A stretch of 64,000 bases of DNA. It comes from Streptomyces tailanensis (GTDB lineage Bacteria; Actinomycetota; Actinomycetes; Streptomycetales; Streptomycetaceae). Location of the stretch: NCBI RefSeq assembly GCF_008386495.1, contig NZ_VTHJ01000029.1:1-64000 (forward strand), read 5' to 3'. The notes beneath the pieces are model-generated. The model was not told where the DNA came from and searched no databases. It saw only the letters and a program-made list of their open reading frames with translations. This document shows positions 1-64,000 of this stretch, piece after piece; positions within the stretch are counted from its first letter, which is position 1; each line of letters starts with the position of its first letter. Position numbers and translations under genes: made by a program.

Positions 1-159
1 GTCCTGCCCGGCGTTCGCATCGGATACGGGTCGGTCATCGGCGCCGGCAGCGTCGTCAGCCGCAGCATTCCCCCGATGACCGTCGCGGTCGGAACCCCTT
101 GCCGGGTGGTCCGCTCCATCACGGACGAGGACCTCACCGCTCGTACCGCCGGGCATTAG
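1..159 (+). CDS. C-terminal end of a hexapeptide-repeat acyltransferase (partial)
   Basis: An open frame enters from the left edge and stops at TAG 157-159, giving the last 52 residues of a protein. The visible part has left-handed beta-helix turns ([16 protein letters not shown]) followed by the [16 protein letters not shown] tail. That tail is typical of the maltose/galactoside O-acetyltransferase and serine acetyltransferase-like (LbH) superfamily, where it closes the helix and contributes to the acetyl-CoA pocket. The substrate cannot be told from this end alone. A perfect 25-bp hairpin about 100 bases downstream would terminate the transcript. Confidence 0.7.
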
Positions 160-260
160 TGCTGGTTGCGGATCCCGCCACCCCTTCCCAGCCGCGCCGC
201 GCGGGGCCTGGCTGCGGCTGGGCGAGCGCGCTTCGCAAGCACGATCAGCCGACACGGGCC

Positions 261-313
261 CTGGCCAGCCTGTCCTGCCGCGCCGTCCCGGCGCGGCAGG
301 ACAGGCTGGCCAG
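261..313. terminator. Perfect 25-bp hairpin between convergent genes
   Basis: Bases 261-285 are the exact reverse complement of 289-313, leaving a 3-base loop (tcc, 286-288). It lies between the rightward acetyltransferase end and the leftward monooxygenase end, so a bidirectional terminator is the simplest reading. There is no T tract, as is common for actinobacterial terminators. Confidence 0.75.
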
Positions 314-360
314 CGAAGCAGAGCGCGGTGGGCCGTTCCGCCGCCGGTGTTCAACGCTCG

Positions 361-663
361 TCACGGATGCGTGGCCAGCGGATCGAGGAACGTCAGGACG
401 GAGGCGTCCTCCTCGATCAGCGGGGTGAGGGCGGCGTTGAACGGACCGCCGTACGGGGCGTTCAGGTGCGTCTGGAAGGCGTCCTCGTCCCTGTATACCT
501 CGAAGATCCAGTAGGCGCGCGGGGCGGCCGCCTTGGTGTAGACATCGAAGGCCAGGTTGCCTTCCTCGTCGCGCACCTTCAGGGTGTAGTCCCGGATCAG
601 GCGGGCGACTTCGTCCTCCGCTCCCTCTCGGGCGGTGAACTCGGCGAGCAGGGTTTTCGTCAT
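361..663 (-). CDS. Antibiotic-biosynthesis-monooxygenase (ABM/YgiN-like) domain protein
   Basis: This 100-residue protein is the size of a single ABM ferredoxin-like fold. It begins MTKTLLAEFTAREG and carries the family pattern of a central aromatic/acidic segment (YWIFEVYRDEDAFQTHLNA). Relatives are dimeric cofactor-free quinol monooxygenases or heme-degrading enzymes, so the reaction here is uncertain. The ATG is preceded by AAGGA. It starts 15 bases after the fructokinase stop on the same strand, so the two are probably co-transcribed. Stress protection of a sugar-catabolism operon is inference only. Confidence 0.75.
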   Translation of the reverse strand: MTKTLLAEFTAREGAEDEVARLIRDYTLKVRDEEGNLAFDVYTKAAAPRAYWIFEVYRDEDAFQTHLNAPYGGPFNAALTPLIEEDASVLTFLDPLATHP

Positions 664-678
664 GGTTTCGTGTCCTTG

Positions 679-1665
679 TCAGTGGGTGGAGTCGAGGTGC
701 TGGGCGACGGTCTTTTCCGTCGCGAACCTTGCCAACTGGCTCTCCCATGGCGGGTTGGGGCCGGCGACCGAGCAGGTCAGGGCCGCGACCTGCGTGGCGA
801 ACAGGCAGGCGGCCTCGACATCGCCGATACGCAGATCGGTCAGCCTGCCGCCGAGGAGTCCGCGGGTGCCGAGGTGGTGCAGCAGTCCGGCGGTGAACGA
901 GTCCCCCGCACCGACTGTGTCGACGACCTGCGTCGCCGGTGCGGGGACCTGCACCCGTTCCCCGTCGAGTGAGGCCAGGGCACCATCGGCGCCGCGCGTG
1001 ATCAGGACGAGCCGCGCCCCCGCTTCATGCCAGGTGTCGCACGCCTGCTCGGGCGGCGTCCCGGGCAGCAGGAGTTCCAGGTCGTCCTCGCTCAGCCGCA
1101 GCACATCCGCGAGGCCACACCAGTGCGCCAGCCGGGCGCGGTAGACCTCGGGACGCACCAGGAGCGGGCGGACGTTGGGGTCGATGCTGATGGCGGCCCG
1201 GGAGGCGGCCGCTGCCAGGAAGTCCTCCACCACCGCCGCCCCGGGTTCCTTGACCAGGGCCAGTGACCCGGTGTGTACGCAGGCGGTGCCGGCCAGGTCC
1301 ACCCCGGCCAGTTCCGCGCTCGTCCACTGCCAGTCGGCGGTGGCCTGCGCATGGAAGGAGAACGTGGCCTGGCCCTGGGTGTCCAGCTCGGCCACGGCCA
1401 GCGTGCTGGGCTCGGCGGCCTCGACGGCGTGCGACAGGTCCACCCCGGATGCCTCCAGGTGGGCCCGGAAGAGGCGGCCGAACACGTCGCCGGACAGCCG
1501 TGCGAGGAAGCGGGCCGATGTGCCCAGTCGGGCCAGGGCCACCGCCGTGTTGGCGGGTCCGCCGCCCGGCAGCACCCGCAGGGCGAGTTCGTTCCGGGCA
1601 CTTGCGGGTTCGGTGAACGCGTCGGCGACGCACTCTCCCAGGACGGTGATCTGAGGCGGGGTCAT
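679..1665 (-). CDS. PfkB-family carbohydrate kinase (probable fructokinase)
   Basis: This 328-residue ribokinase-fold sugar kinase should phosphorylate a sugar imported by the divergent ABC system. The N-terminus has the glycine-rich sugar-binding signature (PGGGPANTAVALARLG, about residues 31-46). Near residue 265 is the PfkB signature 2 (VDTVGAGDSFTAG), with the catalytic Asp in GAGD that forms the anion hole. The ATG at 1665 is chosen because the family fold starts at ITVLGECVADAF and a purine-rich AAGAGAAGAG precedes it; the longer open frame upstream has no family residues. Its neighbours resemble fructose transport genes, so fructokinase is the best guess. Ribokinase or another ketokinase is possible. 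Confidence 0.85.
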   Translation of the reverse strand: MTPPQITVLGECVADAFTEPASARNELALRVLPGGGPANTAVALARLGTSARFLARLSGDVFGRLFRAHLEASGVDLSHAVEAAEPSTLAVAELDTQGQATFSFHAQATADWQWTSAELAGVDLAGTACVHTGSLALVKEPGAAVVEDFLAAAASRAAISIDPNVRPLLVRPEVYRARLAHWCGLADVLRLSEDDLELLLPGTPPEQACDTWHEAGARLVLITRGADGALASLDGERVQVPAPATQVVDTVGAGDSFTAGLLHHLGTRGLLGGRLTDLRIGDVEAACLFATQVAALTCSVAGPNPPWESQLARFATEKTVAQHLDSTH

Positions 1666-1822
1666 GGCTGCTCTTCTCTTGGAATGCGCTGGCAGAACGG
1701 GCACGCTGCGGGCAGTCTCTGAGCGGCTTCGGGCGGGCGACGGCCACGGGCGTTGCCGATTTGTGACGGGTGCAAGGCATTGACGTTGCCTGGAGGCGGA
1801 GTCCATCATCCTGGCCAAGCAG

Positions 1823-1852
1823 TGTCAACGATGACATAAGTCAACGATGACA
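1823..1852. promoter_or_regulatory. Two tandem LacI-type operators
   Basis: The near-palindrome TGTCAACGATGACA (1823-1836) has a central CG, as LacI-family sites usually do. Thirteen of its 14 bases are repeated at 1839-1852, 16 bases further on. The pair sits in the divergent gap between the kinase (start 1665) and the substrate-binding protein (start 1911). The obvious candidate binder is the LacI protein encoded at 5008-6030. Confidence 0.7.
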
Positions 1853-1910
1853 CCTCGGGACGGCATGCCCCGATGCCGGCCGCTCGCCCGCAATCCCGCA
1901 GGAGTTGTTC

Positions 1911-2927
1911 ATGTCACGCATCTCTCGTCTGCCCTCCTCCTTGCTCAGAGCCGCTGCCTGCACGGGTGTCGCAGCCCTCACCCTGACCGCCTGTGGATCC
2001 GGATCCGAATCGGGCACCGCGAGCACCGGCTCGGGCAGCATCAAGGTCGGTCTGATCACCAAGACCGACACCAACCCGTTCTTCGTGAAGATGAAGGAGG
2101 GCGCGGAGAAGGCCGCCAAGGAGAACGGTGTCGAACTGTCCACCGCGGCGGGCAAGTTCGACGGGGACAACGCCGGTCAGGTCACCGCCATCGAGAACAT
2201 GGTCGCCGCCGGGGTGAAGGGCATCCTGATCACGCCGAGCGACTCCAAGGCGATCGTGCCGGCCCTCGAGAAGGCCAAGGCCAAGGGTGTCCTGGTCATC
2301 GCCCTCGACACCCCGACCGAGCCGGAAAGCGCGGTCGACGCCCTCTTCGCCACCGACAACGTCAAGGCCGGTGAGCTGATCGGCGAGTACGCCAAGGCCG
2401 CCATGAAGGGCAAGTCGGCGAAGATAGCCACCCTCGACCTCGCGCCGGGCGTCTCTGTCGGCGTCCAGCGGCACAGCGGCTTCCTGAAGGGCTTCGGCGC
2501 CACCGACAAGGACGTCGTCTGCGCCCAGGACACCGGCGGCGACCAGGCCAAGGGCCAGACGGCGATGGAGAACTGCCTCCAGAAGGAGCCGGACATCAAC
2601 GTCGTCTACACCATCAACGAACCGGCCGCACTCGGCGCGTACACCGCGCTCAAGGCCAAGGGCCGGGAGAAGGACGTACTGATCGTCTCGGTCGACGGCG
2701 GCTGCACGGGCACTCAGGCTGTCAAGGACGGCAAGATCGCCGCGACCTCGCAGCAGTACCCGCTGAAGATGGCCGCCGAGGGCGTCAAGGCCGTCGCGAC
2801 GTACGCCAAGGACGGCACGAAGGCGTCCGGTTACACCGACACGGGCGTCACGCTGATCACCGACAAGGCGCAGGACGGGGTCACCTCCAAGGACACCGCC
2901 TACGGCCTGGAGAACTGCTGGGGCTGA
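1911..2927 (+). CDS. frcB: Sugar ABC transporter substrate-binding lipoprotein, FrcB-like
   Basis: This 338-residue periplasmic-binding-protein type I fold is anchored as a lipoprotein. An n-region ([15 protein letters not shown]) and a hydrophobic stretch end in a LTLTAC lipobox at about residues 22-27. The mature protein has the pattern of fructose-binding Frc[45 protein letters not shown] and LDTPTEP. It should capture sugar outside the membrane and deliver it to the permease encoded next. GGAG at 1901-1904 selects ATG 1911 over the TTG at 1905. A long hairpin after its stop probably keeps its transcript more abundant than the downstream genes. Fructose specificity is inferred from similarity. 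Confidence 0.85.
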
Positions 2928-2981
2928 GCCGCCGACCCCAGCTGCCGCCGTAGTAGCTGCCGCCGTTCGAAACCCCTCAGC

Positions 2982-3023
2982 GGGGCGGCCGGCCCCTCCT
3001 CCCCGACCGGGGACGGCCGCCCC
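2982..3023 (+). terminator. Attenuating hairpin between frcB and frcC
   Basis: A 10-bp perfect stem (ggggcggccg 2982-2991 against cggccgcccc 3014-3023) encloses a second small stem (tcccc/gggga). In binding-protein transport operons such an element commonly gives partial termination, or protects the upstream mRNA, so that the binding protein is over-produced. Confidence 0.6.
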
Positions 3024-3039
3024 CTCGTCCTCTTGCCGT

Positions 3040-3080
3040 CCGACAAGGACCGACAAGGACTTGAGTCTTCCGACAAGGAC
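3040..3080 (+). repeat. Three copies of an 11-base repeat carrying AAGGA
   Basis: The word ccgacaaggac occurs at 3040-3050, again (sharing one base) at 3050-3060, and at 3070-3080. Each copy carries an AAGGA Shine-Dalgarno-like core; the last is about 6 bases before the frcC ATG at 3086. The upstream copies could act as standby ribosome sites or be slippage duplications. Confidence 0.6.
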
Positions 3081-3085
3081 CTCGC

Positions 3086-4099
3086 ATGACTGCCACGTCC
3101 ACGCCACCCTCCACGTCCACGCCGTACGCCGAGCTCAAAGCGCCGACCACGGCCCGCAGACTGCTCACGGCACCGACCACCGGCCCGCTGGTCGCCCTCC
3201 TCCTGGCCTGCGCCTTCTTCTCCACGACGACCGACCAGTTCCTCACCGGCGGGAACTTCTCGCTGATCGTGCAGCAGGTCATGGTCGTCGGCACCCTCGC
3301 CATCGGACAGACCCTGATCATCCTCACCGCGGGCATCGACCTGTCCTGCGGAGCGGTGATGGCGTTCGGCAGCATCGTGATCGCCAAGATGGCGGCCGAG
3401 GGCTCCCTGCCCCCGCTCGTCGCGATCGCGTTGGGCCTGGTCGTCTGTGGCGGGTTCGGGCTGCTCAACGGGGCACTGGTGCAGAAGATCCCGCTGCCGC
3501 CGTTCATCGTCACCCTCGGCATGCTCAACGTGGCGTTCGCGCTGACCCACATCTACTCCGAGGAGCAGACGGTCACCAACCTGCCGGGCCCCCTGACGGC
3601 GCTCGGGCAGACCTTCCCGCTCGGCAACACCGACATCACGTACGGCTCGCTGGTCACCATCGCCCTGTTCCTCCTCCTCGCGTATGCGCTGAGCAGCACA
3701 GGCTGGGGCCGGCACGTCTACGCCCTGGGCAACAGCCCGGAAGCGGCCCGGCTGAACGGCATCCGCACCTCCCGGCTGACCATCGGCGTCTACACCGTGG
3801 CCGGCCTGCTGTACGGCATCGCCGCCCTGCTGCTCATCTCCCGCACCGGAGTAGGCGACCCCCAGGCCGGGCAGACCGACAACCTCGACAGCATCACCGC
3901 CGTGGTCCTCGGCGGCACCAGCCTCTTCGGCGGACGCGGATCGGTCCTGGGCACCTTCATCGGCGTCCTCATCGTCGGCGTCTTCCGCAACGGCCTGCAG
4001 CTGATGGGCGTCGCCTCCATCTACCAGACCCTGATCACCGGAGTCCTGGTGATCCTCGCGGTGACCGTCGACCAGCTCTCCCGGAAGAAGGCCCGATGA
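3086..4099 (+). CDS. frcC: Sugar ABC transporter permease, FrcC/RbsC-like
   Basis: This 337-residue integral membrane protein has about eight to ten hydrophobic segments and the carbohydrate-uptake permease (BPD_transp_2) features: an N-terminal helix after a Pro/Thr-rich cytoplasmic tail, GQTLIILTAGIDLSCGAVMA in the middle, and the GGTSLFGGRGSVLGTFIG motif near residue 275 that contacts the ATPase. It forms the membrane channel for sugar delivered by the binding lipoprotein. The last AAGGA repeat serves as ribosome site. Its stop overlaps the ATPase start (ATGA at 4096-4099), so the two are translationally coupled. Confidence 0.88.
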   Translation: MTATSTPPSTSTPYAELKAPTTARRLLTAPTTGPLVALLLACAFFSTTTDQFLTGGNFSLIVQQVMVVGTLAIGQTLIILTAGIDLSCGAVMAFGSIVIAKMAAEGSLPPLVAIALGLVVCGGFGLLNGALVQKIPLPPFIVTLGMLNVAFALTHIYSEEQTVTNLPGPLTALGQTFPLGNTDITYGSLVTIALFLLLAYALSSTGWGRHVYALGNSPEAARLNGIRTSRLTIGVYTVAGLLYGIAALLLISRTGVGDPQAGQTDNLDSITAVVLGGTSLFGGRGSVLGTFIGVLIVGVFRNGLQLMGVASIYQTLITGVLVILAVTVDQLSRKKAR

Positions 4100-4932
4100 C
4101 CGCCACATCCTCCCCCACCCCCGTGCTGCAGGCCCGCGGTCTGGTCAAGCGCTACGGCCACGTCACCGCCATCGACGGCGCCGACTTCGACCTGCTGCCC
4201 GGCGAGGTCCTCGCCGTCATCGGCGACAACGGAGCCGGCAAGACCAGCCTCATCAAGGCCCTCACCGGCGCGGTGGTCCCCGACGCGGGCGAGATTCGCC
4301 TCAACGGGAAGCCCATCACCTTCTCCGGGCCGCAGAGCGCACGCGCTCACGGCATCGAAACGGTCTATCAGGACCTCGCCGTGGCCGCCTCCATGGACAT
4401 CGCCTCGAACATGTTCCTCGGGCGCGAGCTTCGCCGCCCCGGTGTCCTCGGCAGTGTCTTCCGCATGCTGGACAAGAAGCGCATGCGCCAGGAGGCCGCC
4501 GAGCACATGGCCGACCTGAAGATCGGCCTGCGCTCGCTGACCCAGTCGGTGGAGACGCTCTCCGGCGGACAGCGGCAGGCCGTCGCGGTCGCCCGTTCCG
4601 TCGCCTGGGCCCGCAGCGTCGTCGTCATGGACGAACCCACCGCCGCGCTCGGTGTCAAGGAATCCGGCCAGGTCCTCGACCTCATCCGCCGGGTCCGGGA
4701 CAAGGGCATGCCGGTCGTCCTGATCAGCCACAACATGCCGCACGTCTTCGAGATCGCCGACCGGATCCACGTCCACCGGCTGGGCCGGCGCGCCGCGGTG
4801 ATCAAGCCCTCCGACTACTCCATGGCGGAAGTCGTCGCCATCATGACCGGCGCCCTCACCGTCGACGAGGCCGGAACTACTGTCGTAGCAGATTCGGAGG
4901 CCGCCAAGGCCGCCGGAGTCCAGGCCACCTGA
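4096..4932 (+). CDS. frcA: Sugar ABC transporter ATP-binding protein, FrcA-like
   Basis: This 278-residue protein is a single nucleotide-binding domain, as in FrcA and unlike the double-domain RbsA. Visible motifs are Walker A (GDNGAGKTS), Q-loop (VYQDLAV), signature (ETLSGGQRQAVAVARS), Walker B (VVVMDEPTAALG) and H-loop (VLISHNMPHV). It powers import through FrcC at the inner face of the membrane. The start overlaps the frcC stop. The last 25 or so residues are Ala/Val-rich and probably dispensable. A GC-rich hairpin follows before the lacI gene. Confidence 0.9.
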   Translation: MTATSSPTPVLQARGLVKRYGHVTAIDGADFDLLPGEVLAVIGDNGAGKTSLIKALTGAVVPDAGEIRLNGKPITFSGPQSARAHGIETVYQDLAVAASMDIASNMFLGRELRRPGVLGSVFRMLDKKRMRQEAAEHMADLKIGLRSLTQSVETLSGGQRQAVAVARSVAWARSVVVMDEPTAALGVKESGQVLDLIRRVRDKGMPVVLISHNMPHVFEIADRIHVHRLGRRAAVIKPSDYSMAEVVAIMTGALTVDEAGTTVVADSEAAKAAGVQAT

Positions 4933-4955
4933 CAGCGCAACCCCGCTCTCACGGC

Positions 4956-4979
4956 TTCCGGCCGAGGCCGCGGCCGGAA
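4956..4979. terminator. Hairpin between frcA and the LacI gene
   Basis: Nine-base arms (ttccggccg 4956-4964, cggccggaa 4971-4979) surround a 6-base loop. It may end the transport transcript or lower read-through into the regulator gene. Confidence 0.55.
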
Positions 4980-5007
4980 CCGACGAGCACAGGAGACTGT
5001 TTCACCC

Positions 5008-6030
5008 ATGGCAGCGAACCGCCGCCCCACCCTGGCCGACGTCGCACGAGAAGTCGGCGTCAGCGCCAAGACAGTCTCGCGCGTCCTCAACGAGGACGGA
5101 CCCGTCTCGCCGCAGACGCGGGAAGAGGTACTCGCCGCCGTGGCCAAGCTGGGCTTCCAGCCGAACCTCATGGCCCGCAGCATCCGCGTCGGCGGCCCGG
5201 ACACCACCATCGGACTGGTCATCCCCGACCTCGCCAACCCCTTCTTCGGAGCCGTGGCCCGCGCCATCGAGGACACCGTCGGCGACCGCGGCCTGACCCT
5301 GCTCATGGGCTCCTCCGCCGACGCCCCCGACCGCGAACGCGCCCTCACGGCCAAGTTCCTCGCCCGCCGCGTCAGCATCCTGATCGTCGTGCCGTCCGTC
5401 GGCGCCGACCACTCCCACCTCAAGTCCCACCGGACGGCGGGGCTGCCCATCGTCTTCCTCGACCGACCAGGAGTCGGCCTGTCCACGGACAGCATCGTCA
5501 GCTCCAACCGTGCGGGGGCCCAAGACGGTGTCGCCCACCTGATCGCCCACGGGCACCGCCGCATCGGATTCGTCGGCGACCTGCCCGTCAAGCTGTACAC
5601 CCGCCGCGAACGCCTCGCCGGATACCGCGCGGCCCTGCAAGAAGCCGACATGCCCTACGATCGCTCCCTGGTCGCCAGCGCACACGACCAGCCGGGAGCC
5701 GAGGCCGCGACCTCCCAACTCCTCGAACTGGCCGATCCCCCCACGGCCCTGTTCGCCGGAAACAACATCATGGCGCTCGGCATCGTCGCCGAACTCGCCC
5801 GCAGCAAGCGCAAGGACGTAGCAGTCGTCGCCTTCGACGACGTATCACTCGCCGAAGCCCTCGAACCGGCCCTGACCGTCGTCGCCCAGGACCCCGAAGA
5901 ACTCGGCCGCAGCGCCGCGGCCACCGCCCTGGCCCGGCTCGACGGCGACCGCTCCCGGGCGCGCACCATCACCGTTCCCACCCGGCTGATCGTCCGAGGC
6001 TCCGGGGAGCAACCCGCGCCCAAGCCGTAG
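5008..6030 (+). CDS. LacI-family transcriptional regulator of the sugar locus
   Basis: This 340-residue repressor begins with a classic LacI helix-turn-helix (TLADVAREVGVSAKTVSRVLN, about residues 10-30) and the hinge helix, followed by a periplasmic-binding-like sensor domain (IGLVIPDLANPFFG, IGFVGDLPVKLYTRRERLAGY, ALFAGNNIMALGIV). The start has AGGAGA about 12 bases upstream. It lies directly after the transporter genes on the same strand and probably binds the tandem TGTCAACGATGACA sites at 1823-1852. The effector is presumably the imported sugar or its phosphate. The rightward neighbour is convergent, so this gene closes the locus. Confidence 0.9.
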   Translation: MAANRRPTLADVAREVGVSAKTVSRVLNEDGPVSPQTREEVLAAVAKLGFQPNLMARSIRVGGPDTTIGLVIPDLANPFFGAVARAIEDTVGDRGLTLLMGSSADAPDRERALTAKFLARRVSILIVVPSVGADHSHLKSHRTAGLPIVFLDRPGVGLSTDSIVSSNRAGAQDGVAHLIAHGHRRIGFVGDLPVKLYTRRERLAGYRAALQEADMPYDRSLVASAHDQPGAEAATSQLLELADPPTALFAGNNIMALGIVAELARSKRKDVAVVAFDDVSLAEALEPALTVVAQDPEELGRSAAATALARLDGDRSRARTITVPTRLIVRGSGEQPAPKP

Positions 6031-6083
6031 GCGGCTTGCCCCTGTCAGCCGACGAGCCGGGAATCGCCGATTCCGCCCAGAGG

Positions 6084-7397
6084 CTACTGATCAGCCTCGG
6101 GCGGCTGGTCGTATGAGCTCAGCAGCCCCTCGATGCGCTGGTTGTTGATGGACTGCCTGTCGTACAGGCACTTCGCGTACCGGCTCAGCAGGACCTCGAC
6201 GCTGTTGCCCGCCCGCTGGGCGACCTCGGCCGGGTCCGCGCCCGCGCACAGCCAGGTGGACAGCGCCGAGTGCCGCAGGTCATAGGGGCGCTTGGCGAGC
6301 GGGGTGCTGGTCAGGACGGGTGGCAGGGCGAGGTCGCGGGTCTCGTGCCAGACCCGGTGGTAGGTGGTGTAAGTGATGATCCGGCCCTGTTCGGTGAAGA
6401 ACAGCCGGCCGTCGTCGGCCGTGCCGAACGTGGCGACATGCTCGCGCCACAGGGCCACCAAGTGCGGCGGGAGCGGCACCACCCGCGTCTCGCCCGGCGG
6501 ACGGTTCTTCAGCCCGCCCTCATCGTGGTACTCGCCGGTGTCGGTCCACCGTTTGCCCGCCTGCGGCCGAGCACGGTGCAAGATCAACCGCCCCCAGCCG
6601 GTGCTGGGCAGGCGACAGTCCGGCAACGCCACCGCGACCGCCTCCTCCGGACGCAGACCCGCGTAGTACATGCCGGCGAAGAACCCGACCAGCCGACGGC
6701 CACGAGCCTGCCGGTAACCGCCCACGTAGGAGACGGCGTCCAGCAGATCCCGTGCCTGGTACGGGTTGGCCACCACCCGCGGATCCACCGACACGTTCGG
6801 CTTGGGCACCCGCCACCGAATCTTCTCCAGCGGATGACTGCCCAACTTGCCCCGTTGCACCGGCCGGTCCTCCGCCGGCATCTCCTGGTGTCCCGGCCCG
6901 GGTACGACAAAGGCCCAGTGCCGCAGGGCACGGCGCAGCAGCTGCTCCTTCGGCCGGCCCGGCAGGTCCCAGCACATCGCCTGAGTGATCGCTGTCAGCG
7001 CCTCGCTGACCTCGTTCCGGGTCTTCGCCGCCCGGCCGGGCCAGTGCGCCCGCGCGTACTCGGTCGCAAAGGCGTACCAGCTCAGCTTCGACGGGCCTCG
7101 AGGGCCGTACCCAGGGCTGGCGCCTTGGGCCAGGCCCGCACGGATGGCCCGCACCAGCTCCGCACCGAACTCACCGGCCATGTCCGCGACCGCTCTGTCG
7201 CGGTCCGGGTGTCCATCGCTGTGCGGCTGCGCCGGGGATTGGTCCGCCGTCTGTTCGGGGTCTGGTGTAGCTCCATCGTGCTGTTCTGTGCCCGGTTGAC
7301 GAGCGCGGATTGTCGGACGTTCGGCCTGGCTTCCGTCGCCGCTGGTCATACCCGGTCCCAGTGTGGCCGGTTGTGCTCCATGGCGCACTATGCGCAC
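6084..7397 (-). CDS. Tyrosine-type site-specific recombinase/integrase (orphan, atypical active site)
   Basis: This 437-residue protein has the C-terminal catalytic architecture of phage-integrase-like recombinases: the first Arg in AGLRPEEAVA, the second Arg in RPYDLRHSALSTWL, and a terminal Tyr in SRYAKCLYD. The usual box-II His is Tyr (YDLRHS rather than HDLRHT) and the usual His/Trp before the tyrosine is Asn (AGNSVEVLLSRY). The first 100 or so residues are Pro/Gln/Asp-rich and disordered-looking. The start is uncertain: GTG 7397 or the internal ATG at 7349. GCGCA words near 7381-7410 may be part of its promoter. No tRNA, excisionase or att direct repeat was seen, so this is an orphan or domesticated enzyme. 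Confidence 0.75.
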   Translation of the reverse strand: MRIVRHGAQPATLGPGMTSGDGSQAERPTIRARQPGTEQHDGATPDPEQTADQSPAQPHSDGHPDRDRAVADMAGEFGAELVRAIRAGLAQGASPGYGPRGPSKLSWYAFATEYARAHWPGRAAKTRNEVSEALTAITQAMCWDLPGRPKEQLLRRALRHWAFVVPGPGHQEMPAEDRPVQRGKLGSHPLEKIRWRVPKPNVSVDPRVVANPYQARDLLDAVSYVGGYRQARGRRLVGFFAGMYYAGLRPEEAVAVALPDCRLPSTGWGRLILHRARPQAGKRWTDTGEYHDEGGLKNRPPGETRVVPLPPHLVALWREHVATFGTADDGRLFFTEQGRIITYTTYHRVWHETRDLALPPVLTSTPLAKRPYDLRHSALSTWLCAGADPAEVAQRAGNSVEVLLSRYAKCLYDRQSINNQRIEGLLSSYDQPPEADQ

Positions 7398-7610
7398 TTG
7401 TATGCGCCCCCATGCCCCGAACTACCGTTCCCGGCCGGCCCTCGGCGGCGCCGCACCACGGTCCCGGAGCAGGCGCGTGGTCACCTCGGCGGACGGGGAC
7501 GGCGGCCGGGCGGCGGCTGTCAGGGGGTCGCCAAGGGGGCGTGCCGGACCCACACGTCCGCCGAAGGACCCAAGACCGGCGGTACTCCGTCGATCGGTAC
7601 TCACTCGCAT

Positions 7611-8819
7611 TCATCCGCCCGGCGGCGCAGCAGACGACTCCGGACCGGCCGTGGCGCCCGGTCCTGCGGAGTGGAGGACGGGCATGGGCGCCGCGGCGTC
7701 ACACGCCGACGCGGTGCCGCAGGCGGCAGCCTGGGGATGAAGCGGGACGCCGTTGGCGCGCAGCACCTCGCGGACGTCCAGGATCAGGGGAAAAACCTCG
7801 TGATTGCGATCCTCGCCCTGCTCCTCCCACGCCCGCTGCTCGGCTTCGACAGCCATGCGATCCTCAGCGAACACCCGTTCGATGAAGCGCCTGATGAGCG
7901 GCCAGGCCAGATGAAGGGCGCCGGGAATCCCGGGCTTCTCGATCATGAGCAGGCCGTAGGCGTGACATGTGCGCTGTTCGGCGTCCTCGGGCACGTACGC
8001 GGCCCAGAGGCTGAAGGCCGGACGTTCGGCATGTTCGGGGACGAGGTCGAGTGTCTGGTACGGGTATTCGGTGCGGATGGTCATGACGTCGCGGGAGCCG
8101 CCGCCGATGCCCTCGCCGGCCAGCAGGGAGGCGCCGCGGTTCCGCTTCCCTCCGGCGTGAGTGAACAGGTACCTGGCCTCCACCGACCGTGGGCCGGTCC
8201 GGTATTCCAGCAACTTCGGGTGGAGCCTGCCGACGACGCCCTGGTGGAGGAACTGGTGGTTCATGTCGAGCAGGTTCTCGTGCATGAAGGAGTAGTGGCA
8301 GCGTACGGTCCGGGAGAAGGTCATGGTCTTGTACTTCGGTGAGCCGTAGGTCGGCAGCTCGGGCAGCGCGGTGACCGCCGCTTTCTCCGGGTCGCCCGGG
8401 AAGACGAACACCAGGCCGTACGCCTCGCGGACGGCGTAGCCGCGCACGCCGGGCGGTGGCCGGCCATCGCCCTTGGACAGGTACGGGATCTGTGAGATGC
8501 GGCCGTCGCCGCGATAGGCCCACGCGTGATAGCGGCAGCGGAGTGTCTCGCCCTCCACGACGCCCATGCTCAGTGGCACCTGCCGGTGGGCGCACCGGTC
8601 CTCCAGCGCGTGAACGGTGCCGCTCTCCCCGCGGTAGAGCGCGATGCGCTCGCCGGCGAACGCGGTCGCGACCACCCGCCTGCTGCACACCCTCCCGGAC
8701 AGCGCGACCGGGTACCAGAAATCCGGGTTCGCCCCGACGCGCCGAAGGTCAGCCGTGCCGGGACCTGGATCGCGGTGCCCAGAGGGCCGACCACCCCCGT
8801 CCGCGTCGGTCTCGGTCAT
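7611..8819 (-). CDS. Rieske 2Fe-2S aromatic-ring oxygenase, alpha subunit-like
   Basis: This is a 402-residue oxygenase component. The N-terminal Rieske domain shows CAHRQ...CRYHAW, i.e. the Cys-X-His and Cys-X2-His cluster ligands (about residues 76-98). The mononuclear-iron site follows in ENLLDMNHQFLHQ, where Asp and two His provide the facial triad and route electrons from a neighbouring subunit. Fold and length match the vanillate demethylase / pheophorbide a oxygenase group. The ATG at 8819 is preceded by GAGGGAGAGG. There is no reductase or ferredoxin partner nearby, so electrons must come from elsewhere. The substrate is unknown. The last 40 residues are Ala/Pro-rich. Confidence 0.85.
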   Translation of the reverse strand: MTETDADGGGRPSGHRDPGPGTADLRRVGANPDFWYPVALSGRVCSRRVVATAFAGERIALYRGESGTVHALEDRCAHRQVPLSMGVVEGETLRCRYHAWAYRGDGRISQIPYLSKGDGRPPPGVRGYAVREAYGLVFVFPGDPEKAAVTALPELPTYGSPKYKTMTFSRTVRCHYSFMHENLLDMNHQFLHQGVVGRLHPKLLEYRTGPRSVEARYLFTHAGGKRNRGASLLAGEGIGGGSRDVMTIRTEYPYQTLDLVPEHAERPAFSLWAAYVPEDAEQRTCHAYGLLMIEKPGIPGALHLAWPLIRRFIERVFAEDRMAVEAEQRAWEEQGEDRNHEVFPLILDVREVLRANGVPLHPQAAACGTASACDAAAPMPVLHSAGPGATAGPESSAAPPGG

Positions 8820-9109
8820 GCCTCTCCCTCGTAGGTGGGACAGCACCCTCCATCCTGGCGGCCGCCCGCCGCCCACGCCCCGCTCAGCGCGTCCGATCGA
8901 GCGAGCGGCCTGTCAACCCTGGCGTTCACTGACGCATGGGGCAGGTGATTCCAGGCGGTGATGCGTACGTTGGGCGTCGTCGATCGTGGCTGAGGCGACC
9001 GCCATTGGGCCGGAGGGCAAGCGCAACCATCACTGTGAGTAACAACTCTACGAGTGTGCACGCTGCCAACGGCGTGTTTGCACGGTGATCGGGTGGGCAC
9101 TTCGGCCGC

Positions 9110-9661
9110 ATGAGCAAGCGGGACGACAGGGTGCCCGGCACGAGGCGTCGGTGGGCGAGCCGACTCGTTGCGGGGCCTCTTACCGCGTGGCTGCTCGCCG
9201 GCTGCGTCCTGTACGAAGATCGCGACGGCTCGGAGGCGCCGCGGACCTCTCCAGGAGCGGTGCGCGAAGTCCCCCTCAGGGTCGTGGAGCAGGGCGGCCA
9301 GACGCTGGCGTTCGTCCCGGTGAGCATCGAGGGCGAGGGGCCCTTCATGTTCGCTCTGGACACCGGTGCCTCCTCCAGCGTGGTCGACGAGGACGTCGCC
9401 GACCGGGTCGGTCTGGAACGCACTGGCGAGCGCCGCTCGGTGAGCGGGATCCTCGGCACCGGGCAGGTTCCCGTTGCCGTGGTGGACCAGTGGAAGGTCG
9501 GTGACGTACGTCTCGACCCGGGTGAGGTTACGGTCATCGACCTGGGCCCTCCCAGGGAAGGCGGTGGCATTCAGGGCCTGCTCGGCTCGGACGTGCTCAG
9601 CGACTTCGGCTCGATCGCAGTGGACTACGAGGACGGCGTCCTCAAGATCCCCGCCCCTTGA
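9110..9661 (+). CDS. Retropepsin-like aspartic protease lipoprotein
   Basis: This 183-residue protein begins with basic residues and a hydrophobic segment ending in LLAGC, a lipobox at about residue 32, so it should be anchored outside the membrane. The mature part contains FALDTGASSSVVDEDVADRVG, the DTG-S/T active-site motif of retropepsin-like single-lobe proteases (they dimerise to bring two Asp together), with strands on both sides and a LLGSDVLSDFG flap-side motif. The substrate is unknown. No operon partner is evident: it faces the Rieske gene divergently and the next gene starts about 230 bases later. Confidence 0.8.
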   Translation: MSKRDDRVPGTRRRWASRLVAGPLTAWLLAGCVLYEDRDGSEAPRTSPGAVREVPLRVVEQGGQTLAFVPVSIEGEGPFMFALDTGASSSVVDEDVADRVGLERTGERRSVSGILGTGQVPVAVVDQWKVGDVRLDPGEVTVIDLGPPREGGGIQGLLGSDVLSDFGSIAVDYEDGVLKIPAP

Positions 9662-9889
9662 GGGCTTACCTGCCCATGACCGCGGCAGGGCCGGTTGGCG
9701 CCTCGTTTCACACGGCGTCGTGGTCGTGACCAGAAGCCCGCTTTCCCCGTAGGGCATCGGCCCAGCCGCTCGGCACACCGGTGAAGAGGCCCAAGGCCAC
9801 TCCTCAACCGTTGCGGTCGACACCCGAGCATCGGTGGGCCGACCCTGGAATGGGGGCACATAGCGAGGCCGTAAGCGAAGGGTGCGGAG

Positions 9890-10036
9890 ATGGAATGGTG
9901 GACCTGGCTCATCATCGCTCTCGCGATCGTCCTGGTGGGCGCCGCTTCCCTCGTGGCGCTGCAGGCGCGCCGCCGCTCCGGTGGCGTGATAGCCCAGGGC
10001 CGCCGACATCGGAGGGGAGGAGGGCCCAAGCCGTGA
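9890..10036 (+). CDS. Small single-pass membrane protein (48 aa)
   Basis: This short frame starts at ATG 9890 (MEWWTWLIIALAIVLVGAA), has one transmembrane helix, and then a very basic cytoplasmic tail (QARRRSGG, RRHRRGGG). Its TGA overlaps the GTG start of the next gene (GTGA, 10033-10036), so it is translationally coupled to the PRC-barrel gene. The tight coupling and clear helix support a real gene. The function is unknown; a membrane tether for the PRC-barrel proteins is an inference. Confidence 0.7.
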   Translation: MEWWTWLIIALAIVLVGAASLVALQARRRSGGVIAQGRRHRRGGGPKP

Positions 10037-10602
10037 CCGTCTACATGCGAGCCAGCGAGATCGCCAAGAAACCGGTGGTCACTCTGGCGGGGGAAGACAT
10101 CGGGCAGGTCAAAGACCTCGTCTTCGACGCCTCGACAGGCAGCATCCGGTGCTTCACACTCGCCGGCCGCGGCCTGCTCGCAGGCCCGCTCCACCGTGCT
10201 CTGCTGTGGAGGAACGTCCATGCCCTGGGGCCGCACGCAGTCATGGTGCGCGACGAGAGCGCGCTGGAGGAGAACGACACGGCCGCCCGATCGGACGCCA
10301 AAGAGCCGGGCGGAGGCAATGTGCTCGGTCTCGCGGTGACGACCCGCAGCGGGGTACGGCTCGGCATCGTCACCGACGCCGTCGTAGCGACAGGCAGAGC
10401 ACCGGTGGTCGCGGGGTACGAGGTCCAAACCGCCGAGCACCGCCGCGTCTTGCTGCCGGTGGCCGGCCCGGTCACCGTCTCCGGCGAACGGGTACTCGTT
10501 CCGGACGCCACCGCCCAGCACAGCGCAGGTGACCTGGGAGGGTTCGGCGCCGCCGCGGAGAGCCTGCGCAACCGCCTCCATCAGGCCCCGCAGGAGGATT
10601 GA
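10033..10602 (+). CDS. PRC-barrel domain protein, two barrels
   Basis: This 189-residue soluble protein has two PRC-barrel-like segments: residues about 4-70 (MRASEIAKKPVVTLAGEDIGQVKDLVFD) and about 95-165 (VLGLAVTTRSGVRLGIVTDAVV). PRC barrels are small beta barrels found in photosynthetic reaction-centre H subunits and RimM, where they dock to other proteins or RNA. The GTG start at 10033 overlaps the preceding micro-protein stop, and AGGAGG at 10592-10597 inside the 3' end serves the next gene. The three genes form one operon. The role is unknown; links to stress or membrane surfaces are guesses. Confidence 0.8.
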   Translation: MTVYMRASEIAKKPVVTLAGEDIGQVKDLVFDASTGSIRCFTLAGRGLLAGPLHRALLWRNVHALGPHAVMVRDESALEENDTAARSDAKEPGGGNVLGLAVTTRSGVRLGIVTDAVVATGRAPVVAGYEVQTAEHRRVLLPVAGPVTVSGERVLVPDATAQHSAGDLGGFGAAAESLRNRLHQAPQED

Positions 10603-10607
10603 CGCAG

Positions 10608-11048
10608 ATGTTGTTCACCAAAGCGCAGGGCAAGGCGGTCATGGACCTCACGACGGCCGAAACAGTGGGGACGGTCGCCGCGTGCACCGTTGCACCGTCA
10701 CCGGCGCGTATCGCCGGGCTGCGCCTCAAAACCCGAGGCCGCGGACACCACACCCTCGACTGGAGCGACGTCCAGTCGTTCGGCCCCGACGCGGTCGCCG
10801 TCGAAGAGGCCGGTCGCCTCCGCGACGAGAAGGACATCGATCCCGGCAACCACGCCCACGCCGCGCACGACCCCATCAGGAAGGCGGTACTGACCGAAAC
10901 GGGTCTCAACAAGGGCACCGTGATCGACATCGAATTCGACGAGCAATCAGGACGCATCAGTCACCTGCTGACCGATGAGGAGCAGATCCCCGGCGGCGAA
11001 CTTCTCGGAGTCGGCAGTTACGCGGTTGTCGTCACCGCGCCCCAGTGA
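10608..11048 (+). CDS. PRC-barrel domain protein
   Basis: This 146-residue protein starts at ATG 10608, 10 bases after AGGAGG (10592-10597). The TTG at 10599 lies too close to that site. It has a PRC-barrel core (FTKAQGKAVMDLTTAETVGTV) and a second half ending GTVIDIEFDEQSGRISHLL, also barrel-like. It is a paralogue in design of the gene just upstream and co-transcribed with it. Nothing in the sequence indicates catalysis. Confidence 0.8.
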   Translation: MLFTKAQGKAVMDLTTAETVGTVAACTVAPSPARIAGLRLKTRGRGHHTLDWSDVQSFGPDAVAVEEAGRLRDEKDIDPGNHAHAAHDPIRKAVLTETGLNKGTVIDIEFDEQSGRISHLLTDEEQIPGGELLGVGSYAVVVTAPQ

Positions 11049-11371
11049 CGGCAAAGGGCTCACCGTCTGGTCCACCCGTCTGAGGACGAACGTCGGTGTA
11101 CGAATGCCCCGCCTCCGTCCGGTCCCCGGCTGAGACGGGCCCACGTGCCCGGCCGAGCGGCGAACCGGGGCACACGCCTGCGAACGGCAACACGGCAGGC
11201 CGGGCAACTTCGTCGCGGTGGACTACGCGACGATCGGAGACGCACGAGCAGCCGTGGACGCCCTCAACACCGAACGCCTCCGGACAAGTACCCTCGTGCG
11301 CCGGATACCACATGCGAGCCACGCTCGCGGCCCCGAGCACGGCGTCCGCCAGCCTGGTGCCGGATGTGGTG
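11049..11371. other. Gap without a convincing gene
   Basis: These 323 bases contain only short frames. One around 11200-11300 reads FVAVDYATIGDARAAVDALN, faintly like the start of a GSP17M-type stress domain. It has no ribosome site and does not continue, so at most it is a decayed fragment. Confidence 0.4.
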
Positions 11372-11572
11372 TCAGCACTCCTGGGAGGGGCCAGGCTCCG
11401 GCTCCTCCAGGTACTCGGGACAGTCAGGGTTGTGGCAGGGGCCCGGACCCCACACGGGCACGAAGACTCCCAAGGTCTTGTGCCGTCTCTTGACGGTCAT
11501 CTGCAGAGGCCGCTTGCAGACCGGGCACACAAGCGTCCCTTGAGGGCCGGTCTCATGCTCGCGTTTACTCAT
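11372..11572 (-). CDS. Small zinc-ribbon protein (66 aa)
   Basis: MSKREHETGPQ leads into two cysteine pairs: CPVC at about residues 16-19 and CHNPDC at about residues 46-51, a plausible single Zn site, separated by a basic and aromatic strand region. The flanking promoter region (tcattctttaaccat on the plus strand) is unusually A/T-rich for this window, consistent with a real start. There is no family assignment beyond zinc ribbon. It could bind nucleic acid. It stands alone between the PRC operon and terC. Confidence 0.55.
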   Translation of the reverse strand: MSKREHETGPQGTLVCPVCKRPLQMTVKRRHKTLGVFVPVWGPGPCHNPDCPEYLEEPEPGPSQEC

Positions 11573-11618
11573 TCTTTAACCATAGATTGCCTGGTCGTAG
11601 AAGAGGCAGGCCACGTGC

Positions 11619-12731
11619 TCAGTCATTGTCCCGGCGATCAGAGTGCTCCTCAGGCCCGTCCCGCTGTTCCCGCTCTGCGCGCGGAGAGCTGACGGGCCCG
11701 GGGTTCTTGGCAGCCGTGTCTGACCGTGGGGCTGCGTCCGCCGGGGCGGCGGGGGCCAGCTGGGGCGGGACGGGTCTCCGCAGGCTGAGGACGACGGATG
11801 CGGCCAGCACGACGACGATGACCGCGAGACTGATCAGTGAAGGGATTTCCGGGACGCCGGGGCTGATCGTCTTGTGGGCCGCTTGGAGGACCAGCTTGAC
11901 GCCGATGAAGCCGAGGATGACCGCCAGGCCCATGTTCAGGTAGTGGAAACGGTCCAGGAGGCCCGATAGCAGGAAGTACAGGGCCCGCAGACCCAGAATG
12001 GCGAACGCGTTGCTGGTATAGACGATGAAGAGGTCGTCGCTGACGGCGAGCACAGCAGGGACACTGTCGACTGCGAAGACCAGGTCGGCTGCCTCAATCG
12101 CGGCGACCACCGCAAGCAGCGGGGTGGCCACGCGTTTGCCGGCCTCCTTGACGAAGAAGCTCATGCCCGCGTACTCGTCCCGGACCGGGATGACCTTGCG
12201 GAGCATCCGCAGGGCGAAGCTCTTGCCGGGGTCGAAGCCCTCCTCCTCGCCCCTGAGTAGCTTGTAGGTGCTGTAGAAGAGCACAGCCGCGAAGGCGAAC
12301 AGCACCGCGGTGAAGCGGCTGACAACGGCGACACCGAGGGTGAGGAAGATCCCGCGGAACACCAGAGCGCCCATCACGCCGAAGAAGAGGACACGGTGCT
12401 GGTAGGCACGGGGCACCCTGAAGTAGGCGAAGATCACGGCGAAGACGAAGAGATTGTCCACCGACAGGCTCTTCTCCAGCAGCCACGCGGTGGTGTACTC
12501 GGTGCCGGCCGTCGTGCCGAGGACGAGGAAGACGACCGCGCCGAAGACCAGAGCAAGTCCCACCCACACGGCGCTCCAGGCGACGGCCTCCTTGAAACCG
12601 ATGACATGTTCGGCGCGGTGGGCAAGCAGGTCCACCGCCAGCGACACCACCACCGTCGCGGCGAACGCCACCCACAACCAGAGCGGGACCTCCAGCACTC
12701 CGGTCACCCTCTCCACGGCCCACACCGACAC
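11619..12731 (-). CDS. TerC-family integral membrane protein
   Basis: This 370-residue protein has about eight or nine transmembrane helices and the TerC signature acids: WLLEKSLSVDNLFVFAVIF near residue 90 and AIEAADLVFAVDSVPAVLAV near residue 215. TerC proteins are associated with tellurite resistance, and more recently with Mn2+ export or metalation at the membrane. The conserved Glu/Asp in these helices are candidate metal ligands. The hydrophilic C-terminal tail (about 60 residues, Pro/Ala/Arg/Asp-rich) is dispensable-looking. The start is GTG; 12731 is the longest, and inner GTGs at 12725 and 12707 are possible. It is transcribed alone. Confidence 0.88.
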   Translation of the reverse strand: MSVWAVERVTGVLEVPLWLWVAFAATVVVSLAVDLLAHRAEHVIGFKEAVAWSAVWVGLALVFGAVVFLVLGTTAGTEYTTAWLLEKSLSVDNLFVFAVIFAYFRVPRAYQHRVLFFGVMGALVFRGIFLTLGVAVVSRFTAVLFAFAAVLFYSTYKLLRGEEEGFDPGKSFALRMLRKVIPVRDEYAGMSFFVKEAGKRVATPLLAVVAAIEAADLVFAVDSVPAVLAVSDDLFIVYTSNAFAILGLRALYFLLSGLLDRFHYLNMGLAVILGFIGVKLVLQAAHKTISPGVPEIPSLISLAVIVVVLAASVVLSLRRPVPPQLAPAAPADAAPRSDTAAKNPGPVSSPRAEREQRDGPEEHSDRRDND

Positions 12732-12940
12732 AGGCCCTCATACAGGAGTCTCCGGCATCTCACCGCACTGGGCGAGCCCAGGAAGGCGACGGGATCCAAG
12801 CCCCTTGTCTGAACCCGGTCATCCCGCCCTCCCTCACAGAGTGACGCTCCGGGGGCCCTTCCTCAAGCTTCCGCGGCCATACGATCAGCCGGTTCATGCA
12901 ACGCGCGTCCGGTCGACTGGTCCCCTGCTTGTCCGGTCGA

Positions 12941-13843
12941 TCAGCCGGTGGCTTCCTCGGCGGCGGGGCGGGTCTGTCGGTGATCAGCGGCGTACGCGTC
13001 AAAGACGTTGCCCCGCGACCCGCCGTTGTACAGATGCCGCTGATCAAGCGTCTTGGCCAGATCATCCAAGGCGGCGGCCAGTACCCCGGCCGTCAGTCGT
13101 ACTTCCGTTCTTCCGGCCGCCTGTCCCCGCTCTGCGAGGAGAACAGCGTGACGCACCATGACGGCCAGCGACGTACGATCCGCGCCATCGTGGAAGTAGT
13201 ACGCCTCCGGGTACTGGGCGAAGTCGATGCGGACACGCACGACTTCGCCGGCCAGGCTGTCCAGTGTGGTCGCGCCTGCGGACGATTCCAGCAGCCGCAT
13301 ACCCGGGTCGGCGTGCCGGAGCAGGGCGAGCCGAACCGCCAGAGCTCTCCTGCGGGCCAGGGCCGGGTAGAGCTCCAGCACCCATGCCACGGTGGCCGAC
13401 AGCAGGACGAACCCGATCAATGCCTCCAGCGGCGCTGCGATGCGGAGCCATCCGGCTTCCGGTGCGATGTCCCCCAGTCCCAAAGTGCCCACCATGACGA
13501 GCGACACGTACACAGCGTCCAGCAGATCGGCCCGCTCGGACGGCACAAGCCCTTGCGCGAACGCGAACGCTTCCGGCATGTGCGGCCAGTAGATCAACGC
13601 CCACCCCAGCACAACGGCAAGCGCCCACGTCCCGACGACGGCGACCATGCCGAGCGGTCCGACCAGTCCGGCCGTCCGATGCCAGAAGGGCAGCAGGTGC
13701 GACAGCCTCCACATCGCGGTCATGATCAGTTGGCTCAGCCCGCCCCGACGAGTCGGGTGCCAAATCGTATGGAAAAGATCACGAAGGGCCGCCAGCACGA
13801 CGACAACACCGACCGCGGAGATCAACCAGTTCACGGGAAACAC
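12941..13843 (-). CDS. Two-TM-type ion channel protein with cytoplasmic domain
   Basis: About 300 residues. Hydrophobic helices near the N-terminus (VNWLISAVGVVVVLAAL and VAVVGTWALAVVLGWALIY) precede a pore loop (SLVMVGTLGLGDIAPEAG) and a final helix (EALIGFVLLSATVAWVLEL). The filter-like TLGLGD replaces the canonical TVGYGD of K+ channels, so selectivity may differ. The C-terminal half is soluble and helical. The start is uncertain: GTG 13843 follows an AGGGGC stretch, GTG 13834 is close, and the frame stays open to 14002. It lies among ion and stress genes (NhaA, TerC), suggesting a role in membrane potential or ion homeostasis. Confidence 0.75.
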   Translation of the reverse strand: MFPVNWLISAVGVVVVLAALRDLFHTIWHPTRRGGLSQLIMTAMWRLSHLLPFWHRTAGLVGPLGMVAVVGTWALAVVLGWALIYWPHMPEAFAFAQGLVPSERADLLDAVYVSLVMVGTLGLGDIAPEAGWLRIAAPLEALIGFVLLSATVAWVLELYPALARRRALAVRLALLRHADPGMRLLESSAGATTLDSLAGEVVRVRIDFAQYPEAYYFHDGADRTSLAVMVRHAVLLAERGQAAGRTEVRLTAGVLAAALDDLAKTLDQRHLYNGGSRGNVFDAYAADHRQTRPAAEEATG

Positions 13844-14171
13844 GCCCCTGTGAAGAGTGATGGCCGTACCCCGAGTCGGACCGGCGAAGTACTCGGCGCC
13901 GCGCCACCACCTCGCCTGCTCGACGAACACCGAGCCAGGGACGATCGCGACGGTGATGGATGCAGACACGGACCAGAAGGTCCCCCCTGGAGCCGGCCCC
14001 ATCGCGACGGACCGACCGGCGGGTGCATGGCGGCATTCCGGTGCATCCGATGAGGTGGCTGCGGAGACTCGTACGCCGACGCCTGCGGCACATGCCGATC
14101 AGCCGCCATTAGGGGCCCGGCAGCCGAAGCGTCCGCACTTGTCGTCCGCCCTGTCGTGTGTGGATCGGCCA
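13844..14171. other. Gap between channel and M50 protease genes
   Basis: No frame here has a ribosome site or recognisable domain. It may hold the channel promoter, and possibly an N-terminal extension of the channel frame, which stays open to 14002. Confidence 0.4.
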
Positions 14172-15302
14172 TCAGTGGTTCTCCGATCCGCGCAGCGCGT
14201 GGCGCTGGACGATCCGGGAGATGTCCCGCGCGGTGATGATGCCCACCAGGTGCCGGCCGTCGGTGACGAGGATGGGCAGGCCGCTGCCCGGGCGGAGCAT
14301 TTCGAGCACGCCTTCCAGGAGGGCGTCCGGCGCGCAGGTCGTGGCGTGCGCCAGCGGGGTCGCCACGTCGCGCACGCGCAGTGTCTGCCGCTGCGGGGCC
14401 GGGATCCGCGCGAGCTGAGGCAGATGCAGCAGGCCGCTGGGCCGCCCCTCGAAGTCGGTCAGGACGAACGTCGAGTGGTGGGTCCGCAGAGCCACGTCCT
14501 CGACGCAGCGTTCCACAGTGAACCAGTCAGGGCAGGTCTCCACAGGACTCGACATGGCATCGGCCGCTTTCACTCCACGCAGAGCCGGGACCAACCGTGC
14601 ACGCCGGCGTTCGGCGCCGGCCACGATCACGACGAAGAAGCCGATGACGGCCAGCCACAGGCCGCCGAAGGCGCCGCGCAGGACAGCGATCCATCCAAGA
14701 GCGATCAACAGCATGCCGAGGACCTGTCCGCTGCGCGCGGCCGCTCGTTCGGCACGGTCCCGGTCCCCGGTACGCCACCACATCAGCGCCTGCACCACCC
14801 GACCGCCGTCGAGCGGGGCGGCCGGCAGCAGGTTGAACACGCCCAGGACCACATTCACCCACCCGAGCCACACCAGGACGGCCACGGGCACCTCCCAGCC
14901 GGACACCGCATCCAGCCCGATGCCCGCCCCGAGCGCCGCCGCACCGACAATGAAGCTGGTGAGCGGCCCGGTCACGGCTACCAAGAAGGCCGCGCCGGCC
15001 CCGCGCGGCCGGCCCATCTCGGTCATCCCGCCCAGCGCCCACAGGGTGATGCACCGGACCTCGATGCCCTTCCTGCGGGCCGTGATCGCGTGGGCGGCCT
15101 CATGTGCCAACAGGCTCCCCAGGAGCAACAGAGCTCCGACCAGGCCGGCCACGGTGTACGTGGCGTTCGACTGGTCCGGAACTGAGGCGGGAAGAGTCTG
15201 GCTGCCCAGGCTGTATCCGAAGAGCAGCACGAGCAGCGGCACGGTCCAGTGGATGCGCAGCGGCACCCCGAGAATGCGCCCCGTCCCTACCGAGCCGTTC
15301 AT
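14172..15302 (-). CDS. Site-2 protease (M50) family membrane metalloprotease with tandem CBS domains
   Basis: This 376-residue protein cleaves substrates within the membrane. The zinc motif HEAAH (in LLAHEAAHAITARRKG, near residue 65) supplies two His and Glu; the third ligand is in NLLPAAPLDGGRV near residue 150. Membrane helices end at about residue 235. Two CBS motifs follow (AADAMSSPVETCP..., RVRDVATPLAHATT...), which usually sense adenine nucleotides and gate the protease. ATG 15302 has AGGAG 8 bases upstream, so the longer open frame is rejected. It is the last gene of a leftward run with nhaA. Relatives are SpoIVFB/Rip3-like; the substrate here is unknown. Confidence 0.9.
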   Translation of the reverse strand: MNGSVGTGRILGVPLRIHWTVPLLVLLFGYSLGSQTLPASVPDQSNATYTVAGLVGALLLLGSLLAHEAAHAITARRKGIEVRCITLWALGGMTEMGRPRGAGAAFLVAVTGPLTSFIVGAAALGAGIGLDAVSGWEVPVAVLVWLGWVNVVLGVFNLLPAAPLDGGRVVQALMWWRTGDRDRAERAAARSGQVLGMLLIALGWIAVLRGAFGGLWLAVIGFFVVIVAGAERRRARLVPALRGVKAADAMSSPVETCPDWFTVERCVEDVALRTHHSTFVLTDFEGRPSGLLHLPQLARIPAPQRQTLRVRDVATPLAHATTCAPDALLEGVLEMLRPGSGLPILVTDGRHLVGIITARDISRIVQRHALRGSENH

Positions 15303-15402
15303 CACCGTCTCCTGGGGGCTGAAGCCGGCGGTCCTGTGCCCGAGCCAACAGGCTGGGGCCTCAACGGGACGGGACCAGCATGGTGTCCCCCCGCCGACAG
15401 TC

Positions 15403-16818
15403 TCACTCGCCAGGGGCGGGTGGCAGAGGGCGCAGCGTTCCTGGGCACGGCGGATCTCCTTCGCATGCGGATGGGGTATCGGAGTCGCCGCTTTGATCGG
15501 GGCGGTCCTCGTTCCGAGTGGCCGGAGCGGCGATGTGGTGCTGATAGATGTCGGGGATGTTGTCGGCGTTCTCGTCGAGGTTCTCTTCCTCATAGAGCCG
15601 CCGGTACTTGCTGTTCCGTGCTCTCAACAGCACGCACGCCAGCAGCGCGGAGGTCAGGGAGCCGAGGAGGACGGCGGCCTTGATGTGCTCGAGGTCTGCG
15701 GGCGTCGGGTAGGCGAGTTCACCGATCAGCAGCGAAACGGTGAACCCGATCCCGGCCAGCATCGCCACGGCGATCACGTCCGCCCAGGCGAGATCCGGGC
15801 TGAGGCGTGCCCGGGTGAAGCGGACGGCAAGGTAGCAGCCGCCGAAGATACCCAGCACCTTGCCGGCGGCCAGGCCCAGGGCCACGCCCAGCGGTTCCGG
15901 ACCGCCGACCACATCTCCCAGCGTGTCGCCGGACACGCTGACGCCGGCCGCGAACAGCGCGAACAGCGGGACGGCCACCCCGGCGGAGACCGGCCGCACC
16001 AGGTGCGTGATGTGCTCAGCCGGACGCCGGCCTCGCTCACCGTCCTGCGCCACCCGCAGCAGCAGTCCCATGGCGACTCCCGCCACCGTGGCATGCACGC
16101 CACTGGCGTACGTCAGACCCCAGATCACCAGGGCGAGCGGCAGGTACCAGTACCAGCCGTGCACGCGCCGCCGGTCGTGCAGGTGGAAGAACAGCCCCAG
16201 CCCGAGGACAGCGCCGATGAGGGCGGCAAAGTTGATCGTCGAGGTGTAGAAGAGGGCGATGACGACGATGGCACCGAGATCGTCCACGACCGCGAGCGTC
16301 AGCAGGAAGGCACGCAGCGCCGAGGGCAGATGGGTGTCGATCACCGCGAGGACGCCCAGGGCGAAGGCGATGTCGGTGGCCATGGGGACCGCCCAGCCGT
16401 TCCACGTCCCTCCCATGGAGGTGGCGACGAGTCCGTAGACCAGAGCGGGTACGGCCATACCGCAGGCCGCTGCGACCACGGGCAGGACCGCTGTTCCCGG
16501 GTGGCGCAGTTCGCCGACCACAAGCTCACGTTTGAGTTCGGCACCGGCGACGAAGAAGAAGATCGCCAGCAGTCCATCGGCTGTCCAGTGGGCCACGGAG
16601 AGATCCAGGCCCAGTGCCTCGATGCCGAAGTGGAATTCGCGTATCGACTCGTATGCGCTGCTCAGCGGTGTGTTGGCCCATACCAGCGCTACGGCAGCCG
16701 CAGCGAGCAGCACCATGCCACCAACGGTCTCCGTGCGCAGAGCGTCCGTCACGAACGTGCGCTCGGGCAGCGGGAGACGGCCGAGGAAGGTGCGGTTCTT
16801 GCGGTTGCCTCCGGACAC
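15403..16818 (-). CDS. nhaA: Na+/H+ antiporter NhaA
   Basis: This 471-residue protein has a full set of NhaA helices. It contains the ATDIAFALGVLAVI segment and the LAVVDDLGAIVVIALFYT segment with the paired Asp (E. coli D163/D164 equivalents) that bind Na+ and protons, plus the FFFVAGAELKRELVVGEL motif near residue 95. It exchanges cytoplasmic Na+ for protons for pH and salt homeostasis. The start is GTG 16818 with AAAGG upstream. The C-terminal extension of about 70 residues beyond the last helix is hydrophilic and longer than in E. coli NhaA (388 residues). Its neighbours are CBS and SPFH/NfeD genes on the same strand. Confidence 0.93.
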   Translation of the reverse strand: MSGGNRKNRTFLGRLPLPERTFVTDALRTETVGGMVLLAAAAVALVWANTPLSSAYESIREFHFGIEALGLDLSVAHWTADGLLAIFFFVAGAELKRELVVGELRHPGTAVLPVVAAACGMAVPALVYGLVATSMGGTWNGWAVPMATDIAFALGVLAVIDTHLPSALRAFLLTLAVVDDLGAIVVIALFYTSTINFAALIGAVLGLGLFFHLHDRRRVHGWYWYLPLALVIWGLTYASGVHATVAGVAMGLLLRVAQDGERGRRPAEHITHLVRPVSAGVAVPLFALFAAGVSVSGDTLGDVVGGPEPLGVALGLAAGKVLGIFGGCYLAVRFTRARLSPDLAWADVIAVAMLAGIGFTVSLLIGELAYPTPADLEHIKAAVLLGSLTSALLACVLLRARNSKYRRLYEEENLDENADNIPDIYQHHIAAPATRNEDRPDQSGDSDTPSACEGDPPCPGTLRPLPPAPGE

Positions 16819-16866
16819 GCAGCTGACCTTTCGACGATTCGGCAGGGGGCGAGCCGGCCGGGCTGC

Positions 16867-17325
16867 TCACGCCTGGAGGAGTCGTTCCAGCAGGTGGGCG
16901 GCCGTGACGACGCCGAGGAGGCGGCCAGGGCCCCCGGCATCCCGTTGGACGATGGCGATGAGGGGACTCCGGGTACGGGCCATCAGTTCGGCCAGCTCCA
17001 CGGCCGTGCGATCCGGAGCGGCAGTGGGAAGGAAGGGCCTTCCCGGCGGGAGACGGTCGGCGAGCGTGCGTCCCGCCAGCGCGCGACACAGGCGATCGGC
17101 ATGCGGCTCGTCGATCACGGCGGCAAGTACCGGATCCTCCTGGATGTAGCCGGGAACCAGCGTCCTGACCACGTCGCAGGCAGGCAGCATCGCGAACGGC
17201 TGCCCGGCCCGGCCAACGACCAGAAGACCCGGCAGCCCCTGCTCGACGAGCAGTCTCACCGCTTCTACGGCATCGGTGTCCGTGCTGACCGAGACGTACG
17301 GCTGTGCGAGATCACGTGCACGCAT
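16867..17325 (-). CDS. CBS-domain pair protein
   Basis: This 152-residue protein has two CBS motifs: residues 1-55 (MRARDLAQPYVSVSTDTDAV...GLPGLLVVG) and about 70-150 (DRTAVELAELMARTRSPLIAIV...RLLGVVTAAHLLERL). Stand-alone CBS pairs bind adenine nucleotides and act as regulatory subunits. ATG 17325 has AAGGAGG 6-8 bases upstream. It overlaps the 3' end of the DUF3040 gene by 14 bases and lies 48 bases before nhaA. It may sense energy state for the antiporter or the M50 protease, but that is inference. Confidence 0.82.
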   Translation of the reverse strand: MRARDLAQPYVSVSTDTDAVEAVRLLVEQGLPGLLVVGRAGQPFAMLPACDVVRTLVPGYIQEDPVLAAVIDEPHADRLCRALAGRTLADRLPPGRPFLPTAAPDRTAVELAELMARTRSPLIAIVQRDAGGPGRLLGVVTAAHLLERLLQA

Positions 17326-17719
17326 TCGTCCTCCTTGGGAGTGTGGATGCTGACGGGCGTAGCGCGGGCAGGGTTGGCCTGGGGCCTGTCCGAGTCCGAG
17401 GGCCACGCCGCTGGGTATGGACAGCTACGGCCGGAGCGAGGCCCTTCGCCGGTGGTCCCTGGTTGTCGTCGGCCGGGGGCGGCTTGGCGAAGAGCGCCGT
17501 GAGGATCAGGCCCGCCAGCGCGACGAGGAGCAGTGCCACGACGACCTTCCGGCGCCAGTCAGGCCGTCCGCCGTTGTCGTTGTGGCCGTCGGCGTCATCC
17601 GGTTCGTGAGGGAACTGGTGGTTCAGCGCGTCCATCATCGAGACCAGCTCGGGATCGTCCCGGGCGAGAGACCGCTCGATCTCGGCAAGGATGCGCCGGT
17701 CGTCCATCGAGGGGTTCAT
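17312..17719 (-). CDS. DUF3040-family membrane protein
   Basis: This 135-residue protein begins MDDRRILAEIERSLARDDPELV (starting near residue 5), the hallmark acidic N-terminus of actinobacterial DUF3040 proteins. One strong transmembrane segment follows (VVVALLLVALAGLILTALF, about residues 59-77) and then a Pro/Arg-rich tail. The family has no known function. Its 3' end overlaps the CBS gene start by 14 bases, indicating co-translation. It may start at the second methionine (17707, MDDRR), which fits the family better. Confidence 0.8.
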   Translation of the reverse strand: MNPSMDDRRILAEIERSLARDDPELVSMMDALNHQFPHEPDDADGHNDNGGRPDWRRKVVVALLLVALAGLILTALFAKPPPADDNQGPPAKGLAPAVAVHTQRRGPRTRTGPRPTLPALRPSASTLPRRTNACT

Positions 17720-17788
17720 ACCGATCTCCTCTGTCCTTGAGGCTGAGGCCTCCCCTGCGGAGTGCGCGACCGCTCGGCGGGGTCTCGG

Positions 17789-18577
17789 CTATCCCGTGCG
17801 GGGGCCTCTCTGCGCGGCCTCGGGAGGCCGGAGCATGTCGACCAGGCGCAGCACCTCCATCGGCAGCGGGAAGATGAGGGTGGAGTTCCGCTCGTTGGAG
17901 ACTTCGGCCATGGTCGACAGGATGCGCAGGTGCATGGCAGCGGGGTGGCCCTCGAGCCGTTCTGCGGCGTCCGCCAGGGTCTGAGCGGCCTCGAACTCGC
18001 CCTTGGCGTGGATGACCTTGGCCCGCCGGTCGCGCTCGGCCTCGGCCTGGCGAGCCATGGCGCGCCGCATGGCCTCGGGCAGCTCGACGTCCTTGACCTC
18101 GACGAGGGTGACCTTGACTCCCCACGGGTTGGTGACGTCGTCGATGATCCGCTGGAGGCGTTGGTTGATCTCGTCCCGGTTGATCAGCAGCTCGTCCAGG
18201 TCCACCTGGCCGAGGATGCTGCGCAGCGTCGTCTGGGCGATCTGCGAGGTTCCCTTGATGTGGTCCTCGATGGCCACCACGGAGCGGTTGGGGTCGACGA
18301 CGTTGAAGTAGGTGACGGCGTTGACCCGTACGGTGACGTTGTCCTTGGTGATGACGTCCTGCGGTGGGATGTCCATCGTGATGGTGCGCAGCGAGACACG
18401 GACCATGCGATCGACCACGGGGATGATGACGAACAGGCCAGGCCCCTTGGCTCCGATGATCCGGCCGAGGCGGAAGATCACCCCGCGTTCGTACTCGGGA
18501 ACGATCTTCACGGCGGCCATGAGCAGCAGGAGCAGGACGGCTGCGCCGATGATGATGCCGGTCAGTGCTGGGCTCAT
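17789..18577 (-). CDS. SPFH/stomatin-like (slipin) membrane protein
   Basis: This 262-residue protein has an N-terminal membrane anchor ([20 protein letters not shown]) and a full SPFH domain ([53 protein letters not shown]). Slipins oligomerise at membrane microdomains and partner with NfeD proteases. Here the ATG overlaps the NfeD stop (ATGA, 18574-18577), the conserved operon arrangement. AAGGA precedes the start. Expected role: scaffold and regulator of membrane-protein quality control under stress. Confidence 0.92.
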
Positions 18578-19923
18578 GGTTCGTCCTTCTGTTCGGTGCC
18601 TTGGCCCTGTGCGGGCTCGACATGTTCGACGATCAGTTCCAGGCCGTCGTGGTCCACCACGCGGACGTGCTGCCCTTCGGCAACCGCCGCATCGCGGCCG
18701 CGCACGATCCACCAGGCCCCTTCGAGCCACACCTGGCCCGTGCCACCTGCGGCGCGCCGTACGACCGCCTCATGGCCTACCAGCGCCTGGTGCCCGGTTG
18801 TCGCCGGTGCTCTGCGGGCACGCCAGGCCAGCCGGCCGGCGAGGATCGAGCCGCCTCCCACCACTAGGGCGGTCGGCCACAGCACGGCGGGATCCACGCC
18901 GAGCTCACCGCGGAAGAGCAGCACTCCCGCGAAGAGCAGGGACACCGTCCCCCCGGCGGCGAAGACCCCAACGCCCGGGGTGATCACTTCCGCGGCGAAC
19001 AGGGCGGCGGCCAGGAGCAGGAGCAGCAGCCCGCCGACGTTGAAGGGCAGCACGCTCAGCGCGACGAACCCGAGAACGAGCAGGACGACACCGAGGACAC
19101 CGGCGAAGCCCATGCCAGGGCCGGCCAGCTCGTAGATCACGGCCAGCGTGCCGATCGACAGGAACAAGTACGCCAGCTCCGGGCTGGCCAGGAGTTGGCG
19201 CAGCTCGCCGAAGAAGCCGAGTTCGTGCTCGACGACCTGTGCTCCCGCCGTGTTCAGAACGACCTCGCGCTCCGCGCCGTCAGGGCCGACCATGACACGG
19301 CGGCCGTCGAGCTCGGTGAGCAGCACATCGCGGGACGGCGCCACGAGATCGACAGCCTTGATCCGCAGGGCCTCCTGGTCGGACACCGATTTGCCGTCGC
19401 GGACCATGTCCCGGGCGAAATCCGTGCTGCGCTCTCGCTGCTCGGCGATCGAGACCGCGAAGGCGACCGCATCGTTGACGACCTTCTCGCTCGCCTCCTC
19501 GCCCTGCCCGGTCACCGGCGTGCCGGCCCCGATGTGGGTGCCCGGTGCCATGGCGGCGACGTGTGCGGACAGCGTGATGTAGGCGCCGGCCGACGCGGCA
19601 CGCGCTCCCGAGGGGGTGACGTGGACGATGACCGGAACGTCGGAGGCGAGGACATCCTGGACGATCTCCCTGGTCGACTGAAGCAGCCCGCCCGGGGTGT
19701 CCATCTCGACCAAGAGCGCCACATGGCCCTCCCGCTCGGCGGTGCGCACCCCTTCCCCAAGGTGATCGGCGACGACCGGCGTGATGGTGCCGTCGATCCG
19801 CATCACGAGCACCGTTGGCGTCTGCGCCGCGCTCACCACGGGGGCTGCGAGAAGGCAGCCCAGCGCCACCAGGAGGATCCCGGCAATCCTCCGGAACAAC
19901 GACAGGAAGGGGCTTCGGGGCAC
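18574..19923 (-). CDS. NfeD-family membrane serine protease (ClpP-class)
   Basis: About 449 residues. A signal or anchor segment ([20 protein letters not shown]) precedes a ClpP-like protease domain with the nucleophile region [17 protein letters not shown] (catalytic Ser in the SAG motif) and a likely catalytic Lys in [11 protein letters not shown]. Then come four or five transmembrane helices and a C-terminal NfeD OB-fold ([23 protein letters not shown]). In archaea the homologue cleaves the C-terminus of the partner stomatin. GTG 19923 is chosen because AAGGGGG lies 8 bases upstream. It heads the SPFH-DUF3040-CBS-NhaA run. Confidence 0.9.
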
Positions 19924-20040
19924 AGCGCAGTACCCCCTTGTTCGTGGGTCTTCGTCAGGCGCTTTACCCACGGATTACCCTCGCGGCTCAGCCGGACGCC
20001 TGCCGAGGGCGGCCAGCCAAGGACGTCTCACGGACCCCCG

Positions 20041-20061
20041 TTTTGCCGTTGTTCGGCAAAA
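20041..20061. promoter_or_regulatory. Operator-like inverted repeat before the PucR-type regulator
   Basis: An exact 8-base inverted repeat (ttttgccg 20041-20048, cggcaaaa 20054-20061) with a 5-base spacer ends 7 bases before ATG 20069. It lies in the divergent gap with the NfeD operon. Autoregulation by the adjacent regulator is the simplest hypothesis. Confidence 0.65.
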
Positions 20062-20068
20062 TGGGAGC

Positions 20069-21259
20069 ATGCCGACGCGAAAACGCCACCAGGAACCGCG
20101 TGCGGCGACAGGTGCCATGGTGCCCGCACCGAATGCCGCACCCGCCGCCGAGAGCAAGCCTCCGCCCTCGGTGGCGGACATGAGCCGCCACTTGGAGCAC
20201 CTCGCAGGGATTTCCCTCAGTAAACGGTGCCTGCCCCAGGAGGATCTCGCGGGTCTGCGGCAGTTCGCCGCCGCCGCGGCCGACCGCGGCACGGCCCTGC
20301 GGTTCCTGATCGCCGAATATCTCGACTCCGTCTGCCGCACCTGGACCGACCTGCCCGGCACCCGGCAGGCTACGGACCCTCAGGGCCTCAAAGAGGTCGC
20401 CTCCGCCGTGATCAGGGCAATCGGTGACGCGACGGTGGCTCTCACCGAAGGCTACGAAACCGCACACCGGGCAGCCATCCGAGGCGAAGAGGCGACGCGA
20501 CGGGAATTCGTCGGCGACCTCCTCGAAGGCCGCACCGACCTCGGCCGACTCGCCGAGCGGGCCGAGCGATTCGGGCTGCGGCTGATCGGACCACACCAGG
20601 TGACCGTCGCCCGCGCCGAGAGCGCGTTCGAGGCAGGCGATGACACCACCCGCTACGTCGAGGAAGCGCTGACCGGCCGGTTCCGTACACGGGACGTACT
20701 CATCACCACCAAGGACGGCCTGCTCGTGTGCGTGTCACCCGGGGCGGTGTCGGAGGTTCCGGACGCCTTCGCCGCCAAGGTGGGCGACGCCGTCGACGAG
20801 CCGTACCAGATCGCCGTCAGCCGACCACGGCCCGGACCCAGCGGCATCGTCCGCTCCTACCAGGAAGCACGCAGCACCCTCGACCTCGCCGACCTGCTCG
20901 GCCTCACCACCCCGCTCGTGCACGCCTCAGACCTGCTGGTCTTCCAGGTCCTCGGCAGGGACCGCGCCGCCATCACCGACCTGGTGGCCACCGTCCTCGG
21001 CGACCTCGAAGGAGCACGCAGCGGGCCCAAGGCCCTCCTGGACACCCTGACCGCGTACTTCGCCAGCGGCTGCCTGAACACCGCCACGGCCCGCCGCCTC
21101 GGAGTGAGCGTGCGTACCGTCACCTACCGGCTCACCCGCATCCGCGAGCTCACCGGCCACGACCCCACCGATCCCGACCAGCGCTACATCCTGCAGACCG
21201 CCGCGCTCGGCGCCCGCCTCCTCAACTGGCCCTCGCGCCCCCTGCAGCCCGCCGAATGA
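20069..21259 (+). CDS. PucR-type helix-turn-helix transcriptional regulator
   Basis: This 396-residue protein resembles CdaR/PucR regulators. The N-terminal half holds an unknown sensor region, a middle GGDEF-like degenerate domain spans about residues 180-290, and a C-terminal PucR helix-turn-helix reads TLTAYFASGCLNTATARRLGVSVRTVTYRLTRI-like (about 330-365). It should bind DNA; the ligand is unknown. The start ATG 20069 lies just after a perfect dyad, and the next gene (GH15) starts 34 bases after its stop, so it may control both that glycosidase and the divergent NfeD operon. Confidence 0.85.
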   Translation: MPTRKRHQEPRAATGAMVPAPNAAPAAESKPPPSVADMSRHLEHLAGISLSKRCLPQEDLAGLRQFAAAAADRGTALRFLIAEYLDSVCRTWTDLPGTRQATDPQGLKEVASAVIRAIGDATVALTEGYETAHRAAIRGEEATRREFVGDLLEGRTDLGRLAERAERFGLRLIGPHQVTVARAESAFEAGDDTTRYVEEALTGRFRTRDVLITTKDGLLVCVSPGAVSEVPDAFAAKVGDAVDEPYQIAVSRPRPGPSGIVRSYQEARSTLDLADLLGLTTPLVHASDLLVFQVLGRDRAAITDLVATVLGDLEGARSGPKALLDTLTAYFASGCLNTATARRLGVSVRTVTYRLTRIRELTGHDPTDPDQRYILQTAALGARLLNWPSRPLQPAE

Positions 21260-21292
21260 TCCGCTCCGCCCTCAGTGGGTACCGGGACAGAC

Positions 21293-23134
21293 ATGAGTGA
21301 GTCGTCGCCGGTGCCCCTGGAGGGGTATCTGCCGATCGAAGACCACGGCCTGATCGGCGACGGCCGTGGCTGTGCCCTGGTGGGCCGCGACGGCGCCATC
21401 AGCTTCATGTGTGTGCCCCGCTTCGACGCGCCTCCCCTGTTCTGTTCACTGCTCGACCGCCACCGTGGCGGTTCCTTCCTGCTGTCTCCGGACCGGCTGT
21501 GGGACAGCCGCCAGTATTACCTGCAGGACACCGGTGTCCTGGTGACGGAACTTCGGGCGGACACCGGCATCGTCGAGGTCACCGACGCCTTCCTCCTCGA
21601 ACCAGGTGCCCGCCTCGAAGAGGACATGCCGGCCAGCCGAGGCGAACTCGTCCGGCACGCCAGAGTCACCCACGGCTTTGTCGATCTCACCGTGTCGGTG
21701 CGACCGCGCGGCGGCGCGCAGCCCGAGCGTCACGCCGGCGGATGGCAACTGACCTGCCCCGGGCAGCCTCTGAAGCTGCGCCTGACCGCCTCCCGGCCGC
21801 TGCCCGACCACCCGTGCACCCTGCCCCTGCGCGAAGGGGAAGACCTCTGGCTACGCCTGCGCTGGAGCCAACAGCAGGACCCCTGCGCAGGGCAAACATT
21901 CGCCGACCGCGTCACCGACACGATCGAGGCATGGCTCCGCTGGTCAGCACACGTGGTGGACGACACGCCCCGCCCGGAGATGGTGCGTCGCTCGGCCATC
22001 ACGCTCAAGCTCCTCGACCACATCGAGAACGGCGCCATCGTCGCCGCTCCCACCTCCTCGCTGCCGGAACTCATCGGAGGCGACCGGAACTGGGACTACC
22101 GCTACGCATGGATCCGCGATGCCGCATACACCGTCTTCGCCCTGCGCCGCATCGGCCTTCCCGACGAAGCAGGAGGCTTCCTCCGCTGGGCCCTGAGCGC
22201 CGCCTGGCGGGACGGGCGACCACGCGTCCTGTACGACGTGGACGGCCGGCCACCGCCGGCGGAAGTGATCGACGAGGAGCTGGAGGGCTACCGCGCTTCC
22301 GCACCCGTGCGGTGGGGAAACGCCGCCGCCGAACAAGTGCAGCACGACGTCTACGGAGAGATCCTCGACTGCGCCTTCCAATGGGCAGCCACCGGCAGAA
22401 CGCTGGACACCGACCTGTGGCACCGCCTGTCCGGCCTGGCCGATCAGGCCCGCACCGCCTGGAAGACACCGGACCACGGCATCTGGGAAGTACGCACTCA
22501 CGGGCGCCCGTTCACGTACTCCACAGCGATGTGCCAGGTGGCCCTCGACCGCGCCGCCCGCCTTGCCACCCGCCTGAACCTCCCGGGCGACGCGACCACT
22601 TGGGCTGCTCAGGCCCGGCACCTCACCGAGCGGATCATCCGCGATGCCTGGGACGACCGTCTGAACTCCCTCACCGAACACGTCGGCGAGACAGGAGGAC
22701 TGGACGCCTCGCTCCTCGCCTTGCCCCTCAGGCGCGTCCTTCCCGCTGACCACCCGCGCATGATCGCCACCACGAGGGCCATCGCCGAACGCCTCAGCGC
22801 GGGCAATGGCCTGCTGTTCCGCTACTTGCCGAAGGTCTCACCCGACGGACTCGACGAGCCGGAGGGCGCTTTCCTGCTGTGCAGCTTCTGGCTCGTGGAC
22901 AACCTCGCGGGCCAGGGACGCGTCGACGAAGCCTCCGAACTGTTCGAGAAACTCTGCTCCTACGCCAGCCCGCTCGGCCTGTTCGCCGAACAGATCGACC
23001 CCGGCGACCACTCCTTCCTCGGCAACTTCCCCCAGGCACTCAGTCACGTCGGGCTCCTCTCCAGCGCCGTCGTCCTCGCCCGCGCCCAGCGCGGCGTGCG
23101 ACCGGAACTCTCCACCCATGCGTGGTTTCAGTGA
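21293..23134 (+). CDS. GH15-family glucoamylase/trehalase-like glycosidase
   Basis: This 613-residue protein has an N-terminal super-beta-sandwich (GYLPIEDHGLIGDGRGCALVG, about residues 10-30) and an (alpha/alpha)6 barrel. Barrel motifs include GGDRNWDYRYAWIRDAAYT near residue 265, the GH15 substrate-cleft motif, and PEGAFLLCSFWLVDNLAGQG near residue 520, whose Glu is a candidate catalytic base. Actinobacterial homologues include trehalases and glucoamylases, and sequence alone does not separate these. No signal peptide is present, so the enzyme is cytoplasmic and probably mobilises trehalose or glycogen-derived oligosaccharide. Directly downstream of the PucR-type regulator. Confidence 0.87.
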   Translation: MSESSPVPLEGYLPIEDHGLIGDGRGCALVGRDGAISFMCVPRFDAPPLFCSLLDRHRGGSFLLSPDRLWDSRQYYLQDTGVLVTELRADTGIVEVTDAFLLEPGARLEEDMPASRGELVRHARVTHGFVDLTVSVRPRGGAQPERHAGGWQLTCPGQPLKLRLTASRPLPDHPCTLPLREGEDLWLRLRWSQQQDPCAGQTFADRVTDTIEAWLRWSAHVVDDTPRPEMVRRSAITLKLLDHIENGAIVAAPTSSLPELIGGDRNWDYRYAWIRDAAYTVFALRRIGLPDEAGGFLRWALSAAWRDGRPRVLYDVDGRPPPAEVIDEELEGYRASAPVRWGNAAAEQVQHDVYGEILDCAFQWAATGRTLDTDLWHRLSGLADQARTAWKTPDHGIWEVRTHGRPFTYSTAMCQVALDRAARLATRLNLPGDATTWAAQARHLTERIIRDAWDDRLNSLTEHVGETGGLDASLLALPLRRVLPADHPRMIATTRAIAERLSAGNGLLFRYLPKVSPDGLDEPEGAFLLCSFWLVDNLAGQGRVDEASELFEKLCSYASPLGLFAEQIDPGDHSFLGNFPQALSHVGLLSSAVVLARAQRGVRPELSTHAWFQ

Positions 23135-23299
23135 GCGCAGCAGCCCGGAGCAACAGCGACGAGAGCCCCGCGGCAACGCACGCGCCGTCCTCCGCCGTCA
23201 CATACGGCCCCGTCCGTGCCCAAGGCAGACTGACAGCTACGCAGTGGAGGGCCAGTTCAACGCTCGTCGCGCCCAAGTCGTCTGACAGGACAGTCAGGG

Positions 23300-24346
23300 T
23301 CAGCGGTAGCGGAGCAGCAGCATGGCGGCGTCGTCCTGCAGAGGTCCGTTCACATGCTGCAGCAGCCCCTGTCGCAGGGTTTCCAGCGCCGTCTCCGGAT
23401 CGTCCTCTTTGAGGAGGTGGACGCGCTCGGTGAGCGGGAAGAAGCGTCCTTCGTCGTCGCGTGCCTCGATGACCCCGTCGGTGTAGAGCAGCAGTTGGTC
23501 CCCTGGTCGGAAGTCCGCGGAGTACGGCTCCGGCTGGGACGGGCCGTGCACACCCAGGCCCAGCGGAAGCGCGTAAACGTCCGGCTCGGGAAGACTCGCG
23601 GAACCGTCGGCGTGGACCAGCAGCGGTGCGGGGTGGCCGTAGTTCAGGAACGTCACCCGCCGGTCTGTCATCTCGGCGAGAATGGCGGTGACGAACTTCT
23701 CCCCCTCCAGTTGCCGGTCGACGGACCGCTCCAGCCTGCGCCCCACCTGGGTGAGGTCCGCCTCGTCCAGCGCCGCTTCACGGAAGGCGCCCAGGACCAC
23801 GGCCGCGGTCTCCACCGCTTCGAGCCCCTTCCCCTGTACGTCCCCCACGATCACGCGCACGCCCTGCGGGGCGGCGACCACTTCGTACAGGTCACCGCCG
23901 ATACGCGCCTCGGCGACGGCGGACATGTAGCAGACGGCCGCGCGTAGTTCCCCGGCCAGGCGCGGCACCGGCTTGAGCAGCACCCGCTGGGCCGCCTCGG
24001 CGATCGACCGGACGCTGTCGAGCTCCGCCTCCCGCTCCCGGCGCATGAACACGGCCACGAGTCCCGCCACCGTGACGCCAACGACGGAGGCAAGGCTCAT
24101 GTAGCCGCGGCGGGCCTCAAAGAGGTCGTTGTACAGGCCGAGGCCGACACAGAGCAGCAGCGCGACCACACCAACGCACGCGGTGCGTCGCCAACCGCCG
24201 ACGAGCGGGGCGAAGGCCGGTCCCACCGACACCAGCGGCAGCAATCCCACCGAAGGGCCTACGGCGACATCCACCACCGCAACTGTGCCCATCATGGCGA
24301 AGGGCAGGACGGACAGGACCGTCAGCCGGTGGTTCTTCGCGGACAC
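23300..24346 (-). CDS. SpoIIE/RsbU-type PP2C serine phosphatase, membrane-anchored
   Basis: About 348 residues. Four or five hydrophobic segments occupy roughly the first 110 residues (LPFAMMGTVAVVDVAVG, GVVALLLCVGLGLY, VVGVTVAGLVAVFMRRE). A SpoIIE phosphatase domain follows with metal-binding acids in ARIGGDLYEVV and VIVGDVQGKGLEA, and late motifs LLLYTDGVIEARD and QDDAAMLLLRYR. It probably dephosphorylates an anti-anti-sigma factor. GTG 24346 is preferred because GGAGGG lies 5 bases upstream; GTG 24394 is the longest alternative. No anti-sigma partner is adjacent. Confidence 0.87.
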   Translation of the reverse strand: MSAKNHRLTVLSVLPFAMMGTVAVVDVAVGPSVGLLPLVSVGPAFAPLVGGWRRTACVGVVALLLCVGLGLYNDLFEARRGYMSLASVVGVTVAGLVAVFMRREREAELDSVRSIAEAAQRVLLKPVPRLAGELRAAVCYMSAVAEARIGGDLYEVVAAPQGVRVIVGDVQGKGLEAVETAAVVLGAFREAALDEADLTQVGRRLERSVDRQLEGEKFVTAILAEMTDRRVTFLNYGHPAPLLVHADGSASLPEPDVYALPLGLGVHGPSQPEPYSADFRPGDQLLLYTDGVIEARDDEGRFFPLTERVHLLKEDDPETALETLRQGLLQHVNGPLQDDAAMLLLRYR

Positions 24347-24745
24347 ATCGCCCTCCGACACTTCGGCGGCCTGTCCGGTCCAAGGGAGCGCCACAGGCCG
24401 CCGGAACCTCCCCCATCACGCCCTCGTGCCCTCGCACAGAGCAAGATTCATCTTCCCAGACGTTGCGCGCCTGTCTCCATGATGAGGCGAATCGAACGCG
24501 CTGCCGCGTGTGCAACTTCCTCTGAAAGCCGCGGACCCAACGCGCGGGTACGTGGCCACGGCGGGGCCACGTCCGCTGGTCGCCCAGCAGAGACCTCGGC
24601 ATCGGTAGATCAGGCCGCGAACAAGGAGCTACTCGCGGAACTGTTCCCGTTCGGCGGTCAGCCCAGCGCCCTGAGGATGCCGTACGCCCCGGGGACAGAG
24701 CACGGACCGGGAGCCGTCAGTCCTTGGGACACCATGAGTTCGACC
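24347..24745. other. Gap between phosphatase and SulP genes
   Basis: Nothing convincing was found. It contains an A/T-richer patch around 24435-24485 that could carry the phosphatase promoter, and only low-complexity frames elsewhere. Confidence 0.4.
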
Positions 24746-26224
24746 TCAGTAGGCGGTTTCGGTGGGGCGGTCTTTCACGACGGCCAGGAGCTTGTCACGT
24801 TGTTCCTCGTTCGCGAGCGCGACCAGCCTGTCCTCGACATGCGGTGGCAGGTCCTTGATGCCGAGTTCGACGCCGGACTTGTACGAGTGGTCGATGAAGG
24901 TCAGCAATGCCTTGGCCCCGGACATGTCAATGTAGTCGACGTGCTTCAGGTCCAGCGACAGGTTTGACTCGTCGTCGCGGAGTGCTGTGAAGACGCGGTC
25001 GACGGACAGGAACGACAGTGGTCCCTCGATGCGGTAGGTGCCGACGCCGTCGTGCGCGATTGAGGCTTTGCGTCGGCGCGACTTCGTGGCGTGCACGATG
25101 AGCGCCAGGACGACGCCGACGGCGACCGCCATGGTCAGGTCGACGACAACGGTGATGATCATCGTCGCGAACATGACGACGACGTCGCCCCTCGGGGAGA
25201 CGTGCGCTTTGCGCAGGCTCTCCCAGTCGAACATGCCGACCGCGGTCAGGATCAGGATCCCCGACAGCACCGCGAGGGGGATGTACTGCACGACGGCCCC
25301 GAGCCCGGCCACGAGGGCGAGGAGGATGACGCTGTGCGTGGCCGCCGACAGCGCGGTGCGGCCGCCGCTTCTGACGTTGACCACGGACCGGACGGTCGCT
25401 CCGGCGCTGGCCAGGCCGCCGAACAGTCCGCTGGCGGCGTTGCCGAGTCCCTGGCCGATCAGTTCCTTGTTGCTGCGGTGCCGTTGGCCGGTGATGTTGT
25501 CCATGACGACCGACGTCAGCAGCGAGTCGATGGAGCCCAGCAGGGCGATGCTGAGCGCGGGCAGGACCAGGGTGAGCAGCAGCGACCCGCTGAGCTCGGG
25601 GACGGTGATCGAGGGGATCGACTCCGGGATCTGGCCTATGTAGTCGATCGCCGTGTTCAGCGGGACCGGCCCGAGGCGCACGTCCCGCAGGAGCGAGTCC
25701 GTGAGCTGCAGGGCCGGGGTGACGAGGAGGAGCGCGATCAGACTCGCCGGGACCGACTTGATCACTCGTGTGGATACGAGCATGAGCACGATCGTGCCCG
25801 CCACCACCAGGAAACTGCTCTGCACCTGGTCCAGTTCGCCCAGGATGATGATCAGTGCGATCCCGCCCATGAAACCCGACACCACGGGGTGGGGAATGTA
25901 GCGGATCAACGATCCGAGCCTGCACAGCCCGAACAGGATCTGGAACGCGCCGGCCATGATGAACGCAAGGAACGCGCCCTCGAGCCCGTGCTCGGCGATC
26001 ACCCCGGTGGCGACGACGGTGATGGGACCGGTCGGGCCGGTCACCTGGCCAGGAGTACCACCGAACACCGCCGCGAAGAATCCGGCGAAGATCGCGCCGT
26101 ACAGCCCGACGAGCGCGCCCTCGGAGGTGCCCGTCGCCGTGATGCCGAAGGCGATCGCCAACGGCAACGCCACGATCGCCACGGTCAAGCCGGAAAGAAT
26201 CTCTTTTGCGACGCGCTGGAACAT
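24746..26224 (-). CDS. SulP-family anion transporter with STAS domain
   Basis: This 492-residue protein has the SulP core: an early LSGLTVAIVALPLAIAFG helix, a GGTPGQVTGPTGPITVVATG substrate-site segment, about 12 helices in total, and the NKELIGQGLGNAASGLFGG motif. A C-terminal STAS domain (LSLDLKHVDYIDMSGAKALL, about residue 430) resembles anti-sigma-factor antagonists. SulP proteins carry sulfate, bicarbonate or dicarboxylates; the substrate is not evident. ATG 26224 has GGAGTGGGG upstream. It stands alone. A second SulP at 42802-44322 belongs to a different subfamily. Confidence 0.9.
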   Translation of the reverse strand: MFQRVAKEILSGLTVAIVALPLAIAFGITATGTSEGALVGLYGAIFAGFFAAVFGGTPGQVTGPTGPITVVATGVIAEHGLEGAFLAFIMAGAFQILFGLCRLGSLIRYIPHPVVSGFMGGIALIIILGELDQVQSSFLVVAGTIVLMLVSTRVIKSVPASLIALLLVTPALQLTDSLLRDVRLGPVPLNTAIDYIGQIPESIPSITVPELSGSLLLTLVLPALSIALLGSIDSLLTSVVMDNITGQRHRSNKELIGQGLGNAASGLFGGLASAGATVRSVVNVRSGGRTALSAATHSVILLALVAGLGAVVQYIPLAVLSGILILTAVGMFDWESLRKAHVSPRGDVVVMFATMIITVVVDLTMAVAVGVVLALIVHATKSRRRKASIAHDGVGTYRIEGPLSFLSVDRVFTALRDDESNLSLDLKHVDYIDMSGAKALLTFIDHSYKSGVELGIKDLPPHVEDRLVALANEEQRDKLLAVVKDRPTETAY

Positions 26225-26565
26225 CGGCCCCCACTCCGGTCGACGGCATGCTGACGTCGGCCCATGGCGGACCGAACCGCCGACCAGACTTCCCGGCACT
26301 CCATGCGTAAAGATGCCGTATGGAACACGTCAAAGCAAGACCAAAGATCGCCATCTGAGGCTGCCCAACGCGCCACCGGCCACCGGCCGTGTCGCAGTCC
26401 ACCGGCGGCCGCAGCTTGATCCCGGGCACTGACGAAACGAGCATGCCAAGCTCACCGAACACCTCGGCTGCCTGCTCGTAGCTTCCGCTCATCAGCACAG
26501 CAGAGCCGGCGAAACGTCAGAAGGGCAGCGGCTGCTCTGGGCGTGGGTTGCGGCCTCGGCGAACG
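26225..26565. other. Gap upstream of the SulP gene
   Basis: Probably the SulP promoter. A leftward frame from 26498 begins MLMSGSYEQAAEVFGELGML and could be a fragment of a small protein, but no ribosome site or family was recognised. Confidence 0.35.
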
Positions 26566-27189
26566 TCACCCGCGCAGACTCTCCGTCGCCAAGTACAGGA
26601 TGACGGCCAAGGGTACGGCCCAGCGCACGAACGCCGATCCGCCCGCCGGGTGCGGAGCCTGAGCAGCGGGGCGCAGGTGACTGTGGCGGGCCATCGCGGT
26701 GAGCGTGTCGGCCGCAAGTCCCCCGGTGCCGGGCCGACGCAAGAGCCGGGCCAGCCACGGCGGCATGAACAAGCCCGCCATAGGAGCCCGCTGCGGGCCG
26801 ATGAACTCCAGCAGCCCGTCGCGCCGGATCTCCACACGGCCGATCACCGACCAGGCGATGAAGCGGGTCGACCACATGCGGCGGAGGTACACCCCGGAGC
26901 GGTCAGCGGTGATGCGCCACATACTGAACTGGCAAGTGATCCACGCGGCGACGAGCGAGGTCCAGACCGCGAAGAACAGGGCACCCGGCTCGGGATGCGT
27001 CAGGCTCGCTCCGTCAGGCCGGTCAGTCAGCGCGACGAACGACAGGCACCACACCAGGCCGGCCAGCCTCCCCTGCCAGCCTGCCCGCCACACCAGCGGT
27101 TCCGCAGGGTCCCTCATCTTCGCAGCGAGTTCCTCGATCCTCTCACGCTGCTCCCGCCGCGCGTGCTTGCGCCGCTCCCCACGACCCAT
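26566..27189 (-). CDS. Membrane protein with PH-like domain (207 aa)
   Basis: A basic N-terminus (MGRGERRKHARREQRERIEEL) is followed by two helices (LAGLVWCLSFVALTD and LFFAVWTSLVAAWITCQF). A beta-rich segment follows that looks like a bacterial PH domain (ITADRSGVYLRRMWSTRFIAWSVIGRVEI...). A last helix sits at the C-terminus (FVRWAVPLAVILYLATESL). Such proteins are widespread in Streptomyces without known function. No operon partner is clear. Confidence 0.6.
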   Translation of the reverse strand: MGRGERRKHARREQRERIEELAAKMRDPAEPLVWRAGWQGRLAGLVWCLSFVALTDRPDGASLTHPEPGALFFAVWTSLVAAWITCQFSMWRITADRSGVYLRRMWSTRFIAWSVIGRVEIRRDGLLEFIGPQRAPMAGLFMPPWLARLLRRPGTGGLAADTLTAMARHSHLRPAAQAPHPAGGSAFVRWAVPLAVILYLATESLRG

Positions 27190-27632
27190 CGTCGCCCCCC
27201 TGCCCCTCGGATCTCAGTTATCTGTGGTGTTGACGCAGGTGCGGTTCAGCCGCCCCCGCCTGCTTCCCGGTCCGACCGACGCGCGAGTACGGTCAGCGGC
27301 GCGGTGAGCGCCCGGGCCGTTCGGACAGCTCCCCACAAAGGACGGCCTCGGGAACAGCGGCCGCCGCACAGTGATGGCGTCGGTAGTCACCCGCTCCGCG
27401 TGGTCGCAGAGCCGGTCAACAAGCAGCAACGCCACGGCCGTACCGACCGCTCCCCGGCAGCAGGTGCCCAGATGGGTTCGCAGCCGGGAACGCAGACGAC
27501 TCGCGCACTATCACCGCGGGGATCGCGACGGGCACCGTCGGTTCCTCCAGCAACTGCACAGCCGCGAACGACAGGCGCAGCCAGACGACGCCAACAGCCC
27601 GCCGTAACCGGGACGTACCGGCCAGGACGCGC
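27190..27632. other. 443-base gap without a recognised gene
   Basis: Several overlapping frames exist on both strands, but all are Arg/Pro/Ser-rich shadows with no ribosome site. It contains the start region of the 26566-27189 gene. Confidence 0.4.
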
Positions 27633-27812
27633 TCACCGCGACCGGTCGACCAGTCGGCCCACTCCGGCCGCAGCCAGGCAGAAGATGCCGAGCAGGAGAA
27701 CGGGCACTCCGGGTCCGGGCAGCACCCACATCGCGGTGCCGCAGAGAGTGAGCAGCACACCGGCGACCGCAAACGACCATACGAATGTGCGACCGGTGAA
27801 GGATGGGGGCAT
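27633..27812 (-). CDS. Small membrane protein, PGPGW-like (59 aa)
   Basis: MPPSFTGRTFVWSFAVAGVL starts a first helix; a second helix contains WVLPGPGVPVLLLGIFCLAAAG. The PGPG-x-P turn between two helices is the hallmark of the PGPGW/TIGR02611 family of small actinobacterial membrane proteins of unknown function. The ATG at 27812 is chosen because the family pattern begins just after it. Confidence 0.6.
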   Translation of the reverse strand: MPPSFTGRTFVWSFAVAGVLLTLCGTAMWVLPGPGVPVLLLGIFCLAAAGVGRLVDRSR

Positions 27813-28079
27813 CAGGCGACTCCAGGAAACGGGGGAACTCGATGCCGACCAGGCTTCCCGGCTCACCTGCGCGGATTGTAGCCGGTCGGACAAGAGCGCG
27901 ATCCGGCAGCGTCAGGGCACGCCGGGAGGCACGAGCCCTCATCCCGTCCTCGTCCGGCCGCGACCGCGCAAGGAGGGGCCTACAGCGTCTTCGACGAGTC
28001 GCAACCCGCCTAAAGATCATCAGCGTTCGGATCCTGCTGGGATTCCTGCGGCCCCGACCGGGCGGGACGCCGTGAAGAA

Positions 28080-28400
28080 GCTCCTCGGCCACATGCGGGA
28101 TCCTGCGGCGGATGCGCTGAGGCGGGTCGTCGCAGTGGCCGTCTGCGCAGCAGACACGCACGAGAACGCCGCCGGTACTGTCTGCTCGACCAAGTCGCCG
28201 AGCATGCTGCCCCCGTCCGCAAGGCACTGGCCGACCGGGGCTTCAAGACGGCCGTGGTCGACCACGGCGCCACACTGGGCATCGACGAGGTGGGCTTCGT
28301 ACCGAGCGAGCCGAAGCCGTGGGCGGTAGAGCGGACAGGCGGGATCCTGATACTGATCCGGCGGCTCGCAACCATCGCCTCGTCTGGGCCACGGTTGCCA
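28080..28400 (+). pseudogene. Remnant of an IS5-type transposase, frameshifted
   Basis: Two neighbouring frames together read like the C-terminal half of an IS5-group DDE transposase. One frame gives RRVVAVAVCAADTHENAAGT (to about 28180). The other continues LLDQVAEHAAPVRKALADRG, then FKTAVVDHGATLGIDEVGFV and KPWAVERTGGILILIRRLA (to about 28380). The catalytic Glu would be in WAVERT, where intact copies have RWVVERT-x-GWL. The frame change near 28185, the missing Trp after VERT and the absence of an N-terminal half show an inactive fragment. No terminal inverted repeats or target duplication were found. Confidence 0.7.
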
Positions 28401-28698
28401 GAACCCGGCAGGTTTCGCGTCCGCGGACTGCCATTGTGTGCTCTGCCGCCAGCCAGTGGGCCAGGCGATGCTGGGCGGGCCGCCGAGGGCGCGGACAACC
28501 AGGCGACAGGGCGGGAGGGAGAGCTTCTCAACATCGCCTCGTCGTTCGTTGCCGGGATCGGGAAGGCTCGGCCCGCGTTCCTCGCCAGACGCCGCTGTAT
28601 TGGCTGAGAAACGGCTGGTGAAATATGCAGGGTGTGGTTGCCGTCCCGGACAGCAACCAGCCGCCGCCGTATGACGCGCTGGAAGGAGGAAGCCGGTC

Positions 28699-29445
28699 AT
28701 GAGACGTCGGCGACGCCACAGCCGACACGGCCGACCCTTCCTGTGGCGCCGGGCGAGCTCGGCCAGGGACTGCGGCAGATCGTCCATGTGGCTGCGCTGC
28801 GAGGGCCTGGTCGTCGCGTTCGTCGGTACGCCGCTTGTCGTCGGCGCCGGCCTCTACGGCGCGCTCGCCGGGCCGGGCGCGCCGAGTATCAGTGCGGCCG
28901 GGGTCGTGTGCACCTTGGCTCTCAGTCTGTATCTGCTCATCGTGCGGGCGGGGCGTGTGCTGGTGGGCTTCATCGCCCTGACGGGTATGGCGCTGGCCGT
29001 GCTGGTCCCCCGGGTCACGGCGGAGATCGCACTGAGCGAGCGCGGCCACCGCAAGGACGTGATCGTCACCGCAGTCCAGGCCGAGCAGGCTCCGTCCGGC
29101 CGCAGTGCCGGTGTCCTCTGCTCCTACGCCTGGGAGGACGGGGCTCCCGTGCTGGTCCCGATACGCCGGGGTTGCCGTACCACGACCTCGGCAGGAGAGC
29201 ACATCAGTGTGCTGTTCGATCCCAGGGGCGTGATCACGCCCCGCGCCGCCGGCCCCTTCCGGCTCGGCCGATTCGCAGTCACCGCGGCACTTGCGCTGAT
29301 GCTGCCGGTGTTGTGTGTCGCCGCCGTCCAGCGCTCGTACCGCTCGCCCGCGCCTCACCGAACACCTCAAGACCTCGTACAGCGAAAGCCAGGCAGCCGG
29401 GTTCGCGGCCGCGGTCGCCGCGGCCCGCGCGCCTCGAAGTCGTGA
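28699..29445 (+). CDS. Hypothetical membrane protein (248 aa)
   Basis: AAGGAGG about 10 bases before ATG 28699 supports the start. After a strongly basic N-terminus there are three hydrophobic segments (LVVAFVGTPLVVGAGLYGAL, GVVCTLALSLYLLIVRAG and VLVGFIALTGMALAVLVP), then an extracytoplasmic region of about 100 residues with two Cys (GVLCSYAWEDG, RRGCRTTTSAG), then a last helix (FAVTAALALMLPVLCVAAV) and an Arg-rich tail. No family was recognised. The two cysteines could form a disulfide. Confidence 0.65.
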   Translation: MRRRRRHSRHGRPFLWRRASSARDCGRSSMWLRCEGLVVAFVGTPLVVGAGLYGALAGPGAPSISAAGVVCTLALSLYLLIVRAGRVLVGFIALTGMALAVLVPRVTAEIALSERGHRKDVIVTAVQAEQAPSGRSAGVLCSYAWEDGAPVLVPIRRGCRTTTSAGEHISVLFDPRGVITPRAAGPFRLGRFAVTAALALMLPVLCVAAVQRSYRSPAPHRTPQDLVQRKPGSRVRGRGRRGPRASKS

Positions 29446-29713
29446 CTATCGGCGCAGTGCCTGTGCTTCATGGATGGCAAGGGCCGATGTCTCCCGATGC
29501 ACGCCGGCCGAACGCCTGTAGATTCTGAAACCCGACAGCTCGCGGCCCTTGGAGTCACTGGGGAAGGTCCCGGGACGACTGATGCCCCTCCTCCTCTCGT
29601 GTCGGCCACGACCACATGGTCGAGAGGCAGCGATTTCGCGCAGCGCGGCCGACGTCGTTCCCTGGTGCCGTACCGGGTGGTTCCAGCCAAGGGCGCGGGT
29701 TCGGCTCTCGTGT

Positions 29714-30022
29714 TCATCTCGGGACTCGGGCGTCCTTGCCTGCGGCCAGGATGAACAAGAGGCCCGCGAGGGCGGAGCAGCCGATACCGACAGCGATGCC
29801 GGCCATAACCGTGTTGTACGAGGCATCCGCGAGCCGGGGTACGCCGTTGGCCGGCGTGCCCGCGTACAGGCACAGCAATCCGAAGGCGCGCAGTCGCAGG
29901 CCGCCGGTGCGGTTGCGCATCCACGGCGGAACCCATCCACGCAGGATCGCTGTCGACAGCGGCAGCAGAAGCACACTGGCGATCCCCAAAGCGATCCAGT
30001 GATACAGCGGGTTGCCATGCAC
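29714..30022 (-). CDS. Hypothetical small membrane protein (102 aa)
   Basis: Starting at GTG 30022 (VHGNPLYHWIALGIASVLLL) it has three or four hydrophobic segments: one at the N-terminus, one at LRLRAFGLLCLYAG, and NTVMAGIAVGIGCSALAGLL with LFILAAG at the end. A GGGGGCGG stretch lies upstream of the start, but the frame stays open to 30121, so a longer form is possible. No family recognised. Confidence 0.5.
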   Translation of the reverse strand: MHGNPLYHWIALGIASVLLLPLSTAILRGWVPPWMRNRTGGLRLRAFGLLCLYAGTPANGVPRLADASYNTVMAGIAVGIGCSALAGLLFILAAGKDARVPR

Positions 30023-30709
30023 GAGCCCGCCCCCGTCTTTCGTCCGGCTTTCATCCGGTCGCACGGCGCTGGTCCCCGCGCGACGCCATCGGCGACAGGG
30101 CTGCACGGCAGCGGCCACCATGCCGGATCCCAGCAGTCCTGAACGCCTCCTACCTGCCTGGTGACGGCGGGGAGCCCCGCCGTGGCGCGCTGGTCAGCGG
30201 CAGGTCACCGCAACCACCGGTCTGCGGGCGACAAGTGGTGGCCGCCCGCTCGTTCCCGAGCCGGCAGCGGCTCGGCGCAGCGCCCTGCGGGAGGTCCGGA
30301 CTGGTGAGGCCGAGGGACACCCCGTGGGCGTCGCGCACCAGCAGGACGCGTTCCGACACCGCTGCGGGAGAAGTAGGTCAGCCGCCGCACCCGCTCGATC
30401 CGGGACGGATCCACGGGAAAACCGTCACGTCCTGCTCCCTTTCCGCACTTCCTCAGCGCGAAGTCTGCCCTCCCGCACGATCCGCCGTCACTGCCGGAAT
30501 CCGGAAGTCTCCGCCCGTCCGGACTGCGCGGGTACCGCTACCCGCCACCGGACGGCTCACCTGGTCCGTCAGGGACCGGGCCCGGCACGACGGGCCCCCT
30601 TCCTGTTCGGCGGCAAGGACACCGAGAAGGGCGGCGAAGAGAAAACACGACGAGCCCGCCGAGCCGGGCCGGAAGGCCGGTCGGAGCCGCAGCCGTTCTG
30701 CAGGCTCGG
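30023..30709. other. 687-base gap, no convincing gene
   Basis: Leftward frames at 30150-30414 in two registers (DPSRIERVRRLTYFS, and SERVLLVRDAHGVSLGLTS) have protein-like composition and may be a frameshifted leftover, but no family or ribosome site was found. The rest is low-complexity Arg/Pro/Ser coding potential. Confidence 0.4.
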
Positions 30710-31219
30710 CTACATGACCGGACAGTTCCCCCAGACCGCGGCCAGGGCCTCGGGAATCTGTGGGACATCGCCGCAGCCCCGCGGCCCTCGGGGGAAACCG
30801 TCACTGGCGACGTAGCTCCAGTTACCTGCGGACGTACTGCGGAAGTACTTCCTGGCGCTGCCCTCGTCCTGCATGCTCACGAGTTCCTCGTGCGAGGCAC
30901 CGGAGGTGGACTCGAATTGGGTGGCGGCGTAGCGGACGCCGCCGCACTGGCCGTAGAAGAACTGCCCCGGCACCGGCTGGATATGGGTGAAGCGAGGAAA
31001 GCTGCGCTGGTATGCCACCGTCACAGCGGCCTTCACCGCGTCGGTGGCGGTCAGGTTGTGACAGCCGGAACGGTCTGCGGAGGCAGCGGTTCCGGCGGGA
31101 GTGGGGGACGTCGTCGCCCTAGCCGGGGCGGCAGAGGTGCGCGATGGCGTGGGCGTGGTGCCGGAAGATGCCGAGGGCGTGGTGTCGGCAGGGACGTGCG
31201 AAGGGGTGGCCGTCGGCAC
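30710..31219 (-). CDS. Thr/Pro/Ser-linker protein with a Cys-containing globular domain, N-terminus probably lost
   Basis: The first 50 residues are a Thr/Pro/Ser/Ala linker (TPSHVPADTTPSASSGTTPT) of the sort that follows a signal peptide or lipobox, yet no hydrophobic leader precedes it: a TGA stop lies five codons before the GTG start. The globular part (about 115 residues) contains CHNLTATDAVKAAV, GQFFYGQCGGVRYAATQFE and GCGDVPQIPEALAAVWGNC, four Cys that could form disulfides, and looks extracellular. Likely a secreted protein whose 5' end is missing or frameshifted. Family unknown. Confidence 0.55.
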   Translation of the reverse strand: MPTATPSHVPADTTPSASSGTTPTPSRTSAAPARATTSPTPAGTAASADRSGCHNLTATDAVKAAVTVAYQRSFPRFTHIQPVPGQFFYGQCGGVRYAATQFESTSGASHEELVSMQDEGSARKYFRSTSAGNWSYVASDGFPRGPRGCGDVPQIPEALAAVWGNCPVM

Positions 31220-31327
31220 TTGATCCCCGAGACGTCACGCCCGGCTGGATGTCCGAGTTCCGTAATGTGCCCAGTTCCTTAGGTGTTGGCGTCTCTGCCC
31301 GGCGCCTGTCGCGCGGTTCTTGGAGGC

Positions 31328-31695
31328 ATGAGAACCAGCCTTCCGCGTCCGCCGGTGCGGGTGTTCACCGGTACCCATGGGGTCAGGGTGGTCGGCGACC
31401 CGCATCTGCGGATCGCCGACGCCCCGCTTCCGCCGGCCGAGGTCTTCGGCGTCGTACGGGACACACTCGCCGTCCAGGACGCCGCCGCCCAGTCGGGAAG
31501 CCGCGCCGCCCGCCTGCCCGCTTCGGCGACGGCACCAGGAAGCAGGTGCTGGACCTGCTCCTGGGTCTCGACGACCGGAACGCCGAGGACGCGAAACTGC
31601 TCAAGCTCTTCGGCGCCAAGTCCTTCGTAGGCACGAAGAATTCCGCCTACGACCGGATCGAGGACGTGGCCCGCGACCTGGGGCCGCTGCGGTGA
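31328..31695 (+). pseudogene. Fragment of a phosphonate/phosphite-type ABC substrate-binding protein
   Basis: The first part reads in one frame (MRTSLPRPPVRVFTGTHGVR...) and the last 60 or so codons in another. The latter (TRKQVLDLLLGLDDRN, then KLFGAKSFVGTKNSAYDRIE) matches the C-terminal pattern of PhnD/PtxB binding proteins. The stop overlaps the ATPase start (GTGA, 31692-31695), the normal operon layout. There is no signal peptide and most of the binding protein is missing, so the gene is non-functional. The origin of the first 55 codons is unclear. Confidence 0.6.
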
Positions 31696-32345
31696 GTGAG
31701 GCTCCGCCGGTGATCCGGCTGCGCGGCGCGGGGTGCCGGTTCGGTGCGCACGAGGCCCTGGGTGAGCTGGACCTCACGGTCCATGCCGGGGAGCGGGTGG
31801 CGGTGCTCGGCACCAGCGGCGCCGGCAAGAGCACGCTCCTGGCTCTGGTCAACGGGTCGTTGGAGCCGACCACGGGCAGTGTGGAGGCCTTCGGTGAGAA
31901 CTCCGCCCACCTGACGGCCCCACGGCGGCGGCTGGTGCAGCGGCGCATCGGCTCGGTGAGCCAGGACCTCGCCCTGATCGAGCAGGTCCGGGTGGTGCAC
32001 AACGTCAACGCGGGCCGGCTCGGCCGGTGGAGCACCACCCGCGCGCTGGCCTCGCTGATCTGGCCCCACTCGCTCGACGTGGTCCGCGACGCGCTCGAAC
32101 GGGTCGACCTGGGCTGGGGCGAGCCCGTATCCAGTCTCGATCCGGTGCGCGCCGCGCGGGTTCTCGGCCTGCTCGGCGCCTCACCGACCGGGAGAACGCT
32201 CGTGGTGAGTCTGCACCAGCCGGCATTGGCCCGCGAGCACTGCACCCGCGTGGTGGGCCTGCGCCAGGGCCGGATCGTCCTCGACCTCCCGGCCGGCGAC
32301 GCGACCGACGAAGCCCTGTCATACGACCTCTACGAGCTCGTATGA
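31692..32345 (+). pseudogene. PhnC/PtxA-type ABC ATPase lacking signature motif and Walker B
   Basis: The 217-residue frame is open end to end, about 35-50 residues shorter than PhnC. Walker A (GTSGAGKST, about residue 40), Q-loop (SVSQDLALI), D-loop (EPVSSLDP) and H-loop (VVSLHQPAL) are all present. Between ALERVDLGW and GEPVSSLDP the expected LSGGQ signature and the Asp of Walker B are absent: an in-frame internal deletion near nucleotide 32120. Such a protein should not hydrolyse ATP. Start overlaps the binding-protein remnant; stop overlaps the permease start (32342). Confidence 0.75.
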
Positions 32346-33706
32346 CACTCCAACTCGACGCCCCGCCATCCCCGCCGTCCCCGCCGGCCGTGTCCGCGCC
32401 GGGACGAAAGCCCGTGAGCGGGCGGCGGATTCTGCTCCGCAGGCTCACAGCACTGGTGACGGTGACCGGGCTGCTGGCCTGGGCGTTTGCTCGCGCCGTC
32501 CCGTCGGGCGGCGAGCTGGTCAACCGAGGCGGTCTGGCCCTGCTCGACGACCTCGCGGCGACCGCGCTGCACCCCGCCCTGGACCCGGGCTTCCTCGCCG
32601 TGGTCCTGGAAGCGACGGCGACGACGCTGGCCCTGGCGCTGCTCGGGACGGCCGGGGCACTGGTGATCGGCCTGGTCGGCGGGCTGGTCCTCAGCGACGC
32701 GGCGTGGAGCGGCGCGCTGCCGTGGCCCCTAGGTGCGGGGCGGCTTGTGCTGCGTGGCGCGCTGGTGGCCGTCCGCTCGGTGCACGAGCTGGTGTGGGCG
32801 CTGCTCTTCGTCAGCGTGCTCGGCCTCGACCCGCTCGTCGCCGCCCTGGCACTCGCCCTGCCCTTCGGCGCGCAGAGCGCCCAGGTCTTCGGGGAGACCT
32901 TCGACAGCGTGCCCGACGCGCCGCTGCGTGCGCTGCGCGCCGCCGGCGCCAAGCGTTGCTCCGCTCTGGCCTACGCCCTTCTTCCCGGCACGGCACCGCT
33001 GCTGCTGTCCTACTCCTTCCACCGGTTCGAGTGCGCCCTGCGGTCCGCGGTCGTGCTCGGCGTCGCCGGCGTCGGAGGGCTGGGATTCGAGCTCACGGTG
33101 AGCCTGCAGTCGCGTAACTGGGGGGAGGTCTGGACGCTGGTCGCGGCACTGCTGGCCCTCGCGGGGGCGGTCGAGCTGTGGAGCAACCGCGTCCGCTCCG
33201 ACGTCGCGGTGGTGACCTGCGCCGACTGGTCGGTCGGACATGAACGCTCACGCGACGACGGCCGGTCACCGCGTGGCCTGTCCCGCCCGACCCGCTGGTC
33301 TCTGATCCTGGCTGTACCGGCGATCGCGGTCGCCTGGTGGTGGGCCGGCCTCTCACTCGCCGGACTCGCCTCGACCCGCACCCAGGACCTCACCGGCCGA
33401 CTGCTCGGCGACCTGTGGCCTCCCGCACTCCCCGAAGGCGGTCTGCGGGTACTGACCGGCGCCGCCCTCGACACCGTGACCATGGCCGTCCTCGCCATGG
33501 CCGTGGCGGTCGTGATCACCCTGCTCGTGGGCCCCTGGGCCGGCCGCCCGCGCGCCGACCGGCGCGGCCCGGCATCCTGGGGCCGACGCCGTGTCCGTGT
33601 CCGACCTCACCGACAGCCGCGCGGCAACCGACACCCTGCTAAGGACGCCGAGAGACGGCCGCTGGAGACCGTATGTCGTGGCGCGTTTCCTGGGTCTGGC
33701 CGCTGA
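32342..33706 (+). CDS. PhnE/PtxC-type permease, second domain truncated
   Basis: The first permease unit (about residues 20-300) is complete-looking, with LVAVRSVHELVWALLFVSVLG, the EAA-like loop DAPLRALRAAGAKRCSALAY and RSAVVLGVAGVGGLGFEL. A second unit begins after RPTRWSLILAVPAIAVAWWW, as in fused PhnE proteins, but after AVAVVITLLVGPWAGRP it runs into Arg/Pro-rich sequence that overlaps the next gene. A deletion appears to have fused the second unit to the upstream side of the phosphatidyltransferase. With a dead ATPase and no binding protein the importer is presumably non-functional. Confidence 0.65.
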   Translation: MTLQLDAPPSPPSPPAVSAPGRKPVSGRRILLRRLTALVTVTGLLAWAFARAVPSGGELVNRGGLALLDDLAATALHPALDPGFLAVVLEATATTLALALLGTAGALVIGLVGGLVLSDAAWSGALPWPLGAGRLVLRGALVAVRSVHELVWALLFVSVLGLDPLVAALALALPFGAQSAQVFGETFDSVPDAPLRALRAAGAKRCSALAYALLPGTAPLLLSYSFHRFECALRSAVVLGVAGVGGLGFELTVSLQSRNWGEVWTLVAALLALAGAVELWSNRVRSDVAVVTCADWSVGHERSRDDGRSPRGLSRPTRWSLILAVPAIAVAWWWAGLSLAGLASTRTQDLTGRLLGDLWPPALPEGGLRVLTGAALDTVTMAVLAMAVAVVITLLVGPWAGRPRADRRGPASWGRRRVRVRPHRQPRGNRHPAKDAERRPLETVCRGAFPGSGR

Positions 33707-34240
33707 TAGGTCGGTGCGGCAGGCGGCCCGCCGCCCCCGGGCGCTGACCCAGCTCACCGTCCTGCACGGCCTGTTGTTCGTCCTCGCCCGCGATCGCGAA
33801 CCGGGACGGGGCTGGGTGGCGGCCAACTGGCTGCTCGCGCAGCCCTGCATCTGGGCCTGTTGGAGCGCCGCGACCGGCTCGCACCGGCCGATGCGCTCAC
33901 CCTGATCCGTGGCAGTCTCCCCGCCACGGCCCTGGGGTCCTGCCGCTGGTCGGGGGTGGCGGCGGTCGGCCTGGACCTGGCCGACGGCCGCCTGGCCCGC
34001 CGCCAGGAGACCGTGTCCCCGTTCGGCGACTACGCCGACTCCCTCGCCGATGCCGCGTTCGGGACCTGGCTGGTGCTGCGGCACGGGCCGAGCCGCACGC
34101 TGCGGGTTACCGCGATCGCCGCGTGGGCGGTACCGGTCGTCACGGTCACCGCCGTCGCCATCTGTCGCGGCACCATGCCCGAACCCGGCCCAGTGCACGG
34201 ACGCCCACATCTGCCGCATCCTGGTCGGGACGAACAGTGA
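33591..34240 (+). pseudogene. CDP-alcohol phosphatidyltransferase, frameshifted
   Basis: Frame one (GTG 33591) gives about 85 residues with a helical N-terminus (LTQLTVLHGLLFVLARDREP). The family then continues in another frame from about 33820: LHLGLLERRDRLAPADALTL, then the catalytic motif DLADGRLARRQETVSPFG followed by DYADSLAD, i.e. D-x2-DG-x2-AR-x8-G-x3-D-x3-D. This motif binds Mg2+ and the CDP-alcohol. The single register change near 33800-33840 breaks the gene unless it is a sequencing error. The product would have been a membrane enzyme joining a polar head group or alcohol to a lipid. No ribosome site is visible at its start. Confidence 0.65.
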
Positions 34241-34324
34241 GCGCCATTACTGAGCCGCGCCTCCGCCCGGGCATAGCGTTCCGTACATGAGGAACCTCCA
34301 CCGCGCATGACGAGGAGCACGGTA

Positions 34325-34627
34325 ATGCTGCGCGCAGTATGGAACGGCACCGTGATCGCGGAAGCCCCCCGCACCGTGATCGTCGAGGGCAACCACTACT
34401 TCCCGCCCGGAACACTGCATCGCGAGTACTTCACCGAGACCCGCGGCCGGTCGCTGTGTCTCTGGAAGGGGCTCGCCCGCTACTACACCGTCACCGTCGA
34501 CGGGCGGACCAACCGGAACGCGGCCTGGTACTACCCGCACCCGAGCCCGCTCGCCCGCAGGATCAAGAACCACGTCGCCTTCTGGCAGGGCGTGACGGTC
34601 GAGGGCGAGCCGGGGGGCACGTCGTGA
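34325..34627 (+). CDS. DUF427-family protein
   Basis: This 100-residue small beta-barrel protein of the DUF427 type reads RAVWNGTVIAEAPRTVIVEG...YFPPGTLHREYFTET...WKGLARYYTVTVDG...AAWYYPHPSPLA. The conserved Trp/Lys/Tyr pattern is complete, so it is intact. ATG 34325 has GAGGAG about 8 bases upstream, whereas ATG 34307 has none. The stop overlaps the next gene's GTG start (GTGA, 34624-34627), indicating translational coupling. The family function is unknown. Confidence 0.85.
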   Translation: MLRAVWNGTVIAEAPRTVIVEGNHYFPPGTLHREYFTETRGRSLCLWKGLARYYTVTVDGRTNRNAAWYYPHPSPLARRIKNHVAFWQGVTVEGEPGGTS

Positions 34628-35196
34628 GCGGCCGCCGGAGGGTCCGGACGGCAGCATGGACGGCGACCGCGGCGGCCATGGCCGTCGGCGGATACGCCGG
34701 GCTGGTCAGCGGGGCACTTCCGGTCGACCTGGGCGTGGGCCGACGGGTCAGACCGCTCGGGCCGCAGACCCTGGACATCGCGGCGCCCCGGGACGTGGTC
34801 TTCGACGTGATCGCCCAGCCGTACCTGGGGCGCGCCACCCGGGCCATGCGGGAGAAGGTGCGCGTTCTGGAGCGCGGCAGTGACATGGCACTGGCCGCTC
34901 ACTTCACGCCGCTCGGCGGACGGTGGAAGGCCGTCACGGTAGAGACCGTACGGTTCAGCCGCCCCGAGCGCGTCGACTTCCGCCTCGTGCGCGGTCCGGT
35001 CCCCTACGTCGTGGAGTCGTTCACCCTGACCGAACTGCCCACCGGCACCCGCCTGTTGTACGAAGGGGAGCTGGGCACCGACCTGTGGCGGGCCGGAGCC
35101 TGGTGGGGTGAGAAGGTCGCCGCCCGCTGGGAGGCGACCGTCGCCGGATCGCTCGCCGCGGTCAAGGAGGAGGCGGAGCGCAGGGCCCGGCGATGA
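34624..35196 (+). CDS. SRPBCC (START-like) domain protein with N-terminal anchor
   Basis: This 190-residue protein has an N-terminal hydrophobic segment (AAWTATAAAMAVGGYAGLVSG) and then a START/polyketide-cyclase-like fold beginning TLDIAAPRDVVFDVIAQPYLG, with beta strands AVTVETVRFSRPERVDF and VVESFTLTELPTGTRLLYEG and a long C-terminal helix. Such folds bind lipids or hydrophobic small molecules; no catalytic residues are evident. GTG 34624 overlaps the DUF427 stop. It converges with the TetR gene 14 bases later. Confidence 0.8.
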   Translation: MSGRRRVRTAAWTATAAAMAVGGYAGLVSGALPVDLGVGRRVRPLGPQTLDIAAPRDVVFDVIAQPYLGRATRAMREKVRVLERGSDMALAAHFTPLGGRWKAVTVETVRFSRPERVDFRLVRGPVPYVVESFTLTELPTGTRLLYEGELGTDLWRAGAWWGEKVAARWEATVAGSLAAVKEEAERRARR

Positions 35197-35209
35197 CTGG
35201 CGAGAGCCG

Positions 35210-35809
35210 TCAGGGTGCCGCCGGGCCACCGAGCGAGGCGAGGGCGGCGGTCACCGTTCTGCCCAGGTCGTGTGCGTCCGCTCCGGCGCGGGAGCGGAGG
35301 TTGACGCCGTACGCGAGCAGCGCCAGTAGGTCGGCGCAGGCGCCGGGGTCGCAGCCGGGGGCGAGCTGTCCCTGGGCATGGGCGGTGACGAGCGCCGCGT
35401 GCATCGCGTCCCGTAGCTCCTGGTGATGCCGGTCCAGGACAGCGCGCACCTCGGGATCACCGTTCTCGGCCCCGGCATGCGCGTTGGCGACCATGCAGCC
35501 CCAGCGGGCGTACTCGCCCGAGCAGCGCGCCTCGATCAGGCCGGCGAAGAACTCGGAGATGGCCGGCAGTCCCCGCTCGTCCTCGGCGAGGCGCCGGAAC
35601 GCCGGCTCGGACCGCTGTTCCACGTAGCGGCGCAGTGCGGCACGGTAGAGCTCCTGCTTGCCGCCGAACGTGGCGTACAGGCTGGAACGGTTGAGCCCGG
35701 TCGCGGTGACGACGTCCTGGATACCGGTTGAAGCCACGCCCTGCCGCCAGAACAGGCGGACCATCGTCTCCAGGGCCGTGTCCGGGTCGAAGTGCTTGAT
35801 GTCCGGCAT
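35210..35809 (-). CDS. TetR-family repressor, divergent from a peroxiredoxin gene
   Basis: This 199-residue protein has a helix-turn-helix at about residues 26-47 (ASTGIQDVVTATGLNRSSLY followed by ATFGGK), the standard TetR N-terminus. The C-terminal ligand domain contains a single Cys in SGEYARWGCMVANAHAG, a possible redox-sensing residue. It is divergently transcribed from the peroxiredoxin-like gene with one clear 11-bp inverted repeat between them, so it probably represses both and is relieved by an oxidant or electrophile. Confidence 0.87.
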   Translation of the reverse strand: MPDIKHFDPDTALETMVRLFWRQGVASTGIQDVVTATGLNRSSLYATFGGKQELYRAALRRYVEQRSEPAFRRLAEDERGLPAISEFFAGLIEARCSGEYARWGCMVANAHAGAENGDPEVRAVLDRHHQELRDAMHAALVTAHAQGQLAPGCDPGACADLLALLAYGVNLRSRAGADAHDLGRTVTAALASLGGPAAP

Positions 35810-35838
35810 GCTTCCTACCCCGCCATCTCGAAACGATA

Positions 35839-35873
35839 GTTCCAGGATACCTCCGCCACTGCTATCCTGGAAC
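35839..35873. promoter_or_regulatory. TetR operator between tetR and peroxiredoxin genes
   Basis: gttccaggata (35839-35849) and tatcctggaac (35863-35873) are exact reverse complements, separated by 13 bases, in the 113-base divergent gap. One site can cover both promoters. Confidence 0.75.
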
Positions 35874-35922
35874 GGTCATTCCGAGTTGAGTCGTGCCCCA
35901 GTGACCCAGGAGGACCATCCCC

Positions 35923-36570
35923 ATGACCCTCAACGCCGAACTGCGCGCCTTCTACGAAGCCCGCCAGCAGCAGATCCCCGCCGAGATCCGGGAGATCATG
36001 CGCCGGGCGGGCCAGGCACTGGCCGACTCCGGCCAGGCCGACCGCACCCTGACCGCCGGCGCGCGGGCCCCCCGCTTCACCCTCCCCTCGGCGACCGGGC
36101 AGGCCGTGTCCCTGGACGACCTGCTCGCCGACGGCCCGATCGTGCTGACCTTCTACCGCGGTGCCTGGTGCCCGTACTGCAACATCGCCCTGCACGCCCT
36201 CCAGCAGCACCACGACGCCATCACCGCACGCGGCGCCCAACTGGTGGCCGTCTCCCCGCAGATCCCCGACGAATCCCTCTCTCTCACCGAGAAGCACCAG
36301 CTCGCCTTCGACGTCCTCAGCGACATCGGCTCCGACACCGCCAAGCAGTACGGCCTCGCCTTCGACCTCCCCGACGACCTCGCCGCCGTCTACGACAAAC
36401 TCGGCTTCGACCTCCAGCGCGTCAACGCCGGCCACCCGCGCACCCTCCCACTGCCCGCCACCTACGTCATCGACCGCGCCGGCACCATCCGCTGGGCCTT
36501 CGCCGACACCGACTACACCCGCCGCGCTGAACCGGCCGACATCCTCGCCACCCTCGACTCCCTGGACTGA
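35923..36570 (+). CDS. Peroxiredoxin-like (AhpC/TSA) protein
   Basis: This 215-residue thioredoxin-fold protein has the active-site segment VLTFYRGAWCPYCNIALHAL, a CPYC pair near residues 85-88 rather than the single peroxidatic Cys of classical AhpC. It belongs to the YRGxWCPYC group of peroxiredoxin-like proteins. It should reduce peroxides or quinones using the Cys pair. The helical N-terminus (MTLNAELRAFYEARQQQIPA) is typical of the group. ATG 35923 lies after AGGAGGACC. Control by the divergent TetR is likely. Confidence 0.88.
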   Translation: MTLNAELRAFYEARQQQIPAEIREIMRRAGQALADSGQADRTLTAGARAPRFTLPSATGQAVSLDDLLADGPIVLTFYRGAWCPYCNIALHALQQHHDAITARGAQLVAVSPQIPDESLSLTEKHQLAFDVLSDIGSDTAKQYGLAFDLPDDLAAVYDKLGFDLQRVNAGHPRTLPLPATYVIDRAGTIRWAFADTDYTRRAEPADILATLDSLD

Positions 36571-37033
36571 CCCACCAGGGCGTCGGTCAACAGCACGAGC
36601 GTGAGCGGATAGAACACCGGCCGCATCGGAATCGACGCCGGCAGCAGCACGGCGGCGGTGCCGAGCACGAGCCGGACGGCCGGTGCGCAGCAGACGAGGC
36701 CGGGCAGGAACACCGGGAACACCCCGAGCAGGCGTGTGTATCCCCTCCGGCGACGCGTCGCCCGGCAGGCCGCCGCATGCCGGGTCGCGAGCCCGGCGAC
36801 CGCGACGTTGCAGCCGCCCCGGGCGCGACGATTCCTCCGAGCAGCAAGTTGAGCAGGCTGACGAACACCGCCAGGTGCGCCGAGGATGCGCCGCGACCAC
36901 CGGCTCGAACAGGTGCGGCGCCCGGACCTGCAACACGCGCTCCCGGGCCGTCTGGAACACCGGGCCGCCGGTGAACCGGCCCGGAGGCCGAGACCGCGAG
37001 GTCACCGATGGAGAAGAGATACGCCACCAGCAC
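36513..37033 (-). pseudogene. Membrane protein gene broken by several frameshifts
   Basis: Pieces of one protein can be read in three registers in order: MLVAYLFSIGDLAVSASGP (from 37033), then GGPVFQTARERVLQVRAPHL and FEPVVAAHPR, then LAVFVSLLNLLLGGIVAPG, then VFPVFLPGLVCCAPAVRLVL and IPMRPVFYPLTLVLLTDALV near 36590. Together they look like a four-helix membrane protein with a Cys pair (VCC) after a PGL turn. At least three register changes are needed, so this is decay rather than one sequencing error. The original family was not recognised. It lies opposite the mauE-like gene. Confidence 0.6.
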
Positions 37034-37134
37034 GACGAGCGGCGATCAGTCCCGTCCTCGGTGGCGCGCGGCGGTTGCCTGTTCGGTGAGCGCGCTTACA
37101 GTTCCCGGCCCCGTTCCGGCCGTAGCGTTCAGGC

Positions 37135-37596
37135 ATGGTGCTGCGGATCGTACTGGGCGCGCTGTTCGTCGCGATGGCGGCCGGGCAGCTTGTCTCGTTC
37201 CGGTGGATGCCCGGCATTCTGGCCGCGTACGGGCTGGCCTCCGGGGCGGGCGCGACCGCACTGGCCGTGGCAGTGATCGCAGGCGAACTGCTGTGCGGGG
37301 TGTGGTTCCTGGCCCGCCCTCGATCCCGCGCGAGGGCGCCGGTATGGGTGTTCACCGGCGTCGCCCTGGCGTGGGCGCTGCTGGCGGCACAGGCGTACGC
37401 GCGCGGGCTCACCGTGGCCAACTGCGGCTGCTTCGGCCGCTACCTGCCCCAGCGGCTGAGCTGGTTCGTGCTCGTCCAGGACGCCCTCTTGCTGCTCTAC
37501 GCCGGTCTGCTGCTGCGCGGCAGCGCGGCCACGCCTCCCGGCACGGGTGGAGCCCGCAAGCGGGGCGGGCTGCGTAACGAGGAGGCGGACGCGTGA
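37135..37596 (+). CDS. MauE/DoxX-family redox-associated membrane protein
   Basis: This 153-residue protein has four hydrophobic segments (IVLGALFVAMAAGQLVSF, ALAVAVIAGELLCGVWFLA, VFTGVALAWALLAAQAYA, LVQDALLLLYAGLLL) and the family motif VANCGCFGRYLPQRLSW. The CGC pair at the membrane surface is thought to pass reducing equivalents for disulfide formation, as MauE does with MauD/TlpA-type thioredoxins. A TlpA-like gene and a CcdA fragment lie 4-5 kb downstream, and a radical SAM gene follows after 346 bases. Start ATG 37135. Confidence 0.8.
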   Translation: MVLRIVLGALFVAMAAGQLVSFRWMPGILAAYGLASGAGATALAVAVIAGELLCGVWFLARPRSRARAPVWVFTGVALAWALLAAQAYARGLTVANCGCFGRYLPQRLSWFVLVQDALLLLYAGLLLRGSAATPPGTGGARKRGGLRNEEADA

Positions 37597-37942
37597 TGAC
37601 GTGTGATGACCGGACGGCGTGAACGTCCCGGTGTGCGCGGGACACTCGGGCCACTGGGCGCCGAGCTGGTGATGGTGCTGCGCCGGCCCGTCGTTCGTTG
37701 CCGGCGGAGCACTCGGCGCGGTCGGCGGAGCACCACGCAACCCATGGCTGATCGCCGTCCGCCTACGCCCTGCACTGCCGCGCCCGTCACCGACGCGGCG
37801 CCGGCCCCGAGGACTGCTGCTCGTCCGCACCGCTCCCCTCCAGCGCCGGCGAGCACAAGAGCGCGGGCTCGGGGAGCGCCCCACGGCGCAGGGGCGTCCA
37901 AGCCGAACAGCCGATCCCGTCACGACGGAGTGAGGAGTACCG
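37597..37942. other. Gap before the radical SAM gene
   Basis: No gene was recognised. It presumably contains the radical SAM promoter; GAGGAG at about 37931-37936 is its ribosome site. Confidence 0.4.
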
Positions 37943-39511
37943 ATGCCCCAGGCATCCGCGCCACGGCGCAAGGCGGACCGCGACGAGGTGTTCGTGGAGT
38001 TCACCAAGTCGATCTGCCCCCTGTGCAAGACGCCCGTCGACGCCCAGGTCAACATCCGTGACAACAAGGTGTATCTGCGTAAACGCTGCCGCGAGCACGG
38101 CGAATTCGAGGCCCTCGTCTACGGGGACGCCGAGGAGTACCTGTCCTCGGCCCGCTTCAACAAGCCCGGCACCATCCCGCTGGTCTTCCAGACCGAGGTG
38201 AAGGACGGCTGCCCCAGCGACTGCGGGCTGTGCCCCGAGCACAAGCAACACGCCTGCCTGGGCATCATCGAGGTCAACACCGGCTGCAACCTGGACTGCC
38301 CGATCTGCTTCGCCGACTCCGGCCACCACAGCGACGGTTACTCGATCACCCACGAGCAGTGCGAGCGGATGCTCGACGCGTTCGTGGAGTCCGAGGGCGA
38401 GGCGGAGGTGGTGATGTTCTCCGGCGGTGAGCCCACCATCCACAAACACATCCTCGAGTTCATCGACCTCGCCCAGACCCGCCCGATCAAGAACGTCCAC
38501 CTCAACACCAACGGCATCCGCCTCGCCACCGACAAGAACTTCGTCGCCGAGCTCGGCAAACGCAACCAGGTCCCCGGCAAGTCCGTGAACATCTACCTCC
38601 AGTTCGACGGCCTCGACGAGCGCACCCACCTGGAGATCCGCAGGCGGGACCTGCGCACGTTCAAGCAGCGGGCGCTGGACAACTGCGCCGAGGCCGGGCT
38701 GACCGTCACCCTCGTAGCGGCCGTCGAACGCGGCCTGAACGAGCACGAGATCGGCGCGATCATCGAGTACGGCATCGACCATCCGGCCGTCCGGTCTGTG
38801 GCCTTCCAGCCGGTCACCCACTCCGGACGGCATGTCGAATTCGACCCGCTGAACCGGCTCACCAACCCCGACGTCATCAAGCTCATCAACGCCCAGCGCC
38901 CGCAGTGGTTCCAGAAGGGCGACTTCTTCCCCGTGCCCTGCTGCTTTCCCACCTGCCGCTCCATCACCTACCTCCTCGTGGACGGCGAACCCGGCAACCG
39001 CACCGTCGTGCCCATCCCGCGCCTGCTGAACGTGGAGGACCACCTCGACTACGTCACCAACCGGGTCATGCCCGACGCCGGCATCCGCGAGGCCCTGGAG
39101 AAACTCTGGTCAGCTTCCGCGTTCATGGGCACCGCCACCACCGAGGAGCAGCTCCGCGCCACCGCGGAGGCCCTGGACTGCGCGGACGCCTGCGGCATCG
39201 ACCTGCCCCAGGCGGTGAAGGAACTCAACGACAAGGCTTTCATGATCGTGGTGCAGGACTTCCAGGACCCCTACACCCTCAACGTCAAGCAGCTGATGAA
39301 GTGCTGCGTCGAGGAGATCACCCCGGACGGGCGGCTGATCCCGTTCTGCGCCTACAACTCGGTCGGCTACCGGGAGCAGGTCCGGGCCCAGATGTCGGGG
39401 GTACCGGTCGCGGATGTGGTGCCGAACGCGCTGCCGCTGGCGGACCGGCTCACCCCGACACCGTACGGCTCGAAAACCGTCCGTACCGAGGCGGAGGGAG
39501 AGCGGTCATGA
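37943..39511 (+). CDS. MJ0619/Tes-type multi-cluster radical SAM enzyme
   Basis: This is a 522-residue enzyme. Cys25/Cys28 (CPLC) with Cys49 and a following His look like a rubredoxin-type Fe site. Cys90, 94, 97 and 105 (GCPSDCGLCPEHKQHAC) suit an extra cluster. Cys115-x3-Cys119-x2-Cys122 (TGCNLDCPICFADSG) is the SAM-binding 4Fe-4S motif, followed by the FSGGEPT motif. Late Cys (PVPCCFPTCRS and KCCVEEITPDGRLIPFCAYN) would hold further Fe-S clusters. This layout matches the MJ0619 family, which includes archaeal tetraether lipid synthase Tes and was earlier reported as a pterin methyltransferase. The chemistry here is unknown: C-C coupling or methylation at unactivated carbon is possible. ATG 37943 has GAGGAG; the stop overlaps the methyltransferase start. 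Confidence 0.85.
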   Translation: MPQASAPRRKADRDEVFVEFTKSICPLCKTPVDAQVNIRDNKVYLRKRCREHGEFEALVYGDAEEYLSSARFNKPGTIPLVFQTEVKDGCPSDCGLCPEHKQHACLGIIEVNTGCNLDCPICFADSGHHSDGYSITHEQCERMLDAFVESEGEAEVVMFSGGEPTIHKHILEFIDLAQTRPIKNVHLNTNGIRLATDKNFVAELGKRNQVPGKSVNIYLQFDGLDERTHLEIRRRDLRTFKQRALDNCAEAGLTVTLVAAVERGLNEHEIGAIIEYGIDHPAVRSVAFQPVTHSGRHVEFDPLNRLTNPDVIKLINAQRPQWFQKGDFFPVPCCFPTCRSITYLLVDGEPGNRTVVPIPRLLNVEDHLDYVTNRVMPDAGIREALEKLWSASAFMGTATTEEQLRATAEALDCADACGIDLPQAVKELNDKAFMIVVQDFQDPYTLNVKQLMKCCVEEITPDGRLIPFCAYNSVGYREQVRAQMSGVPVADVVPNALPLADRLTPTPYGSKTVRTEAEGERS

Positions 39512-40296
39512 ACAGCGACGAGGTCAAAGCATGCTGTGCGGACGCCTACGCGAAGGATGTCGTCGCCCTGCTGCTCGGCGGCTCCTACCACCCCGGCGGC
39601 ACCGCCCTGACCCGACGCCTCGCCGACCGCCTTCAGCTGACCGCAGGCGGCCGGGTCCTGGATGTGGCCTCGGGTCGGGGCACCACGGCACTCCTGCTCG
39701 CCGACGCCTACGGGGTACGAGTGGACGGTGTGGACTACTCGGCCGCCAATACAGCGCTCGCCCAAGGCGCGGCCCAGGCGGCGGGGTTGGTGGAGCGGAC
39801 CGTGTTCACCACGGGCGACGCGGAACACCTGCCCTACCCGGACGAGGTGTTCGACGCGGTGGTGTGCGAGTGCGCCCTGTGCACCTTCCCCGACAAGGTC
39901 CAGGCCGCAGCCGAGTTCGCCCGTGTCCTGCGCCCGGGCGGCCGGGTCGGCATCACCGACGTGACCGCCGTCCCCGACCGGCTGCCGCCCGGGCTGGCCG
40001 GTCTCGGTGCCCGCATCGCCTGCGTCGCCGACGCCCGCCCGCTGGCCGAGTACGGCGACATCCTGGCCGTTGCAGGACTGCGCACCCTGGCCACCGAGCG
40101 CCACGACGCGGCGCTGCTCCGCATGATCGACCAGATCGAGGCGCGGCTGAACCTGCTGCGCATCACCGCCCCCGGCCGCCTCGCCGACGCCGGTGTGGAC
40201 ATGGCCGCCGCCCCGGCCGTGCTCGCCGCGGCCCGCGCCGCCGTCGCGGACGGCACGCTCGGCTACGCCCTGCTGACCGCCGTGAAGTCCACCTGA
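39508..40296 (+). CDS. SAM-dependent methyltransferase coupled to the radical SAM gene
   Basis: This 262-residue class I methyltransferase has motif I GGRVLDVASGRGTTALLLAD (about residues 45-64), an acidic motif (VDGVDYSAANTALAQ) and the post-I region TTGDAEHLPYPDEVFDAVVC. The N-terminus MNSDEVKACCADAYAKDVVA carries a Cys pair, somewhat like arsenite/UbiE-type enzymes. Start overlaps the radical SAM stop (ATGA, 39508-39511), so the two proteins are made together and probably act on the same molecule. The substrate is unknown. No arsenic-resistance genes are near, so arsenite methylation is unlikely. Confidence 0.82.
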   Translation: MNSDEVKACCADAYAKDVVALLLGGSYHPGGTALTRRLADRLQLTAGGRVLDVASGRGTTALLLADAYGVRVDGVDYSAANTALAQGAAQAAGLVERTVFTTGDAEHLPYPDEVFDAVVCECALCTFPDKVQAAAEFARVLRPGGRVGITDVTAVPDRLPPGLAGLGARIACVADARPLAEYGDILAVAGLRTLATERHDAALLRMIDQIEARLNLLRITAPGRLADAGVDMAAAPAVLAAARAAVADGTLGYALLTAVKST

Positions 40297-40408
40297 CGGC
40301 CGTACCGCTACCGCCGGGTACGTAAGCGCCCTCACATACCTGTACCTGCCCCGCGTCCTAGCGTCAGCGACAAGAGCGATGAGTCACTGCACCAGGAGGG
40401 CGATCATC

Positions 40409-40894
40409 ATGACTACGACCCTGCGCGTTTCCCCGAGCACGGCCGTCATTCCGGTGCACGCGGTGTGGGGCGCCGCGGCCGGTCTGGTCGGCGGTGTCGG
40501 GATGGGCATCTGGATGTCGGTGTCGAGGCCCATGACGGACACCGCGATGATCACCATGGTCGCAGGTCTCCTCGGCTCCACCAACGCCTTCGCCGGATGG
40601 CTGATCCACCTGTCCATCGCGCTCTTCGCCGGCATCACCTTCGGCGCGCTGCTGGGGCAGTTCGCCCAGCGCCTCGCGTCCGCCGTGGTCCTCGGCCTGG
40701 CCTACGGCGCGGTGTGGTGGACCGTCGGCGCGCTGTGGATCATGCCCGCCAACCTGGGCATGCCGGTCTTCGAATGGAACGACGTCACCTCCTCCAGTCT
40801 CGGCGCCCACCTTGTCTTCGGTCTCCTGGCCGGACTCACCTTCTCCCTCGTCGCCCGGACGGCGGGCAAGCAGACCGGCCGGACTACCGGATGA
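40409..40894 (+). CDS. Hypothetical four-helix membrane protein
   Basis: This 161-residue protein starts at ATG 40409, with AGGAGG 12-17 bases upstream (40392-40397). The hydrophobic segments are HAVWGAAAGLVGGVGMGIWM, ITMVAGLLGSTNAFAGWLI, ALFAGITFGALLG, VVLGLAYGAVWWTVGALWI and LGAHLVFGLLAGLTFSLV. No cysteines or catalytic residues. Similar proteins occur singly in actinobacteria with no known role. It lies between the methyltransferase and a Crp/Fnr gene on the same strand. Confidence 0.7.
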   Translation: MTTTLRVSPSTAVIPVHAVWGAAAGLVGGVGMGIWMSVSRPMTDTAMITMVAGLLGSTNAFAGWLIHLSIALFAGITFGALLGQFAQRLASAVVLGLAYGAVWWTVGALWIMPANLGMPVFEWNDVTSSSLGAHLVFGLLAGLTFSLVARTAGKQTGRTTG

Positions 40895-41070
40895 CACCGG
40901 TACCACCAGAGTCAACGCCTGGTTCCGGCGCACCGCCGGGGGGTACCGAGCCTCTCCTGGGCGCCCTGGACGACTACTGTCTGGCCAGCAGCGCTGGCGC
41001 GCTGGCCGGCCCGGCGTGGGGCGCCGCACCCCCGCCCTGGGCACCGGGACGACGCGAGGAACCACACCAC

Positions 41071-41772
41071 ATGAAGCACACCGGCGACGAGGCCGAGAAG
41101 ACCTGGTGCATCTCCGAGGTCGACATCTTCCGCGACCTGAGCGACGCGGAAATGGACGCCATCGCCACCGCGGCCCCGATGAAGACCTACAGCGCCGGAG
41201 AACTGCTCTACTCGCCCTCCCAGCCCTCCGAGGTGCTGTTCATCCTCAAGCAGGGCCGGGTGCGTATCTTCCGGGTCTCGGCCGACGGCCGCGCCCTGAC
41301 CTGCGCGATCATCAGCCCCGGCACCATCTTCGGCGAGATGGTGCTGCTCGGGCAGCGTATGTACGACAACTTCGCCGAAGCCCTCGACGACGTCACCGTC
41401 TGCGTGATGAGCCGCGCCGACGTCCACCGCTTCCTGCTGTCCGACGCCCGGATCTCCGCCCGCATCACCGAGATCCTCGGCCGCCGCCTGACCGACCTCG
41501 AACAGCGCCTGTCCGACAGCGTCTTCAAGTCCGTCCCGCAGCGGATCGCCACCACCCTGCTGACCCTCGCGGCCGAGACCCGCCCCAGGGTGCTCGGGAC
41601 CCACAGCCCGCAGATCGCTCTCACCCACCAGCAGATCGCCGCCCTGGCCGGCACCTCCCGCGAAACGTGCACCAAGGTGCTGCGCGACTTCGCCGACCAG
41701 CACCTGATCCGCCTCGCTCGGGGCCGCATCACCGTCCTCGCCCCGGAGCGGCTCGCCGACCACGCGGGCTGA
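41071..41772 (+). CDS. Crp/Fnr-family transcriptional regulator
   Basis: This 233-residue protein has a cyclic-nucleotide-like sensor domain (FRDLSDAEMDAIATAAPMKTY, then VLFILKQGRVRIFRVSADGR, then PGTIFGEMVLLGQ) followed by a dimer helix and a C-terminal winged helix with LTHQQIAALAGTSRETCTKVL (about residues 180-200). The Arg-Ser pair of cAMP-binding Crp is replaced (GEMVLLGQRMYDNF), so the ligand may differ, and no Fnr-type N-terminal Cys cluster is seen. ATG 41071 has GAGGA about 12 bases upstream. An alternative ATG at 40891 adds a low-complexity segment. Likely regulator of the radical SAM/redox cluster. Confidence 0.86.
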   Translation: MKHTGDEAEKTWCISEVDIFRDLSDAEMDAIATAAPMKTYSAGELLYSPSQPSEVLFILKQGRVRIFRVSADGRALTCAIISPGTIFGEMVLLGQRMYDNFAEALDDVTVCVMSRADVHRFLLSDARISARITEILGRRLTDLEQRLSDSVFKSVPQRIATTLLTLAAETRPRVLGTHSPQIALTHQQIAALAGTSRETCTKVLRDFADQHLIRLARGRITVLAPERLADHAG

Positions 41773-41864
41773 CGTCACCGGACCGTAAGCACCCACCCCA
41801 GCCCGTACCGCTCGCCGCCCGGCCTACAGTTCAGCCGACCCCGACCACCAGGAGCCGTCCCGTC

Positions 41865-42436
41865 ATGCGTGCCCGCCTGATCCTTCCCGGCCTGCTGGCC
41901 GCCACCGCGCTCACCCTCGTCGGCTGCGGCGCGGAGAAGTCCGCCTCCTCCAGCGGTACCGCAGAAGAGACCAGCCCCACGGCCTCCGGCTCCTCCTCGC
42001 CGGCGCAGGCAAGGGCCAGCACCGGGGCGGTCCCCGAGACGCTGCGGTTCACCGGCACGACCGTGGACGGTAAGCCGTTCGACGCGGCCATGCTGGCGGG
42101 CAAGCCCACCGTGTTGTGGTTCTGGGCGCCGTGGTGTCCCACCTGCAAGGCCCAGGGCCCCGAAACCGCCAAGGTCGCCGACCGGTTCCAGGGCCAGGCG
42201 CACGTGATCGGGGTGGCCGGACTCGACAAGACCAAGGCCATGAAGGACTTTGTCGCCGACACCGGGGTCGGCGCCTTCCCGAACCTGTCCGACGAGCCGG
42301 GGATATCTGGAAGAAGTTCGAGATCACCCAGCAGAGCGTCTACGTGATCCTCGACAAGGACGGCAAGACGGTCTTCACCGGCAGCCTCCCGGCCGGCAAG
42401 GGCCTCGCCGACAAGCTCAGCCCGCTCGTCGGCTGA
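41865..42436 (+). pseudogene. TlpA-like thioredoxin lipoprotein, single-base frameshift
   Basis: From ATG 41865 the frame encodes a signal with lipobox (ALTLVGCGAEK), a Ser/Thr-rich linker and a thioredoxin fold with active site VLWFWAPWCPTCKAQGP. After FPNLSDEPG at about 42302 the frame goes wrong, while the remainder (DIWKKFEITQQSVYVILDKD, then GKTVFTGSLPAGKGLADKL) continues in another register to 42436. One extra G in the run at 42299-42302 would restore a complete protein of about 190 residues. It is therefore either a recent frameshift or a homopolymer sequencing error. An intact protein would reduce or oxidise extracytoplasmic thiols with MauE/CcdA. Confidence 0.75.
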
Positions 42437-42442
42437 GCCGCC

Positions 42443-42580
42443 ATGTCCGATCTGCCGCTGGCCCTCGCTCTGACCGCGGGCATGCTCGCCGCCGTCAACC
42501 CCAGGGTGGTCGACGCGATACTGCGTCACCTGGGGCAGCACTTCGGCAACCCGTCCAGCAGCCATCCCTATAGCGATCAG
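42443..42580 (+). pseudogene. Chimera of CcdA and NifS-type cysteine desulfurase fragments
   Basis: The first 19 codons (MSDLPLALALTAGMLAAVNP) match the N-terminus of CcdA-type thiol transporters, which continue CGF after NP. Here the frame instead passes into RVVDAILRHLGQHFGNPSSS HPYS, the N-terminal pattern of class V cysteine desulfurases. The join falls at the shared Pro codon (about 42502). The matching part ends again at about 42573. This is the footprint of at least two deletions or misjoins. The open frame runs to 42997 but is meaningless beyond this point. Confidence 0.6.
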
Positions 42581-42729
42581 CCCGCCACGCGCTCGGACAA
42601 GCACGCGCGCAGGTCGAGGCCGGCCTCTTCGCCCTTCAGGGCGAAGAGCAAGTCAATTCTGCGAGCTTCCCTCGGGCTCTTCGGCAGCATGTCGAGCGCC
42701 GTGACGCAGTGTTGTAGCAGGTCAGGCAT
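42577..42729 (-). CDS. Small ORF of unknown function (50 aa), possibly a fragment
   Basis: MPDLLQHCVTALDMLPKSPR, then EARRIDLLFALKGEEAGLDL and a final RACLSERVAG. The composition is protein-like and helical, unlike shadow frames. The ribosome site is weak. Its stop lies where the cysteine-desulfurase similarity ends, so it is probably the C-terminal piece of a larger lost gene. A strong terminator follows on its upstream side. Confidence 0.35.
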   Translation of the reverse strand: MPDLLQHCVTALDMLPKSPREARRIDLLFALKGEEAGLDLRACLSERVAG

Positions 42730-42756
42730 TGTCCCGGACCGGGCCCGCCCGCAGAA

Positions 42757-42797
42757 GGCTGCCTCTTTCCCGCGGTTCCCGCGGGAAAGAGGCAGCC
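42757..42797. terminator. Perfect 19-bp hairpin after the SulP gene
   Basis: Bases 42757-42775 and 42779-42797 are exact reverse complements with a 3-base loop (ttc). It lies 5 bases beyond the stop of the leftward SulP gene and is the natural terminator. The design (perfect stem, 3-base loop) is the same as at 261-313. Confidence 0.8.
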
Positions 42798-42801
42798 GGC
42801 G

Positions 42802-44322
42802 TCAGTGGCCTGCGGTGAGCTGGCCGGCGAGGCGTTCGTGCATGTCCGCGCTGGGCTCGTTCAGGCCGATGATGGTGACCTTCTTGCCGCGCTGCTTGTA
42901 CTTGGTCTCGATGGCGTCCAGGGCGGCCACTGACGAGGCGTCCCAGATGTGGGCGTCGGTGAGGTCTATGACGACGTCGTCCGGGTCGTCCTTGTAGTTG
43001 AACTGGTAGACGAGGTCGTTGGACGAGGCGAAGAACAGCTCGCCGGTAACGGCGTAGACGACCTGGTTGCCGTCGGGGTCGACGACGCCGGAGACGTTGG
43101 CGAGGTGGGCGACGCGCTTGGCGAAGATCACCATGGCGGTGATGGAGCCGAGGACGACACCGATGGCGAGGTTGTGGGTGGCGACCACGGCGGCGACGGT
43201 GACGACCATGACGGTGGTCTCGCCCAGCGGCATCCGCTTCAGCGTCTTGGGCTGGATGGAGTGCCAGTCGAAGGTGGCGACCGACACCAGGATCATGACG
43301 GCGACCAGGGCGGCCATCGGAATGTCGGAGACGACAGGGCCGAAGGCGATGCACAGGACCATCAGGAAGGACCCGGCCAGGAAGGTCGACAGGCGGGTGC
43401 GGGCGCCGGACGTCTTCACGTTGATCATCGTCTGGCCGATCATGGCGCAGCCGCCCATGCCGCCGAAGAAGCCGGTGACGATGTTGGCGATGCCCTGGCC
43501 GATGGACTCACGGGTCTTGTTGGAGTGGGTGTCGGTGATGTCGTCTACCAGCTTGGCCGTCATCAGCGACTCCATCAGCCCGACCAGCGCGAAGGCGAAC
43601 GCGTACGGGGCGATGATGGTCAGCGTGTCCAGCGTGAACGGCACGTCGGGCAAGCCCGGGACCGGGAGCGAGGAGGGCAGGTCGCCCTTGTCGCCGACGT
43701 TGGGGACGGCGATGCCCGCGGCGACGGTGATGACCGTGAGGATGACGATGGAGACCAGGGGGGCCGGGACGGTCTTGGTGATCTTCGGGAAGAGCACCAT
43801 GAGCGCGAGGCCGCCGGCGATCAGCGGGTAGACGGCCCACGGGACGTCGTGCATCTCGGGCACCTGGGCCATGAAGATGAGGATGGCGAGGGCGTTGACG
43901 AAGCCCACCATCACCGAGCGCGGCACGAATCGCATCAGCTTGGCGACGCCCAGCGCACCGAGAACGATCTGGATGAGCCCGCCGAGGATGACGGCGGCGA
44001 TCAGGTAACCCAGGCCATAGTCGTGGTTGAGCGGCGCGATGACCAGCGCCATCGCGCCGGTCGCGGCGGAGATCATGGCCGTGCGGCCACCGACGAACGA
44101 GATCACCACAGCCATGGTGAACGACGCGAACAGGCCGATCGCCGGGTCGACCCCGGCGATGATCGAGAAGGAGATGGCCTCAGGGATCAGTGCCAGCGCC
44201 ACCACCAGACCGGCCAGCACCTCGGTGCGGAAGACCTTCGGGGAATCGAGCCAGTCGGGCTTGACTGTGCCCTTTGAAAAACGGGCGCGCAGCTTGGGGC
44301 CTGCGGACAGCAGTGAAGACAT
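42802..44322 (-). CDS. SulP-family transporter with STAS domain, divergent from MerR
   Basis: This 506-residue protein has about 10-12 helices, early EVLAGLVVALALIPEAISFS and AAGAMALV-like segments, the GGMGGCAMIGQTMINVKTSG region and a C-terminal STAS domain (DVVIDLTDAHIWDASSVAAL, about residue 455). It belongs to the SulP group that includes BicA-like bicarbonate transporters as well as sulfate permeases; the substrate is not provable here. ATG 44322 is preferred over the longer frame. MerR1 lies on the other side of a 396-base gap that contains one of the shared 26-bp dyads, so this transporter is the probable MerR1 target. Confidence 0.9.
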   Translation of the reverse strand: MSSLLSAGPKLRARFSKGTVKPDWLDSPKVFRTEVLAGLVVALALIPEAISFSIIAGVDPAIGLFASFTMAVVISFVGGRTAMISAATGAMALVIAPLNHDYGLGYLIAAVILGGLIQIVLGALGVAKLMRFVPRSVMVGFVNALAILIFMAQVPEMHDVPWAVYPLIAGGLALMVLFPKITKTVPAPLVSIVILTVITVAAGIAVPNVGDKGDLPSSLPVPGLPDVPFTLDTLTIIAPYAFAFALVGLMESLMTAKLVDDITDTHSNKTRESIGQGIANIVTGFFGGMGGCAMIGQTMINVKTSGARTRLSTFLAGSFLMVLCIAFGPVVSDIPMAALVAVMILVSVATFDWHSIQPKTLKRMPLGETTVMVVTVAAVVATHNLAIGVVLGSITAMVIFAKRVAHLANVSGVVDPDGNQVVYAVTGELFFASSNDLVYQFNYKDDPDDVVIDLTDAHIWDASSVAALDAIETKYKQRGKKVTIIGLNEPSADMHERLAGQLTAGH

Positions 44323-44578
44323 GCAACCGTTTCTGTTCGGGCGCGCACATCCACCTGCTGGATGTGCGCGCGTCGTACTCGACTCCACGCAAGGGGCGGA
44401 AGTCCCCGGCGGCCCGGCCTCGACGGGGGCCCTGCCGGATGGAGTGGCAGCCTTCGCGGCTGCCGGTCGGGCATCATTGCCCGGAAGTCTGCGGGTGCCG
44501 GCGGGGCCCGGTCGGGGCCCGCGCTCTGCCGGGGCCGCCCTGGCTGCGCCTTTACAGCGTGGCTGCCCTCGCAAAAAG

Positions 44579-44604
44579 ACTCTACCCTGACGTGAGGTGA
44601 GAGT
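44579..44604. promoter_or_regulatory. MerR-type dyad between sulP and merR1
   Basis: A 26-base site: ACTCTACCCTGAC against GTGAGGTGAGAGT, 10 of 13 positions symmetric about AC/GT. It matches the sites at 47046, 49319, 46070 and 50573. The gap (44323-44718) otherwise holds no gene. Confidence 0.65.
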
Positions 44605-44718
44605 GCGACCTGTGGCTTGTGAAATGCAGGTGAACACGGCCTCGGATCATGTGATTCCAGACACGTATGCTGGAGCACTTCGAACGTTCGAACGCGGCGG
44701 GACGCAGAAGGAGAAGGC

Positions 44719-45126
44719 GTGACGATGACTGAGCGGCAGATGCAGATCGGCGAGGTGGCCGAGCGGACCGGTTTGTCGCTGCGCACGATCCGCCACTACG
44801 AGGAAGTCGGCCTCGTCATCCCGTCCGCCCGCAGCAAGGGCGGCTTCCGTCTCTACACCGAGGCCGACGTCGAGCGCCTGATGGTCATCCGCCGCATGAA
44901 GCCGCTGGACTTCTCGCTGGAGGAGATGCGGGACCTGCTGGAGATCACCGACCGCATCGCCGACACCGACAAGCCGCCCGCCGGCGAGGAGATGGAGCGG
45001 CTGCGCGAGCGCCTCGACTCCTACCGGAAGGTGGCCGACGCCCGCTGCGAAACGCTGCGCGCCCAACTGATGGCCGCCGAGGACTTCGCCACCACGCTCC
45101 GCCGCAGGCTCGGCACAGGGAACTGA
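44719..45126 (+). CDS. MerR-family regulator 1
   Basis: This 135-residue protein has a winged helix at the start (QIGEVAERTGLSLRTIRHYE, EVGLVIPSARSKGGFRLYTE), a long dimerisation helix and a C-terminal segment with a single Cys (DARCETLRAQLMAAEDFATT). The short C-terminus with one Cys suggests sensing of a metal, thiol stress or another small cue. GTG 44719 has AGAAGGAG 5 bases upstream; ATG 44725 is also possible. It is closely related to MerR2 at 48835-49263, and dyads of the same shape lie beside both genes. It probably controls the divergent SulP gene. Confidence 0.88.
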   Translation: MTMTERQMQIGEVAERTGLSLRTIRHYEEVGLVIPSARSKGGFRLYTEADVERLMVIRRMKPLDFSLEEMRDLLEITDRIADTDKPPAGEEMERLRERLDSYRKVADARCETLRAQLMAAEDFATTLRRRLGTGN

Positions 45127-45128
45127 CA

Positions 45129-45163
45129 GCGGCGCGCGAGGGGACATTCTCCTCACGCGCCGC
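45129..45163. terminator. Hairpin between merR1 and a VOC gene fragment
   Basis: gcggcgcgcgagg (45129-45141) pairs with cctcacgcgccgc (45151-45163) with one mismatch. It lies just past the merR1 stop and between convergent genes. Confidence 0.65.
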
Positions 45164-45177
45164 CCGGCCGACTCCGC

Positions 45178-45405
45178 TTACGAGGCTGTCGGCTCACCGC
45201 TGCCGTAAGGACGGGTGATGACCTCCATGCCGTGTCCGGCGGGGTCCATGAAGTACATACCGCGCCCGCCGTCGTTGCGGTTGATCTCGCCAGGCTTCTT
45301 GCCGTGCGGATCGGTCCAGTACGTGATCTCGGCATCCTGGATCCGCTGGAAGATGGCGTCGAACTCACCCGGACGGTGACCGACACGCGATGCCGTGCCG
45401 TCATC
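45178..45405 (-). pseudogene. C-terminal fragment of a glyoxalase/VOC-family protein
   Basis: The frame reads DDGTASRVGHRPGEFDAIFQ, RIQDAEITYWTDPHGKKPGE, INRNDGGRGMYFMDPAGHGM and EVITRPYGS to the TAA at 45178. It matches the second half of single-domain VOC proteins, with the metal-site Glu in GMEVIT and the GRGMYFMDPAGH strand-turn. A TAG precedes it immediately and no start codon is available, so the N-terminal half is lost. Inactive remnant. Confidence 0.7.
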
Positions 45406-45480
45406 CTAAAGGGCCAATGCCCCGTCGCCCCAAGGTATTTCGTCGGTCAGAGGCTGCCCATACGTGGGCGGCTGCGTCCT

Positions 45481-45732
45481 TCAGTACGCCCACCACCGGC
45501 CCGAGTCGCTTTGCCGTACCCAGCACGCGATGCCGTCCTCGCCGATCACGCGCACGTGGGCGCTGTCGAGGCGATCGGCCTTGACGCTGCAGGCTCGGGA
45601 CCAGTTGCCGCGGGCGTCCACGTTCTCGAAGGCCACGTCCCCGGCGTCGGTGCGGGTGGCCCGTCCGGCGGTGAGGATCATCTCGGAGCCGTCGGTCAGA
45701 TTCACCATGAACGTTCCCATCGGCGTTCTCAT
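45481..45732 (-). CDS. Small protein A of a tandem paralogous pair (83 aa)
   Basis: The protein is beta-rich and ends GRWWAY. It aligns with the gene upstream (45797-46024): MVNLTDGSEMILTAGRATRT against MLQLAHGEDAVIEADAAGRT, and ENVDARGNWSRACSVKADRL against ERTDLHGNSERVHTYRVDTV; both end G-x-WW-x-Y. The start is ATG 45732, or more likely ATG 45720, which has GATGAG-like purines upstream. A 9-bp hairpin separates the pair. The function and family are unknown. It probably belongs to the MerR-dyad regulon through the site at 46059-46095. Confidence 0.65.
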   Translation of the reverse strand: MRTPMGTFMVNLTDGSEMILTAGRATRTDAGDVAFENVDARGNWSRACSVKADRLDSAHVRVIGEDGIACWVRQSDSGRWWAY

Positions 45733-45741
45733 CCTCTCGGC

Positions 45742-45769
45742 GTGGACTGCGCGTGAGCGTGCAGTCCAC
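45742..45769. terminator. Intergenic 9-bp hairpin in the small-protein pair
   Basis: gtggactgc (45742-45750) and gcagtccac (45761-45769) are exact reverse complements with a 10-base loop. It may be an attenuator, a processing site or an extra operator. Confidence 0.5.
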
Positions 45770-45796
45770 CCCTGCCCCGGCGGGCAGGCGGCCGCT

Positions 45797-46024
45797 TCAG
45801 TAGCACCACCAGGTGCCGTCGGGCGGCTGTGGAATCCAGTGGTAGCCGCCGCCGTCGGCGGGGCCGCGCCGGAAGACGGCCGTCACCGTGTCCACCCGGT
45901 ACGTGTGCACCCGCTCGGAGTTGCCGTGCAGGTCGGTGCGCTCCAGCACGATCTCGCCCGACGCGGTGCGCCCGGCGGCGTCCGCCTCGATCACGGCGTC
46001 CTCGCCGTGGGCCAGCTGCAGCAT
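45797..46024 (-). CDS. Small protein B of a tandem paralogous pair (75 aa)
   Basis: MLQLAHGEDAVIEADAAGRT, GEIVLERTDLHGNSERVHTY and a C-terminus IPQPPDGTWWCY. It is a paralogue of the next gene downstream (see the entry at 45481). It appears to be a small all-beta domain whose C-terminal aromatic cluster (WW-x-Y) is conserved in both copies. No Shine-Dalgarno sequence is seen before ATG 46024, so leaderless translation is possible. A MerR-type dyad lies about 35-70 bases upstream. Function unknown. Confidence 0.65.
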   Translation of the reverse strand: MLQLAHGEDAVIEADAAGRTASGEIVLERTDLHGNSERVHTYRVDTVTAVFRRGPADGGGYHWIPQPPDGTWWCY

Positions 46025-46058
46025 GGAGTTTGCCGCTTGTGAATTACGCCTACAGTTG

Positions 46059-46095
46059 GAGAGTCGTCTTACAGACTCTCACGTGTCAATAGAGT
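46059..46095. promoter_or_regulatory. Overlapping dyads upstream of the small-protein pair
   Basis: gagagtc (46059-46065) and gactctc (46074-46080) form a perfect inverted repeat with an 8-base spacer. A second, CACGTG-centred site (46070-46095) resembles the MerR dyads elsewhere. A TTGACA is present on the minus strand at about 46084-46089. Confidence 0.55.
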
Positions 46096-46196
46096 CTTGA
46101 CGAGCCAGCCGATCCACTGGACAGGTCCGGCCGGCGCGGCGGCGCCGGTAAGCCCTCCACTCGGCGGTGGTCGGGGCCGCCACACCCTTTCCCGCC

Positions 46197-47000
46197 TCAG
46201 CCGCCGCCTCGGCGGAGCTTCGCGGCCGGGTCGGAAGCGAGCCGGCCACGGGCGCCCCAGAAGTCGATGGCCCGCAGGATGGTGCCCAGGGCGCGCTGCG
46301 CGGCCGCACTGTTCCGGTCGCCCCAGTGCCCGTCGCACCAGGCGGCCAGGCTGTCGGCGGCGTCGGGTTCGTCCGGGACGCCGAGGCGCTCGTGCGAGCC
46401 GAGATGAGTGCCCAGCACCAGCATGGCGGTGTGATCGACCTCGCCGGAGGCTTCGGCGAGAAAGCCGGCGATCGCCTGCCGCACGGTCGGCACCACAGAG
46501 GGCGCCGCCGGGCGAGGACGGCTACGCGCGGCCCGGGGCTGCGCGGGAGGGCCCGCCGACCGCGCAGGACCCCTGGCCGGTTTCGCCGCCGCCGGGTCGG
46601 GTTGCGCGACGGGCCGCGGGGCCGGTGTGGCGGTCGGCGCCGGGCGCGGCGCGGGCCCCGTTGAGGGCCGCTCCCCGGGCCCGTACAGGCAGTTGGAGAC
46701 GTAGTCGCCGGGGACGGGCGTGTTCTGGGCGATGGAGGTCTCAAGCACCTCGGCGTCGCAGGTCCGACACAGCGACACCTCGCGCCAGCCGATGATCGAC
46801 AGCTGGGTGCCGCGCGAGTGGCGGGTCATCGACTGCGGCCTCTCCACGATGTCCTGGCCGCCGCAGCCCGCGCAGCGGGGAGCGCCCCGCATCCACTGGG
46901 CCCCGCACGACAGGCAGGTAACCCGGATGTCACCCTCGCAGGGCTCCCCGCGCAGCTCCTCGCCCTCCCCGCACGACGGGCACTCCGCCACACCCGCCAT
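46197..47000 (-). CDS. Four-CxxC zinc-ribbon protein with helical C-terminal domain
   Basis: This is a 267-residue protein. Zinc-ribbon pairs CPSC (residue 8), CLSC (about 29), CAGC (about 43) and CRTC (about 78) lie in the first 80 residues. A Pro/Ala-rich linker of about 70 residues follows, then a helical domain (VRQAIAGFLAEASGEVDHTA and AQRALGTILRAIDFWGARG). The ATG at 47000 has GGGAGGGAAGG upstream. It could bind nucleic acid or act as an adaptor. The 26-bp dyad at 47046-47071 lies just upstream, placing it in the putative MerR regulon. Family not recognised. Confidence 0.7.
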   Translation of the reverse strand: MAGVAECPSCGEGEELRGEPCEGDIRVTCLSCGAQWMRGAPRCAGCGGQDIVERPQSMTRHSRGTQLSIIGWREVSLCRTCDAEVLETSIAQNTPVPGDYVSNCLYGPGERPSTGPAPRPAPTATPAPRPVAQPDPAAAKPARGPARSAGPPAQPRAARSRPRPAAPSVVPTVRQAIAGFLAEASGEVDHTAMLVLGTHLGSHERLGVPDEPDAADSLAAWCDGHWGDRNSAAAQRALGTILRAIDFWGARGRLASDPAAKLRRGGG

Positions 47001-47045
47001 CGGCCTTCCCTCCCGGCTGCCTCATCAGACTGCGCACGCCATTCA

Positions 47046-47071
47046 AGTCTACCTTCACGTGAGTGTAGACT
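47046..47071. promoter_or_regulatory. MerR-type dyad upstream of the zinc-ribbon gene
   Basis: AGTCTACCTTCAC (47046-47058) against GTGAGTGTAGACT (47059-47071): 11 of 13 positions symmetric, centre CACGTG. It lies 46 bases upstream of ATG 47000 (minus strand). Confidence 0.7.
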
Positions 47072-47236
47072 CCGGAGTGGATGATCAACGGCCGAGCATG
47101 CCGGTGGTGACGCGGCAGGAGGTCGGCGCCCGCACACCCCTGGCGTTCAGGTCCGGCCGGGTCCGCAGGACAACCTGTCCACCGTCGCGCGGGCGGCCGG
47201 CGGGAAGTGATGGAGACCCTGGCGCCGCGACATGCC

Positions 47237-48838
47237 CTATTCGTGTGCGGCGAGGAGGTGCTCGAGCCGGGCGTCGGGAAACTCCCGCTCGAAGGAGCCG
47301 GCCTGCCAGCGGTCCGGGAACAGGGCGAGGACGGCCTTGTCGCGGATACGGGTCAGCGCCTCGCCCTTGACCAGCCGAGAGCGGTTGAGCGCCTCACCTC
47401 CGGCCGTGTCCGTCGCCCGCGCCAGATGGTAGGGCAGCATCTCCAGCCGTACAGGCGCGGAGAACTCGCCCGCCATCCGCGCGGAAACGACATCGAACTG
47501 CATCGGCCCCACCGCGGCGAGCACCGGCGCCTGATCGCCGCGCACATCCGACACCAGGACCTGCACCACGCCCTCCTCATCCAACTGGGCGATGCCGCGC
47601 CGGAACTGCTTGGAGCGGCCGATGTCCACGGGGCGCACGACGGCGAAGTGCTCCGGGGCGAAGGTCGGCATGGACGGAAAGAGGGCGGGCGGCCCGTCGT
47701 AGAGGGTGTCGCCCACGCGCAGGGCGGCGGCGTTGACCAGGCCGACCACGTCACCGGGGTAGGCGGTGTCGACCATGGAGCGATCCTGTCCGAAGACGCT
47801 GTGCGCGTACTTGGTGGCGAACGGCTTGCCGGAGGCGGCGCGGGTGACGGTCGCTCCCCGTTCGAACATGCCCGAGCACACCCGCAGGAACGCGATCCGG
47901 TCGCGGTGCGAGGGGTCCATGTTCGCCTGCACCTTGAACACCAGTCCGGAGAAGGGCGCGTCGACCGGGCGGCTGCCGCCACCCTCCAGCCCACGGGGGC
48001 CGGGCGGTGGGGCGAGGTCGACGACGGCGTCCAGAAGCAGCCGAACGCCGATGTTGGACAGGGCGGCCCCGAAGAAGACCGGCGTGGAGGTACCGGCCAG
48101 GAACGAGGGGCGGTCGAACTCAGCCCCGTCCGCCCGCAGGAGTTCCAGCTCGTCGGTGGCCTGCGCCCAGTCGGCGCCCTCCTCCAAGGCGGCCTGCTCG
48201 GCGGGGATCGGCTCCTCGACGGCTTCGTGGGCACCGCCGGGCGCCCGGGTGTAGCGCAGCATCCGGCCGGGTTCGCGTACGTCGATCAGTCCGCGCAGGT
48301 ATCCGGCGGTGCCGACCGGCCAGGTGATGGGGGTGGGCCTGAGGCGGAACTCGCGCTCGATCTCGTCGAGCAGCTCCAGCGCCTCGCGCCCCGGGCGGTC
48401 CCACTTGTTGACGAACGTGATCACCGGAATGCCGCGGTGGCGGCAGACGTCGAAGAGCTTGCGGGTCTGCTCCTCCAGGCCCTTGGCCGCGTCGATGAGC
48501 ATCACCGCGCAGTCCACCGCCGCCAGCACCCGGTAGGTGTCCTCGGAGAAGTCCGCGTGCCCAGGAGTGTCCAGCAGATTCAGCACGCAGTCGCGGTGGG
48601 CGAACTGCAGCACCGCCGACGTGACGGAGATGCCGCGGGCCTTCTCCATCTCCATCCAGTCCGAAGACACCCCGCGGCGCCCGGACTTGCCGTGCACCGC
48701 ACCCGCCTCGGTTATCGCGTGCGCATGCAGGGCGAGGGCCTCGGTGAGCGTGGACTTGCCCGCGTCCGGATGGCTGATCACCGCGAACGTCCGCCGCCGG
48801 GCGGCCTCGGAGGCCGCCCATTCACTGGTGGCGTTCAC
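47237..48838 (-). CDS. prfC: Peptide chain release factor 3 (GTPase)
   Basis: This 533-residue RF3 recycles RF1/RF2 from the ribosome using GTP. Motifs seen: G1 SHPDAGKSTLTEALAL (about residue 22), switch II LLDTPGHADFSEDTYR (about 88), G4 TFVNKWDRPG (about 141), then an EF-Tu-like domain 2 (FSGLVFKVQANMDPSHRDRI) and the RF3-specific C-terminal region (GPMQFDVVSARM). The start GTG 48838 overlaps the MerR2 stop (GTGA), so it is translationally coupled to a regulator, unusual for RF3. RF3 also acts in ribosome quality control and rescue of stalled complexes, which may explain stress regulation. Confidence 0.93.
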   Translation of the reverse strand: MNATSEWAASEAARRRTFAVISHPDAGKSTLTEALALHAHAITEAGAVHGKSGRRGVSSDWMEMEKARGISVTSAVLQFAHRDCVLNLLDTPGHADFSEDTYRVLAAVDCAVMLIDAAKGLEEQTRKLFDVCRHRGIPVITFVNKWDRPGREALELLDEIEREFRLRPTPITWPVGTAGYLRGLIDVREPGRMLRYTRAPGGAHEAVEEPIPAEQAALEEGADWAQATDELELLRADGAEFDRPSFLAGTSTPVFFGAALSNIGVRLLLDAVVDLAPPPGPRGLEGGGSRPVDAPFSGLVFKVQANMDPSHRDRIAFLRVCSGMFERGATVTRAASGKPFATKYAHSVFGQDRSMVDTAYPGDVVGLVNAAALRVGDTLYDGPPALFPSMPTFAPEHFAVVRPVDIGRSKQFRRGIAQLDEEGVVQVLVSDVRGDQAPVLAAVGPMQFDVVSARMAGEFSAPVRLEMLPYHLARATDTAGGEALNRSRLVKGEALTRIRDKAVLALFPDRWQAGSFEREFPDARLEHLLAAHE

Positions 48839-49263
48839 CGCACCGCCTTCACGGCCGTCGTGGGGGCATCAAGGAGCTTGGCCAGGTGCCCGTGCAGGGA
48901 GTGGGCGAATTCCTCCGCCGACGCCGGCTCCCGGCGCAGGTCCACGCACCGTGCATCGGCCTCCACCCAGTACTTCCGCAACATCGCCACCAGTTCCTCG
49001 TGCGCTTCCTCGTCGTTCTCGGGCAAGGGCCCGCCCGCGTCGGGCAGCCGCTCCAGGACGTCCGGCAGTGCCCGTACGTCCTCCAGGCAGAGGCCGAGCG
49101 GGCGCATCCGGCGCACCAGTGCCAGCCTGCGCACCTCCGCCTCCGTATAGAGGCGGAAGCCGCCCGTACTGCGCTCGCTGGGCGCGACCACGCCGACGTC
49201 CTCGTAGTGGCGGATCGTGCGCAGCGACAAGCCCGTGCGCTCGGACAGCTCGCCGATCCGCAT
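48835..49263 (-). CDS. MerR-family regulator 2, coupled to prfC
   Basis: About 142 residues: winged helix RIGELSERTGLSLRTIRHYE then DVGVVAPSERSTGGFRLYTE, a dimer helix and a C-terminus with one Cys (EADARCVDLRREPASAEEF). It is clearly a paralogue of MerR1 (44719-45126). ATG 49263 has GGAAGG upstream with short spacing; GTG 49278 adds five residues. A near-perfect 38-bp palindrome lies 41-93 bases upstream, the expected autoregulatory site. Overlaps prfC by 4 bases. Confidence 0.88.
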   Translation of the reverse strand: MRIGELSERTGLSLRTIRHYEDVGVVAPSERSTGGFRLYTEAEVRRLALVRRMRPLGLCLEDVRALPDVLERLPDAGGPLPENDEEAHEELVAMLRKYWVEADARCVDLRREPASAEEFAHSLHGHLAKLLDAPTTAVKAVR

Positions 49264-49318
49264 CAGCCTTCCGCCCACGGCTCCACCACCTCGCGTCGCC
49301 CGCCCGGCTCCCTTGCCT

Positions 49319-49356
49319 ACTACAAACTTACCCTGACGTTAGGGTAGGTTTGTAGT
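49319..49356. promoter_or_regulatory. 38-bp near-perfect palindrome upstream of merR2-prfC
   Basis: The 19-base arms 49319-49337 and 49338-49356 are complementary at 17 positions. The inner part (ACTTACCCTGAC / GTTAGGGTAGGT) matches the dyads at 44579 and 47046. It is the strongest of the set. Confidence 0.8.
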
Positions 49357-49396
49357 CGCTGCAACGAGATGGCCTGACAGGCCGCCGTCGTTGCCA

Positions 49397-49434
49397 GGCG
49401 GCGCCGCCCTCATCCCCCGAGGGGCGGCGCCGCC
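49397..49434. terminator. 13-bp GC-rich hairpin
   Basis: ggcggcgccgccc (49397-49409) and gggcggcgccgcc (49422-49434) are exact complements around a 12-base loop. It lies between the MerR2 operator and the pfk remnant and may have ended a transcript entering from the right or left. Confidence 0.55.
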
Positions 49435-49505
49435 CCTTGACCGCCAATGGGCATGAGCCGGCGCGCCGCCGGCAGCCCGATCCCGCTCAGGAAGCGGCAC
49501 CGCAA

Positions 49506-49849
49506 AGCGTCTTGGTGTCCTCGCGTCCGGTGGCGACAGCCGCGGCCTGAACGCCGTCATCCGGTCCGTCGCGCATTGCGCCGTCGTCGACCACGGCGAC
49601 GAGGTCATCGGCTTCCGGGACGGCTGGAAGGGCCTCGTGGAGTGCGACTACCTCAAGCTCGACCTCGACGCGGTGAGCGGCGTCCTGGCTCGCGGCGGCA
49701 CCATCCTCGGCTCCTCCCGGTTCCAGCCTGCGCATCTGCGTGACGGTGCGGAGCGGGCCAAGGGGCATCTCCGTAAAGCAGTTGCGGGACCGGCCCGGCA
49801 CGCAGCCACAATCGGCGCAGCACACGTCCCGGCATGTGGAGGAGCATAC
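49506..49849 (+). pseudogene. 5' fragment of a 6-phosphofructokinase gene
   Basis: The frame reads KRLGVLASGGDSRGLNAVIR, then GFRDGWKGLVECDYLKLDLD and GILARGGTILG-like SGVLARGGTILGSSRFQP. It matches the first 100 or so residues of PfkA-type ATP-phosphofructokinases (GGD nucleotide loop, G-F-x-DGW, GTxLGSSR). The start codon is lost (AKR in place of M-x-R), and the similarity ends at about 49795 where the frame continues into the next gene. The rest of pfkA, including the catalytic TIDND region, is missing. It is a remnant of a third or secondary phosphofructokinase. Confidence 0.7.
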
Positions 49850-50491
49850 GTGATCAGCCCTGCCTTCCCTCGTATCGCACGATCTGATGTGCCCCTCATC
49901 GTCATCGGCACCCGCTACGCAGGCGGTCCCGACCACCAGCGACGGATGGCTGACGCCGATGCCCACGAGTTCGACCGCGGCCCCTGGGCCGGCGGACGTG
50001 CCGTCATCACCTGGTTTCTGAGCATGGACGGCGAGACGTTGCTGACCTGTGCCCAATGGGACAGCGACGCGGCATACGACGCGTACCTGCGAGGCAACGG
50101 CCCGGCGACCCCGCTCGCCGGACCGCCCGGCTACCGGCTGTACCGCAGCCTGGCCGAGGAGGGCGAGACCCGCACCCCCGGCTGCCTGATCACCGCAGCC
50201 TTCGACGTGGACGGACCCGAGCGGCAGCGGTACTTCACCGACGCCGTCATCGCGGCCCAGCCCGAGGAGGGCGGGCACCCGGGAGCGATCTCGGCGCACT
50301 TCCTGCTGAGCACCGACGGAACCCGGGTGCTCCTCTACACGGAATGGACCAGCACCGAGGCCCACCAGGAGGCGGCCGAGGCGGGCGATCACGACAAGGG
50401 ACACGACATCTTCTCCAGCACACCCGGCGTACGGCTCACCCACGGCAACCGCTACCACCTCCACCGCGCGCTGTCCCGTCCGCTGCCGTAG
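49850..50491 (+). CDS. Two-domain antibiotic-biosynthesis-monooxygenase-like protein
   Basis: About 213 residues with two ABM-type halves: residues about 10-105 (VPLIVIGTRYAGGPDHQRRM to GPPGYRLYRSL, with WDSDAAYDAYLRG) and about 115-205 (TAAFDVDGPERQRYFTDAVI to GVRLTHGNRYHLHRAL, with EWTSTEAHQEA). GTG 49850 is chosen because GGAGGAG lies 5 bases upstream; the open frame further upstream is the phosphofructokinase remnant, not this protein. A role in quinone or secondary-metabolite oxidation, or heme handling, is possible but unproven. Confidence 0.75.
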   Translation: MISPAFPRIARSDVPLIVIGTRYAGGPDHQRRMADADAHEFDRGPWAGGRAVITWFLSMDGETLLTCAQWDSDAAYDAYLRGNGPATPLAGPPGYRLYRSLAEEGETRTPGCLITAAFDVDGPERQRYFTDAVIAAQPEEGGHPGAISAHFLLSTDGTRVLLYTEWTSTEAHQEAAEAGDHDKGHDIFSSTPGVRLTHGNRYHLHRALSRPLP

Positions 50492-50572
50492 CGGCCCCGC
50501 TCCGACGGCTGAACGCCTCGGCCTCGCCGTGCTGAACCGGCTGGTTGGGCAGCCAATGAATCACCTCGGCAG

Positions 50573-50598
50573 ACTCTCCGGTAACGTCAGAGTATGAG
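50573..50598. promoter_or_regulatory. MerR-type dyad overlapping the RNase J start
   Basis: Left half ACTCTCCGGTAAC (50573-50585) matches the regulon half-sites; right half GTCAGAGTATGAG (50586-50598) is weaker and contains the ATG at 50594. Confidence 0.45.
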
Positions 50599-52279
50599 TC
50601 ATCCGCATCCAGAACTGAAAGCCGCCCCTCCCCTGCCCAAGGGAGGGCTGCGGGTCGTCGCCCTGGGCGGCCTGGGTGAGATCGGCCGCAACATGACCGT
50701 CTTCGAGCACGCCGGCAAACTCCTCGTCGTCGACTGCGGCGTCCTGTTCCCCGAAGAGACCCAGCCCGGCGTGGACGTGATCCTGCCGGACTTCACCTCG
50801 ATCCGGGACCGCCTGGACGACATCGTGGCCGTAGTGCTCACCCACGGCCACGAGGACCACATCGGCGGCGTGCCGTACCTGCTGCGCGAGCGCTCCGACA
50901 TCCCCGTCGTGGGCTCGAAGCTGACGCTGGCGTTCCTGGAGGCCAAGCTCAAGGAGCACGGCATCCGGCCACGCACGGTGCGGGTGCGTGAGGGCGACCG
51001 GCGCACCTTCGGCCCCTTCGACTGCGAGTTCATCGCGGTCAACCACTCCATCCCGGACGGCCTCGCGGTCGCGATCCGCACCGGCGCCGGAATGGTGCTG
51101 CACACCGGCGACTTCAAGATGGACCAGTTTCCGCTGGACGACCGCATCACGGACCTGCGCGCCTTCGCCCGCCTCGGCGAGGAGGGCGTTGACCTGTTCC
51201 TGACCGATTCCACCAACGCCGAGGTGCCCGGCTTCACCACGTCCGAGCGCGAGTTGAACCCGGCGATCGAGCAGGTGCTGCGGACCGCCCCGCGCCGGGT
51301 GATCGTCTCCAGCTTCGCCAGCCATGTGCACCGCATCCAGCAGGTCCTGGACGCCGCGCACCAGCACGGCCGCAAGGTCGCCTTCGTGGGCCGCTCCATG
51401 GTCCGCAACATGGGCATCGCCCGCGAACTCGGGTACCTGCAGGTGCCCTCGGGCCTGGTCGTGAGCACCAAGGAAATGGAGAAGCTCCCCGACCACAAGA
51501 TCACCCTGGTGTGCACCGGATCCCAGGGCGAGCCCATGGCGGCTCTCTCCCGGATGGCCAACCGCGACCACGTGATCCGCATCGGCAAGGGCGACACCGT
51601 CCTGCTCGCCAGCTCCCTCATCCCGGGCAACGAGAACGCCATCTACCGGGTGATCAACGGGCTGACCCGCTGGGGCGCCCACGTCGTCCACAAGGGCAAC
51701 GCCAAGGTCCACGTCTCCGGGCACGCCAGCGCCGGTGAACTCGTCTACTGCTACAACATCGTCAAACCCCGCAATGTCATGCCCGTCCACGGCGAATGGC
51801 GCCATCTGCGGGCCAACGGCGACCTCGCCATCCGCACCGGACTCGATCCCGACCGGGTGGTCATCGCCGAGGACGGCGTCGTCGTCGACCTCGTCGACGG
51901 CCGCGCCTCGATCACCGGCAAGGTGCCCGCGGGCAACGTCTACGTGGACGGCATGGAAGTCGGCGGCGCCACCGAAGCCTCCCTCAAGGACCGCCTCACC
52001 CTCGCCGCGGAAGGCGTCGTCACGGTGGTGGCCCTCGTCGACGCCGACACCGGCGCGCTGGCCGAAGCCCCCGACTTCCTGGCGCGCGGTTTCGTCCACG
52101 ACGACACCACCTTCGAACCCGTCATCCCGGTGATCGAGAAGACCTTGGCCACCGCGGCCCAGGAAGGCGTCGGCGACGCGCACCAGCTCGAACAGCTGAT
52201 CGCCCGCGCCGTGGGCAACTGGGCGTTCCGTACCCACCGCCGCAGGCCGCTGATCATCCCGGTCGTCATCGACGCCTGA
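50594..52279 (+). CDS. rnj: Ribonuclease J
   Basis: This 561-residue metallo-beta-lactamase/beta-CASP ribonuclease carries the metal motif LTHGHEDHIGGVPYLL (about residues 79-94), HTGDFKMDQ (about 175), the beta-CASP region FLTDSTNAEVPGFT and VSSFASHVHRIQ, VCTGSQGEPM, and the late VSGHASAGEL and PVHGEWRH His residues. It provides 5'-3' exonuclease and endonuclease activity for mRNA turnover and rRNA maturation. No Shine-Dalgarno sequence precedes ATG 50594; a MerR-like dyad overlaps the start, so leaderless and stress-controlled expression is possible. It may be a second RNase J rather than the housekeeping copy. Confidence 0.93.
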   Translation: MSHPHPELKAAPPLPKGGLRVVALGGLGEIGRNMTVFEHAGKLLVVDCGVLFPEETQPGVDVILPDFTSIRDRLDDIVAVVLTHGHEDHIGGVPYLLRERSDIPVVGSKLTLAFLEAKLKEHGIRPRTVRVREGDRRTFGPFDCEFIAVNHSIPDGLAVAIRTGAGMVLHTGDFKMDQFPLDDRITDLRAFARLGEEGVDLFLTDSTNAEVPGFTTSERELNPAIEQVLRTAPRRVIVSSFASHVHRIQQVLDAAHQHGRKVAFVGRSMVRNMGIARELGYLQVPSGLVVSTKEMEKLPDHKITLVCTGSQGEPMAALSRMANRDHVIRIGKGDTVLLASSLIPGNENAIYRVINGLTRWGAHVVHKGNAKVHVSGHASAGELVYCYNIVKPRNVMPVHGEWRHLRANGDLAIRTGLDPDRVVIAEDGVVVDLVDGRASITGKVPAGNVYVDGMEVGGATEASLKDRLTLAAEGVVTVVALVDADTGALAEAPDFLARGFVHDDTTFEPVIPVIEKTLATAAQEGVGDAHQLEQLIARAVGNWAFRTHRRRPLIIPVVIDA

Positions 52280-52357
52280 CAGAGCCGCCACCCCAACTCC
52301 CCATTCCCACGCCGGCAGCGGCACTCATGCATCCACGAACGTCAGAAGGGTGAGCGG

Positions 52358-53086
52358 ATGGGCCTGCGCTTCGAGGAGATCGACTGGCAACCGACACCGA
52401 TCGGTGAGATCAGTCTGCGTCGGCGCCGCCACCCGGTCTCGGGGGACGACGTGTACGAGGTGAAGCTCGGCGACGAGTTCCTGATGTCCAGCCTCTTCAC
52501 CGCCGGCGAGATCGCGCTCGCGGAACTCGCCCTGGCGAAACTGCCGGACACCGAACTGGACGTAGCCGTCGGCGGACTCGGGCTCGGCCACACCGCCCAG
52601 GCGGCCCTGGACGACCCCCGGGGGCGCTCGCTGACCGTGATCGACGCGCTCGCCGAAGTCATCGACTGGCACCAGCGGCACTTGGTACCCCTCGGAGCCC
52701 GGCTGTCCTCGGACGCCCGCTGCCGCCTGGTGCACGGAGACTTCTTCGCGCTGGCCGCCGACCCCTGCGGTCTGGACCCGAAAGAGCCGGGCCGTCGCTT
52801 CCACGCCATCCTGCTGGACGTCGACCACTCGCCGCGCCATGTGCTCCACCCCCGGCACGCGGCGCTCTACCAGCCTGCCGGGCTTCGCGCCCTCGCCGCT
52901 CACCTCCACCCCGGCGGGGTGTTCGCCCTGTGGTCGAACGACCCGCCCGACGAGCAGTTCACCTCCGCGCTCACGGAGGTCTTCGCACAAGCAGCGGCCC
53001 ATGTCGTCGACTTCGACAACCCCCTGCAAGGCGGCACCTCGGCCAACACCGTCTACCTCGCCGGCACGGCACCGGACACGCCGTAG
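52358..53086 (+). CDS. Spermidine-synthase-like (methyltransferase-fold) protein
   Basis: This 242-residue protein has an N-terminal beta region (LRFEEIDWQPTPIGEISLRR, then VYEVKLGDEFLMSSLFTAGE) and then a Rossmann fold with ELDVAVGGLGLGHTAQAALD (cofactor loop), RSLTVIDALAEVIDWH (acidic end), RLVHGDFFALAADP and ILLDVDHSPRHVLHPRHAAL. The pattern is that of polyamine-synthase-like proteins common in actinobacteria. The classical gate-keeper residues are not all clear, so true putrescine aminopropyl transfer is uncertain. It follows RNase J after 78 bases. The upstream word AACGTCAGA also occurs before rnj. Confidence 0.78.
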   Translation: MGLRFEEIDWQPTPIGEISLRRRRHPVSGDDVYEVKLGDEFLMSSLFTAGEIALAELALAKLPDTELDVAVGGLGLGHTAQAALDDPRGRSLTVIDALAEVIDWHQRHLVPLGARLSSDARCRLVHGDFFALAADPCGLDPKEPGRRFHAILLDVDHSPRHVLHPRHAALYQPAGLRALAAHLHPGGVFALWSNDPPDEQFTSALTEVFAQAAAHVVDFDNPLQGGTSANTVYLAGTAPDTP

Positions 53087-53126
53087 GACGACGCCTCGAC
53101 CGGATCCGGCGATCCGGCGCGGCCAC

Positions 53127-53732
53127 TCAGGTACGGCAGAACAGCCTCTCCAGGTGGTAGCCCAGCACCTTCCGGGCGGACTCCTGCGTGCGCCGGCCGA
53201 CCAGGACGCTCGTACCGAGGCCGTGGCTGAGGGCGAGCAGGCGTACGGACTCGACGCTCGGGTCCGCGCGGGCGTCGAGGACACCATCCGTCTGCGCCTG
53301 CCGCAGCAGATCGGCAAGCTGACCCTCCAAGCGCTCAGGGCCCTCGGCGAAGGACTCGGCGGCGAGTTCGGGATCGGTCATCGCCAGCATCGCGCACGAG
53401 GTCCACAGGATGTGGAAGGCGCGGCTCGCCTCGTCGGTGGGCAGGGCCTCTTCGAGCAGGGCCTCGACAAGGGCCCGCGGGGACGGCGGGGACCGCTGGG
53501 CGGCCAGGCGGGCTGCCCAGCGCTCGTGACTTTGCTGTTCCAGATGCCGCAACGCGGCCAGCATCAGCTGAGCCTTGGTCTCGAAGTAGTACTGCACCAG
53601 CCGCACCGACACTCCGGCCTCGGCCGCGACCACGCGCATGGTCGCGGCGTGCACGCCGTCACGGGTGGCGACGCGGACCAGACCCTCGATGATCTGAGCC
53701 CGGCGCTGCGCATGGTCAGCGGTCCTCGGCAC
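53127..53732 (-). CDS. TetR-family repressor of the MFS pump
   Basis: This 201-residue protein has a helix-turn-helix at about residues 31-51 (AATMRVVAAEAGVSVRLVQY, then YFETKAQL). The C-terminal domain is of the TetR_C type with a ligand pocket. GTG 53732 has AAAGGAGG about 6 bases upstream; the longer open frame is rejected. Divergent from an MFS transporter with a 21-bp operator between them, the usual drug-efflux switch. Confidence 0.88.
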   Translation of the reverse strand: MPRTADHAQRRAQIIEGLVRVATRDGVHAATMRVVAAEAGVSVRLVQYYFETKAQLMLAALRHLEQQSHERWAARLAAQRSPPSPRALVEALLEEALPTDEASRAFHILWTSCAMLAMTDPELAAESFAEGPERLEGQLADLLRQAQTDGVLDARADPSVESVRLLALSHGLGTSVLVGRRTQESARKVLGYHLERLFCRT

Positions 53733-53757
53733 GCTCGCCCTCCTTTCCCCAAAGCCA

Positions 53758-53778
53758 TTTTGATACGGCGTACCATAA
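53758..53778. promoter_or_regulatory. TetR operator between tetR and the MFS gene
   Basis: ttttgatacg (53758-53767), centre g, cgtaccataa (53769-53778): 8 of 10 positions symmetric. It lies 25 bases upstream of the TetR start and near the MFS promoter. Confidence 0.65.
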
Positions 53779-53931
53779 CGTTGCCGGATCCGATGGAGGT
53801 AGCCACGCGCCCGATGAGGAGTGGGATGACGTGAAGCGGCACAGCGCAGCGCTGAAGGGCGTGTCGGAAGTCCCTGGCATCGGACGGCGCCGCGCGGGCT
53901 GGGTGCTCGTTCTGGCCTGCGCCGCTCAGTC

Positions 53932-55260
53932 ATGGTGGTGCTGGACGTCTCCGTGGTGAACGTCGCCCTGCCGTCGATCCGCTCCGCTCTGGGTTTCGCC
54001 CCGGTGGACCTGCCGTGGGTCGTCAACGCGTACGGGCTCGCCTTCGCCGGTCTGTTGCTACTGGGTGGCCGCCTCGCCGATGTCCTGGGCCACCGGCGGG
54101 CCTTCGTGCTGGGGCTGGCGCTGTTCTCGGCGGCGAGTCTGGCGGGCGGTCTGGCCGTATCGCCGGGCTCGCTGGTAGCGGCCCGCACGGTGCAGGGAGC
54201 GGGGGCCGCGCTCCTCGCCCCGGCCACACTGACCGTGCTGACCGGCACGTTTCCCGAAGGGCCGGTCCGGACGCGGGCGCTGGCCATCTGGACGGCGGTC
54301 GGGGTCGCGGGTGGTGCGACGGGCAATCTGATCGGCGGCGCGCTCACCGAGTACCTGTCATGGCGCTGGATCCTGCTGGTCAACGTGCCGATCGGGGCGG
54401 CGGGTGTGCTGCTGGGCGCGCGGCTCCTGCCGGGCGGACGGGACGGCGGGGCCGGGCCACGCCTCGACATCCCGGGGGCCGCGCTCGCGACCGCCGGGAT
54501 CGCCGCCCTCACCTACGGGCTGGCCCAGGCGGACTCACGCGGCTGGAGAGATGCCCTGACCATGGGGGCGACGGCGGCCAGGGTGCTGGTGATGGCGGGC
54601 TTCGTCCGGGTGGAGGCGCGAGTGGCGCGGGCGCCTTTGGTGCCCTTACGGCTCTTCCGGATCCGTTCCGTGGGCGTGGGCAACCTGATCCTGCTGCTGA
54701 CCGGAGCCTGCCTCATCCCCATGTGGTACTTCCTCTCCCTTTACATGCAACAGGTCCTGCACTACGGGCCGTTGCGCACGGCGGTCGGTTTCCTGCCGCA
54801 CACCCTGGTGACCATGGCGGTCGGTGCCCGCCTCGCGCCCCGCCTGCTGCAGTACGCCGAGCCACGCACGCTGATCATCACCAGCGCCGCCGTCTCGGCG
54901 GCCGGCTTCTGGTGGCAGAGCCGCATCACCCCCGACAGCGGCTACCTCGACGGGGTGATGGGCCCGGCACTGCTGATCTCCGTCGGCAGCGGGCTCCTGC
55001 TCACCCCGATCACCACCGCGGTCACCAGCGGTGTCGACGCCGCCGACGCGGGTGCCGCCTCCGGACTGATAAACACCACCAAGCAGGTCGGCGGCGCCCT
55101 CGGCCTCGCCATGCTCTCCACGGTCGCCGCCGCCGACGTCCCCGGCGTGCGGGCGCTCACGGCCGGATACGCGCGGGCGTTCCTGGTCATCGCCGGGGTC
55201 CTGGCCGTCGTCGCCGTCGTGTCGCTCGCCCTGCCGCACCGCCAGGAGGGGACCCGTTAG
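53932..55260 (+). CDS. DHA2-type MFS drug exporter, N-terminus interrupted by a single-base frameshift
   Basis: About 442 residues with up to 13-14 transmembrane helices and MFS motif A (GGRLADVLGHRRAFVLG, about residue 45) and motif C (GVAGGATGNLIGGALTEYLS). From GTG 53831 a different frame gives VKRHSAALKGV... GRRRAGWVLVLACAAQ, exactly the missing first half of helix 1. One base (T in CAGTTCATG) is absent near 53929. With ATG 53932 the product still starts at MVVLDVSVVNVALPSIRS, so the pump lacks part of helix 1. Controlled by the divergent TetR. It converges with the ABC exporter, stops overlapping by a few bases. Confidence 0.82.
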   Translation: MVVLDVSVVNVALPSIRSALGFAPVDLPWVVNAYGLAFAGLLLLGGRLADVLGHRRAFVLGLALFSAASLAGGLAVSPGSLVAARTVQGAGAALLAPATLTVLTGTFPEGPVRTRALAIWTAVGVAGGATGNLIGGALTEYLSWRWILLVNVPIGAAGVLLGARLLPGGRDGGAGPRLDIPGAALATAGIAALTYGLAQADSRGWRDALTMGATAARVLVMAGFVRVEARVARAPLVPLRLFRIRSVGVGNLILLLTGACLIPMWYFLSLYMQQVLHYGPLRTAVGFLPHTLVTMAVGARLAPRLLQYAEPRTLIITSAAVSAAGFWWQSRITPDSGYLDGVMGPALLISVGSGLLLTPITTAVTSGVDAADAGAASGLINTTKQVGGALGLAMLSTVAAADVPGVRALTAGYARAFLVIAGVLAVVAVVSLALPHRQEGTR

Positions 55261-57053
55261 GCGGGGAGCGTCGCCACCCGGGCGAACTGGGCCTCGTACA
55301 GGCGCGCGTACGCCCCGTCGGCCTCGAGTAGTTCCTCGTGCGTGCCCTGTTCGACGATGCGGCCCGCCTCCATGACGAGGATGGTGTCGGCGTCGCGGAT
55401 GGTGGAGAGCCGGTGGGCGATGACGAAGCTGGTGCGGCCGGTGCGCAGGTCGGCCATGGCGTGCTGGACGAGGGCCTCGGTGCGGGTGTCGACGGATGAG
55501 GTGGCCTCGTCGAGTACGAGCATCGACGGCTCGGTGAGGAAGGCGCGGGCGATGGTGAGGAGTTGGCGTTCGCCGGCGCTGAGGCCCTCGCCGTTCTCGT
55601 CGAGGAGGGTGTCGTAGCCGTCGGGGAGGGTGCGGATGAAGTGGTCGGCCCGGGCCGCCTTCGCCGCCGCCACGATCTCCTCGTGTGTGGCGTCGACCTT
55701 GCCGTAGGCGATGTTGGCGGCGATGGTGCCTTCGAAGAGCCATGTGTCCTGGAGCACCATGCCGATGCGGGCGCGCAGTTCGGTGCGGGGCAGGGTGGTG
55801 ATGTCGGTGCCGTCGAGGGTGATGCGGCCGGCGGTGGGTTCGTAGAAGCGCATCAGCAGGTTGACCAGGGTGGTTTTGCCGGCGCCGGTGGGGCCGACGA
55901 TGGCGACGGTCTGGTGCGGGGTGACGGTGAGATCCAGGTTTTCGATCAGCGGCTCGGTCGGCTCGTAGCGGAAGGAGACCTGCTCGAACTCCACCCTCCC
56001 CGTGACCTGCCGGAGTCGCTGCGGGATCGCGGGGTCGGGGATCTGCTCGTCCGTGTCGACGAGTTCGAAGACGCGTTCCGCCGACGCGATGCCGGACTGG
56101 ACGATGTTGACCAGGGCGGCGGCCTGGGTGATGGGGTTGTTGAACTGAAGGGTGTAGGTGATGAACGCCTGGATCTCGCCGATCGTCATCGCGCCGGCCG
56201 CCACCCGCAGCCCGCCGAGGACGGCGACGGCCACGAAGGTGACGTACCCGAGGAAGGCCAGGGCGGGTTCGATGACGCCGGAGAAGAACTGGGCCCGGCG
56301 GCCGGCCTCGAACGCGGCGTCGTTGCGCTGGTCGAATACCCGCTGGGTGTCCTCGCCCCGGCCGAAGAGCAGCACCTGGTCGTGGCCTGTGAACATCTCC
56401 TCGACATGGGCGCCGAGTTCGCCGGTGGCCCGCCACTGCTTGGTGAACTCGGGTTGCGAGCGGCGTCCCAGCAGCCGGGTGACGACCGCGGCCACGGGCA
56501 AGGACGCCACCGCGACCAGGGTGAGCAGCGGCGACAGCCACAGCATCATGCCCAGCACGCCGACGACGCTGAGCAGCGATACCGCGATCTTGGTGAGGAG
56601 CTGCTGGAGGGTAAGGGCGATGTTGTCGGTGTCGTTGGTGAGCCGGGAGATCAGATCGCCGCGCGGGCGACGGTCGAGGTAACTCAGCGGCAGGACGGTG
56701 AGCTTGGCCGATGCCTGCTCGCGCAGCCGGTAGGCGGTGCGCTGGCCGATGTCCTGGGCCAGCGCACCGCGCGCGAGGGCACAGGACGCGGAGACGACGA
56801 CGAGCGCGGCGGCCAACGCGAGTACGCGCCCGACCCGCGCGAAGTCCACTCCGCCATCGGCCGCCCCGCGCACGATCAGGTCGGTCGCGTGGCCGAGGAT
56901 CATCGGCACGGACACGGTCAGGGCCACGCTCACCATGCTCAGCGCCAGGCACAGGATCAGCAGCCGCCGGTCAGGGCCCAGGGCACGCAATAGCCGTACG
57001 GCCGTCCGGCGGAAGTCCTGGGGCTTGGCGGTTGTTTCGGCTTCGGCCGTCAT
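55257..57053 (-). CDS. ABC exporter half-transporter, canonical ATP site
   Basis: This 598-residue protein has six membrane helices (about residues 30-330), then an ATPase domain with Walker A GPTGAGKTT, signature GLSAGERQLLTIARAF and Walker B MLVLDEATSSVD with its catalytic Glu. The start ATG 57053 overlaps the partner's stop (ATGA), typical of a heterodimeric exporter in which one half keeps a full Walker B and the other is degenerate. A multidrug or lipid-like substrate is likely. The TetR at 59079 is divergent and probably represses this pair. Confidence 0.9.
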   Translation of the reverse strand: MTAEAETTAKPQDFRRTAVRLLRALGPDRRLLILCLALSMVSVALTVSVPMILGHATDLIVRGAADGGVDFARVGRVLALAAALVVVSASCALARGALAQDIGQRTAYRLREQASAKLTVLPLSYLDRRPRGDLISRLTNDTDNIALTLQQLLTKIAVSLLSVVGVLGMMLWLSPLLTLVAVASLPVAAVVTRLLGRRSQPEFTKQWRATGELGAHVEEMFTGHDQVLLFGRGEDTQRVFDQRNDAAFEAGRRAQFFSGVIEPALAFLGYVTFVAVAVLGGLRVAAGAMTIGEIQAFITYTLQFNNPITQAAALVNIVQSGIASAERVFELVDTDEQIPDPAIPQRLRQVTGRVEFEQVSFRYEPTEPLIENLDLTVTPHQTVAIVGPTGAGKTTLVNLLMRFYEPTAGRITLDGTDITTLPRTELRARIGMVLQDTWLFEGTIAANIAYGKVDATHEEIVAAAKAARADHFIRTLPDGYDTLLDENGEGLSAGERQLLTIARAFLTEPSMLVLDEATSSVDTRTEALVQHAMADLRTGRTSFVIAHRLSTIRDADTILVMEAGRIVEQGTHEELLEADGAYARLYEAQFARVATLPA

Positions 57054-58792
57054 ACGGCCGCCTCCTCTGCGGTCATCTGGGAGAGGACGATCTCCCGGTA
57101 CGTCGGGCTGGCATCCATCAGTTCGCTGTGCGTGCCGCTCCCCTCCACCCGGCCCTCGTCCAGGACGACGATGCGGTCGGCATGGCGGACGGTGGCCACG
57201 CGCTGGGCGACGATGACGACCGTCGCCCCCGCGGTCTGCTCGGCCAGCGCGACGCGCAGGCGGGCGTCGGTGGCCGCGTCCAGGGCGGAGAAGGAGTCGT
57301 CGAAGAGATACACATCCGGCCGGGCCAGCAACACCCGGGCGATGGCCAGGCGCTGACGCTGCCCGCCCGACAGGTTGCTGCCGCCCTGCGCGACGGGCGC
57401 GTCGAGCCCCTCGGGCAGGGCCTGTACGAAGTCGCGTGCCTGCGCGGTCTGAAGCGCCTTCCACAGTTCGTCGTCCGTTGCTTCCGGGCGCCCGTAGCGC
57501 AGGGTGGAGGCGATGGTGCCGGAGAAGAGGTACGGCTTCTGGGACACCAGCCCGACCGTCGCCGCCAGGGTGGCCCGGTCTACCTCGCGTACGTCCGTAC
57601 CGCCGGCGAGGACCTGTCCCTCGGTCGCGTCGAACAGCCGAGGTATCAGGTGCAGCAGCGTCGTCTTGCCGCTGCCGGTCGAGCCGACGACCGCGACGGT
57701 CTGCCCGGGCCGGGCGGTCAGGGACACCCCGCGCAGCACGGGCTCCTCGGCACCCGGATAGCGGAAGCCGACGCCGCGCAGCTCCAGACGGCCGGCCTCG
57801 CGCAGCTCCGTGACCGGCGAGGCGGGCAGGGTCAGACTGCTGCTGGTGTTCAGGACCTCGCGGATGCGCGTCGCACACACACTCGCCCGGGGCGAGAGCA
57901 GGAACGCCATCATCGCCATCATCACGGCCTGCAGAATCTGCGTGAGGTACTGCAGGAACGCGATCAGCGTTCCCGCCTGCATCCCACCGCCGTCCACTCG
58001 ATGCCCGCCGAACCACAGCACCGCGATCCCCGAGAACTCCATGATCAGCATGGCGGTCGGCATCCCGAGCGCCTGCATCCGCCCCAGCCGCAGGCCCACC
58101 TCCAGCAGATCCCGGTTCACCTCGGCGAACCGCTCCTGCTCGTACCGGTCGCGCACGAAGGCCCGTACGACCCTGATCCCGGTGATCTGCTCCCGCACCA
58201 CCTTGGTGACCCGGTCCACCCGCTGCTGCAACGAGGCCGACAGCGGCATCTGCCGACCGAAGATCACACCCATGGCAACGGTCAGCACCGGCAGCACCAC
58301 CACGAGCAGCACCGACAGCGGCGCGTCCAGACGCACCGCCATCACCAGCGCGCCCGCGCCCATCACCGGAGCGGCCACCACCAGCGTGAACACCAGCACA
58401 ACCAGGGTCTGGATCTGCTGCACGTCGTTGGTGGTCCGCGTGATCAGCGAGGCCGCACCGAAGCGCCCAACCTCCCGCACGGAAAAGGTCTGCACCCGGG
58501 CGAAGACCTGGGCCCGCAGATCCCTCCCAAGCGCCATCGCCGTCCGCGCGCTCACATACACGGCCGCCGCGGCACACGTCATCTGCACCAACGTGACACC
58601 GAGCATCACGCCGCCGGTCCGCAGCACGTACCCCGTGTCCCCGGCAAGCACCCCGTGGTTGATGCCGTCGGCGTTCAGCGTCGGCAGATACAACATCGCG
58701 GTGATCTGCACCAGCTGCAGGACACTGATCGCCGCGACAGAACGGGCGTAGGGACGAAGACCGACGGCCAGCAGATGTAACAGGACGCTCAC
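57050..58792 (-). CDS. ABC exporter half-transporter, degenerate ATP site
   Basis: This 580-residue protein has six helices and an ATPase domain with Walker A GSTGSGKTT, full signature NLSGGQRQRLAIARVLL, but Walker B VYLFDDSFSALD, where Asp replaces the catalytic Glu. In heterodimeric exporters such as TmrAB and BmrCD one site is degenerate in exactly this way. GTG 58792 has GAGGGGGG 6 bases upstream; the frame to 59005 is not coding. First gene of the pair, transcribed away from the TetR gene. Confidence 0.9.
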   Translation of the reverse strand: MSVLLHLLAVGLRPYARSVAAISVLQLVQITAMLYLPTLNADGINHGVLAGDTGYVLRTGGVMLGVTLVQMTCAAAAVYVSARTAMALGRDLRAQVFARVQTFSVREVGRFGAASLITRTTNDVQQIQTLVVLVFTLVVAAPVMGAGALVMAVRLDAPLSVLLVVVLPVLTVAMGVIFGRQMPLSASLQQRVDRVTKVVREQITGIRVVRAFVRDRYEQERFAEVNRDLLEVGLRLGRMQALGMPTAMLIMEFSGIAVLWFGGHRVDGGGMQAGTLIAFLQYLTQILQAVMMAMMAFLLSPRASVCATRIREVLNTSSSLTLPASPVTELREAGRLELRGVGFRYPGAEEPVLRGVSLTARPGQTVAVVGSTGSGKTTLLHLIPRLFDATEGQVLAGGTDVREVDRATLAATVGLVSQKPYLFSGTIASTLRYGRPEATDDELWKALQTAQARDFVQALPEGLDAPVAQGGSNLSGGQRQRLAIARVLLARPDVYLFDDSFSALDAATDARLRVALAEQTAGATVVIVAQRVATVRHADRIVVLDEGRVEGSGTHSELMDASPTYREIVLSQMTAEEAAV

Positions 58793-59002
58793 GCGAGCCC
58801 CCCTCGTCCGGTCTCCGCCCCCACGAATCCCCTGACCACCCCAGGGGGGTTGACGGCCAGGCCGAGCAAAGGCACAGCGGGTGGGGCGTTTTCTGCCCGA
58901 GTCGGGGGTCTTTCCCGCAGAGACGGAGGGAAGGCGGGTGTCGGGACGGGCCGGGCAACAGGCTGGGGCATGGCGGTCTCCAGGCCGAGGAGCAAAAATT
59001 GT

Positions 59003-59022
59003 CACTCAGTGGCAGTATGCCA
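59003..59022. promoter_or_regulatory. Operator cluster upstream of the ABC exporter and TetR genes
   Basis: The perfect dyad TGGCAgtaTGCCA (59010-59022) overlaps an imperfect one (TCACTcAGTGGCA side, 59002-59016). A further copy of the GGCAGTA word is at 59028-59034. The cluster lies in the divergent gap, about 60 bases before ATG 59079. Confidence 0.65.
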
Positions 59023-59078
59023 TTAGAGGCAGTAACGCATCAGGGGCTTTTTCTGATGGAAGGCTTAAGGTGACGTGC

Positions 59079-59771
59079 ATGGCGACCCCCATCTCCGCTC
59101 CCTCCACGGCCGTGGCCAAAACCCGCGGCTTGGACGACCGCGCCCTGCCACTGCGCGAGCGCAAGAAGCAGCGCACCTTCCGCGCCCTGGCCGACGTGGC
59201 CCTGGCACGCTTCACCGAGCGGGGCTTCGACGAGGTGACCCTTGACGAGATCACCGACGAGGTGGAGATCTCCAAACGGACCTTCTTCCGCTACTACTCC
59301 TCCAAGGAGTCAGTCGCCCTCGCCGCCGAGGCCGAGCTCTGGATCAACTACGTCGAGGAGTTCACCGCGACCGACCTGCACGGCGACGTCCTCACCGCCC
59401 TGCGCACCGCCCTGACCACCGCGATCACCGGCATGGACGACGACTGGCCGCGCCGCTTCCTGGCCACCCGCCGCCTCGTCGCCGGCCACAACGGCCTGCG
59501 CAAACACAGCCTCGTCATGGCCGCCCACCACCAGGAGCAGATCGTCGAGCAACTCGAGGCCAAACTCGGCCGCGACAGCCGCGAGGACCTACGCCTGCGC
59601 CTGCTCGGCGAAATCGCCTTCGGCGCCTACCGCGTCGGCGCCAAGAACTGGACCGCCGGCCGCGGCAAGGGCGCCGGCAGCCGTGGCAAAGGCGGGCGCG
59701 CGACACTCGCCGCCCGCGTCAGCGAGGCATTCGACGCCGTCCCCGACGCGATCGCGCTGACCGTCGGCTGA
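59079..59771 (+). CDS. TetR-family repressor, divergent from the ABC exporter
   Basis: This 230-residue protein has an unusually basic start of the DNA-binding domain (LPLRERKKQRTFRALADVAL) followed by the helix-turn-helix (VTLDEITDEVEISKRTFFRY, about residues 46-65, then YSSKESVA). The C-terminus has a basic Gly-rich stretch (GRGKGAGSRGKGGR) before the last helix. ATG 59079 is the family-consistent start. It probably binds the TGGCA/TGCCA cluster and controls the heterodimeric ABC exporter. Confidence 0.86.
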   Translation: MATPISAPSTAVAKTRGLDDRALPLRERKKQRTFRALADVALARFTERGFDEVTLDEITDEVEISKRTFFRYYSSKESVALAAEAELWINYVEEFTATDLHGDVLTALRTALTTAITGMDDDWPRRFLATRRLVAGHNGLRKHSLVMAAHHQEQIVEQLEAKLGRDSREDLRLRLLGEIAFGAYRVGAKNWTAGRGKGAGSRGKGGRATLAARVSEAFDAVPDAIALTVG

Positions 59772-60041
59772 CGGCCATCCGTCCGTGCTTGTTCTGCCTG
59801 TGGATCGTGGGCGTATGAGATACCCGACTTCAAGTGCTGCTCGTCCGCCTTCGGCGGCTGGCCGTAAGCCCGCGGCAAACTATCGTTGCGCTGGTTAGCC
59901 ATGGGCTGCCGGTCACTGACCGCACAGGGCGTACTGAGGCCCTGACTTTGCCTCGATCGGGAACCCCGAACGGACCTCCGTCGCGGGATGGGCTGACTTC
60001 TGTGAACGTGCCCGCGCTGCCCAAGACCCGCGCCTGTGCGT

Positions 60042-60420
60042 TCAGATGTAGAACTTGAATTGAGGCAGCGGCTCCCGGTCAGCGGGGATCTCCCTCATGA
60101 TCTCGCCGACCAGCCCGGAGAACTTGATCGTGATCGGCAGGAGTCCGCCCAATGCGGCCGAGTTCCAGTTCAGCTTGGTGAGAGCGAGAACTTCCTTCAA
60201 CAGGGCGTCCCGCGAAGAGTCCTGCCCGACGTGATCAGCGACCTGGAGTGGCGCCACATGCATCCCGTGGAATTCGTTGAGCGCGGATATGTAGCCCGTG
60301 GTGTACAGGTAGTCCAACTCCCCGAAGCTGAAGCGGGTTCCGCGCAGCGGCGGATACTTCGAGGTGGTGATGAGGCGAGCCCGGCTCTGCGCCTCGAGTG
60401 CCATCAGGTCGTAGCGGTGA
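60042..60420 (-). pseudogene. C-terminal fragment of a prokaryotic Argonaute (PIWI domain)
   Basis: The last 120 or so codons of this frame read SKYPPLRGTRFSFGELDYLY, TTGYISALNEFHGMHVAPLQ, then EVLALTKLNWNSAALGGLLP, ITIKFSGLVGEIMREIPADR and PLPQFKFYI to the stop. This is the end of a PIWI domain: the LALTKLNWN-x(n)-LPIT stretch, the VGEI helix and an aromatic-rich C-terminus that binds the guide 5' end. No start codon belongs to this fragment, and upstream it runs directly into the bAERF-like gene end. Most of the Argonaute gene (N, PAZ, MID) is missing. Confidence 0.72.
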
Positions 60421-60673
60421 GGACCAGTTCGCCGTGGGTGGCGAAGAGGGCCTGGCCGTGGCGGCCTGGCAGGTCGGCGTCGGTCCCTACGGCAGCGGCG
60501 GAGACCTCGGCGGTGGCCGGGTCCGCGCCGAGTTCGATGAGGTCCGAGCGCGCGTGGCGGCTGTGCAGTTCGATCGCCTTGTCCCGGTCGTCGATGTCCC
60601 GGGAGGTGTCCACGTAGACGGAGGCGTACGGGCCCGGCATGGCGTACAGGGCGTCCAGGAAATGCAGCCTCAT
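60404..60673 (-). pseudogene. N-terminal fragment of an Rv2629-like (bAERF/eRF1-type) protein
   Basis: Eighty-nine residues: RLHFLDALYAMPGPYASVYV, DTSRDIDDRDKAIELHSRHA, ADLPGRHGQALFATHGELVL, then an early stop. It matches the N-terminal part of actinobacterial Rv2629-type proteins, assigned to bacterial archaeo-eukaryotic release factor families (usually about 370 residues). The frame ends where the Argonaute fragment begins, so a deletion removed the rest. ATG 60673 overlaps the upstream PH-like gene stop (ATGA), the original operon layout. Confidence 0.68.
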
Positions 60674-61284
60674 GGGAATCGTTCCTTGGAATCGTTCCTT
60701 GCTTCCGATGCGCGCCGCCTGCGGTAAGGGCCGGCGATGTCCTGCGGTGCGTAGCCCCGGAGGAGCCGGCGCCGGGGCCCAGCGCCGGGCGCTTTTTCCC
60801 CGCGCCGTCGACGCTGCCACGGTCGTCTCCGTGGTTTGCCGTTCTTGGCCAGCTCTCTCCAGGTGTCCTGCGTCTCCTCGGCGACGGGCAGGGGCTGTCG
60901 CCAAGGGGTGGACGCGTCCAGGTCCGGTGCGAGACGCCGCAGCCGGTCCGCCGTGGCCTCCGCGTCGTCCCGCACCGAGACGGCCAGGAGTCCGAAGGAA
61001 GCCGTGGGCCGCAGTTCCACGCAGACCACTGGCCTGCCCGGCCGTACGGCCACGAAGTCCTGTCCGCCGGGATGGCCCCGCGTGCCGACGCACAGCACGC
61101 CGGGAATCCAGACTCCGTGCAGAGCAACTCCGCGCAGGGCACGCCACCAGTCGGGTTCCACCGTCACACGGGACACCGCCGCCAGCGGCACGCGCACACT
61201 TCCGCGGTGCGCGGCAGCCGTCTCCCGCCACGACAGGCGCACCACGAGGTCGTCGTCCTTCACGAGGATCCGAGCCACGTTCAC
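60670..61284 (-). CDS. PH-like domain protein upstream of the bAERF fragment
   Basis: This 204-residue protein has an all-beta N-terminus (MNVARILVKDDDLVVRLSWR, VRVPLAAVSRVTVEPDWWRA, VAVRPGRPVVCVELRPTASF) like bacterial PH domains or PH-like DUFs. The C-terminus is very basic (RRRPWQRRRRGEK). GTG 61284 abuts a GGAGGGGAGGGA stretch; GTG 61278 has better spacing. It probably stays functional although its downstream partner is truncated. Function unknown. Confidence 0.62.
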   Translation of the reverse strand: MNVARILVKDDDLVVRLSWRETAAAHRGSVRVPLAAVSRVTVEPDWWRALRGVALHGVWIPGVLCVGTRGHPGGQDFVAVRPGRPVVCVELRPTASFGLLAVSVRDDAEATADRLRRLAPDLDASTPWRQPLPVAEETQDTWRELAKNGKPRRRPWQRRRRGEKAPGAGPRRRLLRGYAPQDIAGPYRRRRASEARNDSKERFP

Positions 61285-61434
61285 TCCCTCCCCTCCATCC
61301 TCGCTCCGGACCGGGTGGGGTGGGATGGTGCAAGGGTGCCGGGCACGGCGGCGGTCTCACGATGCGGTCACCCGTTTACTCCCTGTTTGGGCATCCCTTG
61401 AATGAAGCTTTCCGTCTGCCGGAGGAGACGAGTG

Positions 61435-61575
61435 ATGGGCGAGCATGTTCACGTGCGCATCGGGGACGGCGTCCGGGTGAGCGACGAGGGGGAACTGGTC
61501 GAGCTCACCCGCTGCCGCTGCGGCGCCACCTGGGCCAAGACCTATCGGGTGGCCGACGGCGCCCCCGAGGAGTGA
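61435..61575 (+). CDS. Small Cys-pair protein (46 aa)
   Basis: MGEHVHVRIGDGVRVSDEGE, then LVELTRCRCGATWAKTYRVA and DGAPEE. GGAGGAG lies 7 bases before ATG 61435. The CRCG-x-TW motif resembles half of a zinc ribbon, so dimerisation around Zn is conceivable. It is too short for domain assignment. It stands alone downstream of the divergent PH-like gene. Confidence 0.6.
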   Translation: MGEHVHVRIGDGVRVSDEGELVELTRCRCGATWAKTYRVADGAPEE

Positions 61576-62174
61576 GTACTGGCCACGACCGGGACGATCA
61601 GGGTGGTTCCGCGCGCGTCTGAGCGGCTCGCGCATCGGGTTGCGGCTGCGGATGGCCGGCTGTGTGCAGCAGGGGTGCGGTGTGCCGGTCGGGACGACGG
61701 GCTGCCCCGGCAGGAACGCGGCTGCGGGGTACGTCGGTGTCATCGGGCAGGGGCACGGGGCGGCGGGCGACGAGGCGGCCGACCCATCGCCGTCCGCAGT
61801 GTTCGCGCGCAGGAGCGCCTTGCGAGCGCCGGTTCCCGCACCGAGGCGTTCGCCGCCGCGTTCCGGCCCGGCACGGGGGTACGCCAGGCCGTGGGCGGCG
61901 GAGGGTACGACGCCGTCCGCTTCGCCGCCCACGGCCTCACCTCCGCCGACGCCGACGCCCGCTCCGCCCTGCGCTCCGACGATGCCCAGTGCGCGCAACG
62001 CGCCAACGGCGTTGCTCATCACGGATATCCCGAATCTGGCCGGGCGGAGCTCCGGTGCGCCTTCGTGGACCGTGACGTCGCCTCCCGTGGGGAGGGAGGC
62101 CGGTGGTCGCGCTCGCCGGGAATCCGGCGCCGACCCGCAGCGAGAGGAGACCGGCTGGGGTCTTGTGCGGCTCG
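61576..62174. other. 599-base gap, no recognised gene
   Basis: A rightward frame at about 61800-62030 (SRTEAFAAAFRPGTGVRQAV, FAAHGLTSADADARSALRSD) looks protein-like but has no clear start or family and conflicts with two other open registers. It could be a decayed gene piece. Confidence 0.4.
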
Positions 62175-62516
62175 TTACATGGCTCGTTGGCGGCGGGGCG
62201 GGGTGAAGACGTACAGGTCGAGGATCGGGGGCATGGGGGCGAGTCCCGGGCCGCCCGCCCGTACCCAGCTGACTACGTCCTCGGTCGCGTCGGGGTCGTT
62301 GACGAGGCCGAGCCAGACCGGGCGGGCGCCTGCGGCCCGGGCCTCGGTGGAGGGCTGGACCACGACGACGTTGGCCTGGTCGCAGACGTCCAGGCAGTCG
62401 GTGATACGGGTCGGCACGGTCTCGCTGAGGCGGGTGGTCTGGGCCTCGTGGTCGACGCCGGGGAGTTTGGGGGTGCCGCAGCAGCAGTCTCGGCAGACCA
62501 CAACTCGGCTTTCCAC
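62175..62516 (-). CDS. (2Fe-2S) ferredoxin-like thioredoxin-fold protein
   Basis: About 113 residues starting at GTG 62516: ESRVVVCRDCCCGTPKLPGV, then TRITDCLDVCDQANVVVVQP and a Pro/Trp-rich end. Cysteines at C-x2-C-C-C and C-x3-C positions fit the thioredoxin-like 2Fe-2S family (the C-x(n)-C...C-x3-C pattern). No Shine-Dalgarno sequence was seen before GTG, so leaderless translation is possible. The frame is open to 62711 but the upstream part is low-complexity. An electron-transfer or cobalamin/metal-handling role would be inference. Confidence 0.72.
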   Translation of the reverse strand: MESRVVVCRDCCCGTPKLPGVDHEAQTTRLSETVPTRITDCLDVCDQANVVVVQPSTEARAAGARPVWLGLVNDPDATEDVVSWVRAGGPGLAPMPPILDLYVFTPPRRQRAM

Positions 62517-62577
62517 ACCGGGGAGTTTAGTCGCCCCCGCGGCCCCTGCCCTCCCTCCGCCTCCGAGCGGAGGCGTC

Positions 62578-62765
62578 TCAGAACTGGTAGGGACCGAAGC
62601 GGCCACACGCGACCGCGGCCAGCAGCGCGATCCAGAGGATGTTCGCGGCGGCCAGTGATGTCTCGGAGCGACGGAGTTGGAGAACAGATCCGCCCCCGGC
62701 CAACGCGACACCGCCGAGCGCGGCCCAGGGGACGAGTGGTCCAGGGTCCCAGGGGTGTCGAAGCG
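62578..62765 (-). other. Possible membrane-protein C-terminal fragment
   Basis: A leftward frame reads LVPWAALGGVALAGGGSVLQ, LRRSETSLAAANILWIALLA and AVACGRFGPYQF to TGA at 62578-62580. It has two helix-like stretches and protein-like composition. It lies directly after the ligD stop, without a clear start codon or ribosome site. Could be a small membrane protein or a remnant. Confidence 0.4.
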
Positions 62766-63647
62766 TCAGGGCAGCGCATGGGCGGTGCCCGGGTCGAGCA
62801 GGGGGGCCAGTAGGTCGCCGTAGTCCTGGAGGCGGGGGGCGATGTCCTGCGCACGGAACACCAGTTGGCCGGGGGATGTGCAGCCCTCGACCTCGTCCCA
62901 GGTCACCGGGGCCGAGACCGTGGGCTCGGGGCGGGCACGCAGGGTGTAGGGGGTGGCCGTGGTCTTGCGTGCGGCGTTCTGGCTCCAGTCGACGAACACC
63001 TTGCCGGGGCGAAGGCTGCGGGTCATACGGTGTACGACCCTCCGGGGCATCGCCTGCTCCGCCTCCATGGCCAGCTCCTTGGCGTACTCCGTCACCCGTT
63101 CGGAGGGTGCCCCGCGCACCGCCGCCAGCAGATGGAGCCCCTTCGACCCCGACGTCTTCGCGTATGCCTCGATCCCGTCCGCCGCGAGCCGCTCACGCAG
63201 CCAGCAGGCGACCTCGCAGCACTCCACGATCGTCGCGGGCGTCCCCGGATCCAGGTCGAAGACCAGCCGGTCGGCCTCGTCCGGGGAGTACGCGGTCCAC
63301 TGGGGCGTGTGGAACTCCGTGACGAGGTTCGAGGCCCACATCAGGCTCGCCAGGTCCTGGACCAGCACCATCCGGGCCGGGCCCTCCATCCGCTTCACCT
63401 CGGCGGTCGTGACCCAGTCGGGGGTGCCCGGCGGCACGTTCTTGGCGAAGAAGACCTGGCCGTCGGGGCCGTCCGGGTAGCGCAGGAAGGAGACCGGGCG
63501 GTCGTGCAGATGGGGCAGCAGGGCGTCGGCGGTCGTGGCGTAGTAGTGCAGCAGCTCGCCCTTGGTGAAGCCGGTCGCCGGGTGGATGACCTTCTCCAGA
63601 TTGGACAGGGCGACCCGGTGGCCCTCCACCTCGGTGATCGGCGTCAT
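62766..63647 (-). CDS. ligD: LigD polymerase-domain (NHEJ primase) protein
   Basis: This 293-residue stand-alone polymerase domain of the bacterial non-homologous end-joining system has LSNLEKVIHPATGFTKGELL at the start, the DP site motif RLVFDLDPG (Asp-x-Asp metal ligands, about residue 130), the catalytic region AKTSGSKGLHLLAAV (about 165) and KVFVDWSQNAARKTTATPYT (about 215). It adds nucleotides at broken ends held by Ku. ATG 63647. It is divergent from the Ku gene at 63821, as expected for an NHEJ pair. Ligase and nuclease domains are absent here and would be encoded elsewhere. Confidence 0.92.
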   Translation of the reverse strand: MTPITEVEGHRVALSNLEKVIHPATGFTKGELLHYYATTADALLPHLHDRPVSFLRYPDGPDGQVFFAKNVPPGTPDWVTTAEVKRMEGPARMVLVQDLASLMWASNLVTEFHTPQWTAYSPDEADRLVFDLDPGTPATIVECCEVACWLRERLAADGIEAYAKTSGSKGLHLLAAVRGAPSERVTEYAKELAMEAEQAMPRRVVHRMTRSLRPGKVFVDWSQNAARKTTATPYTLRARPEPTVSAPVTWDEVEGCTSPGQLVFRAQDIAPRLQDYGDLLAPLLDPGTAHALP

Positions 63648-63713
63648 GCGATGAGAATCCCACGAATTCCGTGAATCGCACCAAATCAGCGCAAAGCATC
63701 ACGAAGGGATACC

Positions 63714-63776
63714 GTGTGGATGACTCGGTGTGGATGACTCGGTGTGGATGACTCGGTGTGGATGACTCGGTGTGGG
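63714..63776. repeat. 14-bp tandem repeat between ligD and ku
   Basis: Four complete copies of gtgtggatgactcg (63714-63727, 63728-63741, 63742-63755, 63756-63769) plus a partial copy (63770-63776). They occupy the divergent promoter region. A 14-bp period puts copies about 1.3 helical turns apart. Confidence 0.85.
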
Positions 63777-63820
63777 CCCTGGGGCCCGACCGCCACCGAT
63801 CCGAAAGGTGCGTGCTGCTC

Positions 63821-64000
63821 GTGCGATCCATATGGAACGGGGCCATCTCGTTCGGCCTGGTCAGCATCCCGATCAAGCTGGTGAACGCCACCGAGAGCCA
63901 CTCCGTCTCGTTCCGCCAGATCCATCTGGAGGACGGCGGCCGCATCCGCTACCGCAAGGTGTGCGAGCTGGAGGAGCGCGAGGTGACGCAGGGGGAGATC
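63821..64000 (+). CDS. ku: Ku protein, N-terminal part (runs off the window)
   Basis: The first 60 residues of bacterial Ku: VRSIWNGAISFGLVSIPIKL, then VNATESHSVSFRQIHLEDGG and IRYRKVCELEEREVTQGEI. This is the Ku family start (WNGAISFGLV-x-IPVKL). The homodimeric ring binds DNA ends and recruits LigD. GTG 63821 has AAAGG about 14 bases upstream. Divergent from ligD with a tandem repeat between. The rest lies beyond the window. Confidence 0.92.
   Translation, partial: MRSIWNGAISFGLVSIPIKLVNATESHSVSFRQIHLEDGGRIRYRKVCELEEREVTQGEI

Follow-up and report, generated by a model that had tools for sequence, protein, structure and literature searches.

The question raised by this locus is what a radical SAM enzyme of the MJ0619/Tes type may do in an actinomycete, where its gene is joined to that of a methyltransferase. 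Membrane-spanning lipids are the proposed products of bacterial tetraether synthase relatives (PMC8941075), which are hence candidate markers in lipid geochemistry. Since the clade described here is firmly tied to an ArsM-like methyltransferase and to thiol-relay genes, among bacteria as well as archaea, a lipid role is not to be assumed. We analyzed a window of 64,000 nucleotides from Streptomyces tailanensis (contig NZ_VTHJ01000029.1, positions 1 to 64,000); the Tes-type radical SAM-methyltransferase module that it carries belongs to a known but uncharacterised kind.

Metal sites and thiols of the two enzymes

The ATGA overlap of the two genes, claimed in the original prediction, was confirmed at the level of the open reading frames:

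37943..39511, plus strand: radical SAM enzyme with the Tes/GDGT-MAS fold, 522 aa (open reading frame, profile matches and fold)
39508..40296, plus strand: class I SAM methyltransferase, DVU_1556/ArsM-like, 262 aa (overlaps the preceding gene by ATGA)

The MJ0619/Tes-type assignment of the first protein holds, as the GDGT-MAS structures 7TOL/7TOM are its top match in the PDB both by sequence (1.4e-81, residues 20-485) and by full-length fold (E 2.8e-41, TM 0.75/0.78). Aligned against the Tes metal ligand list (PMC9433317), the window protein retains every ligand of the four metal sites, namely C25/C28/C49/H52 at the rubredoxin site, C90/C94/C97 and a histidine at the N-terminal [4Fe-4S] cluster, C115/C119/C122 (CX3CX2C) at the RS cluster and M452/C454/C455/C469 at the C-terminal [4Fe-4S] cluster; the tyrosine after the last cysteine (Y471) is shared as well, and M452 and C454/C455/C469 are conserved. 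The cysteines listed beforehand (25/28/49, 90/94/97/105 and 115/119/122) were correct, and the late groups mentioned with them correspond to C333/C334/C338, C413/C417 and C454/C455/C469. Additional cysteines are C105, C333/C334/C338 and C413/C417, and the methyltransferase-paired clades bear C333/C334 and C417, which are absent from Tes.

In contrast to GDGT-MAS/Tes, to which it is about 32% identical, the window enzyme has C105, C333/C334 and C413/C417 added, a fixed methyltransferase partner and an actinomycete host, and it scores below the NCBIfam Tes cut-off (NF045702, 331 against 450 bits). The TrsS cut-off was missed likewise (NF045646, 336.9 against 490 bits) and was passed in none of the 296 Actinomycetota genomes searched. 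The gene has no in-frame TGA as a selenocysteine codon, cysteines being present at all key positions. TrsS and Tes are the top matches among the 25 best NCBIfam matches of the protein, and ArsS is absent from these. In a tree containing a single Tes sequence and long branches, the window protein falls inside a 100/100 methyltransferase-paired actinobacterial clade.

For the partner protein, DVU_1556 (NF045667, 131.7 against a cut-off of 155 bits) is directly followed in the NCBIfam ranking by arsenite methyltransferase (ArsM, NF008823, 84.7 against 263 bits), and among PDB profiles RebM/MitM-type O-methyltransferases score higher than ArsM. Filing the two proteins under Tes, TrsS, DVU_1556 or ArsM was therefore rejected, every cut-off having been missed. 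The cysteines of the window methyltransferase are Cys9, Cys10, Cys122, Cys125 and Cys172. C122 and C172 are invariant and aligned with ArsM cysteines of two arsenite methyltransferases, one of which sits in an arsR-arsC-arsM-acr3 operon, and C9/C10 correspond to an N-terminal CC in one of these two. The ArsM-type catalytic cysteines are kept in 70-79 of 80 actinomycete members; the haloarchaeal partners are without Cys9/10. ArsM itself requires four cysteines (PMC8552651). The thiol pattern of the methyltransferase points to a soft-atom (As/S/Se) substrate. Both genes are under purifying selection (dN/dS 0.11-0.30).

Recurrence of the pair and decay of its redox neighbours

Neighbours were counted in 81 loci (48 Streptomyces and 33 other), with 60 random windows as control. 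Both genes are present in 79-80 of the 81 loci, and about 60 of 80 named actinomycete loci share the identical 4-base ATGA overlap. The pairing, which had been proposed for checking across loci, is thus conserved and far beyond chance; it extends to Mycolicibacterium, to other actinobacterial classes and to haloarchaeal plasmids.

The MauE-like, small membrane protein and Crp/Fnr regulator genes predicted around the pair are all real, and a stretch similar to the CDP-alcohol phosphatidyltransferase placed upstream was recovered:

33833..34207, plus strand: CDP-alcohol phosphatidyltransferase-like stretch, 63% to locus L035
34307..34627, plus strand: DUF427 protein, with a homologue in 25/48 Streptomyces and 11/33 other loci
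34678..35196, plus strand: SRPBCC/polyketide-cyclase-like protein, with a homologue in 39/48 Streptomyces loci
37135..37596, plus strand: MauE-like membrane protein (NCGCFG), 153 aa (Pfam PF07291, 4.5e-13)
40409..40894 (open reading frame listed from 40379), plus strand: small multi-pass membrane protein memb4, kept with the pair in other actinobacteria
41071..41772, plus strand: Crp/Fnr-family regulator, adjoining memb4 in many loci

Genes recurring around the pair encode MauE, TlpA/CcdA or a redoxin, and a flavin disulfide reductase; DUF3179 and a CC-motif membrane protein (fam14) recur as a pair, which accompanies the module in both bacteria and archaea. Of the 48 Streptomyces loci, 37 have MauE and about 15 have TlpA and CcdA, and the flavin disulfide reductase occurs in 24/81 loci, each against 0/60 random windows. 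Sulfur-type neighbours (DsrE, TauE/SafE and rhodanese) are found at some loci. In Halorarius, the pair is preceded, at a distance of 87 bases and on the same strand, by an ArsC-type reductase gene whose product is 49% identical to the ArsC of the arsR-arsC-arsM-acr3 operon mentioned above; near the actinobacterial loci such genes are rare, ArsC (4/81 loci) and ACR3 (2/81) being not significant against 0/60 random windows. MerR and SulP genes downstream (14/48 and 8/48 Streptomyces loci) recur almost only in Streptomyces and were therefore left out of the core, and a PhnC/PhnE transporter upstream, present in only 2-3 loci, was rejected as a module part.

As a separate observation, hints of lipids around the pair are limited to the SRPBCC protein and the CDP-alcohol phosphatidyltransferase (26/81 loci).

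The thiol-relay neighbourhood described in the original prediction stands as a redox neighbourhood; its TlpA-like and CcdA-like genes are, however, not intact in the assembled sequence. An undecayed locus is present, for example, in S. spinoverrucosus NBRC 14228 (L034). The redox cluster is partly decayed in S. tailanensis, affecting tlpA, ccdA and the fam14 membrane-protein gene:

about 36552..37033, minus strand: fam14 CC-motif membrane protein, left as a broken reading frame and paired elsewhere with DUF3179
41865..42436, plus strand: TlpA-like lipoprotein gene with a frameshift in a GGGG run near 42300 (5' part 41865-42347; 3' frame to 42436)
42443..42502, plus strand: ccdA remnant, first 20 codons, fused to a NifS-like fragment (about 42502-42613)

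The NifS-like fragment resembles a recombination scar and was seen in the window alone.

Candidate chemistries of the pair

The fixed pairing, the full Tes ligand set, the ArsM-like cysteine set, the two-domain redox partners and the purifying selection are directly supported. On this basis we favour, tentatively and with less than even confidence, a predicted module making a methylated organo-metalloid, with arsenic as the likeliest element, in the manner of ArsS+ArsM or ArsL+ArsM; carbon-sulfur chemistry and lipid coupling are its rivals. A radical SAM enzyme acting with ArsM is an established route to organoarsenicals, ArsS+ArsM yielding arsenosugars and ArsL+ArsM arsinothricin (PMC8552651). 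The window pair resembles these systems in combining a radical SAM enzyme with an ArsM-type methyltransferase that has cysteines at the ArsM positions, and differs from them in that the radical enzyme, with its Tes fold and several clusters, is of a different family, the methyltransferase lies below the ArsM cut-off and most loci are without an ars operon. We counted the conserved pair, the ArsM-aligned C122/C172 and C9/C10, the place of arsenite methyltransferase directly behind DVU_1556 in the NCBIfam ranking, the Halorarius ArsC neighbour, the ArsS and ArsL precedents, the redox neighbours and the sulfur-bound Tes intermediate for the organo-metalloid reading, and against it the missed ArsM cut-off, the higher RebM/MitM-type scores, the rarity of ars genes and the haloarchaeal partners devoid of Cys9/10; the sulfur-type neighbours would suit carbon-sulfur chemistry equally. 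TrsS and DUF3179 families include selenoprotein members (PMC13188914, PMC9312934). Selenium as the element is disfavoured in S. tailanensis, because no gene of its own genome passes the SelD cut-off (best score 83.7 against 125 bits).

The Tes intermediate, a substrate radical attached through carbon to one of the sulfurs of the C-terminal cluster (PMC9433317), would also suit a two-protein methylthiolation, in which sulfur of this [4Fe-4S] cluster is inserted into a C-H bond (compare MiaB, RimO and lipoyl synthase), the methyltransferase caps the resulting thiol, and sulfur-transfer and thiol-relay neighbours replenish sulfur and reducing power. The conserved cluster ligands and the DsrE, TauE/SafE and rhodanese neighbours are consistent with such a reaction, as is the NifS-like fragment, were it not scar-like and confined to the window. 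We consider methylthiolation rather doubtful, as a thiol methyltransferase has no need of an ArsM-type cysteine set and no sacrificial cluster is known from the Tes-type family. Lipid-tail chemistry, in which the enzyme would join or modify hydrophobic chains and the methyltransferase would methylate the lipid product, appears unlikely. The full-length Tes fold with its complete metal ligands, the lipid-binding-like SRPBCC gene, the CDP-alcohol phosphatidyltransferase of 20/48 Streptomyces loci and the proposal of bacterial Tes homologues for brGDGTs (PMC8941075) speak for it, yet the lipid coupling originally suggested is disfavoured by the Tes score, the additional cysteines, the soft-atom thiol pattern and a neighbourhood survey in which no ether-lipid or tail-joining gene recurred around the pair. 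MJ0619-type proteins beside an Lgt-like gene (L145 on an M. avium plasmid, L169-L171) share the radical SAM family and the actinobacterial hosts; they were rejected as backing for lipid chemistry because they form a separate, unpaired clade in the tree, and they have no CC-x3-C.

A role in cofactor or pterin maturation seems to us improbable; such a role is implied for TrsS/DVU_1556 gene sets in anaerobes, which also have a CoA-ligase-type gene. TrsS and DVU_1556 are the top family matches of the two proteins, and the TrsS-like locus L161 groups a methyltransferase, a radical SAM and then a gene that resembles, by eye, a CoA ligase; its gene order is, however, reversed, its neighbours differ, and the window proteins fall below both cut-offs and are without a selenocysteine codon. 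Moreover, genes for molybdenum hydroxylase, CoA ligase or pterin do not recur beside the actinomycete/haloarchaeal pair, and a pterin role for MJ0619 itself could not be reproduced (PMC9433317).

Under the favoured organo-metalloid reading, the thiol-disulfide relay and the flavin reductase would hold the element in a reduced state, and the ArsM-like methyltransferase would bind it via its conserved cysteines and then methylate it. The Tes-type enzyme would generate a carbon radical via 5'-deoxyadenosyl, held near the C-terminal [4Fe-4S] cluster, and this radical would be joined to the soft atom rather than to a second carbon. If the pair forms a carbon-metalloid or carbon-sulfur bond, this would be a new reaction for a radical SAM fold of solved structure, and the function of a cross-domain gene module would become directly testable.

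It is conceivable, if quite unlikely, that the Tes-fold enzyme couples a methylated metalloid, supplied by the ArsM-like partner, with a carbon radical, which may be the end carbon of a hydrophobic chain. Our literature search found no paper naming biosynthetic enzymes of arsenolipid-type organoarsenicals, which bear a dimethylarsinoyl group at the chain end; such a reaction would represent a bacterial and haloarchaeal route to these compounds.

The gene pair and its surroundings in the window

The source genome is 10 Mb in size and has Streptomyces as its closest named relatives. The predicted ATGA overlap between a radical SAM and a methyltransferase gene was borne out, and the cysteine positions originally given for the radical SAM protein are right.

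37943-39511, + strand: radical SAM protein, 522 aa
39508-40296, + strand: class I methyltransferase (Pfam), 262 aa
40409-40894: memb4, a small multi-pass membrane protein

Besides this membrane protein, the anticipated MauE and Crp/Fnr regulator genes were found, while the thiol-relay genes proved decayed: the TlpA-like gene exists but is frameshifted near 42300, and the CcdA-like gene has a start but ends after 20 codons, continuing into a NifS-like fragment. Likewise, fam14, a CC-motif membrane protein located upstream of the pair in other loci, has left just a broken minus-strand reading frame, and this locus has lost the neighbouring DUF3179 gene. With dN/dS values against five relatives of 0.11-0.19 (radical SAM gene) and 0.20-0.30 (methyltransferase gene), both enzymes look to be under selection.

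The window also carries a SulP-type sulfate permease and a MerR regulator (42802-45126), which likewise lie close to the pair at several Streptomyces loci, and a phosphonate-type ABC transporter (PhnC, PhnE; 31377-33706) behind a 5'-truncated PhnD-like end. A PhnE 80% identical to that of the window occurs at locus L063 together with Rv1678/Rv1680/Rv1681-like genes, and an Rv1678-Rv1681-like set adjoins the pair on a Mycolicibacterium plasmid (L143). Elsewhere in this genome (G000:C120:35534-36154; L002, L172), the radical SAM gene recurs as a partial second copy, 85% identical over residues 69-275, which adjoins a MauE-like stretch and a run of N.

Family, fold and conserved cysteines

Pfam recognizes Radical_SAM and HMPTM zinc ribbon domains in the radical SAM protein, and its proposed MJ0619/Tes-type assignment is upheld by a match to PDB 7TOL (GDGT-MAS; residues 20-485, 1.4e-81), the remaining PDB matches being far weaker. 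An AlphaFold2 model (pLDDT 80.7, pTM 0.85) aligns along its whole length with 7TOM/7TOL (TM 0.75/0.78), with SkfB as second-best fold (TM 0.35). Ligands of the rubredoxin iron, the RS cluster and both auxiliary [4Fe-4S] clusters (Met452 included) are kept in essentially all 80 relatives. The protein nevertheless misses the NCBIfam cut-offs of TrsS, the nearest model (336.9 bits vs 490), and of Tes, also among the nearest (331 vs 450). In trees, it falls in a fully supported actinobacterial clade in which every sampled member is methyltransferase-paired. C333, C334, C338 and C417 are conserved across the paired clades of actinobacteria and haloarchaea, whereas Tes has a cysteine counterpart of C338 only, and a TrsS-like locus (L161) keeps only C333 and C338.

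Similarly, the methyltransferase misses the cut-offs of DVU_1556, its best NCBIfam match (131.7 vs 155), and of the next-best arsenite methyltransferase family (84.7 vs 263). When aligned with two arsenite methyltransferases, one of them from an arsR-arsC-arsM-acr3 operon, its invariant C122 and C172 coincide with two cysteines of both, and C9/C10 with the N-terminal CC of the non-operon enzyme. L161 encodes a DVU_1556 member that passes the family cut-off, and it too has C122 and C172. ArsM enzymes require four conserved cysteines (PMC8552651), and Cys72, Cys174 and Cys224 are the positions named in CmArsM (PMC7248198); exact equivalence of the methyltransferase cysteines to C174/C224 is what we infer. 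In PDB profiles the family scores RebM/MitM-type O-methyltransferases above ArsM, and the substrate is therefore not readable from family membership.

TrsS and DVU_1556 are related but distinct families already named in NCBIfam, and a literature search found no paper on the actinomycete/haloarchaeal clade. The reference given for TrsS is a 2025 paper on selenoprotein neighbourhoods (PMC13188914).

Distribution and genomic neighbours

A GTDB genome scan yielded 80 named loci in Streptomyces, Amycolatopsis, Pseudonocardia, Kribbella, Micromonospora, Salinispora and other genera. Nearly all are paired, and about 60 show exactly the window's 4-base overlap. A near full-length relative occurs in 23 of 395 sampled genomes of the source genome's family, indicating an accessory trait. 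Beyond this main set, the pair occurs on a Mycolicibacterium plasmid, in other actinobacterial classes and at five haloarchaeal plasmid loci, with one further haloarchaeal locus carrying a broken radical SAM gene.

Neighbours of the pair; each was seen in 0/60 random 17.5-kb windows drawn from ten genomes of the source genome's family, a background unmatched for non-Streptomyces loci, and p values overstate the enrichment because the loci are related by descent.
MauE: 37/48 Streptomyces loci
SRPBCC: 39/48 Streptomyces
memb4: 26/48 Streptomyces
Crp/Fnr: 28/48 Streptomyces
DUF427: 25/48 Streptomyces, 11/33 other
TlpA: 15/48 Streptomyces
CcdA: 14/48 Streptomyces
DUF3179: 11/48 Streptomyces, 5/33 other
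Flavin disulfide reductase: 8/48 Streptomyces, 16/33 other

The stronger point, outweighing this comparison, is recurrence across domains: at haloarchaeal L159 and L240 the pair accompanies DUF3179 and a fam14-like CC-motif membrane protein (HMM E 1e-20 to 1e-21), and other haloarchaeal companions include DUF547, DsrE and redoxin proteins as well as flavin reductases resembling dihydrolipoyl dehydrogenase. The Halorarius pair is preceded, 87 bases away and on the same strand, by a gene of ArsC type (P-loop C-x5-R; MGC...DW.LDDP).

On the Halorarius halobius plasmid (L241, 228-262 kb), the island containing the pair and the ArsC-type reductase also holds three DUF3179 proteins, two redox flavoproteins, thioredoxin, redoxin, DsrE, TauE/SafE and DUF547. 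At loci other than those of the main Streptomyces group, another small methyltransferase of DVU_1556 type, sometimes with a mycoredoxin, accompanies the pair (L176 6940-7695; L177 7584-8333; homologues at L078, L083, L086, L088, L090, L091, L107 and L112). CcdA-like, TlpA-like, anti-sigma-like and SRPBCC genes flank it in a deep actinobacterial lineage (L120/L166), and in a Streptomycetaceae genome an acyl-homoserine-lactone-synthase-like acyltransferase (L174 4885-5454) lies a few genes upstream.

Candidate chemistry of the pair

Arsenosugars and arsinothricin are known to be made by a radical SAM enzyme together with ArsM (PMC8552651), and in Tes a C-terminal cluster sulfur captures the substrate radical (PMC9433317). 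Combined, these precedents make radical C-X bond formation the best-supported reading, in which the radical SAM enzyme would form the bond and both it and the methyltransferase would act on a soft element, arsenic first. Our confidence in this reading is limited, since the number of Ars genes close to the actinobacterial loci does not reach significance. The nearest rival is the sulfur analogue, methylthiolation by the pair, because DsrE, TauE and rhodanese neighbours recur as well. Lipid coupling is possible, with only three points in its favour: the fold, SRPBCC, and a CDP-alcohol phosphatidyltransferase that is conserved at some of the loci.

More promising for lipid chemistry is a separate, unpaired MJ0619-type clade of mycobacteria and relatives, which lacks the N-terminal auxiliary cluster and the methyltransferase (L145 5992-7530; L169-L171). 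On the M. avium plasmid L145, its gene adjoins one for an Lgt-like prolipoprotein diacylglyceryl transferase; the upstream genes at L169 and L171 look similar to those at L145.

What the first reader, a model, noticed from the sequence alone, without database searches (positions are those of the whole stretch)
44579..50598. Putative MerR stress regulon joining SulP, small paralogous proteins, a zinc-ribbon protein, release factor 3 and RNase J
Five non-coding sites in 6 kb share a dyad of shape (A/G)(C/G)TCTACC-x-T-x-AC/GT-x-A-x-GGTAGA: 44579-44604, 46070-46095, 47046-47071, 49319-49356 (17/19 symmetric) and a weaker one at 50573-50598 on the rnj start. They stand before sulP/merR1, the 75/83-aa pair, the zinc-ribbon gene, merR2-prfC and rnj. 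Two close MerR paralogues lie inside the set. A word AACGTCAGA recurs before rnj and before the spermidine-synthase-like gene (52339-52347). A MerR switch over translation termination and RNA decay would be unusual; I do not know of a described equivalent.
Basis: partly seen in the sequence, partly recalled or inferred. Interest (0 to 1): 0.78.

Follow-up and report, generated by a model that had tools for sequence, protein, structure and literature searches.

The report
MerR regulon linking transporter to RF3
A small family of MerR-type switch proteins appears to control both an anion transporter and an optional protein-synthesis release factor (RF3) in actinobacteria, through one shared DNA site; three of the five sites reported are real and two are not.

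Summary
Three of the five reported dyads are real and specific: S1 (before sulP/merR1), S3 (before the zinc-ribbon gene) and S4 (before merR2-prfC). They are the three best matches to their core in the 10-Mb genome. S2 is at chance level. S5 is the RNase J paralogue's own promoter: it persists in 12 of 12 genomes fetched that lack this MerR family, with the dyad core lost in 9. The same dyad marks SulP-MerR pairs across the genus and recurs in other actinomycete families, in several beside RF3. RF3 is rare in this genus (14 of 295 genomes); 10 of those 14 carry the dyad before the RF3 unit. Four genomes with one detected MerR of this family have dyads before both SulP/merR and RF3, so one regulator would have to serve both. 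At RF3/merR2 promoters the dyad fills a 19-bp gap between -35 and -10, the MerR hallmark. Best reading: MerR1 and MerR2 read a common operator and co-regulate an SLC26Dg-like SulP transporter, RF3 and a zinc-ribbon protein. Control of RNase J is not supported. The signal is unknown; no binding was measured. My literature searches found no description of this regulon.

The parts
42802..44322 (-). sulP: SLC26/SulP anion transporter with STAS domain
   Evidence: Pfam Sulfate_transp and STAS above cut-off; nearest solved structure 5da0, E 1.1e-156 (that 5da0 is SLC26Dg of Deinococcus geothermalis is recalled)
44323..44581 (-). sulP leader (about 259 nt from dyad to ATG) with a hairpin next to the start codon
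   Evidence: 18 aligned leaders; terminal hairpin with changes on both sides kept in several pairs; no Rfam match
44579..44604 (.). S1: dyad, core at 44582-44601; -10-like TAGAGT points to sulP
   Evidence: 2 mismatches; TAnnnT at the edge facing away from merR in 25 of 25 sites of this type
44719..45126 (+). merR1
   Evidence: Pfam MerR_1; MerR of the sulP-dyad-merR pair found in many genomes of the genus
45481..45732 (-). 83-aa small protein, paralogue of the 75-aa one (cluster member by synteny only; no supported dyad here)
   Evidence: conserved in cluster loci
45797..46024 (-). 75-aa small protein (cluster member by synteny only); in relatives it follows a DUF2795 gene that has its own dyad and is absent here
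46197..47000 (-). zinc-ribbon protein gene (four CxxC)
   Evidence: relatives next to SulP-MerR (L236) or RF3 (L240) in other families
47046..47071 (.). S3: dyad, core at 47049-47068, 48 bp before the zinc-ribbon gene; -10-like TAGACT toward it
   Evidence: 1 mismatch; dyad at the same place in L046, L047, L048, L050, and with 3 mismatches in L287
47237..48838 (-). prfC: peptide chain release factor 3
   Evidence: NCBIfam PRK00741 607.7 bits against cut-off 473; only RF3 of this genome at E <= 1e-60
48835..49266 (-). merR2, overlapping prfC by 4 bases (operon)
   Evidence: Pfam MerR_1; a MerR2 relative upstream of RF3 in 9 of 14 RF3-bearing genomes of the genus sample
49319..49356 (.). S4: 17/19 dyad, core at 49328-49347; toward merR2-prfC it lies between a weak -35 (49350-49355, CTACAA) and a -10 (49325-49330, TAAGTT), spacing 19
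   Evidence: best site in the genome; promoter layout
50594..52279 (+). RNase J paralogue: linked neighbour, NOT shown to be in the regulon (S5 is its own promoter)

Best explanation
Two paralogous MerR proteins (MerR1, MerR2) bind one shared operator, CTACCCTnACGTnAGGGTAG, placed between the -35 and -10 of their target promoters. They switch a SulP/SLC26 anion transporter (S1), a zinc-ribbon protein (S3) and the merR2-prfC operon (S4) together. The likely ancestral unit is a divergent sulP-merR pair with one dyad. RF3, which most genomes sampled in this genus lack, was placed under the same regulator, either directly or with its own MerR copy. When the regulator is in its inducing state (signal unknown), it would remodel the 19-bp-spaced promoters and raise transporter, zinc-ribbon protein and RF3 together. 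Shown by sequence: sites, conservation, placement, genomes with one detected MerR. Inferred: protein binding, activation, co-induction, ancestry, any benefit for translation.
For: Best three core matches in 10 Mb are S4, S3, S1. In 199 genus genomes 70 (own included) have a site with at most 1 mismatch; the backward control hits 4 genomes. Of the 75 non-own sites listed there, 70 lie 23-148 bp upstream of a MerR of this family, 2 stand before SulP and 3 before zinc-ribbon or RF3 genes. RF3 is in 14 of 295 genus genomes at E <= 1e-60; 10 of the 14 have the dyad before the RF3 unit (0-2 mismatches in nine, 3 in G145), with a MerR2 relative in 9 of them. Four genomes in which only one MerR of this family was found (E <= 1e-15) have dyads before both SulP/merR and RF3: L084 (1 and 2 mismatches), L085 (2 and 0), L095 (1 and 2), G424 (0 and 1). 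Outside the genus, 7 of 39 site-bearing genomes have a site within 6 kb of RF3, in four other families; MerR-RF3 operons with a dyad in L209, L211, L212. In 12 RF3/merR2 promoters TTG occurs at spacing 19 in 8 and at no other spacing from 14 to 23 in any; TAnnnT in 11. In 66 sites upstream of MerR ORFs TAnnnT stands at the edge facing away from merR (the SulP side in SulP loci) in 66.
Against: No binding or expression data. On the side facing away from merR no TTG -35 is seen at any spacing (0 of 66), the merR-facing side of the same sites has TAnnnT in only 2 of 66 (both at RF3-type loci, L035 and L076), and the zinc-ribbon promoters lack a TTG -35 too (0 of 4). So the full MerR layout is shown only for the merR2/RF3 class, whose 12 sequences are mostly orthologues and not independent; the window's own S4 -35 is weak. 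Four of 14 RF3-bearing genus genomes have no dyad there (G023, G113, G259, and G135, where only about 150 bp before the contig end could be seen). 73 of 80 RF3 loci from the wider scan have no dyad (3 or fewer mismatches) together with SulP or MerR, some of them cut by contig ends. Nine of 30 non-genus site loci show none of the genes of this set. Genome completeness is not given for L084, L085 and L095, so a second MerR could be missing. The search pattern came from the finding itself; the independent test is its behaviour in other genomes.
Confidence: 0.8

Rival explanations
1. Two separate autoregulated modules: MerR1 controls only sulP and MerR2 controls only merR2-prfC. The sites look alike only because the two MerRs are duplicates, and neighbourhood is chance.
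For: Each MerR sits next to a site; MerR1 and MerR2 are paralogues; operators of the two classes differ at the edges.
Against: Genomes with one detected MerR of the family have dyads at both SulP/merR and RF3 (L084, L085, L095, G424), and S3 stands before a gene with no MerR of its own.
Confidence: 0.13
2. The first reader's five-site regulon, including control of the RNase J paralogue through S5 and of the 75/83-aa pair through S2.
For: S5 block is conserved in 8 loci; S2 is degenerate but a similar weak element lies at the corresponding place in L046, L048 and L050; DUF2795 genes before the 75-aa gene have better dyads (2-3 mismatches) in relatives.
Against: The S5 block is kept in 12 of 12 fetched RNase J paralogues of genomes without this MerR family, with ACGT changed to CCGT (8) or GCGT (1) in 9, and ACGT is also lost in 3 of the 8 loci; its TAnnnT stands 6 nt before ATG, not beyond a dyad. 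S2 is at chance level in the window.
Confidence: 0.05
3. The dyads are not MerR operators but conserved transcription terminators or RNA hairpins.
For: They are inverted repeats in intergenic DNA.
Against: A -10-like TAnnnT at the dyad edge and TTG at exactly 19 bp in the merR2/RF3 class; 70 of the 75 listed genus sites stand upstream of MerR ORFs. No terminator scan was run.
Confidence: 0.02

Closest known systems
MerR family regulators (CueR, CadR, ZntR, SoxR, NmlR)
   Same: MerR_1 winged-helix domain; short C-terminal tail; dyad in a 19-bp -35/-10 spacer at the merR2/RF3 promoters
   Different: Scores far below the curated cut-off of every NCBIfam subfamily listed. No conserved pair of metal-binding Cys: the one recurrent Cys (position 110) is present in 34 of 77 relatives. 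Regulon contains a translation factor.
SLC26Dg-like SulP transporter (PDB 5da0)
   Same: E 1.1e-156 over 485 residues to 5da0; STAS domain
   Different: Substrate here untested; below the NCBIfam cut-offs of SulP, DauA and BicA
Release factor 3 (PrfC)
   Same: Passes the equivalog cut-off
   Different: An optional gene in this genus, behind a MerR-type promoter. Margus et al. 2007 (PMC1780047, passages read) list Streptomyces among groups without RF3.
RNase J of Streptomyces
   Same: Passes the RNase J subfamily cut-off TIGR00649; 70% identical to the genome's second copy
   Different: An accessory paralogue with its own conserved start-proximal promoter block

Membership tests
MerR family regulator with its promoter | N-terminal MerR winged-helix domain | tested here: met
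   MerR_1 69.7 and 62.5 bits against cut-off 21.6
MerR family regulator with its promoter | Dyad within a 19-20 bp spacer between -35 and -10 | tested here: met
   merR2/RF3 class: TTG at 19 bp in 8 of 12, 0 at other spacings 14-23; TAnnnT 11 of 12; the window's own -35 is weak
MerR family regulator with its promoter | Same layout at S1 and S3 | tested here: inconclusive
   TAnnnT present (66 of 66 facing away from merR, 4 of 4 zinc-ribbon) but no TTG -35
MerR family regulator with its promoter | Binds and remodels the promoter in response to a signal | not testable with these tools
   needs EMSA, footprinting, transcription assay
Named MerR subfamilies (CueR, CadR-PbrR, ZntR, MerR, SoxR, NmlR) | Curated NCBIfam cut-off | tested here: not met
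   MerR1 best 72.2 bits against 147.4 (CueR), MerR2 best 61.3 against 151.45 (CadR-PbrR); the others listed are below too
Release factor 3 | Equivalog cut-off and RF3 C-terminal domain | tested here: met
   607.7 against 473; RF3_C 118.9 against 40.1
SulP subfamily (TIGR00815) | Curated cut-off | tested here: not met
   234.7 against 380.45; Pfam Sulfate_transp met
S5 as a member of the dyad set | Conserved palindromic core tied to presence of the MerR | tested here: not met
   kept in 12 of 12 fetched genomes without the MerR family; ACGT lost in 9 of 12

The most novel reading that the evidence does not exclude
A MerR-family sensor makes translation termination conditional. In a genus that normally does without RF3, RF3 is brought in on demand together with an anion transporter and a zinc-ribbon protein that may act at the ribosome. 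The widespread form of the SulP leader carries a short upstream reading frame ending Cys-Pro-Pro-stop, a context expected to end translation slowly, so RF3 supply and SulP expression could be coupled at that stop codon.
Probability: 0.12. Interest if true: 0.85.

Novelty: new variant of a known kind. Interest (0 to 1): 0.62.

Why it matters
RF3 is missing from many bacteria and it is unclear when it is useful. A genus where RF3 is optional and, in 10 of 14 genomes that have it, sits behind a MerR-type dyad shared with one transporter gives a direct way to ask under which condition RF3 pays: find the signal of the MerR. The operator is exact enough to be searched in any actinomycete, and genomes with one detected MerR and dyads at both SulP and RF3 allow clean deletion tests. 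It also gives a regulatory context for the SLC26Dg-like SulP transporters of actinomycetes, for which I found none in the searches listed.

Tried and rejected
S5 as a MerR site: rejected. S2: not above chance in the window. A similar weak element sits at the corresponding place in L046, L048 and L050, beside a 255-288-aa gene that the window lacks; left as inconclusive. AACGTCAGA as a shared operator: not pursued beyond the count.

Metal or single-Cys sensing by the MerRs: not supported. Subfamily cut-offs are not met and Cys110 is present in only 34 of 77 relatives.

I first thought G281 (L287) held only MerR2; the genome search shows two MerR1 copies elsewhere in it, so it is not used as a single-regulator case.

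Structure of the zinc-ribbon protein: weak model (pLDDT 57.7), no match with E <= 0.001. Structure of the 75-aa protein: good all-beta model (pLDDT 83.7) but no match with E <= 0.001. Rfam: nothing in window 40000-54000 at gathering scores, and only three hits at E 1.5-2.4, all below gathering scores, in six relatives' loci.

In one search runs of N in L063 were counted as matches by a script fault; the later scripts count N as a mismatch, and no N stretch enters any number above.

Literature: searches listed no paper that I could recognise as describing this regulon or operator. Only listings were seen, plus passages of PMC1780047. The library lacks most subscription journals.
Full report
What is there. 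Other families were assigned. The zinc-ribbon protein has four CxxC pairs, all eight Cys invariant in 7 aligned sequences including the window's. RF3 is the only one found in this genome. The RNase J gene is a paralogue, 70% identical to a second copy on another contig. The genus is inferred to be Streptomyces because the nearest named relatives of this RF3 are Streptomyces.

Are the dyads real? Three are. S1, S3 and S4 match CTACCNTNACGTNANGGTAG with 2, 1 and 1 mismatches. The 64-kb window has no other site with 3 or fewer, and 60 Markov-1 simulations gave none with 2 or fewer. In the 10.0-Mb genome the 18-bp core with up to 2 mismatches occurs 6 times and the best three are these; the reversed pattern occurs 4 times, so the other three are at background level. 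S2 (6 mismatches) and S5 (4) do not stand out.

Conservation. With at most 1 mismatch, 70 of 199 genus genomes (own included) have a site and 4 have one of the reversed control (its list of places was cut). Of the 75 non-own sites listed, 70 lie 23-148 bp upstream of a MerR1-family ORF. Two stand before SulP (L033, L041). The other three stand before the zinc-ribbon gene (G030, G097) or between RNase J and RF3 (G119). The divergent sulP-dyad-merR pair is therefore the core. In loci with the cluster (L046, L047, L048, L050, L287) S1, S3 and S4 equivalents are kept, though two S3 equivalents have 2 mismatches and one 3. L046, L047, L048 and L050 show a further dyad (2-3 mismatches) upstream of the 75-aa gene, in L046 before a DUF2795 gene that the window has lost.

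RF3 and the dyad. Only 14 of 295 genus genomes have RF3, which fits Margus et al. 2007 (PMC1780047, passages read), who name Streptomyces among groups without RF3. In 10 of these 14 the RF3 unit has a dyad upstream (0-2 mismatches in nine, 3 in G145), through a merR2 relative in 9 and directly in G119; in G023, G113, G135 and G259 there is none, but for G135 only about 150 bp could be seen. A scan of named genomes kept the best 80 of 593 RF3 loci; in 7 of them SulP/MerR, RF3 and a dyad occur together (L084, L085, L086, L089, L095, L096, L119; L086 and L096 have weaker dyads with 3 mismatches), and in 73 not, some cut by contig ends. In an even class sample, 39 non-genus genomes have a site with at most 1 mismatch; 26 of these have RF3, and in 7 a site lies within 6 kb of it, in four families. 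L209, L211 and L212 are MerR-RF3 operons behind a dyad. L240 adds the zinc-ribbon, DUF2795 and spermidine-synthase-like relatives, and L236 has a zinc-ribbon gene beside SulP-MerR. Of 30 non-genus site loci inspected, 21 hold a match to SulP, MerR, RF3 or the spermidine-synthase-like gene and 9 hold none.

One regulator, several promoters. I counted MerR1-family ORFs (E <= 1e-15) in 7 genomes that carry dyads at SulP/merR and at RF3 or its operon. Four have exactly one: Streptomyces sp. JJ38 (L084), S. pini (L085), Nonomuraea ceibae (L095; its RF3 dyad overlaps the presumed RF3 start) and G424. The others have 2 (G576, L089) or 3 (G119, G281). In the four, one MerR must act on both promoters if the dyads work at all and no second copy lies in a sequence gap; completeness is not given for the three named genomes.

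Promoter layout. In 12 merR2 or RF3 promoters, mostly orthologues of one another, TAnnnT starts at the dyad edge in 11, and a TTG -35 stands exactly 19 bp upstream in 8; at every other spacing from 14 to 23 the count is 0 of 12. This is the MerR arrangement (family knowledge, recalled). The window's S4 has TAAGTT and a weak -35 (CTACAA). In 66 sites upstream of MerR ORFs, TAnnnT stands at the edge facing away from merR, the SulP side in SulP loci, in 66, but with no TTG -35 at any spacing; toward merR it is present in 2 of 66, L035 and L076, both at RF3-type loci. The zinc-ribbon promoters have TAnnnT in 4 of 4 and no TTG. So the layout is complete only for the merR2/RF3 class.

S5 explained. 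The rnj paralogue carries a conserved block CTCCGGTAnCGTnAGGGTATG at its start in 8 loci; the housekeeping rnj does not. By, 23 genomes of the sample carry the paralogue but no MerR1-family ORF at E <= 1e-24; I fetched the region from 12 of them, none of which has a dyad with at most 1 mismatch. All 12 keep a TAnnnT (TACCGT 8, TAACGT 3, TAGCGT 1) 6 nt before the ATG, so the ACGT core is lost in 9. S5 is therefore the gene's own promoter, probably leaderless (inference), and independent of the MerR.

What it does. SulP is nearest to PDB 5da0 (recalled as SLC26Dg, a proton-coupled fumarate transporter). The MerRs fall far below the curated cut-offs for metal, redox and NmlR types, and their recurrent Cys is in 34 of 77 relatives, so I cannot name the signal. 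The most likely mechanism is MerR-type promoter remodelling that raises SulP, zinc-ribbon protein and RF3 together. Site and placement are shown; binding and induction are inferred.

A second layer. The 64 sulP leaders collected (124-344 nt between dyad and start) are conserved in parts. In 18 leaders of the window type, RNAalifold finds a hairpin next to the start codon with changes on both sides in several pairs. Of the 41 leaders of other types, 30 hold a ribosome-binding site and a short frame ending C-P-P-stop, C-S-P-stop or C-P-stop. Among the 22 distinct frames of 14 codons, Cys is 22/22, the last Pro 22/22 and TGA 21/22. Changes are spread evenly over codon positions (35, 38, 27) and more are non-synonymous (59) than synonymous (21), so an RNA element rather than a peptide remains possible. 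The window's leader lacks this frame.

Verdict. A real and conserved MerR regulon, not described in the papers I could search, that puts RF3 under a transporter's regulator; three of five sites confirmed; RNase J and the 75/83-aa pair not supported as targets in this genome.

Noticed in passing
L019, L039, L051, L053-L056, L185 and others: sulP leaders of the widespread type (not in the window): Short upstream frame with a strong ribosome-binding site, typically MREPMTPxAAACPP-stop, 115-202 nt before sulP, in 30 of 41 leaders. Cys-Pro-Pro-stop is nearly invariant; could be a stalling leader peptide or an RNA element.
   Followed up: partly
window 44323-44581 (-): Conserved structured sulP leader: nearly invariant CGGGCnATGATGCCCGA hairpin and a terminal hairpin with compensatory changes beside the ATG in 18 aligned leaders; no Rfam family.
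   Followed up: partly
G000:C161:26549-26857 (L003, L015): A third MerR1 relative (63%) with an internal stop and a truncated N-terminal part: looks like a decayed copy.
   Followed up: no
L046 13898-14104, L050 7874-8083, L240 7460-7741: DUF2795-type gene with a dyad upstream in relatives, in two families; absent from the window, where S2 lies near the place.
   Followed up: partly
L046 12610-13476, L050 8536-9303: 255-288-aa protein (no Pfam hit for the L046 copy) between the zinc-ribbon and DUF2795 genes, absent from the window.
   Followed up: no
L048 15658; L046 13592: Further dyads with 2 and 3 mismatches in cluster loci, behind the RNase J gene and between two small genes; not assigned to a target.
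   Followed up: no
G090:C1 about 1.85 Mb and 7.63 Mb (L047, L048): The cluster is present twice in one genome, in opposite orientation; in one copy the 75-aa gene, zinc-ribbon gene and SulP match only in part.
   Followed up: no
window 50594-52279 and relatives: A second RNase J, at least 92% identical to the window's, is at 55 places in 52 of the 199 genus genomes, own included: a common accessory RNase J with a conserved start-proximal promoter.
   Followed up: partly
window 25370, 26513, 50583, 52338: AACGTCAGA occurs 4 times, 0.36 expected, none of 100 shuffles reached 4; two copies are far from this locus. Unexplained.
   Followed up: no
L200, L201, L204-L208, L213, L220: Sites with at most 1 mismatch in other families with none of the genes of this set matched within about 1.5 kb; other regulon members or chance.
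   Followed up: no
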